From: Limisphaerales bacterium
Lineage (GTDB): Bacteria; Verrucomicrobiota; Verrucomicrobiia; Limisphaerales; UBA8199
Assembly: GCA_003152225.1 (NCBI GenBank)
Contig: PLZQ01000314.1
Span: forward strand, 8,030-40,039
Direction of reading: 5' to 3'
DNA: 32,010 nucleotides
The notes beneath the pieces were generated by a model, which did not search any database, had not been told where the DNA came from, and worked only from the letters and a program-made list of their open reading frames with translations. Shown here piece by piece: positions 1-32,010 of the stretch. The translations under genes and the position numbers were made by a program. The number at the start of each line of letters is the position of its first letter. The first letter of the stretch is position 1.

Positions 1-5
1 TATAA

Positions 6-1514
6 TCCCCGAAGGAACCTTTTCTCGAAGTTGCCCGGCAACAGTATGGCCTGGAATTAGATTGGGTATCCGCGGCGCAGAATGAGAATGGCACCGATGC
101 CAATTGGATAAAGAATGAACTCCGCCCCACACTGGATCGCCATGGCTTCAAGCGGGTGAAGCTCCAGGCGCCCGATGATGATAGCGAGTACTGGCAGTTT
201 TTTGACGCGCTGGAGAAAGATCCCGAACTGAACCGTATCGTTCAAGCGGTTGGCTACCACTATGTGGACGGCCGGGAACCGTGGGAGATCGACCAAGTGG
301 CCAAACGCGATGCCACCGCCAAAGCCAGGGAATCGGGCAAACCTCTATGGGCGAGTGAGGAATGGAGCCAATCAGGCGGTCAATGGGGAGCCAAAGGCGC
401 TCTGTACGTGGCTCGGCTCATGAACAAACTCTACACCCGCGACCGCATTACGAAGTTCGAGATTTGGTGTCCGATCGATTCTATCTACGATCCGATTATC
501 TGGGGCGATACCGGGGCAATGCAGGCCGACCAGCCTTGGAGCGGACATTACGCAGTTTGGCCGGCGGTTTGGGCGATTGCTCACACCACGCAATTCGCCG
601 AGCCCGGTTGGCGCTATCTGGATGGCGCCTGCGGCCAGCTCGACCCCAAAACCTGGCGTGGTTCCTATGTGGCCTTGCGTCGGCCTAATACCCGGGACTG
701 GAGCTTGGTCATTGTCACGGGTGATGCTGCTGACGTTGTGGTGACGATGAAGGGTGGCCTGAAAACGGGTCCAATTCACCTGTGGAGGTCCAGTGATCAG
801 GAACAGTTTGTTCAAGCGCCATTGCTGGGGCTGGACCATGGCCAACTGCGCCTGCATCTCGAAGGCGATTCCATCTATTCACTGACGACCACCACCGGCC
901 AGCAAAAAGGCCATCACGCGACACCCCCGCCCGCCCGGCCTTTCCCCTTCCCTTATACCGAGGATTTTGACGAGTACCATCCCGGAGACACACCGCGCTA
1001 TTTCTCGGACCAGAAAGGCACCTTTGAAATCACCGCCCGGCCTGAGGGTGGATTATGTCTGGCCCAAATCACTCGCCGCGAAGGCATCTTGTGGTACGGC
1101 AACAAACTGTTGAAACCACATTCTCTCTTTGGCGACAAGGCATGGCAGGATTACGCCATCGCGGCGCAGGTGAAAATAGCTGGAGGGGATGTGGAAGTCG
1201 GCGGCCGCTATGCCAACCGTGACAAGCTCGGCTATCGTTGGACCTTAACCCAGGATGGTTCCTGGCGGCTGAACTGGCAGGATACAACCCTGGCCGCAGG
1301 CAAGATCGATTCCTTTGATGCCTCACAATGGCACCAACTGCGTATGGTGATGAAGGGCAGCACGATCCGCGGTTTGGTTGACGGCAAAGAATTGACCAGC
1401 GTAGAGCACAACGCCCACTCCGTCGGCATGGCTTTTATCGCCAGCACTTACGACCATAACCTGTTCGATCACATCCAGGTGACCAAACCCGTTGAGCAGC
1501 CAGGTACGAATTAG
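6..1514 (+). CDS. GH59 galactosylceramidase-like enzyme, 5' end missing
   Basis: The product resembles glycoside hydrolase family 59, beta-galactosidases typified by animal galactocerebrosidase (GALC). Recognised blocks are QPWSGHYAV, AHTTQFAEPGWRYL and GSYVALRRP, followed by a lectin-like C-terminal beta-sandwich ending near GMAFIASTYDHN. By analogy with GALC, the acid/base Glu lies in AAQNENGTD (codon 84-86) and the nucleophile in LWASEEW (codon 357-359). The first in-frame start after the upstream stop is GTG 156, which would omit the acid/base Glu, so it is not a credible start. Family-like sequence is already present from position 6, but the frame is closed by TAA at 3-5. The gene must therefore begin outside the window and carry a lesion there, or the first bases are unreliable. 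The N-terminal part of the barrel is absent. Likely exported and acting on beta-galactosides; the true substrate is unknown. It lies 129 bases before the next gene in the same direction. Confidence 0.8.
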   Translation, partial: SPKEPFLEVARQQYGLELDWVSAAQNENGTDANWIKNELRPTLDRHGFKRVKLQAPDDDSEYWQFFDALEKDPELNRIVQAVGYHYVDGREPWEIDQVAKRDATAKARESGKPLWASEEWSQSGGQWGAKGALYVARLMNKLYTRDRITKFEIWCPIDSIYDPIIWGDTGAMQADQPWSGHYAVWPAVWAIAHTTQFAEPGWRYLDGACGQLDPKTWRGSYVALRRPNTRDWSLVIVTGDAADVVVTMKGGLKTGPIHLWRSSDQEQFVQAPLLGLDHGQLRLHLEGDSIYSLTTTTGQQKGHHATPPPARPFPFPYTEDFDEYHPGDTPRYFSDQKGTFEITARPEGGLCLAQITRREGILWYGNKLLKPHSLFGDKAWQDYAIAAQVKIAGGDVEVGGRYANRDKLGYRWTLTQDGSWRLNWQDTTLAAGKIDSFDASQWHQLRMVMKGSTIRGLVDGKELTSVEHNAHSVGMAFIASTYDHNLFDHIQVTKPVEQPGTN

Positions 1515-1643
1515 TTCTCCAGAGAGCCACCATGTAACCCGTTTCTCCCATTCCTGGTTACCAATTCAGTGGAACGCCCAGGATCGCCCGGGCCGTTTAC
1601 TTCAGCGGTGACCGCTTTCTGCTCGTTCGATACGATGCCGGTT

Positions 1644-3845
1644 ATGAGATCATTCTTGCTCCTCACGGCCCTGGTTCTGGCCGCGCTCACCACCGGCGTC
1701 GCAGGTGAAGACTGGGGCGCTTATAGCTTCGTGCCGGCAAGCGCGCAGGACTTCGTGCTCGAGGCTGTGGATGGCGGCACCGCGGAAGGCACGGCGGTCT
1801 CGATCAACGCTCCCGCGGGCAAAGCGCACCAGAAATGGATTCTCGTGGCGAAGGAAGCGGAATTTGTGGAGGTGAAGCCCGCGCACGCCCCGTCGCTTGC
1901 GCTCACCGCGGCGCAGAACGGAACCAGCAATGCCACGGCCATTGTCCTGGAGCAGGATAGCGGCATGCCGTCGCAGCTCTGGGCGCTCAACAAGCACGAG
2001 AACGGCAGCTACTCGCTACTCCCGAAACACACTCCGGGCCTGGGCCTCGACCATTTCGGTGGCAAGCGGAGTGCCGGCGCCAAGATTGACCTCTGGACCT
2101 ACCAGGCAACGGACCCGCACTTGCAGTGGTTCATCCGTCCGCTCGCCGGCAGCGGCATCGTTGAGGCGAAGACGGCGAATCCCACGCCGAAATACGAGCC
2201 GCCCGCCATCAGGGGGGAGGACATTCTGCCGGGCACCACCAAGCAATTCACGTTCACTCAGAGCAAGGTCTTTCCCGGCACGGTGCGCGAGGTCACCGTG
2301 TTCATCCCGGCGCAATACGACGGCAAGCAGCCTGCGTGCGTTTACGTGAAGACCGACGGCTTCAACCCGCGCGAAAAGACGCTCCTGGAGACGATGATTG
2401 CGACGAAGGAAATGCCGGTGACCATCGGTGTGTTCGTGCGGCCCGGCGACCTGCCCGCGCCGATGCCAGGCACCCTCGGCAGGCGCAACCGCGATTTCGA
2501 ATACGATGGCGTCAGCGACAACAACGTGCGGTTCCTGGTCGACGAACTGCTGCCTTTCGTTGCCCAGGAATACCAACTTAACCTTTCGACCAACGGCAAA
2601 GACCGTTGCCTGTCCGGCGGCAGCAGCGGGGGCATCGCGGCCTTCACCGCGGCCTGGAACCGGCCCGAGGCCTTCAGCCGAGTGTATGCGGCGAGCGGCA
2701 GTTGGGTCGCCTTCCGCGGCGGGCACGAGTTCCCGACGATGGTGCGGAAGTTCGAAGCGAAGCCGATCCGCGCCTTTCTCACGACGGCCACGCACGATAT
2801 GGAAAACTGCGCGGGCGATTGGTTCCTGCTCGATCAGGAAATGGACAATGCGCTGAAATTCTCCGGCTACGAATACCAGTTCCGCGTCATTGATGGACCC
2901 CACGTCGCCGGGTATCTCGAGCACTGGCAGGAGGCGATGGCCTATTTATGGCGGGGCTGGCCCGAGCGGGTGAAGGCCGGGCCGAGCGCCCCGCGCGCCC
3001 GGGAGATTTTGATTCCGGGCGAGGATTGGCAACTGGTCGCCGAGGGGCTCAAAAGCACACGCGGCCCGGCGTGTAACGCGAGCGGTGAAGTCTTCTTTGC
3101 GGACACCTCTGCGAACAAGATTCACCGCATCAGCCTCGATGGGAGGGTAAACGTCTTTGCCGAAGACGCCGCACAAGCCCACTGCGGCACAGTTGGTGCG
3201 GATGGCACCCTGTTCAGCATCTCGGAAAACTCCGGCAAGCTCATGCGCTACGATGCGAGCGGCAGGGGCAGCGTGGTGATGGAGGGCATTTTCGGCCACT
3301 CAATCCTCGCCCGGCCGGATGGTGGTCTTTACGTCACCAGCAACGAAGGAAACACCGGCTTGCCCGGCACCGTCTGGCTCGTTAAGGATGGCAAGAAGAC
3401 GCTGGTGGACAGCAGCATCAAATTTGCCACCGGGATGGCTTACCGGCCCGACCAATGGCTACTCTCGGTTGCCGAAGGCCACTCGAAGTGGGCCTATAGC
3501 TACCAGATCCAGGCCGACAGCACGCTCGCCAACAAAGAGCGGTTCTTCCATTTATTCGTCGCTGATTGGGACGACGATGCCGGCCCGGAAAGCCTCTGCT
3601 ACTCCATTGAATGCCGCCAATTCATCGCCACACGCTCCGGCGTGCAAGTCAGCGCCGACGACGGGCCCACTCAAGTCATTCTCCCTGTGCCCGACCGCAG
3701 TCGTGTCATCGGCGTCTGTCTCGGTGGCCCGGACAAGAACGCGCTGTTCGCCTTCTGCGACAACAGAATTTGGAAACGCAAAATCCGGCAGCATGCGATG
3801 GGCGCCTTCTCGCCATGGACGAAGATCAGCGGCACAAATTTGTGA
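1644..3845 (+). CDS. Secreted ricin-lectin / esterase / SMP-30-like fusion protein
   Basis: 733 residues from ATG 1644, which places a clear signal peptide (RSFLLLTALVLAALTTGVAG) at the N-terminus. ATG 1635 is an equally possible start, and neither has a convincing Shine-Dalgarno site. Residues about 25-170 form a ricin-type beta-trefoil with QKW, QLW and LQW motifs. Residues about 195-440 form an alpha/beta-hydrolase esterase of the enterochelin-esterase/EstD type, with nucleophile Ser327 in GGSSGG and a probable catalytic His420 in DGPH. Residues about 455-733 look like an SMP-30/gluconolactonase beta-propeller (ADTSANKIHRISLDG, HSILARPDGGLYVTS). The known esterase family cleaves acyl or feruloyl esters; here the lectin suggests action on a polysaccharide. 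The propeller may hydrolyse a sugar lactone or may only be a binding module. The next gene starts 37 bases downstream, so co-transcription is likely. Confidence 0.85.
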   Translation: MRSFLLLTALVLAALTTGVAGEDWGAYSFVPASAQDFVLEAVDGGTAEGTAVSINAPAGKAHQKWILVAKEAEFVEVKPAHAPSLALTAAQNGTSNATAIVLEQDSGMPSQLWALNKHENGSYSLLPKHTPGLGLDHFGGKRSAGAKIDLWTYQATDPHLQWFIRPLAGSGIVEAKTANPTPKYEPPAIRGEDILPGTTKQFTFTQSKVFPGTVREVTVFIPAQYDGKQPACVYVKTDGFNPREKTLLETMIATKEMPVTIGVFVRPGDLPAPMPGTLGRRNRDFEYDGVSDNNVRFLVDELLPFVAQEYQLNLSTNGKDRCLSGGSSGGIAAFTAAWNRPEAFSRVYAASGSWVAFRGGHEFPTMVRKFEAKPIRAFLTTATHDMENCAGDWFLLDQEMDNALKFSGYEYQFRVIDGPHVAGYLEHWQEAMAYLWRGWPERVKAGPSAPRAREILIPGEDWQLVAEGLKSTRGPACNASGEVFFADTSANKIHRISLDGRVNVFAEDAAQAHCGTVGADGTLFSISENSGKLMRYDASGRGSVVMEGIFGHSILARPDGGLYVTSNEGNTGLPGTVWLVKDGKKTLVDSSIKFATGMAYRPDQWLLSVAEGHSKWAYSYQIQADSTLANKERFFHLFVADWDDDAGPESLCYSIECRQFIATRSGVQVSADDGPTQVILPVPDRSRVIGVCLGGPDKNALFAFCDNRIWKRKIRQHAMGAFSPWTKISGTNL

Positions 3846-3882
3846 CCTGAACCAAATCTCCACTTTCACTTGGCAGTACCTT

Positions 3883-4593
3883 ATGGAGAGAACTCGAAGA
3901 TTCCGTTGGCCGTTTGCTTCGACTTTGGCTCTGTACGCCAGCTGTTGCTTCTGCCTGGCACAGGCATCCCCGGCGCGACCGGAAGTTTGGCTGGGACCTC
4001 CGAGTTGTGACAACGGGCGATGGTTCCGCGAGTTGTTCGAAAAGCCCGACGAGTGGAAGGAAACGCGATCCTTGATCGATGTGCTCTTCTATGCCGATCA
4101 CAACCTGAAGCGGCAATTCACCGATGACGAGCTGCGAAAATGGGTTGGTCAGTTGAACGAGTGGAGGCTCAACTTTGGGATGGAGGTCGGCGCGATTAAG
4201 CCGTGGGGCCAGACCGGGGAGGCATGCTTCAAGGTCGAGAAGCCGAACTGGGATCGGCTTCAGAGTCTTGGCGCCAATTTTTACGCCATCGCGATGGATG
4301 AGCCGCTGCTCTGCTGCCGCCTGCACATCCACAAGCCCGACGACTACGCCGTCCAGGAGACGGCGAACTACATCGCGCTGGTCCGCCGCCATTTTTCACA
4401 AATGAAGATCGGCGACATAGAGACCTATCCCTCCATCCCACTGGCCGACCATATTTGGTGGATCGAGGCGCTCCAGAAGAAGCTCGCGGAAATGGGCGTG
4501 CGCGGTTTGGACTTCTACCGACTGGATGTGAACTGGGCCAACTTCATTGTGCAGAACCATGGCTGTTGGGGCGAGGTGCGGCAGATCGAATAG
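3883..4593 (+). CDS. Exported TIM-barrel-like protein, N-terminal part before in-frame TAG
   Basis: The reading frame gives 236 residues from ATG 3883 to TAG 4591-4593. A hydrophobic leader (FASTLALYASCCFCLAQASP) predicts export. The rest resembles a TIM-barrel glycosidase-like fold, with AIAMDEP near 136-141, GDIETYPSI near 177-185 and FYRLDVNW near 211-218. I cannot assign it to a named family. Coding sequence continues in exactly the same frame past the TAG for another 90 codons and ends in a four-base stop/start overlap with the next gene. The stop is therefore internal to what was, or is, a gene of about 326 codons. The truncated product probably lacks the last strands of the barrel. An assembly error at 4591-4593 is the main alternative. 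Confidence 0.65.
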   Translation: MERTRRFRWPFASTLALYASCCFCLAQASPARPEVWLGPPSCDNGRWFRELFEKPDEWKETRSLIDVLFYADHNLKRQFTDDELRKWVGQLNEWRLNFGMEVGAIKPWGQTGEACFKVEKPNWDRLQSLGANFYAIAMDEPLLCCRLHIHKPDDYAVQETANYIALVRRHFSQMKIGDIETYPSIPLADHIWWIEALQKKLAEMGVRGLDFYRLDVNWANFIVQNHGCWGEVRQIE

Positions 4594-4866
4594 GCCTGCC
4601 GCCAGCGGAAGTTGCCCTTCAGCCTCATCTACTGGGCCTCCGACCTGCCCGTGCTCGAGCGCAAAGGCCTCGCCGATGAATCCTCCTGGTATCTCTTCAT
4701 CATGCACCAGGGCACCGCCTATGCCCTGGTGGATGGCCGGCCGAACCAGTTGGTGATCCAGAGTTGGCTGCAGTCAGGCAATCCCAAATGCCTTCCGGAA
4801 AACGAATCGTGGACATTCACCCGCTCGGCGCTGGATTTGACCCGCAACTTGAGGAGGGCCAGGTGA
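4594..4866 (+). pseudogene. Severed C-terminal part of the TIM-barrel-like protein
   Basis: This is the continuation, in the same frame, of the gene starting at 3883. It reads ACRQRKLPFSLIYWASDLPV and on through LADESSWYLFIMHQGTAYA to a TGA at 4864-4866. FSLIYWASD looks like a late barrel strand, and WTFTRSALDL looks like a natural C-terminal end. The TGA overlaps the ATG of the next gene (4866), a spacing typical of translational coupling inside an operon, which argues that this stretch was recently translated. An internal ATG or GTG restart is not supported by any ribosome binding site I can see. Confidence 0.65.
4853..4857 (+). promoter_or_regulatory. Ribosome binding site GGAGG for the gene at 4866
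   Basis: GGAGG lies 8 bases before ATG 4866, inside the tail of the preceding reading frame. It decides the start at 4866 over upstream in-frame codons, because the signal peptide begins just after this ATG. Confidence 0.7.
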
Positions 4867-5963
4867 TGAAAAGTAGTTTGAAGCGTCATCGCGGCCCACG
4901 TTTCCGAGCGTTCCAGCTCTCCATATTTCTGGTGCTGGGCGGTGCCTCAGCTACGGCAAACGCCGAGTCCGCCCGGCCTGCCGATGCTTTTGTGGACTTT
5001 TTCGGCGTCAATACGCACCTGGGCTATTACGACACCGCCTACCGCGATTACGAAGCTATCGTCAAACCGCGCCTGCTCGAACTGGGTGTCCGACATATTC
5101 GCGATGGCACCTTCAACGACGACGTGCTACGCAAATACCTCGACCTGGGCCAGCACGGCATTCGGCTCCTGTTCATCACCGACTCCAAGCGGGCGGTCGA
5201 ACGGGCGCGCAAGCTCCGGCCCGTGCTCTTTGCGATCGAAGGGGTCAACGAGCCTGATGGCCGAAAAGACGACTGGGTTGCACGCATTCGAGCCGAGCAA
5301 CAAAACCTTTACGAAGCCATCAAGGGCGACCCGGCAACCCGCGACCTGCCGGTGGCCGTCTCCTCTCTGGCAAACCTGCGCGACAGCCCGGCCAAGCTGG
5401 GGGACCTAACGCCGTATCTGGATTTTGGCAACGTGCATCCCTACGCCGCCGGCAACCCGCCCAGCCGGCACTGGGGCTGGGGCTTGTCCATGGAGAAAGC
5501 CATTGACGAGGCGCGCAAGGTCAGTGCTGACAAGTCGATTCTGGTCACCGAGTGCGGCTACCACAATCGCATGGAAGAGAAAGGCCATCCGGGCGTGAGC
5601 GAGACGGCGGAGGCGAAGTATTTGCCGCGTCTGCTGTTTGTCTATTTCAACCGGGGCATGACCAAGGCCTACAAATACGAACTGTTCGACGAGAAACCCG
5701 ACCCGGGCTTTACCGACATGGAAAGGCATTTCGGCCTGGTCCGCACTAATGGCACGCCAAAACCATCCTTCATCGCGCTCAAGAACCTGCTGCACCTGCT
5801 GGCTGACCCCGGCCCGGCGACTCAAACCGGGTCACTCGCCTTCGAGATCTCCGGAGCCAGCACCAACCTCCAACACACACTCCTGCAGAACCGGAATGGC
5901 ACGTTCTGGTTGGCTGTGGGTGGCAAAAACGCCGTCAAGAGGGAAGCACCTGCGATCGATTAA
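4866..5963 (+). CDS. Exported clan GH-A glycosidase-like protein, shortened C-terminus
   Basis: 365 residues starting at the coupled ATG 4866 (GGAGG 8 bases upstream). Residues 1-33 include a signal peptide with a basic start and FQLSIFLVLGGASATANA. The body reads as a (beta/alpha)8 glycosidase: FFGVNTHLGYYDT near the first strand, GVNEPDG with putative acid/base Glu129, GNVHPYA near 188-194, and ILVTECGYHN with putative nucleophile Glu229. This arrangement fits clan GH-A (GH5/GH39-like); I cannot choose a family. Related proteins normally carry a C-terminal beta-sandwich. Here that domain starts (TGSLAFEISGASTNLQHTLLQ) but the frame ends after FWLAVGGKNAVKREAPAID, which reads as an unnatural tail. 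The transposase gene lies 258 bases downstream, so the end may have been lost to an insertion or frameshift. Confidence 0.75.
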   Translation: MKSSLKRHRGPRFRAFQLSIFLVLGGASATANAESARPADAFVDFFGVNTHLGYYDTAYRDYEAIVKPRLLELGVRHIRDGTFNDDVLRKYLDLGQHGIRLLFITDSKRAVERARKLRPVLFAIEGVNEPDGRKDDWVARIRAEQQNLYEAIKGDPATRDLPVAVSSLANLRDSPAKLGDLTPYLDFGNVHPYAAGNPPSRHWGWGLSMEKAIDEARKVSADKSILVTECGYHNRMEEKGHPGVSETAEAKYLPRLLFVYFNRGMTKAYKYELFDEKPDPGFTDMERHFGLVRTNGTPKPSFIALKNLLHLLADPGPATQTGSLAFEISGASTNLQHTLLQNRNGTFWLAVGGKNAVKREAPAID

Positions 5964-6221
5964 TGCGGAACATGACTTCTATTAACTCCTCGTGAGCTGG
6001 CGTGAAAGTGCTAACCAGTGCCACACGTCAAGGCCAGCGCGAGGCACGCGAGGGCGAGGATGCAGTAACCAGCATAAACTCATTGCGCGTCCGCGGTGGA
6101 GTCTCGGACCCTGGGCAGAGCGCATGGGCGGCAGATCGCAACTTCTATCGCATGCACAAAAGGGAGGGGCCAACCGCGTCGTTTGGATCGGCGCCTTGAG
6201 GAGTGGTGAAGCCGGTTGCTT

Positions 6222-7247
6222 TCAAGCTGCCTGACGCAGGTAGCGATGGTGCAGGCCACCAACCAAGGGCAACTCGATGACTTTGCCGCAGTCGGGTGAT
6301 TCGACCGGCCGTGGCACTGGACTGTCGTGGTCAAGCGATCGATGCGGGCGGGCGTGGTGATAATATTCAACGTAGGATTCCAGAACACGCCTCAACTGCC
6401 GTTCATTGAGCACGATCACTCGATCCAGGCATTCTCGCCGGATTGAACCAACCAGTCGCTCGACGTAGGGGTTTTGCCAAGGTGACCTCGGGGAGATCAA
6501 CTTCTGCTTGATGCCCATGCCCACAACCCGCTGCACGAACACCGATCCGTAGATCGAATCGCGGTCCCGCAACAAATATTCGGGGGCAGTGTCGTAAGGG
6601 AACGCGTTGATGATCTGTTGGGCGGTCCACGCCGCCGTTGGTGCATCAGTAACGTTGAAGTGAACGATTTTGCGCCGTTCATGGTTCATGACGACCAACA
6701 CGTAGAGCAGACGAGCGGTCACCGTCGGAACCACAAAGAAATCCATTGCGGCAATGCCACCCGCATGGTTCTGGAGAAAGGTCCGCCAACTCTGTGACGG
6801 TAGGCGTCTGGACCTGGGGCGATACTTTCGGATCGTCGCGGTGGACGCTTGCAAACCCAGCTTGGCCAGTTCGTCGCGGATGCGCGGACTGCCCCAGGTC
6901 GGGTTGACGCTCCACATCCGGCGGATGAGCTGGATCAATTTCCGGTCCTTCCCAGGTCGACCACGCCGTCGGCTTGACTTCCATCGCCAGAACATTCTGA
7001 ATCCGGCTCTTTGCCAGCCAATGACGGTCTCGGGGCGGAAGATCATCAACGGGGTTCTCCAATTCGGCCAAACTCTCTTGAGTATCATCCAGAGACATCG
7101 GTCCCACGGGCGAAGCTTCGGCCTGTGCGTGCGCCGTTTGAGCGCCGTGATTTGGTGTCGCAGCGCCAGATTTTCCATAGCCAGTTCGTGCTGAGGTCGG
7201 AGCAAGGACAATGGGTAGATCACAACCATCCGGAGAAATTCAAACAT
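6222..7247 (-). CDS. IS transposase, rve/DDE integrase-core type
   Basis: 341 residues from ATG 7247; an in-frame TTG at 7283 would add 12 residues. The N-terminal part (LSLLRPQHELAMENLALRHQ, then RTHRPKLRPWDR) is a helical DNA-binding region. The catalytic core carries Asp169 in IAAMDFF, Asp228 in LLRDRDS and Glu263 in NPYVERLVGSIRRE, with 34 residues between the last two, as in the DD(34-35)E group of IS3/IS481-like elements. It mediates cut-and-paste or copy-out of its element. Only one transposase frame is present, with no upstream OrfA. I could not find terminal inverted repeats or a target-site duplication, so the element's limits are unknown. The frame is intact and may be active. Confidence 0.9.
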   Translation of the reverse strand: MFEFLRMVVIYPLSLLRPQHELAMENLALRHQITALKRRTHRPKLRPWDRCLWMILKRVWPNWRTPLMIFRPETVIGWQRAGFRMFWRWKSSRRRGRPGKDRKLIQLIRRMWSVNPTWGSPRIRDELAKLGLQASTATIRKYRPRSRRLPSQSWRTFLQNHAGGIAAMDFFVVPTVTARLLYVLVVMNHERRKIVHFNVTDAPTAAWTAQQIINAFPYDTAPEYLLRDRDSIYGSVFVQRVVGMGIKQKLISPRSPWQNPYVERLVGSIRRECLDRVIVLNERQLRRVLESYVEYYHHARPHRSLDHDSPVPRPVESPDCGKVIELPLVGGLHHRYLRQAA

Positions 7248-7414
7248 GCCGCCACAGCTTGCTCGCAAGTCACCGCCAATCAAGCATTTCGATTCTTGAC
7301 GGAGTTTCTGCCACCCTCAGCTATGGCCTTGTTCCCGGATTCCGACCAACGGATCGAACACATCATGCCCATGCTGAACAGTCGTGATTATTGCACAGAC
7401 GCAGCCTGAACGCA

Positions 7415-7434
7415 TGTCCCACAAACATGTGACA
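7415..7434. promoter_or_regulatory. 20-base imperfect palindrome, copy 1 (possible operator)
   Basis: TGTCCCACAAACATGTGACA is an imperfect palindrome with TGTC/GACA ends. Read on the minus strand it matches the copy at 11701-11720 in 17 of 20 positions, and both are followed by TG. It sits 60 bases beyond the response-regulator stop and 168 bases upstream of the transposase ATG. A further half-site, TGTGACA, lies at 7483-7489. The shape suits a dimeric DNA-binding protein. Which protein binds it cannot be seen. Confidence 0.5.
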
Positions 7435-7493
7435 GGGGAACGCAAGAGAAACCTGAAACAAGATTCCTTTCTTCTCCACGGGTGTGACAGCCG

Positions 7494-8219
7494 CTAACCG
7501 GTCCCGCGGCTTGCCGATCGCTCCGCCGGTGGAAGCCCCGCCCGGAGTGGATGCTTTCCGAACTTGGCCGCGGCCTCAGCGCGAGAGTGGACGTGCAGCT
7601 TCTCGTAGATTCGACGGCCGTACGTGGTCACCGTGGCGAAACTGACGCCCAGTGTGTCGGCAATCTCCTTGTAGAGATAGCCGCGGCTGAGCAGCTCCAG
7701 CACTTCCCTCTCCCGGTCGGAAAGCGCGGCCCCCTCAGAAGGGTCGGCCGGCCGCTGATGAAAGACCTGGACGACTTTGCGGGCGATGGGCCCGCTCATG
7801 GGCGAGCCGCCCTCGTGAACTTGTCGGATGCCGGCCAATAGATCTTCGCGCGGCGTGTGCTTCAACAGGTAGCCCGCCGCACCTGCCGAAAGCGCCTCGA
7901 AGATGCGATCGGCATCCTCATAAACGGTGAGCATGAGGAACTGGGTGGCCGGCAAGAGCGGCTTGAGCCGGCGGACGCAGTCGATGCCGCTTTGGCCGGG
8001 CAGATTGATGTCCATTAATACCACGTCCGGCGCCTCCCGGGGCAAGGCCGCGATGGCGCTCTCCGCGTCGGCAAACCGGCTGACCAACTGGAGATCGGCA
8101 GCGTGGCTTAACCAATCGGCAAAGATGCGCCGCGCCCGGGCATCGTCTTCAACTAAGGAAACCCTGATCGTCACGCCCTTAGATCTAGCATCCCCGGTCG
8201 TTTTTGGCTTGTCACTCAT
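7494..8219 (-). CDS. NarL/FixJ-type response regulator
   Basis: 241 residues. The receiver domain (about 17-135) has the acidic pair in LVEDDARA, phospho-acceptor Asp70 in VVLMDINLPG, Thr98 and Lys120 (GYLLKHT). A LuxR-type helix-turn-helix spans about 165-225 (LSDREREVLELLSRGYLYKEIADTL, VSFATVTTYGRRIYEKLHVHSR). It is a phosphorylation-controlled cytoplasmic transcription factor. Its ATG overlaps the stop codon of the kinase gene (TCAT on the plus strand at 8216-8219), so the two are translationally coupled and almost certainly partners. The last 20 residues (LPPAERSASRGTG) look unstructured. Targets are unknown; the palindromes flanking the operon are candidates. Confidence 0.95.
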   Translation of the reverse strand: MSDKPKTTGDARSKGVTIRVSLVEDDARARRIFADWLSHAADLQLVSRFADAESAIAALPREAPDVVLMDINLPGQSGIDCVRRLKPLLPATQFLMLTVYEDADRIFEALSAGAAGYLLKHTPREDLLAGIRQVHEGGSPMSGPIARKVVQVFHQRPADPSEGAALSDREREVLELLSRGYLYKEIADTLGVSFATVTTYGRRIYEKLHVHSRAEAAAKFGKHPLRAGLPPAERSASRGTG

Positions 8220-11200
8220 CTATGCGACAAAGCAGCGCTCAGGGGCGCAACGAAACGCACGCGGGTGCCGAGGCCGTATTGGCTCTGGATTTCGCAATAC
8301 CCGCCAATCTGCTCCAGCCGGCTGCGCATGTTGGGCAGACCGTGGCCTGTGAGCAGCCGGGCAGCCGGCTCGCCCGCCGGCGCGGGGACGCTCGCAGGCT
8401 GGCCGCAGCGGAAGCCGCGGCCGTTGTCTTCGACCATCAGCACGAAATTGCCAGCCTCGACTTTCAGGGAGATACGCACTTCGGTGGCCGCGGCGTGCTT
8501 GGCCACATTGTGCAACGCCTCCTTGAAGGCAAGGAACACATTGTGTCGGACTTGCGAACTGAGCGGCAGCTCAGACACCTGTGCGGGTAAATCCAGGCGG
8601 CAGCGCAGCCCGGAGGCGCCGGCGAAATCCTGGGCGAACGTGCCGAAGTAGGTGGCCACGCTGTCCAGCGAATCGTGCCTTGGGCTGACCGCCCAGACGA
8701 CTTCCTCCATGGCGCGCGTCAGTTCACGCGCCGTGCCGTAAATCTGGCCCAGATCGCCATTCGCCGGCGACGAGTCTTCCAGCTTCTCGCGCGCGGATTG
8801 GCTGAGCATGGTGATGTGCGTGAGGCTGGCGCCCAGATCGTCGTGGATGTCTTTGGCGATGCGGGACCGCTCCTGCTCGAGCGCGTGCTGGCGCTCCAAC
8901 TCCTCCATCCGGCGCCTCGCCTTGCGCACGGTGACGAATCGCGCGGCCGCGGCCGCCGTGCCCAGGCCCAGCAGCGTGGCGCCTATTTGAAACCAACGCG
9001 TTTGCCAGAAGACGGGCAACATCCGAATCACCAACGCGGCTCCAGCCTCGTTCCATACGCCGTCGTTGTTACAGGCCGTCACATGGAAGACGTAATCCCC
9101 GGGCGGCAGATAACTATAACTAGTCGCGCGTCGCGTACCGCCTTCCACCCACTCCTCGTCCCATCCCTCCAGCTTCCAACGGAACCGTACTTGGTCGGGC
9201 GCCGTAAAGCTCAGGCCGGTGAATTGGATCTCCAGGTGATGCCGGCGGGCTTCCGCCTCTACCAGAGGTAGGGTGTTCGCGGCGGCGGCGGCCCCGGGGC
9301 GGTTCTTCCTGACCATGGCGCAGGGCTGTCCAGCCACGCGGACTTCCTCGATCACTACCGGCGGCGGGAGGGAGTTAAAGGGTAGCTCGTCCGGCTGGAC
9401 GGAGACGACGCCCTTGGCGGTCGTAAACCACAACCGGCCCCCGGCATCGCGCCACGCGGCTGGCTGAGAACCTCCGGAACATTCGATGGTGGGCAAGCCG
9501 TCCGACTTGCCGTAAGTGATGCACGGCACCGACGCCAGTTCGCCGCGCGCGAAGCGATTCAGCGCGTCTTTGCTCACGCGCGCGATGCCCGCGCGGGTGC
9601 CCAGCCAAAGGTGGCCACGCCCGTCTTCGAGAATCTGGCTGATGTATTCACTCGGCAGGCCATCCCGCGGCAGGTAACGGGTGAACACTCCCTCCCGGAA
9701 GCGCAGCAAGCCACCGCCCAAGGTGCCGACCCACAGCACGCCGTCACGGTCCGGGTGTAGCGCCCAAAAGCGCTCACGTCCGGACAAGGGCCGCGGTGGC
9801 GGCGGGTCGGCTGTTGAGTTCGGTCCTGGCGGCTGGCTGGCAATGTCAGTTTGGCGGAAGGTGGCAAAGGTGCCATCCTGGTAACGCCTGAGATCTCCGC
9901 CGGCGGTGCCAAACCAGAGGGCGCCCCGGTCATCCTCGGCAATGGAGACGATGTAGGCAGCCGCAAAGCCGTCGGCCGGCGTGAGTTTCCTGAGCGTCCC
10001 CCCAGCCCAGCAGAACAGCCCTTGCGGGTTGCCGATCCAGAGCGCCCCGCTCCGGTCTGTGAACAGCGCGCGCACCACGCCGCGGATGTCGGCGGGTGGA
10101 AATGGCCGGCGGAAGGTGTTGCTCTCGACCAGCCACAAGCCGTCGCCCACGGAGCCGACCCAAACCCCGCCCCGGTTGTCCGGGCATACGGTTATGTCCT
10201 GGCCCGCCGCCGCATTGGTTGGGGGCTGGCAAACCGCCAGATTGCCGTCGCGCCAGCGAAAGCAGCCGCCGTCCCCGGTGCCAAACCACATCGCGCCCGC
10301 GGCATCCTGGCACACGGAAGTAACTGCTCGCGTCAATGATTCCCCGCCAGCCCTGACGGTGTGGAAAGCGGCTGGCCGCAACCTCACCAGTCCGCTGCCG
10401 GTCAACCCGGCCCAGACATTGCCCTCATGGTCCTGAAACCAACACTCCATCACGCCACTGGGCAAGCCCTCCTGCTTCCCGACGCGCGTTACCCGGCCAC
10501 TCGCGGCGACATGCCAGAACCCAGCCTCATAGTGCGCCAGCCAGACCCCGCCACGGCCGTCGTCCTGCATCTCCAGTTCCACCGATGGCCCAAGCTCCTG
10601 AAGACGCGCATCCTGGAATTCGGCCTCGGCAACCCATCCCCGGCCAGCGCACTTCCGCAACTGGGTTTGGGTGCGCACCCACAGGCTGCCATCTCCGGCA
10701 AACGCCAAATGTTGCACGGTGATGACTGGTTCCCCGTTGGTCGGCGTCTGGTTCATGAAACGCCCGCCATCCCAAGCCGCTAGTTCCCGCTCCGTGCCGA
10801 CCCAGACGCGGCCTCCAGGGTCGCAGGCCAACCGGTTCACCTGCAAGCCGCTCAAACCGCAGTTAGTGGGAACGCGAACGAATTGCGCCCCGTCGAACCA
10901 TCCCAACCACCCGTCCCGCGTTCGATACCAGATGCGCCCCTGGCTGTCCTGACAGAACGTGCTGCGGTAATTCGCATCCGGCGCCTCAAAGGATGCCCAG
11001 CGGTTCGTTCCCGCTGCGCCGCGCCAGCGCCAAAGCGTGCCGCCCACCGACGCCAGCCACGCCTCCTGCTCACTGGCGGCGACGACCGAACTCAGCCACC
11101 CGGCGGGTGGCAGACCGCTCGGCAGTTCAAAGCGGAACCGGCCATTGCGGCAGGACATCAGCCCCCCCTCGTTCGCGCTAATCCAGAGCGTCCCCTGCGG

Positions 11201-11542
11201 GTCCACGCGCAGCCGTTGGATCGTGATCGAGCTGAGCTGCGGCGTATTGCCTGGGTTAAAGCAGACAAACCGCTTCCCATCAAACCGCGCCAAGCCGCCG
11301 TGGTGGGTGCCGACCCACAGGTAGCCGTCGGGCGTTTGGGCGATGCTGGTGACGGTGCTGTGCGGCAATCCGTCGTCCACGCCCCACGTTTCGACCAGGT
11401 AGTTCTGCTCGACTGCGTCTGCTGCCGCGCCGATCGGCAACGCTCCCGCCGGCCAGCCGGCAAGAGCTAACGCAACATATCCGATGGCAGGCCATCTCAG
11501 CACTTCGACGCTATTATTAACGACATTCACCCCACAAGACAA
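8216..11542 (-). CDS. Giant sensor histidine kinase with two-component propeller and Y_Y_Y domain
   Basis: 1108 residues. After an N-terminal hydrophobic stretch (IGYVALALAGWPAGALPIGA), residues about 50-750 hold many Reg_prop repeats of the form GxLWxGT/GGVWVGS, which build two beta-propellers in the periplasm. A Y_Y_Y domain follows (QFTGLSFTAPDQVRFRWKLEG to SYLPPGDYVFHV), then one membrane segment near 851-869 and a short coiled coil (RRRMEELERQHALEQERS). The HisKA_3 dimerisation domain has phospho-His900 in IAKDIHDDLGASLTHI. The HATPase has the N box FKEALHNVAKHA (about 1006-1017) and the G boxes VEDNGRGF and GHGLPNMRSRL. Proteins of this design sense extracellular glycans in Bacteroidetes hybrid systems; here the regulator is a separate, overlapping gene. 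The start at 11542 is the longest; a later start near the hydrophobic stretch is possible. Confidence 0.93.
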   Translation of the reverse strand: MSCGVNVVNNSVEVLRWPAIGYVALALAGWPAGALPIGAAADAVEQNYLVETWGVDDGLPHSTVTSIAQTPDGYLWVGTHHGGLARFDGKRFVCFNPGNTPQLSSITIQRLRVDPQGTLWISANEGGLMSCRNGRFRFELPSGLPPAGWLSSVVAASEQEAWLASVGGTLWRWRGAAGTNRWASFEAPDANYRSTFCQDSQGRIWYRTRDGWLGWFDGAQFVRVPTNCGLSGLQVNRLACDPGGRVWVGTERELAAWDGGRFMNQTPTNGEPVITVQHLAFAGDGSLWVRTQTQLRKCAGRGWVAEAEFQDARLQELGPSVELEMQDDGRGGVWLAHYEAGFWHVAASGRVTRVGKQEGLPSGVMECWFQDHEGNVWAGLTGSGLVRLRPAAFHTVRAGGESLTRAVTSVCQDAAGAMWFGTGDGGCFRWRDGNLAVCQPPTNAAAGQDITVCPDNRGGVWVGSVGDGLWLVESNTFRRPFPPADIRGVVRALFTDRSGALWIGNPQGLFCWAGGTLRKLTPADGFAAAYIVSIAEDDRGALWFGTAGGDLRRYQDGTFATFRQTDIASQPPGPNSTADPPPPRPLSGRERFWALHPDRDGVLWVGTLGGGLLRFREGVFTRYLPRDGLPSEYISQILEDGRGHLWLGTRAGIARVSKDALNRFARGELASVPCITYGKSDGLPTIECSGGSQPAAWRDAGGRLWFTTAKGVVSVQPDELPFNSLPPPVVIEEVRVAGQPCAMVRKNRPGAAAAANTLPLVEAEARRHHLEIQFTGLSFTAPDQVRFRWKLEGWDEEWVEGGTRRATSYSYLPPGDYVFHVTACNNDGVWNEAGAALVIRMLPVFWQTRWFQIGATLLGLGTAAAAARFVTVRKARRRMEELERQHALEQERSRIAKDIHDDLGASLTHITMLSQSAREKLEDSSPANGDLGQIYGTARELTRAMEEVVWAVSPRHDSLDSVATYFGTFAQDFAGASGLRCRLDLPAQVSELPLSSQVRHNVFLAFKEALHNVAKHAAATEVRISLKVEAGNFVLMVEDNGRGFRCGQPASVPAPAGEPAARLLTGHGLPNMRSRLEQIGGYCEIQSQYGLGTRVRFVAPLSAALSHR

Positions 11543-11876
11543 CGAGACTTCTCAGATTCTCCCCATGCTTGCGCAACAGCCGATAGCATTTTGCCTGCTG
11601 TCTTCGAGTGGCCAAGCATGGTGTGTTGCGTCCGGTGAGCATGGAGCACGGTCGCAAGGCCTCGTCTCGGCTCGGGCTCCTGGGCCGCAGAGCGCCGGTT
11701 TGTCGCATGTTTATGTGACATGACTGGCAGATCGCTTTCTGCCATCATTGCGAGCAACCGTTGCTGGTACATAGCGACGACGGACGGTGGGTGACCTTCT
11801 CGAAGTGTTTGTGCTTCAGCCATTTGCGCACAGCATGTAAATTAGCGTTCTTAACAACAACAAACCGGCAAAGAAT
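11543..11876. other. Divergent intergenic region between kinase gene and exported-protein stub
   Basis: 334 bases upstream of both the minus-strand kinase and the plus-strand stub. It holds the second palindrome at 11701-11720, roughly 158 bases from each start codon. I see no convincing sigma-70 promoter and no further coding sequence. Confidence 0.6.
11701..11720. promoter_or_regulatory. 20-base imperfect palindrome, copy 2 (possible operator)
   Basis: TGTCGCATGTTTATGTGACA has arms that pair at all but one position (TGTCGCAT against ATGTGACA). It lies almost midway between two divergent start codons: 158 bases before the kinase ATG and 156 bases before the ATG at 11877. The related copy at 7415-7434 is in the opposite orientation. 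A role in controlling the kinase operon, the downstream secreted proteins or both is inference. Confidence 0.55.
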
Positions 11877-12017
11877 ATGAAAACGAAACAAAACAGCCAG
11901 CTGCTCATGAAAAGAACTCGGCCTCGCAGTTGGCTGCGGCGCGGCATGGCGGCTGGCGTGGCGACGCTGGCGTGCGTGTCCATCGCCAACGCTCACCCGT
12001 ACGCCGTGTACAGGTGA
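11877..12017 (+). pseudogene. 46-codon stub of an exported protein (signal peptide only)
   Basis: The frame encodes a basic start (MKTKQNSQLLMKRTRPRSW), a hydrophobic core (GMAAGVATLACVSIANA) and only HPYAVYR before TGA 12015-12017. It is a complete signal peptide with no mature protein. Verrucomicrobial exported proteins that begin NAHPYA after the cleavage site are familiar to me, and this stub looks like the front of one whose remainder was deleted. It stands 62 bases before the start of the next secreted-protein gene. A real 46-residue leader or secreted peptide cannot be excluded. Confidence 0.5.
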
Positions 12018-12079
12018 CATCTTAACCCGAAACCCAAATGAAGAACCGTATGAAAACACAAACCAGTAGAAATCACATT

Positions 12080-15000
12080 ATGAAAACCATGAAGAGAATA
12101 AAAATAATCGCCGCTATACTGGCCCTGACCGGTCTCGTTGGCGGGAGCGCCTCGGCGGCAGACTCCATCAACGTGGCCAACCCGAGCTTCGAGCAGGATG
12201 GCCCTCTGGTCTATCCGGGCTATGGGACGCCGATCGGTTGGGCCGCCTCGGGTGGTCCGGGCATCAATGATGCGAGCGGCCCGTTCTGGGATAATGGCGC
12301 GATCGTGGACAGCACCTATGTCTGCTTTATTCAGGGCAACGGATTATTGGGGCAGGGCACGACCGGCTATCAGGTGGGGGAAACGTATTGGATTCAGCTT
12401 TTCGTCAATGCACGAACGGGCCCGACCACCCCTACTCTGACGGTGTATAACGCGGCGAGCACTGCGGGAGGTGCCGCGCTGGTTTCGGACATCAACGTCA
12501 CACCGGTGGGGGGAGGGAATCCGTTCACCTTCATCAACGTTCCTTTCACGGCGGCGGCGACGAGTGGCGACTTGAACTTCGCGAAGGGTGGTGTCGGTGA
12601 CAACACGCTCCTGCTTGACGGCATTTCGATCATCCGCCGTTCGACCAACGACATTGTAATTGCCAACCCGAGCTTTGAAGCTTCCGGCACGGGGCAGGCA
12701 GGCGTTGGGGTGGTGGGCGCGGTTGCCGGCTGGACTCTCTCCGGGGCGGGCGGGCCGCCCCTCATCAACCAGACGGGTGGACCTTATCTCAACAGCGGCG
12801 AAGTGGTGCCGGATGGCAACAACGTGCTCGTCATTCAGGGTGTGTGTGCTTACAGCCAGACGTTGCACGGCTTGACCCCGGGTCAAAATTACCGGCTCAC
12901 GCTCTATGTCAACGGTCGCAGCGGCGATGTGCCCACAGCGCTCATCACGATTGATGGCAATACGGCTTACAATGCGCCGGTGCCGCAGTTGGGCAGCAGC
13001 CCTTTTCAACTCATCAGTTATGACTTCATCGCCTCGGCCGCGGACGTGACGCTGTCCATCGGCCAAACCACCGGCACCTCGTATTTTGTGGACGACGTGC
13101 GCGTGGCCGTTCAAGGCCCGCTGTTACCTCAGGCGAGTATTCTCAACTTCGGGACCAACGTTGCCGGGAGCAGTGCCGTTATTGGCCCGGTTGTTGCCCA
13201 CGCGGCCAGCATCGCCTGGACCGTGCCATACGGGACGGTTTTGGCGAACCTCGCGCCCAGCTTCACGCTGTCCTCCGGGGCAACGTGCAATCGAACCAGC
13301 GCTGCCATCCCCACCCCGAACTTCGGTGCCGGCCCGGTGGCTTACACCGTCATCTCGTCGGATTCGTTGATCACCAACGTCTATACCGTGACGGCCACCT
13401 TGGCCGACCAACCGGGGACCTGGACCTACAGCGCGTGGACGGGCGACGCGGATTCAGGAATCACCAACGCCTCCTTTTACCCCGTGGCCGTGAACTGTAA
13501 CGGATCTGCGGTAACCGTGAACGGGGTTGCCTTCCAGGCCTCGGCCCTCTCTGGGGCGAACTTTTCGATCAGCGGAGCCGTTTCCACGTTCGTCAACGGT
13601 GCCCCCAACATCACCGGTGACAGCTTGACGCTGGCTTCCACCTTCATCTACGACGGGAAGCCCCGCACCGTGACCCTTACCCATCTCACGCCAGGGGTGC
13701 CGTATGAGACGACCTTTTTCTCCTACGGATTTGATGCCGTTGGCCGCATCCAGACTTTCGCGTCCGGCAGCGATAGCCTCGAGCTGGATCAGGATTTTTA
13801 CGGTGCGCAAAAGGGCATCCGGATTTCTTACACGTTTGTCGCCGGCCCGTCTGGCTCGAAGGTATTGACGATCACCCCAGTTGGCGGCAGCGGCTCATTC
13901 CACATGTGTGCGCTGGCCAGCATGATGTTCGCCACCGAACCGCAGATTATCTCCCAACCACAGCCCGTGACGACCAATTACGGCGCGAGCGCAACATTCA
14001 CTGCCGTCGTCCAAACGACGAATCCCCCGCTGGCTTACGCTTGGTACAAAGGCTCGACCCTGCTGGCCAATGGGCTGCAAGCTGGCGGCAGCACGGTGGG
14101 CGGCGCTCAGGGAACTGATTCGGGCAGTTCATTGACCGCGACCTTGACTCTGATCAACGTTTCTTACCAGGACGATGGCAGCTACAGCCTGTTTGTGACC
14201 AACAATGCTAACAACTTCGTTTCCACTATTCCCGCAACGCTTACCGTCAACGACCCTTATATTGTGACTCAGCCGCCGTTCACGGTAGTGGTGCCGGTGG
14301 GAGGCGCCACGACTATCCCGGTCGTGGCGGCCGGATCAGGCCCGGTTACTTATCAATGGTACAGCACCAGTGCGGGCCAACTGAGTGACGGCGCGCACAT
14401 TTCCGGCTCACACACGGCAATTCTGACAATTACCAATGCGCAGCCCAGTGACGGGGCAAGTTATTATGTGGTGGCCAATGGGGCCAGCGGCTCTTCTGTG
14501 CAAAGTTCGAATGAGATCGTTTATGTTGAGAGCACTCAACTCGGGCCGTTCGGCCCGAGCGATTGGCCACCCTCCGTCGCGCCCAGCGGGATAGTGGACT
14601 ATGCTATTTTCGATCCGAACAATTCTTTTGCCCCCCCGCCAGGCTGGAACAATGTTATGAGCTTGACTCCCAGCGATGGCGACCAAACGTTCGTGGGGGT
14701 GACTTACGGTGGCCTTTTCGGAAATGACGGTACGAGCGTCTATTTCAACTTTATTGACCCTAACTGGGCGAGTTTTGCCAATGTTCCGGTCATTGACATT
14801 TTGATGCAAGTGTATGGGAACTCTGCCATCTACAATGCCGACGGCACGGGGCTGAGTATCACGTTTCAAGAGGGCCAAGTGGGCTATGGTCACAACGTCA
14901 GTAGAATCGTTCCACAAGGCGCGAACAATGGCGAATGGAATTGGATATTGTTCGAGATACCCAACCCCATCAACCCTTCGACCGGCTTTCGCTATGTCGG

Positions 15001-16489
15001 CGACACTTCGCATGCGACCCAATCCGACGGCACGTACGGTGGGGTCAATGGCGGAACCATCCGCTGGTTTGGCGGCAATGGCAGCGTTAACGGAATCACG
15101 ATTCGCGCGGTTGCTGTGGGGCCGCAAGGGGCATTCGGGAGCACAAACCAGGTCAACCGATTCGCGACCCCCACCAATTGTCCGTCGGAGCCGAATGTGA
15201 ATCTGGCCTACGTTGACTTCAACAGCGGTGTTACCAACCACTTGACCGTGTTAACCAGCGACAACTTGGGCGAGCCTTTAGGCTATAACCTTCAAAGCGG
15301 GGTCGGCCCGGCGGGTGACCTTCGCACTGCCATACAATCCAGCAGCTACCTGATGAATTTTGCCATTCTTAGCAATTATTTGGGCCAGCCTTGCAATCCG
15401 GCGCTCACCATGCAGCTTTGCGTCGAGTTTTATGATGATCCCAGCTTGGCCGGGTCAACCTTTGGCCCGTACCAGTATGCCACGGATGCTCAGGGTGACC
15501 TGGCGAATTACGGCGGCAGCCCTTATAGGATGACGGGAAGCGGCCGGTGGTTGAAAGTCGCTTTCTACCTTGGGCCGGTGTGCCTGGAAGGGGTTGGCAC
15601 GGCACCCCTGACCGGCGGCCCGACAGTGATCTTCAACGGGAATCTTCCTTACATCGACCGCGTGGAACTCGGTGTTATTCAGCAGGGAACGAATGCCCTC
15701 GCCGGATTGACGCCGGATCCGAGCTATCATATGGATCCGTTCATTTGCGACACCAATTACGGCTATTATGCGGAGTGGAATCCCAGCGCTGGCGTCACCA
15801 ACAACGTGGATGTCGCCCCTGGTTATGCCACCGTTCTGGCGGGTCCCAGTTATGACCTCCGCCTCGCCGAAAGAGCGAATTTGGCTGCGCCCGGGGTTTA
15901 CTACCTCCAGTTTGCGCTGCTGAACAATGTGTTTGGCCCCGCCCTGCAGGATAACGCCGACGTGACCATGCTGGTGACCTATTACGATGATCCGGCTCTG
16001 GTAGGCGCCCAGATATTTCCCAATGTCTACCAAACGTGGATAGACGGGAATTCAAGCCCCATCAATCCATCGGCGCCGTACAATGTTCCTGTCACCTTAC
16101 AGGGAAGCGGCCAGTGGAAAGACGCGTATTTTGAGCTTCCGAACGTGAACTTCGTGCCGAATTCTGTGTGCAGATACGCCACATATTCGAGCGCCCCAGT
16201 TTATGTCTCACGCGTTCGGTACGACGTTATCCGCCCCTGTGGTCCCTTCGAGGGGATCAACTATCTGCAGACGCTCCGCATCACCGGCACCAGCACAAAT
16301 GTGAACGTCAACTGGTTTGGAACGGCCGCGCTGCTATCCGCTCAAACCGTGGCGGGGCTGTACAGCAGCCTAGTGACAGTCACGAATACCGTGACCAATA
16401 CTTACACGCCGGCGACGACGAAGAACGCCGAGTTCTTCCGGCTGCAATACCCCGGATATCCTCCCTACCTGAGCACAAATCGACCTTGA
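12080..16489 (+). CDS. 1469-residue secreted modular binding protein
   Basis: I chose ATG 12080 because it starts directly before the signal peptide (MKTMKRIKIIAAILALTGLVGGSASA); ATG 12038 and 12050 are in frame and possible. Module order, with approximate residues: two related jelly-roll domains, each opening with ANPSFE (31-190 and 194-343); a small beta domain ending NVYTVTATLA (345-445); a domain of unknown type (445-618); two Ig-like domains (IISQPQPVTTNYGASATF, 621-727; IVTQPPFTVVVPVGG, 727-817); an unassigned region (820-1030); two tandem copies of an unnamed domain (1037-1213 and 1214-1405); and a short C-terminal beta module ending EFFRLQYP. No catalytic site is recognisable. It probably binds glycans or acts as a cell-surface adhesin. 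A strong hairpin lies 13 bases after the stop. Confidence 0.85.
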   Translation: MKTMKRIKIIAAILALTGLVGGSASAADSINVANPSFEQDGPLVYPGYGTPIGWAASGGPGINDASGPFWDNGAIVDSTYVCFIQGNGLLGQGTTGYQVGETYWIQLFVNARTGPTTPTLTVYNAASTAGGAALVSDINVTPVGGGNPFTFINVPFTAAATSGDLNFAKGGVGDNTLLLDGISIIRRSTNDIVIANPSFEASGTGQAGVGVVGAVAGWTLSGAGGPPLINQTGGPYLNSGEVVPDGNNVLVIQGVCAYSQTLHGLTPGQNYRLTLYVNGRSGDVPTALITIDGNTAYNAPVPQLGSSPFQLISYDFIASAADVTLSIGQTTGTSYFVDDVRVAVQGPLLPQASILNFGTNVAGSSAVIGPVVAHAASIAWTVPYGTVLANLAPSFTLSSGATCNRTSAAIPTPNFGAGPVAYTVISSDSLITNVYTVTATLADQPGTWTYSAWTGDADSGITNASFYPVAVNCNGSAVTVNGVAFQASALSGANFSISGAVSTFVNGAPNITGDSLTLASTFIYDGKPRTVTLTHLTPGVPYETTFFSYGFDAVGRIQTFASGSDSLELDQDFYGAQKGIRISYTFVAGPSGSKVLTITPVGGSGSFHMCALASMMFATEPQIISQPQPVTTNYGASATFTAVVQTTNPPLAYAWYKGSTLLANGLQAGGSTVGGAQGTDSGSSLTATLTLINVSYQDDGSYSLFVTNNANNFVSTIPATLTVNDPYIVTQPPFTVVVPVGGATTIPVVAAGSGPVTYQWYSTSAGQLSDGAHISGSHTAILTITNAQPSDGASYYVVANGASGSSVQSSNEIVYVESTQLGPFGPSDWPPSVAPSGIVDYAIFDPNNSFAPPPGWNNVMSLTPSDGDQTFVGVTYGGLFGNDGTSVYFNFIDPNWASFANVPVIDILMQVYGNSAIYNADGTGLSITFQEGQVGYGHNVSRIVPQGANNGEWNWILFEIPNPINPSTGFRYVGDTSHATQSDGTYGGVNGGTIRWFGGNGSVNGITIRAVAVGPQGAFGSTNQVNRFATPTNCPSEPNVNLAYVDFNSGVTNHLTVLTSDNLGEPLGYNLQSGVGPAGDLRTAIQSSSYLMNFAILSNYLGQPCNPALTMQLCVEFYDDPSLAGSTFGPYQYATDAQGDLANYGGSPYRMTGSGRWLKVAFYLGPVCLEGVGTAPLTGGPTVIFNGNLPYIDRVELGVIQQGTNALAGLTPDPSYHMDPFICDTNYGYYAEWNPSAGVTNNVDVAPGYATVLAGPSYDLRLAERANLAAPGVYYLQFALLNNVFGPALQDNADVTMLVTYYDDPALVGAQIFPNVYQTWIDGNSSPINPSAPYNVPVTLQGSGQWKDAYFELPNVNFVPNSVCRYATYSSAPVYVSRVRYDVIRPCGPFEGINYLQTLRITGTSTNVNVNWFGTAALLSAQTVAGLYSSLVTVTNTVTNTYTPATTKNAEFFRLQYPGYPPYLSTNRP

Positions 16490-16502
16490 GCATCTTTGCC
16501 TT

Positions 16503-16530
16503 GGAGGAAGCCGGAAACACGGCTTCCTCC
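16503..16530 (+). terminator. Hairpin with perfect 10-base stem after the large secreted-protein gene
   Basis: GGAGGAAGCC and GGCTTCCTCC pair perfectly around an 8-base loop, 13 bases beyond the TGA at 16487-16489. No U-tract follows (AGGTCCC), so it may end transcription weakly, protect the 3' end of the message or partly separate the upstream gene from the pseudopilin gene. Confidence 0.65.
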
Positions 16531-16636
16531 AGGTCCCCCGTAATCCCTGATCCGCTCCGTCTCAAAGCCCGGGGTTTCGGTGACCGCCGTAAAAGGGGTC
16601 ATTAGGGCGGGTGTCAACAGAAGAATGTGAGTTGCG

Positions 16637-17491
<855 letters not shown>

Positions 17492-17501
17492 CTGATTTGT
17501 G

Positions 17502-17771
17502 ATGAGAGTTTTTACCATTATCTGCTTGTTTCTGGCACTGATCGCTGTGGGCTGCGGCAAAAAAGCACCGGCCCAAGTTGAAGCCGCTTCCCTGGACGAC
17601 TTGAATCGCGCGCTTTCCGTGGTGGCGATGCAGAGTCGTTCGTTTCCGCCTTCGACGAACGAGCTGGCGGCATTTCTGAAACTGAGCGGCAAATCCATGC
17701 CCGTCCCGCAACCCGGCAAGAAGCTGGTGCTGGACCCAGGAAAGCGCCTGTTCGTTCTGGAGAACCAGTAG
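17502..17771 (+). CDS. Small putative lipoprotein, 89 residues
   Basis: ATG 17502 (a GTG at 17499 is also in frame) gives MRVFTIICLFLALIAVGCGKK, a signal peptide with a lipobox (AVGC) and acylated Cys at about residue 18. The mature part, about 70 residues, has an amphipathic stretch (SLDDLNRALSVVAMQ) and a proline-rich middle (RSFPPSTNELAAFLKLSGK), ending KRLFVLENQ. I recognise no domain. It follows the pseudopilin gene by 10 bases and is surely co-transcribed. Similar short lipoproteins next to pseudopilin genes suggest a shared role at the envelope; this is inference. Confidence 0.8.
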   Translation: MRVFTIICLFLALIAVGCGKKAPAQVEAASLDDLNRALSVVAMQSRSFPPSTNELAAFLKLSGKSMPVPQPGKKLVLDPGKRLFVLENQ

Positions 17772-17862
17772 GCAGTTCTTTACCAAGTCCGCGCTGGCCG
17801 AGGCCGCGAGTTGGCCACGTGCGGCAGATTTCTTTGCTCGCCATCATGGGAATACGATTTAC

Positions 17863-20800
17863 ATGAAATCCAAACTACAGTGGACCGTGATGGTGCTGGC
17901 CGTCGGGTGGGCGGGGAGTGCCATCGCGGGCAACGTGGTCTTCCTGCCAGCGACCGGCAATTGGAACATCCCCGCCAACTGGAGCGGCGGCATCGTGCCG
18001 GACGCGAGCCAGAGCACCATCGTTTACAACGGGAGCATTGTCACCGTGAATTCCGATGTCGGGACTTGTGGCAGCGCGTTCATCGGTCAGGGTACCCCGC
18101 CCACTCGCAAAGGCACGGGGCAGTTCCGGCCCGGCGCGGTTTTGACGGTGGCGAATTTATTTCTGGGACGCGACTGGGGCAACTACGGCCAGTTCAATCA
18201 ATCCGGCGGCACGTTGACCGTGAATGGTTCTGTCAGCGTGGGTGATTCCGCCGGCGGGGGCACGGGAGCGAGCGGGGAATTGAACCTCACGGGAGGCAGC
18301 TTGCAAATGGCCGGCGGCGGCAGCTCGGTGCAGGTGGGTAATCAAGGCGTGGGACGAATGCTGGTGGCCGGTTCGGCGGTGCTGAGCACGCCGAGTCTCC
18401 TGGTGGGCAACACGGCCGATTCGTCCGGATCGCAATTATACCAGTGGGGCGGCACCATTTATGCCGGCAGCTTCACGGTCGGTTCGGCGGGGGCGAGCAA
18501 CTGCGGGTTCACGATCTCCTCCGGCGCAACGGTGTGGGGGGGGACGCTGCTGGTGAATGGAACCTTGACCGCGCAAGGTTCACAATTCTGGCTGCAGGGG
18601 ACCAACTCCGCCGGCCTGGGATTGCAACTGGCGGACACGGGCACGCTGCGCCTGGAACTCGGCGCGCGCGGTCTGACGCCGATCCAGATCACCGGCTCCC
18701 AGATTTCTATCGCGCCGGGCAGCAAGCTGGTAGTGGACGGCACGCGTTATCTGCGCTGGGGCGGCGGGCCAGGAACTTTCAAGCTGGTCCGACACGGCGG
18801 CTACGCGTGGCAGGCGCAGTTTGCCGCGACGAATGTGACGTTGTCCGGCTTTGGCGAACTCACGGCGGCTTTAAATTACACCAGCAACTCGCTGGATCTG
18901 GTGCTGTCCGCGCCGACCAACGGGGTGGCGCACCCCGGCCGGGGGATGTTCTGCGAATACTGGGAAGTGCCGATCAAGGTGAACCCCGCCGTTTCCGGGC
19001 GCACCATTGCCGCGCCTTTGTCCGCGCTGCCGGACTTCACGAACACAATGGTGGTGACGCATCCGATTTATGGCCTGGTGGTCACCAACATTAATCTGAC
19101 GCCACGCCGCCGGGACACGAATTATTTCCTGCGGTTCACCGGCTACCTCAACGTCCCCACCAACGGCAGCTACACATTTTATCTGAACTCGGACGATGGC
19201 TCGAAGCTCTGGCTGGATGGCAATCTGCTGGTCAACAACGACGGGCCGCAGGGCGCGACGGAAGTCAGCGGCACGACCAATCTCACCGCCGGAATGCACG
19301 CGCTGGTCGTCGGCTATTTTCAGGCGACTGGAGGCCAGACATTGAATGTGAGCTGGGCTGGCCCGGCTTTGGCCAAACAGACCCTTACGGACGCGGCGCT
19401 TTTTCTTGCCAGCGTATTGGACAGCCAAGTGCGCCAGGCATTCTATCAAAACCTCGTTCAGGATTCCGAAATGGCTTACAACTATGCCCCGTCCTTCATG
19501 TATGATGAGACGGAGGGCCTCTACAAAATCTGGATGTGCGGCTCGGGGGATGCCCCGGGCGCGGTGGGCGGGGACAATGTGGTCTATCGGGAAGCGACTT
19601 CGCTGACGGGATTGTTGACGGCGCCGTTAACCGTGGCTTTGAAACCCAGTCTGGACCCGACCAAGTTCGATCAGATTCACGCCTGCGATCCGAATGTGTA
19701 TCGCGTGGGCAACCTGTATTACCTGACCTACAGCGGCAACACGGACAACACGCAGTTGCCGGAACGCACGCGCATCGGCATGGCGGTGAGTTATGACGGC
19801 GGGCGCACGTTCCAGCGCTTGCATGGCGGGGTGCATAACATTGAACCCAACACCAACACGTATGTTGATGGCTATGGCACAGGCCAGTCCGCCGTGGTTC
19901 AGGCCAACGACGGCTACTTCTACATGATCTACACGGATGCGGACAGCGGGCCGATCACTGAGCGCGTGGTGCGATCGCTCGATCCGGCATTTACGCCCGG
20001 GAGTTTCACGAACGTGGCCAATCTTTTTGGCGTGGGCAACAGCGTGGACCTGGCTTACGACGCGACCAATTCCCAGTTCATCATCGTGGCGCAATTAGAG
20101 ATGATTTACTTCGACTCGAACTGGAATCAGTTGCGCCGCGTGAGCCGGGGGAATCCCTTCGCGTGGACTATGGGTGAAGATTACGGGTTGCTCTCGGATT
20201 CCCAAAAGCGGCCGGTCAATTACAACCAGGAAGGCGTCGCGTCCTATGTGCTGGCGGCCTCGACTGTGGACGACGTTGGCGACACCACCCTCTGGGCCAA
20301 CTGGGTGGCGGGCGATTTGAAATACCTTGTCCTGCCGCAGACACTCACGCCGGGTTGGGCGGTGCCGCAAGTCATCTCCGAGGGTTACAGCTTCGCGGGC
20401 AATAGCGGAAGCGTCATCGGCGGCACCGTATTGAATCACACGAACAATTTCACCGTGGACTTCTGGGCGCGGCCCGACGCGGACGCGAGCCTGCCGGCGG
20501 AAGCGATCTCAGGCTCACCGGGCACGGGGGGGCAGCGTTACGTCACGCATCCCGAACAAGGCGGCGCGGGAGCCGCCTGGGGTGCGGGTCACGCCGGCAT
20601 GGGAGTTTCGCTGGGGCGCAACGGCATCGGCGTGTTTGAGCACGCCGGCGGTTACCTTCCGTCGTTACTGACGTGGAGCAGTGAGATCACTGACTGGGTG
20701 CATGTCGCGGTGGTTTACACCGACAAGACGCCCTGGCTCTATGTCAACGGAAAGTTCGTGCGCAGCGGATTGACCAGCCCGCAGACGTTCGTCCACCCGA

Positions 20801-21747
20801 CGGCGAATAATTTTGGCGGCAGCGTCTATGGCTATTTCTCCGGCCGGGTGTGGAATTATCGCGTTTGGAATCGTCCGCTGACGGCGGCCGAAGTGGCGTT
20901 ACTGCCCGGAGCGACGGCGGGAACGAATTTCCCCTCCGCCCTCGTGGGCAAATGGCTGCAGGACCCGACGCTCGATCAAGGCAGCGCCAACGGAACCAAA
21001 GCCCTTGATGCCACCGTCGCCGGGGCGGTGGCGGGGAACAGCTATAGTTACCAACTGGCGGACAATGGCGGGGGACGTTTTACGATCAACAGTTCGACCG
21101 GGTTGGTCACGGTGCTCAACAAGACCCTTCTGAACTTCGCCACGAACACCGTGCAGCCTTTCACGGTGCGCGCCGTGGATAACATCCTGAATACGTTCGA
21201 CCGCCCGTTCAACGTAACGGTCACGGCCACGAACAACCGGCCGAGCATCACGTCCATGCCGAATTACGTCCGCATGGCCGGCGCGACGCTGACGGTCGCC
21301 ACGCCTGCGAGTGACCCCGATGTGCCGCCGCAGCCGTTCACCTTCACCCTGCTGACCGCGCCGACCGGGGCCACGGTCAACGCCTCGTCGGGTTTGATCA
21401 GTTGGCATCCGCTCATCGGCCTGGGGGGGGCAACCTCCAATTACACTTTCCGGGTCAAAGTGGACGACAACGGCGCGCCCAACTTGTCCGCGACGCAGAC
21501 CTTTGCCGTGACGGTGTTCCAGCCGACCCAACCACCGACCGTGGATGGCATCTCGACCAGCGGCGGACAATTCGCCCTGTTGGTTTCTGGGGAGGCGGGG
21601 CCGGACTACACGCTCGCGGCCTCGACGAATCTGGTGCAGTGGACGCCGCTGTTCATCACCAATCCAGCGGCGCTCCCGGTGTGGCTTGCGGATCCGGCCA
21701 CCACGACCAATGCCCGTCGATTCTATCGCGTGATAATGGGGCCATGA
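17863..21747 (+). CDS. 1294-residue secreted PA14 / beta-propeller / LamG protein
   Basis: ATG 17863 starts a signal peptide (SKLQWTVMVLAVGWAGSAIAG). Approximate modules: a repetitive beta-solenoid rich in GG and NxT (24-345, FLPATGNWNIPANWSGG, SGTLTVNGSVSVG type); a PA14 domain (359-519, FTGYLNVPTNGSYTFYLNSDD); a five-bladed propeller of GH43/GH32 type (523-826, NYAPSFMYDETEGLYKIWMCG, CDPNVYRVGNLYYLTYSG); a LamG/concanavalin-like domain (839-1016, NNFTVDFWARPDA, YTDKTPWLYVNGKFV); cadherin/Ig-like repeats (1046-1222); and a C-terminal module ending RRFYRVIMGP that resembles the end of the 12080-16489 product. The propeller may be a glycosidase, but I cannot confirm a full catalytic triad. Likely a secreted or surface glycan-processing or glycan-binding protein. 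Confidence 0.85.
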   Translation: MKSKLQWTVMVLAVGWAGSAIAGNVVFLPATGNWNIPANWSGGIVPDASQSTIVYNGSIVTVNSDVGTCGSAFIGQGTPPTRKGTGQFRPGAVLTVANLFLGRDWGNYGQFNQSGGTLTVNGSVSVGDSAGGGTGASGELNLTGGSLQMAGGGSSVQVGNQGVGRMLVAGSAVLSTPSLLVGNTADSSGSQLYQWGGTIYAGSFTVGSAGASNCGFTISSGATVWGGTLLVNGTLTAQGSQFWLQGTNSAGLGLQLADTGTLRLELGARGLTPIQITGSQISIAPGSKLVVDGTRYLRWGGGPGTFKLVRHGGYAWQAQFAATNVTLSGFGELTAALNYTSNSLDLVLSAPTNGVAHPGRGMFCEYWEVPIKVNPAVSGRTIAAPLSALPDFTNTMVVTHPIYGLVVTNINLTPRRRDTNYFLRFTGYLNVPTNGSYTFYLNSDDGSKLWLDGNLLVNNDGPQGATEVSGTTNLTAGMHALVVGYFQATGGQTLNVSWAGPALAKQTLTDAALFLASVLDSQVRQAFYQNLVQDSEMAYNYAPSFMYDETEGLYKIWMCGSGDAPGAVGGDNVVYREATSLTGLLTAPLTVALKPSLDPTKFDQIHACDPNVYRVGNLYYLTYSGNTDNTQLPERTRIGMAVSYDGGRTFQRLHGGVHNIEPNTNTYVDGYGTGQSAVVQANDGYFYMIYTDADSGPITERVVRSLDPAFTPGSFTNVANLFGVGNSVDLAYDATNSQFIIVAQLEMIYFDSNWNQLRRVSRGNPFAWTMGEDYGLLSDSQKRPVNYNQEGVASYVLAASTVDDVGDTTLWANWVAGDLKYLVLPQTLTPGWAVPQVISEGYSFAGNSGSVIGGTVLNHTNNFTVDFWARPDADASLPAEAISGSPGTGGQRYVTHPEQGGAGAAWGAGHAGMGVSLGRNGIGVFEHAGGYLPSLLTWSSEITDWVHVAVVYTDKTPWLYVNGKFVRSGLTSPQTFVHPTANNFGGSVYGYFSGRVWNYRVWNRPLTAAEVALLPGATAGTNFPSALVGKWLQDPTLDQGSANGTKALDATVAGAVAGNSYSYQLADNGGGRFTINSSTGLVTVLNKTLLNFATNTVQPFTVRAVDNILNTFDRPFNVTVTATNNRPSITSMPNYVRMAGATLTVATPASDPDVPPQPFTFTLLTAPTGATVNASSGLISWHPLIGLGGATSNYTFRVKVDDNGAPNLSATQTFAVTVFQPTQPPTVDGISTSGGQFALLVSGEAGPDYTLAASTNLVQWTPLFITNPAALPVWLADPATTTNARRFYRVIMGP

Positions 21748-22229
21748 CGAATCCAGCCATTAACGAGCGGGGCACTGCGATTCAGACTCTGCGCCATGAA
21801 GACCCGCGGTTCACCCGCGCAGCGCTCAGTACGAGCCGGCGCGCGAAAAGCAAATTCCTGCTATCATTCAAAAGATAACATGGGGTGGTCAGGCTGGGAG
21901 GAATTCCGCAACCTGACCCCCAATGATGAAACTAACTTACAAGAGCAAAATTAGAATCCAGACCAAGGAGAGGCAAGCCTCGCCTGCCGGCAAACCAGCA
22001 ACCGATGCGCTCGTCGAGACCGTGCTGAGGGCCAGCAAGGTCTCGCTAACCGCAGGAGCATCAATCCCGAGCTGCGACAGCGGGTCGCCCCCCCCATCAG
22101 GTCATCAAGCTTTCACGAGCCAAGAACTCCCGGGCGGAGAGTTAAAACAAGCGGTTCTGACCGTTCTGACCCCTCTACTAAGATGAGCCGCACTCTCCAA
22201 AAGCACGCAGTCAAAAAACATACACCCCA

Positions 22230-22255
22230 GCCCGCCCAGCTTGCCCGCCCAGCTT
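22230..22255. repeat. Tandem 13-base repeat, two copies
   Basis: GCCCGCCCAGCTT occurs twice in perfect tandem and is followed by GCCCTT, the start of a third. It lies in non-coding sequence about 240 bases before the GH127 gene. No function is evident. Confidence 0.8.
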
Positions 22256-22483
22256 GCCCTTGGTTTCTAAATGCCATTGCGCAACTATGCCAAGGCCGTG
22301 TGCGTTACGATCAACAAATCTTTGGCTTCTTCCAACCGACATTCGGTGATTAAGCCTGTTGGCGTAGCCGCACGCATGGTCATGGCGCAGATTAGGAAAA
22401 AGGCACTGCTGGAAGTTGCGGTCGTGGTTCTTTCCTTGGTGGAATGCCTTTTCCTGTGCCAATGGATTCCGACGCGTTGAATC

Positions 22484-22488
22484 AGGAG
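22484..22488 (+). promoter_or_regulatory. Ribosome binding site AGGAG for the gene at 22497
   Basis: AGGAG lies 8 bases before ATG 22497. It decides this start over an in-frame codon at 22416 that would place 27 extra residues before the signal peptide. Confidence 0.75.
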
Positions 22489-22496
22489 TTAAGCTT

Positions 22497-25319
22497 ATGA
22501 AACTATGTCGCAGTTGTCTGGTAGGAATGGCCTTGGTGGTGGCGAGCGGTTACTCATTCGCCAGTGACGAGCCGTTGGGAATCGAGCGAGTCGCTCGGCT
22601 GGCAAAACCGGGCTACCAATGCACGGCCCTGCGAGATGACGAAGCGCTCTGGGTTCAGGTGGACTTGGGCCGGGAACTGCCGATCGACCAGGTAAAATTG
22701 CTTCCGGCTGTTTCCGTCATCGGAGAACAGCAGGGCTATCCATTGCGATTCAGGATCGAGTCATCCACGGATGAGCCTTTCAGCACGCCCACATTGATTG
22801 CGAGCCAGACCGACGCGGATGTGGCGGATCCCGGAGACAAAGTCGGCGTATTTGCCGCCCGTGGGATTAAGGCGCGCTACGTCCGCCTGACGGCAACGAA
22901 GCTGCGCGAGAAAGTCCTCTGGCTTGCCAAGCTAGAAGTATGGTCTGGCGGCCAGGAAGTCGCCCAGCGATGCCCCGCTTCAGACTCGCGGCGCGGCAAT
23001 CTGGGGGTGACCTTGCTCACGCGCCCGGCCCGTCCGCAGGGTGAATATGTGGTCACGGACAATCCTGCGAACATGATTCCGGCAGCCAAATGGAAGCCGG
23101 TCCGGTTGAAAGCGCACGCGCCAGTGGTCGGCGTAAGAATGGAAGGCGGGGTTCTCAAACAGGCTATGGAGAACAACATTGGCTATCTGCTGGCGACCGG
23201 CACGCCCGATCAGCTTCTGAAGTATTTCCGGGACCGCGCCGGCAAGCCAAACCCACCGGGCACTAAAGTGCCCGACGCCTCCTGGGAACACGAGCTGACG
23301 GGTTCCTACGCGGGACGGTTTCTGATGGGAGCCGGCTCGACGCTGCGCTTCATGGAGCATGCGGAACTGCGCAAACGATTAAACCAGGTCGTAAACGGAA
23401 TCGAGGAGTGCCGGCGCGATGACGGCTATATCATGGCCTATCCAGACGACACGATATTCTACAATGAACGCGGCTGCTACACGCGTTCTTGGGTTACGCA
23501 GGGCCTCATCGAGGCGGGCCGCTCGGGAAACGAGAAAGCATTTCCACTGCTGCGCGGATTCTACGATTGGTTCGACCAGGCGCCGTTTCTGCCCGAACTC
23601 CTTCGCCGGGGAGGTTTCGGCATTCAGGGGTTCGTGGCGAGCACGCTTCTTTACTCCACCCCTGCGGGAGACCCGAAAGATCTGCTGATCGGCCAACGCT
23701 ACTTTCAGGAGAACTACTGGCTTGATCGGCTCGCGCGGAAAGACCCCACAGCCATTTGGCGCTATCCTTACAGCCACCCGCACAGCTACTTGCTGACAGC
23801 GGTGGAGCCTTATCTCGATCTTTACCTGGCGACTGGCCAGCCCCGTTACTTGAAGGCTGCCGAAGGCGCCTGGCAATTGTACCACGAAAATTGGGAGCAC
23901 ATCGGCGGCAGCATCGCCATCTGCGAAGGGTCCACATTCCCTCCAAAGTCCTACGTATTGACTCGCAATACCGGCGAACTCTGCGGCAACACTTTCTGGG
24001 CGCGCTTCTCGGAAAGATTCCATCTTCTGAATCCGGAGGACGAGAAGTATCCGGCTGAAATCGAGAAGTCGATTTACAACGTCGCTCTTCCCAACCAGGC
24101 CACTTCATCCATCCGTTATACCGCAAAGCTGGTCGGCAAGAAAGTGCAGGGCGGCACCTACAATAGTTGCTGCGAAGGGCAGGGAACCCGGTTTTATGGG
24201 ACGATGCCTGAGTACGTGTATTCAATCGCCGACGATGGCCTCTACGTGAACCAGTTTGCCGCGTCCTCCATACACTGGAAACAGAACGGCCATGATTTAG
24301 AGGCGCGCATGATCACCGACTTTCCGTTCGGGTCTAAAGTCGAGTTGCGGGTTTCGCCTGCCCAGCCCGTGCGAAGTGCCATTCGCGTGCGAGTTCCCGG
24401 ATGGGCGCCGCATGACGTGGCATTCGTGATGAACAGAAAGACCATCGCTACGGGCAAACCCGGCCAGTACATTACCCTGAACCGCACATGGACGGCTGGC
24501 GACGCTGTGTCATTCGAACTGCCACTTGCATTCAAGCTGACCCGCTACACCGGGATGGAGGAAGTGGCCGCAGGCGGGCGATATGCGCTGGAGTACGGAC
24601 CGATCCTCATGGCGCTTACGGGGGGAATGGAAAATGCCGCCGGCACCATTCCGCTGGCTCTGAACCCGGACGCCCTTCTCGAGACGCTGATGCCGATCCC
24701 CGGAATGCCACTGCATTTTGCTATCAATGGGGATCCAAAACTCAAATACATTCCTTACTGGGAAGTGGCCGACGAGAACTTCACATGCTTCCCAGTACTC
24801 ACGGCAACTTCGGCCTCCCCGACAGCGCAGCCGGGCCAAGGCAATCTTGCGTTGGCAAGCCTTGGAACAACTGTCACGGCGGACAGCGAATTGGCGACAG
24901 AACGTGGCTGCACAGCACAGGCGATTGACGGCATCATCGCCTCTGAGGGACACCCATTCAACCGTTGGCACGCGTCCGTGGATACCACAAATCCTCACTG
25001 GATTCAGGTCAAACTGCACAAGCCCGAACGTATCGGCCGCGTGGTGATCCGTTTCGCGAAGGATCCTCTCGGATACCCGTTGTCCTTTCAAGGGCTCATC
25101 GGAACGGACAAGGCCGACAAGGTATTGTTCGACCAGTCTGACTATCCAGACTGGAAAGGATTCGAGTTGTCTTTTCCTCCGGTCACAGCCGATACATTCC
25201 GTCTCGTCATACGAGAGTCAGCCAACCTTCCATGGCCGAGATGGAGCAATCACGTCTCCGCAGCCCAGATAAGCGAGATCGAGTTGTACCACCCGGTGTC
25301 CGAGAAAAAGAAGTCATAG
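22497..25319 (+). CDS. GH127-like beta-L-arabinofuranosidase with two F5/8-type C domains
   Basis: 940 residues; the start is set by AGGAG and by the signal peptide CLVGMALVVASGYSFAS. Residues about 25-150 form a discoidin (F5/8 type C) domain. Residues about 165-770 are a GH127 (former DUF1680) alpha/alpha barrel with C-terminal beta domain. The zinc/cysteine site known from Bifidobacterium HypBA1 is matched by Glu494-x-Cys496 (GELCG) and Cys558-Cys559 (NSCCEG), where the second-pair cysteine is the nucleophile; Glu477 is a candidate acid. A second discoidin domain occupies about 785-935. The enzyme class releases L-arabinofuranose; the secreted form with two carbohydrate-binding modules suggests action on an intact polymer. 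GH78 starts 50 bases downstream, so one transcript is likely. A 28-base block of the C-terminal domain recurs exactly at 30360-30387. Confidence 0.85.
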   Translation: MKLCRSCLVGMALVVASGYSFASDEPLGIERVARLAKPGYQCTALRDDEALWVQVDLGRELPIDQVKLLPAVSVIGEQQGYPLRFRIESSTDEPFSTPTLIASQTDADVADPGDKVGVFAARGIKARYVRLTATKLREKVLWLAKLEVWSGGQEVAQRCPASDSRRGNLGVTLLTRPARPQGEYVVTDNPANMIPAAKWKPVRLKAHAPVVGVRMEGGVLKQAMENNIGYLLATGTPDQLLKYFRDRAGKPNPPGTKVPDASWEHELTGSYAGRFLMGAGSTLRFMEHAELRKRLNQVVNGIEECRRDDGYIMAYPDDTIFYNERGCYTRSWVTQGLIEAGRSGNEKAFPLLRGFYDWFDQAPFLPELLRRGGFGIQGFVASTLLYSTPAGDPKDLLIGQRYFQENYWLDRLARKDPTAIWRYPYSHPHSYLLTAVEPYLDLYLATGQPRYLKAAEGAWQLYHENWEHIGGSIAICEGSTFPPKSYVLTRNTGELCGNTFWARFSERFHLLNPEDEKYPAEIEKSIYNVALPNQATSSIRYTAKLVGKKVQGGTYNSCCEGQGTRFYGTMPEYVYSIADDGLYVNQFAASSIHWKQNGHDLEARMITDFPFGSKVELRVSPAQPVRSAIRVRVPGWAPHDVAFVMNRKTIATGKPGQYITLNRTWTAGDAVSFELPLAFKLTRYTGMEEVAAGGRYALEYGPILMALTGGMENAAGTIPLALNPDALLETLMPIPGMPLHFAINGDPKLKYIPYWEVADENFTCFPVLTATSASPTAQPGQGNLALASLGTTVTADSELATERGCTAQAIDGIIASEGHPFNRWHASVDTTNPHWIQVKLHKPERIGRVVIRFAKDPLGYPLSFQGLIGTDKADKVLFDQSDYPDWKGFELSFPPVTADTFRLVIRESANLPWPRWSNHVSAAQISEIELYHPVSEKKKS

Positions 25320-25369
25320 GAAGCCAACGGCGGTTCAGCGATCCCAGGCATTGATAAACAACACCCGCC

Positions 25370-28300
25370 ATGAGCATCTCCACCCGCCTCGTATTGTGTC
25401 TGCTGGCCTGGCTGTTTGCTGCCGGCCAGGCCGAAGCCGGCAAGATGTCGGTCAAGAGCCTCCGGTGCGAATACCGGACTGATCCGCAGGGCATCGATGT
25501 CCGGCAACCCCGCCTGGGCTGGCACATTGAGGCGGACGGACGCGCGCAGGCACAGTCAGCTTACGAGGTGCTGGTTTCGAGTACCCGGCCGGGTCTGGCC
25601 GCAGACCAGGGCGACCTATGGGAGAGTGGCCGGGTCGAATCCGGCCAGTCCGCGCACGTCCTTTATGGTGGCGCGGCCTTGAAGTCGCGGCAGCGCTGCT
25701 ACTGGAAAGTGCGGGTCTGGGACCAGGCGGGACGATCTTCGAACTGGAGCCCGCCCGCCGCATGGTCGATGGGCCTGCTCGAGGCGGCGGACTGGAAGGC
25801 CCGCTGGATCGGGCTGGACGGCGGCGAGAACCCCGACCACTTCGCTAACGCTCGCTGGGTGTGGTCCTCTGACGACCCGAAACCGGAGGCCGGGAACGGC
25901 CCGCGACCGCGCCATTTCCGGCGAGCTATCAGTCTGCCAGCCGACCGCGAAGTGCTGGGAGCGCGCCTCACCATCGCCGCGCGGGGCGTCTTCTCGGTAC
26001 GGGTCAACGGGCGCGAAGTCCGCCGGGGCTCAAAAACCGTATTCGTGCCGGCGTCCGAGGTGGACCTGGAGCCGTTCCTTCAGCCCGGCACGAACGTCAT
26101 CGGCATCGTCACCACCCCATCCGATAATAAAGCGGAGCCGCCCGGGCTCCTGTGCGCGTTCTCGGCGGAGTTCGACGCGGGGGATCCACTGGTGGTCCGC
26201 TCCGACGCAGCCTGGAAGGTGTCCGCAACGGTCCCGGAAGGCTGGGACCGGCCGGGCTTCGACGATTCGGCCTGGGCGGCAGCGCAGGATCGGGGCTCGA
26301 ACGACCCGTCGGTTGCCAACCGTATCATCGGCGACGACTACCGGCGGCTCCCGGCCCGGATGTTGCGCCGCGAGTTTAGTTTGGACCGGCCCGTGGCGCG
26401 CGCCACCGCCTACTTGTGCGGCTTGGGGCTTTCCGAACTTTGGATTAATGGTCGGAAAATTGGCGACCGCGTGCTCTCACCGGGCCTGACCGATTACCAT
26501 CGGCGCTGCCTGTACGTCACCTGCGACGTCACGGAGAATCTGCGGCCCGGCGCCAACGCCCTGGGTGTCATCCTGGGCAACGGGCGCTACTTCGCACCCC
26601 GCAAGAGCGCCCCCACCACCACATTGTCTTACGGATACCCGAAACTGTTGCTGCAACTGGAGATCGAGTATGTCGACGGCACTGCCGACACTGTGGTGAG
26701 CGACGGGTCCTGGAAACTGACCACAAACGGGCCCATCCTGGCCAACAGCGAATATGATGGCGAAATCTACGATGCCCGACGGGAGATTCCCGGCTGGGAC
26801 CGGCCCGGCTTCAATGAGGCTGGCTGGACGACGGCCAGGCTCGTCGAGGCGCCGAAGGGCGTGTTGAGCTCGGAGATGGCCGAGCCCATCCGTGTGATGG
26901 AACGGATCCGCCCGGTGGCGGTGACAAACCCGCAGCCGGGCGTGTGGGTGTTCGACATGGGCCAGAACATGGCCGGCTGGTGCCGGCTTCGGGTCAAAGG
27001 CCCCCGCGAGACGCGGATCTTCCTGCGGCACGCCGAGACGCTGCGCAGTAACGGGAGCCTCAACATCGACAATCTGCGCTCCGCCAAGGCGACCGACGCA
27101 TACACGCTCCGGGGCGGGGGCTCCGAGGAATACGAGCCCCGGTTCACCTACCACGGCTTTCGCTACGTGGAGGTCACCGGCTATCCCGGACGGCCGGCGC
27201 TCTCTGCGCTGGAAGGCCGAGTCGTGCATGACGCCGTCCCACGCTCCGGCACGTTTGCGTGTTCCGAGGATCTGGTTAACCGCATCTACCGCAACATGGT
27301 CTGGGGCATCCGCGACAACTACCGCAGCCTGCCCACCGACTGCCCACAGCGGGACGAGCGGCAGGGGTGGTTCGGCGACCGGGCGCAAGTGTCGCGAGGA
27401 GAGATGTACGTCTTTGACACCGCCGCGCTGCACACCAAGTGGGTCCGCGACATGGAAGACTCGCAGCGGGAAGACGGCAGCCTGCCGGACTTGGCGCCGG
27501 CGTACTGGAGCTTCTACACGGGCAGCATCACCTTTCCCACGGCGGCCTTCGCGATCCCCGGGCACCTCCACGACCTGTACGGAGACCGGCGCATCTTGCA
27601 AAACCACTACGACTGCATGCGCAAGTGGGCCGATCTGACGGCCGGCCGGCTGTCAGGTGATCTCCTTCCGGCCGACACCTATGGCGACTGGTGTGTGCCA
27701 CCCGAATCCCTGGACCTGATTTGGTCGGCCGACCCGGCCCGCGTGACCGACCGAGTTCTGGTGGCCAACGCCTACTATTACAGCGACCTGTGCATGCTGG
27801 CCCGCTACGCGGCTCGGCTCGGCCGGGACGACGACGCCCGGCGCTACAGCGGGATTGCGAACCGGGTCAAAGCGGCATTTAACGCGAAGTTCCTCAATCG
27901 CGAGGCCGGCCTTTATGCCAACGGGACCCAAACCTCGGCGGTGCTGCCGCTCGCGTTCGGCCTGGTGCCGGAAGACTGTCGGGCGCGGGTGTTCGCCAGC
28001 CTTGTGGACAATATCGTCCGCAAGACAGACCTCCACGTGGGCACGGGCATGATCGGTGGCCAGTGGCTCCTGCGGGTGCTCTCCGACAACGGCCGGCCGG
28101 ACTTGGCGTGGAAGTTGGCCGCGCAAACCACCTATCCGAGTTGGGGCTACATGGTCGCGTCCGGCGCCACCACCATCTGGGAGCTTTGGAACGGCGACCA
28201 CGGCGATCCGCTGATGAACTCCGGCAACCACGTAATGCAGATCGGCGACCTGTGCACGTGGTTGCACGAATACGTGGCCGGTATCGCGCCCGATGAATCC

Positions 28301-28657
28301 AGCCCCGGATTCCGGCACGTGCTCATGCGCCCGCGCGCGGTGGGCGAACTCGCGTGGGCGCGCGCCTCGCACGTGTCATTGTACGGCCCGATCGCTAGCG
28401 AGTGGAAAACGGCCGCCGGACGATTCGAGTGGCACATCTCGCTTCCACCCAACACCACGGCCACAGTCTTCGTGCCGGCGCAGGACCTGCGGGAGGTCAC
28501 CGAGAGCGGCCGGCCCGCTGACAGAGCCGACGGCGTCCGTTTCGTGCGCATGGAGGGCGACCGCGCAGTCTTCGAGGTAGGCTCGGGTCGTTACGCGTTC
28601 GCATCGCCGTCTGCCGCCAGTCGCACAACACCCACCAGAACCAAGAGATTGCGATAA
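25370..28657 (+). CDS. GH78 alpha-L-rhamnosidase
   Basis: 1095 residues with a signal peptide (RLVLCLLAWLFAAGQAEAG). The GH78 layout is complete: N-terminal beta domains with RLGWHIEADGRAQAQSAYEVLV and AARGVFSVRVNGREV, the rhamnosidase N domain with YVTCDVTENLRPGANALGVILGNGRY, the concanavalin-like domain with PGVWVFDMGQNMAGWCRL, then the six-hairpin catalytic domain with the signature PTDCPQRDERQGWFGD at about 655-670 (acidic residues 657, 662, 663 and 670). The C-terminal beta domain ends near GRYAFASPS. The enzyme removes terminal L-rhamnose with inversion; pectin side chains or flavonoid rhamnosides are known substrates of the family. A large minus-strand open frame inside it is an artefact of high GC. 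Likely co-transcribed with the GH127 gene. Confidence 0.95.
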   Translation: MSISTRLVLCLLAWLFAAGQAEAGKMSVKSLRCEYRTDPQGIDVRQPRLGWHIEADGRAQAQSAYEVLVSSTRPGLAADQGDLWESGRVESGQSAHVLYGGAALKSRQRCYWKVRVWDQAGRSSNWSPPAAWSMGLLEAADWKARWIGLDGGENPDHFANARWVWSSDDPKPEAGNGPRPRHFRRAISLPADREVLGARLTIAARGVFSVRVNGREVRRGSKTVFVPASEVDLEPFLQPGTNVIGIVTTPSDNKAEPPGLLCAFSAEFDAGDPLVVRSDAAWKVSATVPEGWDRPGFDDSAWAAAQDRGSNDPSVANRIIGDDYRRLPARMLRREFSLDRPVARATAYLCGLGLSELWINGRKIGDRVLSPGLTDYHRRCLYVTCDVTENLRPGANALGVILGNGRYFAPRKSAPTTTLSYGYPKLLLQLEIEYVDGTADTVVSDGSWKLTTNGPILANSEYDGEIYDARREIPGWDRPGFNEAGWTTARLVEAPKGVLSSEMAEPIRVMERIRPVAVTNPQPGVWVFDMGQNMAGWCRLRVKGPRETRIFLRHAETLRSNGSLNIDNLRSAKATDAYTLRGGGSEEYEPRFTYHGFRYVEVTGYPGRPALSALEGRVVHDAVPRSGTFACSEDLVNRIYRNMVWGIRDNYRSLPTDCPQRDERQGWFGDRAQVSRGEMYVFDTAALHTKWVRDMEDSQREDGSLPDLAPAYWSFYTGSITFPTAAFAIPGHLHDLYGDRRILQNHYDCMRKWADLTAGRLSGDLLPADTYGDWCVPPESLDLIWSADPARVTDRVLVANAYYYSDLCMLARYAARLGRDDDARRYSGIANRVKAAFNAKFLNREAGLYANGTQTSAVLPLAFGLVPEDCRARVFASLVDNIVRKTDLHVGTGMIGGQWLLRVLSDNGRPDLAWKLAAQTTYPSWGYMVASGATTIWELWNGDHGDPLMNSGNHVMQIGDLCTWLHEYVAGIAPDESSPGFRHVLMRPRAVGELAWARASHVSLYGPIASEWKTAAGRFEWHISLPPNTTATVFVPAQDLREVTESGRPADRADGVRFVRMEGDRAVFEVGSGRYAFASPSAASRTTPTRTKRLR

Positions 28658-29117
28658 AGATACGAACGAAACATGGATGCGTCGCGGCTGCCGAAAGGAA
28701 GTTCGCACCTGACGTCAAAGAATAAGAAGGCGCCGGACCGCGCTTCGGGCCTCGCCGATTGCCGGTTTGTCGCGTCACGGTGCCCCCTCCGAACCTCAGC
28801 TCGGCCCCCCAAAAGCTGAGCCTCTGGCCTTGACCCCTTGCCATCCTGACCAGCCCGTCGCGCGGATACGTCGGTAGTACCTCGGTCATACCTCCGTTCT
28901 GCCACCGTTCTACCTCCGTTGCCGACTCGGAGGCACTATGGATGTGAAACGGAGGTAGAACGGAGGTGCCACAGGGGTATCCCTGTGCGGCAAGGGACAG
29001 CGGAGCCATTCCATCGAAAACAGCGAAGAACCGGAGATTTGGCCCCCCTCCGGTAATCAGGGAGCGGACCTCGTCCACCCGCTCGGTGCTTCCGAGGCTA
29101 ATCTCAAGTAATTGTCC
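28658..29117. other. 460-base intergenic region between convergent genes
   Basis: It lies between the 3' ends of the GH78 gene and the minus-strand esterase. It holds a short hairpin (CTCAGCT 28795-28801 with AGCTGAG 28814-28820), a stronger inverted repeat at 28905-28963 and several CCTCCGTT units. One or both hairpins may end transcription from the two sides. No coding sequence is supported. Confidence 0.6.
28905..28963. repeat. Inverted repeat with perfect 16-base arms
   Basis: CCGTTCTACCTCCGTT (28905-28920) pairs exactly with AACGGAGGTAGAACGG (28948-28963) around a 27-base loop. The left side also carries an earlier ACCTCCGTTCT (28890-28900) and the right side continues AGGTG, so the element is built from repeated CCTCCGTT and its complement. 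It may be a transcription terminator or a dispersed repeat. There is no U-tract. Confidence 0.75.
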
Positions 29118-29573
29118 TTACTTTATCAGCAACGCCGCCAACACTTGGGCATAAAGACGATGCCCAAAATCGTTGGGATGGTTGACACCGTTGCCGGTGA
29201 CATCCAAATGCTTTTTGCGCTTCAACAGGCCTTCCCAAACGGATGTCACATTTGCTATCGCGACGCCCGGATCGGTCATTCTTAGCATCACGTCGCGGTA
29301 GGCGATCTGCCTGTCGGCTTTGACGGCGATCCATTCGCCGTTGGGAAGCATCGTGGCCACGAGGATGAATTCTGCGGCCGGGTTGATCTTTCGGACGTCG
29401 GCGATCTGCTTCCGCAGGTTGGCGACAAATTCATTTGCCGGACATCCGTCGTTCATGCCCCAGGCCAGGATGACAAGGTCGGCATTGGCGGCGGCGACGG
29501 ACTGGATATTTTGGCAGCCCCAGCTTGAGGTCATTCCCCCCTTGGAAAAATTGGTCAGGGTGATCTTCGATTT
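29118..29573 (-). pseudogene. Severed C-terminal part of the SGNH esterase
   Basis: This continues the frame of the gene that starts at 30236, past its TAA at 29574-29576. It reads KSKITLTNFSKGGMTSSWGC, then VILAWGMNDG (the SGNH block with Asn) and NGVNHPNDFGHRLYAQ (the block with the catalytic His), ending at TAA 29118-29120. All the downstream catalytic blocks are here, so the N-terminal product alone could not be active. An ATG at 29534 could restart translation, but the G-run before it is coding (KGGM) and too close to act as a good ribosome site. Confidence 0.75.
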
Positions 29574-30236
29574 TTAGGCGATTTCCAGCTGCTGGACCAG
29601 CAAGTCCGCGTAGAACGGTTGGAACGGCGCCGTGTTGGCCCATTTGGAGGCGTTGCAGCCGGTCGAAATACTGTCGCCAAAAAGGACCATCGAGACGGGT
29701 TTGTGTTCTTTGAGCTTTTTCAGCGTGCGCGGCAAGTCTTTGGCGGCGAATTGCCCGGGCGGGACTTTCCACTCGTTCTTGCGATGCGTATAAGTCACCA
29801 CCACTTGCATATCCTGGTACTCGTGCAGGCCGCCGAACAAGATTTCCCCCTTGCCGCTGCGGCGGGTCAATCGAAACATCTGCGTGCCGTCGGCGCGCGT
29901 GACATCAGCTTCGGTTTTTACCGGAATCGTCGAATCCGGAGGTATGACCAGCGTGCCGGCGGCCCTGTTGAGGAAATAATCTTTTCCCTCGGTGTAGGTG
30001 GTGTCGCCAGAGGAACTCTTGACTGAAAGGATTTTGGTGGGAGTGAAGAGCAGGGAGGCGCTGACCTCTTCCGCTCCGGGTTCTTTGAGGAAAAGCACGC
30101 TTTCACCGAACATGGTTTTTGATTTCCAGAATGGTTTTGCGTCTCTGGCATCCTTTGAGGTGGTCCAGGACGAGGTGTCCGCCGCCAGGACCGCAGAGCA
30201 AAACATGGCCAGACAGCATCTCATGAGAGTCTTCAT
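29574..30236 (-). CDS. SGNH/GDSL esterase, N-terminal part before in-frame TAA
   Basis: 220 residues from ATG 30236, chosen because the signal peptide (KTLMRCCLAMFCSAVLAAD) follows at once; an in-frame start at 30251 is possible. Residues about 25-155 form a beta-sandwich (KSKTMFGESVLFL, QVVVTYTHRKNEW). The SGNH domain opens with VSMVLFGDSISTG, nucleophile Ser189. The frame then meets TAA at 29574-29576 after QQLEIA, while homology and open frame continue unbroken beyond. In related enzymes a single residue stands there, so the stop is a point change or consensus error. The family removes acetyl groups from plant polysaccharides such as rhamnogalacturonan or xylan, which fits the neighbouring glycosidases. 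Confidence 0.75.
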   Translation of the reverse strand: MKTLMRCCLAMFCSAVLAADTSSWTTSKDARDAKPFWKSKTMFGESVLFLKEPGAEEVSASLLFTPTKILSVKSSSGDTTYTEGKDYFLNRAAGTLVIPPDSTIPVKTEADVTRADGTQMFRLTRRSGKGEILFGGLHEYQDMQVVVTYTHRKNEWKVPPGQFAAKDLPRTLKKLKEHKPVSMVLFGDSISTGCNASKWANTAPFQPFYADLLVQQLEIA

Positions 30237-30311
30237 TTGTGCTGAAAGCAAAACATATGCTCTGAGACGCGGCTATCAATTTCGGATAAACGAGAACACA
30301 AGATGGCGGCT

Positions 30312-30388
30312 CGGTCGGCGGTTATTCCTTTCAAGCGCTCATCGCAATGGCCAACGCCAACAAGGTATTGTTCGACCAGTCTGACTAG
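30312..30388 (+). pseudogene. Remnant of a second F5/8-type C domain tail
   Basis: The frame reads GGSVGGYSFQALIAMANANK and VLFDQSD before TAG 30386-30388. It aligns without gaps to LSFQGLIGTDKADKVLFDQSD in the last domain of the GH127 product, and 30360-30387 equals 25117-25144 base for base (28 of 28). It is the leftover of a paralogous discoidin-domain gene, or a partial copy of the GH127 3' end. Confidence 0.65.
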
Positions 30389-30495
30389 CTCGTCTTGAAG
30401 GTGGCAGATTGCGCCCATTACCACAACCTCTGGGGTCTGCCATTGACATGCAGCCATGGCGTTGGCAACGTGCCCGGTCTTCAAGAAAGAGAATT

Positions 30496-31464
30496 ATGAA
30501 ACGCAAATACTCCGTCATTCTCGGCAATCTCGGCAACACCCGCGACCGCTTTTGCAGCAGCTACAAGGAAAATCCCAGCACAATGGACATGCTCCGGCGC
30601 GCCGCCAAGATCCCGCATGTCACTGGCATCGAACTGGTCGGGACATGGGACATCTGCCCCCAAAACGCCCTGCAAATGAAGAAGGCCCTCAACCATGCTG
30701 GACTGAAGTGCGTTTCGATTATTCCTGATCTGTTTGCCGACAAACGCTTCTGGAAAGGCAGCTACAGTTCCAGCGAACCGAAGGTGCGCCGATACGCCCT
30801 GGATTACACGCAGCAGATGTGCAGCATCGCGCAGGAATTGGACTGCGACACGATCAACCTATGGCCTGGACAAGATGGCTATGATTACCTGCTTTGCGCC
30901 GATTACGAAAAGGCGCGGGCGTGGCTCTGCGAAGCCATCGCCACTCTGGCTACGGAGTTTCCAAAGCTGCGTTTCGCCCTGGAATACAAGCCGAAGGAAC
31001 CGCGCACCCATTCATACATTGCCCGTATGGCCGACACGCTGTTACTGGCGCAGGAAACGGGTTGCACCAATGTCGGCGTGACGATCGATACCGGGCACGC
31101 TTTCGTGGCGGGCGAGAATGTCGGCGAGTCGATTGTGCTGGCCAAACGCGCCGGCAACAGACTGTTCCACATGCATTTCAATGACAACCATGCGATGTGG
31201 GACGACGACATGATCGTCGGGACCGTACACAGCGTTTGCTATATCGAGATGCTCTACTGGCTAGAACGTTGCGGTTACAAAGGCTGGCTTTCGATGGACC
31301 AATATCCTTATCGCGAGGACGCCGTCGATGCGATTGGCGAAAGCATTCTTTGGCTGACGCAATTCGATGCAGCGATGCAAAAACATCGCCACGACCTCGA
31401 CAAAATAGTTGCTGCCAACGATCCAATCGCCACCTCGCGCTTTCTGCGGAAGGTGTTGATTTGA
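30496..31464 (+). CDS. Sugar phosphate isomerase/epimerase-like TIM barrel
   Basis: 322 residues from ATG 30496, with a purine-rich AAGAAAGAGAA just upstream as a weak ribosome site. No signal peptide, so cytoplasmic. The xylose-isomerase-like (AP endonuclease 2) barrel is clear: GIELVGTWD, NLWPGQDGYDY, ALEYKPKEPR with Glu163, VTIDTGHAF with Asp198 and His201, FHMHFNDNH with His225/His227 and a late acidic pair in MDQYPYRED (Asp268, Glu274). These residues would bind a divalent metal and allow isomerisation or epimerisation of a ketose or aldose. The substrate cannot be read from sequence; rhamnose, arabinose or a derivative fits the context. It has no neighbouring kinase or aldolase in the window. 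Confidence 0.85.
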   Translation: MKRKYSVILGNLGNTRDRFCSSYKENPSTMDMLRRAAKIPHVTGIELVGTWDICPQNALQMKKALNHAGLKCVSIIPDLFADKRFWKGSYSSSEPKVRRYALDYTQQMCSIAQELDCDTINLWPGQDGYDYLLCADYEKARAWLCEAIATLATEFPKLRFALEYKPKEPRTHSYIARMADTLLLAQETGCTNVGVTIDTGHAFVAGENVGESIVLAKRAGNRLFHMHFNDNHAMWDDDMIVGTVHSVCYIEMLYWLERCGYKGWLSMDQYPYREDAVDAIGESILWLTQFDAAMQKHRHDLDKIVAANDPIATSRFLRKVLI

Positions 31465-31479
31465 GGAGGCCAACACCAA

Positions 31480-31990
31480 AACACCGGCACAGCCGGCTAC
31501 AGCTCAGCCTGGACTGCCCCTCCTGCCAGGCACCCTCTGGTCCGCTGGCCTGCACTTCGAATTCATAGGCCCGGGAGGCAGGCGGGAGTAGGAGGCGTCG
31601 CGACGGGTGCCCGCATCCACCTACTGCTTGTCCAACCCGTCCAGCCGGAACCGGAAGCGTAACTGCTCCGGGGCCAGCATGTTGGGCGAAGTGTATTGAA
31701 AATCAATTCGCCGTGCGCCAGACCGCACGCGCAGTCCACCCGGAGCCAAAGTGGCGGGCACGCCATTCACGGAGGCCCCCTCGATTAAGGGCGGCCAAAC
31801 GCGCCGGGCGCGCGGAATGGTCGCCGGAGCAAACGTAGCCAGGGCCGGGCCGTCGGGAAACCAGAGCCGGCCATCGGCCGACTTGCAGGCAGCCTGTACA
31901 TGGCGAATTGCCATTTAAGCAGCGATTGGCAGTTCAAACAATCCGTGGAAATGGCTTTGCCAAAGGTAATTCTCAAGACCAGCTGCCTGA
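31480..31990 (-). pseudogene. Decayed remnant of a second Y_Y_Y sensor histidine kinase
   Basis: The minus strand encodes ACKSADGRLWFPDGPALATF, then LRFRFRLDGLDKQ, a TAG at 31621-31623, VDAGTRRDASYSRLPPGP and, after loss of one base near 31568, YEFEVQASGPEGAWQEG. This aligns to the intact kinase at 8216-11542 (WRDAGGRLWFTTAKG, VRFRWKLEGWDEEWVEGGTRR, SYSYLPPGDYVFHVTACNNDGVWNEAG). The TAG stands where the intact protein has Trp. Upstream, LRITFGKAISTDCLNCQ in another frame resembles the preceding ITYGKSDGLPTIECSGG. The kinase domains are missing. Coordinates are approximate and the remnant may continue past the window edge. Confidence 0.75.
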
Positions 31991-32010
31991 GGGGTTAGGC
32001 CGACCGCTTT

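Follow-up and report, generated by a model that had tools for sequence, protein, structure and literature searches.

The locus

The window, meaning the whole 32,010-nucleotide stretch of DNA that was analyzed, contains on its + strand a gene (12038-16489) for a secreted protein of 1483 aa counted from the first ATG, or 1469 aa counted from Met15. The protein consists, in order, of a signal peptide, identified by eye at the N-terminus and with Ala-x-Ala at its end, two HpiC1-like stretches, two Ig domains, a block of three domains referred to here as N-A-B, and a C-terminal tail of about 75 aa. Upstream of N-A-B, Ig_3 (E 1.8e-18) and HpiC1-like (E 1.1e-11) models of Pfam each match two stretches, the stronger HpiC1-like stretch lying at 12650-12928. 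No catalytic domain was recognized in this protein with Pfam.

Domain N (14534-15178) is a probable third, divergent copy of the two domains that follow it, as judged from AlphaFold, VIA, and hhalign. Domain A, the first copy (15179-15745, 189 aa), and domain B, the second copy (15746-16267, 174 aa), were both recognized by blastp, profile comparison, and predicted fold. The C-terminal tail (16268-16486), about 75 aa long in most relatives, is without a Pfam match in the window protein. All of these features lie on the + strand. Two cysteines are invariant in A (module residues 216 and 287, at 15179-15181 and at 15392) and two in B (residues 405 and 569, at 15746-15748 and at 16238), in 44 of 44 aligned sequences; each pair could form a disulfide. 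Module residue numbers count from window position 14534.

The gene is flanked by regulatory and carbohydrate-active genes. A Reg_prop/Y_Y_Y histidine kinase (8216-11542, - strand) is transcribed divergently from it, next to a LuxR-type response regulator (7494-8219, - strand). Downstream are a GH127 beta-L-arabinofuranosidase with F5/8-type-C domains (22416-25319, + strand) and, 9 kb from the N-A-B gene, a GH78 alpha-L-rhamnosidase (25370-28657, + strand). Further neighbors encode an esterase with a ricin-type lectin domain, a PA14/LamG protein, and a xylose-isomerase-like TIM barrel; neither SusC nor SusD was found among the 13 window neighbors scanned. An integrase-core (rve_3) transposase-type gene (6222-7283, - strand) lies inside the polysaccharide cluster. 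The frame at 156-1514 (+ strand) encodes a GH59-like protein with a partial domain, in which only profile positions 165-294 are matched and the front half of the catalytic domain is missing.

Sequence relationships of the three domains

A preliminary description of this DNA had pointed to two related copies at the C-terminal end of the protein. The peptides on which it relied are in place in the + strand gene, FAILSNYLG at 15359, ALTMQLCVEFYDDP at 15401, and MTGSGRWLKVAFYLGPV at 15530 in the first copy, and FALLNNVFG at 15911, DVTMLVTYYDDP at 15959, and LQGSGQWKDAYFELPNV at 16097 in the second. A and B are homologous: blastp aligns them with 28% identity over 136 aa (E 1.5e-11), and comparison of profiles with 44 members each gives 99.9% (E 1.7e-34), against 1.2% for A and reversed B. 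The 44 aligned modules are distinct sequences covering more than 500 of the 580 profile positions; a broken copy (L004, L005), a frame that begins inside A (L040), and two enzyme-type proteins were left out. Across these sequences the proposed YYDDP...GSGxW signature is well conserved, with D301, D302, G335, G337, and W339 invariant in A and Y483, D485, G524, and W528 invariant in B. The tandem was thus correctly seen, but the unit was drawn too small, as N, which lies directly upstream and has the same kind of predicted fold, was overlooked, and single relatives are found on glycoside hydrolases.

N itself has many invariant residues in the 44 sequences, among them D50, D75, D88, R177, and R191. 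With 44 rows, hhalign scores N against A at 65% (E 6e-5) and N against the glycoside hydrolase-linked relatives at 66% (E 5.8e-5), with reversed controls at 0.3% and all reversed and unrelated controls below 2%; N against B stays at control level (0.9%). Earlier comparisons with four or five sequences had given 0.1 and 0.6% for N against A and B, and 0.8% against A+B together. Since N and B still score 0.9% with 44 rows, the proposal that N is a third, divergent copy homologous to A and B, which we regard as likely, draws on the fold and a middling profile score.

Searches of family collections returned nothing useful. The last 650 residues of the window protein have no useful Pfam match (best DUF4313, E 0.32), NCBIfam gave none for the protein, and PHROGs none for A or for B. 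Of the 44 module sequences, at most two are matched by any one Pfam or NCBIfam model, the best E values being 0.099 for Pfam and 0.0085 for NCBIfam, the latter in one member. Models of carbohydrate-binding modules (CBMs), including CBM22 (CBM_4_9 type), match neither the window protein (E up to 1) nor any of the 44 members, and the same is true of the CBM_35 and CBM_6 profiles. Against the PDB, phmmer with the letters of A+B produced chance matches only (best E 0.47), and the 44-row profile produced none. The absence of a named family is therefore upheld at the sequence level.

N-A-B recurs in secreted proteins as a single unit, about 580 residues long. The usual protein is about 670 to 750 aa long, with a tail of about 75 aa after B in most of the 44, and a crude rule finds a hydrophobic stretch ahead of N in 41 of 44. 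In the window protein this plan is enlarged by HpiC1-like and Ig domains on the N-terminal side; the proteins of L045 and L047 are likewise enlarged, with an Ig-like stretch ahead of N seen by eye. The N-A-B protein of locus L131 has a weak HpiC1-like stretch, under the cut-off, C-terminal of the module. A pattern search found a lipobox-like pattern in just one of the 44 N-termini, which argues that the N-A-B protein is probably not a lipoprotein of the Bacteroidota type.

Predicted fold

The AlphaFold model of N-A-B, made from the 44-row alignment, is mostly beta, with a mean pLDDT of 90.0 and a pTM of 0.75. Its best PDB match by Foldseek is 4xup, the CBM22-1/CBM22-2 tandem of Xyn10C (E 6.4e-11), and the surface glycan-binding protein SGBP-B (7kwb) is matched with E 4.3e-6. 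By VIA, A (about residues 222-396) and B (about 404-576) match CBM22, CBM35, CBM29, and a pectate-lyase binding domain with Z 8 to 10. Examples are, for A, the pectate-lyase domain 8x8h (Z 9.1) and 4qb1 of the CBM35/CBM6 group (Z 8.5), and for B, the CBM35 structure 2w47 (Z 9.3), 2w1w of the CBM35/CBM6 group (Z 8.9), and the CBM22 structures 1h6x, 1dyo, and 4xuo (Z 8.7 to 9.0). A+B together align to 4xup with Z 10.0 over 274 residues and an rmsd of 19.4, from which the orientation of the two domains is taken to differ. No structural family was ruled out through absence from the VIA matches listed. In the model, A and B adopt the beta-sandwich known from CBM22, CBM35, and CBM6.

Modeled alone, N reaches a pLDDT of 92.4 and a pTM of 0.91. 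Its best Foldseek match is PP2 phloem lectin (E 1.1e-4), and its best VIA match is BT0996-C (7zvo; Z 8.7, 123 residues, 3.2 A), followed by the CBM22 structures 1h6x and 1dyo (Z 8.2). In VIA, models that match nothing clearly typically still reach Z 7 to 8 at best, so these values are modest, barely over background, and the matches of N to the CBM35/CBM6 structures 2w87 (Z 7.3) and 2cdp (Z 7.4) lie inside that range.

The suggestion that the tandem represents a new kind of domain is not borne out, as the predicted fold is the common one of the CBM22/35/6 type. Neither copy belongs to a described family by sequence, as had been proposed, but by fold both match CBM families. N-A-B is a sequence family without a name, and its modules are of a known kind. 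Protein-binding and structural domains, such as meprin MAM, reelin, and toxin receptor-binding domains, are also among the Foldseek and VIA fold matches, and the presence of the toxin and meprin domains in the same match lists means that the fold by itself is no proof of sugar binding.

Distribution

N-A-B is found nearly entirely within one order of Verrucomicrobiota. In the window's order, 62 of 320 genomes have a match to the A+B profile, or 58 once G314, G332, G337, and G515 are dropped, where proteins other than N-A-B are matched: GH42-like ones in three of the four, and in G337 a piece of an enzyme-type protein at a contig edge. In a class-wide draw searched with the module profile, 18 of 384 genomes match; 17 belong to the window's order, and four of the matches are partial. 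A phylum-wide draw searched with a single sequence gave three of 288 genomes, the window's own genome and one chance match included. The candidate L008 (G244, E 7.9e-4) was rejected as a chance match, since the longer stretch L074 is without a match. Among relatives of G004, two of 96 genomes match, namely G004 itself and one with enzyme-linked domains only.

An alignment-based contig scan yielded 23 loci in named assemblies from 64 stretches; the scan with a single sequence had given 27 stretches, none confirmed. All 23 assemblies are metagenome-derived, 20 labeled Verrucomicrobiota (two of these "subdivision 3", one Limisphaerales, and one Pedosphaera), two "bacterium", and one Planctomycetota. 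Viral contigs gave 31 pattern matches, none of which was confirmed by tblastn; this lends no support to a phage origin.

The window's genome harbors three intact N-A-B copies (contigs C434, C135, and C57). It also contains a broken fourth paralogue (L004/L005, G000:C19), with a 400-aa frame across part of A and a fragment of B about 2 kb further on, at the contig end. In L040, on a 43-kb contig (G606:C37), a 388-aa frame starts inside A and comprises the end of A and B, without N.

Recurrent gene partners

Gene neighborhoods were compared in 60 loci, the window and L075 to L133, in some of which the contig ends near the gene; L045 to L067 were excluded, as they mostly duplicate contigs of L075 to L133. 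Greedy gene calling misplaced a gene in L082, and partner counts were therefore taken from all-frame profile searches. Three recurrent partners, which never overlap, account for 35 of the 60 loci, and the remaining 25 have none; in 27 of the 35 the neighbor is of carbohydrate-active type.

The most frequent partner is a GH99/DUF5010-like gene, found beside N-A-B in 23 of 60 loci; the two genes are head-to-head in 22 of these (for example in L079, L082, and L087) and converge in the other one. Complete matches among these neighbors carry a domain of the A/B superfamily. The linked neighbors in L068, L079, L081, and L087 score under the Pfam cut-off for Glyco_hydro_99, and those in L068 and L081 score over the cut-off for DUF5010, a family of which no mention was found in the GH99 literature looked at. 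The profile of the GH99-like enzymes aligns NEYHEGT to NEWHEGT of the endo-alpha-mannosidase 4acy (E 4e-5), and the ExxE block is thus present; E296 and E299, which we take to be the catalytic residues, are invariant in 17 rows. In the window's order, 23 of 49 GH99-like enzyme matches sit on an N-A-B contig, where the 49 are matches reaching the catalytic part, contig-edge pieces included (one of 68 positions), after 20 rows covering only the accessory end were dropped. Across the 320 genomes, 31 have both N-A-B and the enzyme, 27 N-A-B only, 16 the enzyme only, and 246 neither (Fisher 6.7e-16 for co-presence, uncorrected for kinship and with an enzyme profile built from linked genes).

The second partner is a CotH-type gene that adjoins N-A-B on the same strand in eight of 60 loci (L076, L089, L093, L096, L108, L114, L117, and L132), upstream in seven and downstream in one; Pfam identified three of these, and a profile built on the three identified the rest. 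The three Pfam-scanned neighbors match CHB_HEX and Fn3_assoc, and in two a Lamin Tail Domain is matched as well, once under the cut-off.

The third partner, a PF12708 rhamnogalacturonase-like gene, lies directly 3' of N-A-B in four of 60 loci (three by Pfam, the fourth by a profile from those three), all of the window's clade. GH78 is found near N-A-B in three of 60, two of which are among the three intact loci of the window's genome. In a tree of the 44 modules, this clade comprises nine sequences, the window's included, on one side of a branch with support of 100/100. Either PF12708 or GH78 is nearby in six of the nine clade loci and in none of the other 51, a contrast (Fisher 1.7e-6) that is a pattern rather than a test, since the clade was named after its neighbors had been seen and the profiles come from these loci, and that is further limited by stretches of unequal length (the window spans 32 kb, the others at most 18 kb) and uncorrected kinship. 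On contig C57, genes for PF12708, an oxidoreductase, and GH78 come after the N-A-B gene, and in G544 and G545 PF12708 lies immediately behind it. The other three clade loci (L131, L124, and L084) have neither GH78 nor PF12708, and the neighbor at L131:3385-5403, on C135, matches no Pfam family. No GH99-like or CotH partner was found in the nine clade loci.

Related single domains on enzymes

A profile derived from N-A-B gives weak matches to domains on GH99-, DUF5010-, and GH42/GH14-like enzymes. The reverse profile, made from the enzyme-type domains with zero N-A-B sequences, reaches B of two N-A-B genes (E 6.9e-10 and 7.0e-9) in a search of 96 genomes at a cut-off of 1e-8. In the window's genome its sole matches at E up to 0.01 are the three N-A-B genes (E 1.5e-4, 5.6e-4, and 7.2e-4). 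It further reaches GxGYxYP putative glycosidases, one two-copy protein, and one Ser/Thr kinase. By hhalign, the accessory domains on verrucomicrobial GH99/DUF5010-, GH42-, and GxGYxYP-type enzymes score 93% to A and 97% to B, and they share the YxD...GxGxW pattern of both. Unlike N-A-B they are mostly single copies; in the proteins scanned, they too are without a Pfam match. Movement among catalytic scaffolds is typical behavior of binding modules. GxGYxYP proteins are described as often bearing known binding domains (PMC4071793).

Possible function

The homology of A and B, the predicted fold of the three domains, the recurrence of the block, the fusions, and the gene linkage were all obtained by computation. 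The binding role put forward in the preliminary description is still the best reading of the fold, the fusions to glycosidases, and the gene linkage. The N-A-B protein is probably a secreted, non-catalytic, multivalent glycan binder of CBM type that would capture substrate for neighboring enzymes, the substrate in the window's clade probably being pectin. We infer glycan binding, ligand, and avidity as follows. Each of the galactose-binding-like sandwiches would present one glycan site, and three sandwiches in a row could give avidity for a polysaccharide chain, holding the substrate, or the protein itself, near the enzymes encoded alongside. The likely target in the window's clade would be pectin, perhaps rhamnogalacturonan, and that in the other clade the substrate of the GH99-like enzyme that bears a domain of the same superfamily.

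A broader proposal, which we put forward only tentatively, is that N-A-B represents both a new family of carbohydrate-binding modules and, in Verrucomicrobiota, a protein for substrate capture that would take the role of an SGBP without a lipid anchor or SusCD. Its two deep clades would be tuned to different polysaccharides, rhamnogalacturonan-type pectin in that of the window and the target of the GH99-like enzyme in the other, each with its own enzyme gene. No mention of the module was found in the titles and abstract openings of the papers listed, which is not proof of absence.

It is also conceivable, if rather unlikely, that the sandwiches have a structural role or mediate adhesion between proteins, acting as spacers or as binders of host or envelope proteins. 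The meprin MAM, reelin, and receptor-binding domains have the same fold, and in the window copy N-A-B is fused to Ig and HpiC1-like domains; however, relatives of A and B are attached to several unrelated glycosidase scaffolds, and the neighbors in the 35 partnered loci are mainly of carbohydrate-active type. We give less weight still to the idea that one sandwich is itself an enzyme, such as a lyase or hydrolase with a jelly roll, akin to HpiC1 or the polysaccharide lyases. The beta-sandwich is known from some carbohydrate-active enzymes, and N has many invariant residues, D50, D75, D88, R177, and R191 among them, but among the matches listed the best structural ones are mainly binding modules, and the linked loci already encode enzymes. 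That N-A-B is a client of the adjacent secreted CotH-type kinase, with the glycan link secondary, is very improbable, since the same-strand CotH linkage at eight loci is far less common than the GH99-like linkage and no CotH-type gene lies near the window copy or the other eight clade loci.

A secreted glycan binder of this type has precedents among known binding modules. The CBM22 tandem of Xyn10C from Paenibacillus barcinonensis (4xup) consists, like A+B, of two consecutive beta-sandwich CBMs, at about 10% identity. In contrast to Xyn10C, N-A-B has three modules, no recognized catalytic domain, and no Pfam CBM match; CBM22 in Xyn10C sits on a xylanase (PMC12016534). The same paper describes CHU_1279 as an SGBP-B-like bimodular cellulose-binding protein, which its authors liken to the Xyn10C CBM22 tandem (PMC12016534). 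As described there, CHU_1279 resembles N-A-B in being a hypothetical-type protein with tandem CBM-like sandwiches whose gene lies in a polysaccharide cluster; it is an outer-membrane protein of a member of the Bacteroidetes, whereas N-A-B has three sandwiches, and the two are likened by architecture and fold. With SGBPs in general (SusE/F, SGBP-B), N-A-B shares tandem non-catalytic CBM-like sandwiches encoded in a polysaccharide gene cluster, but, by the pattern search described above, lacks their lipoprotein signal. BT0996-C, the best VIA match of N, is reported in PMC9843283 to be a CBM35/6-like module binding polygalacturonic acid, the pectin backbone, and, unlike N, to be one module of a large RG-II enzyme; at 8% identity to N, its ligand is not transferable.

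Subdivision-3 Verrucomicrobiota are common polysaccharide degraders of soil and water with many unnamed secreted proteins. A compact, recurrent three-domain module with enzyme partners would offer a testable handle on what these bacteria bind. N-A-B would give annotation a new CBM family, and its partnership flags an uncharacterized group of GH99/DUF5010-like enzymes. Related domains were also seen in two other frames. A 586-aa frame at L162:789-2546 (+ strand) contains two copies of the enzyme-type accessory domain, with no Pfam match. At L152:1501-3438 (- strand), an A/B-related domain lies behind a Ser/Thr protein kinase domain, an arrangement that suggests sensing rather than digestion there, perhaps with the domain as an extracellular glycan sensor.
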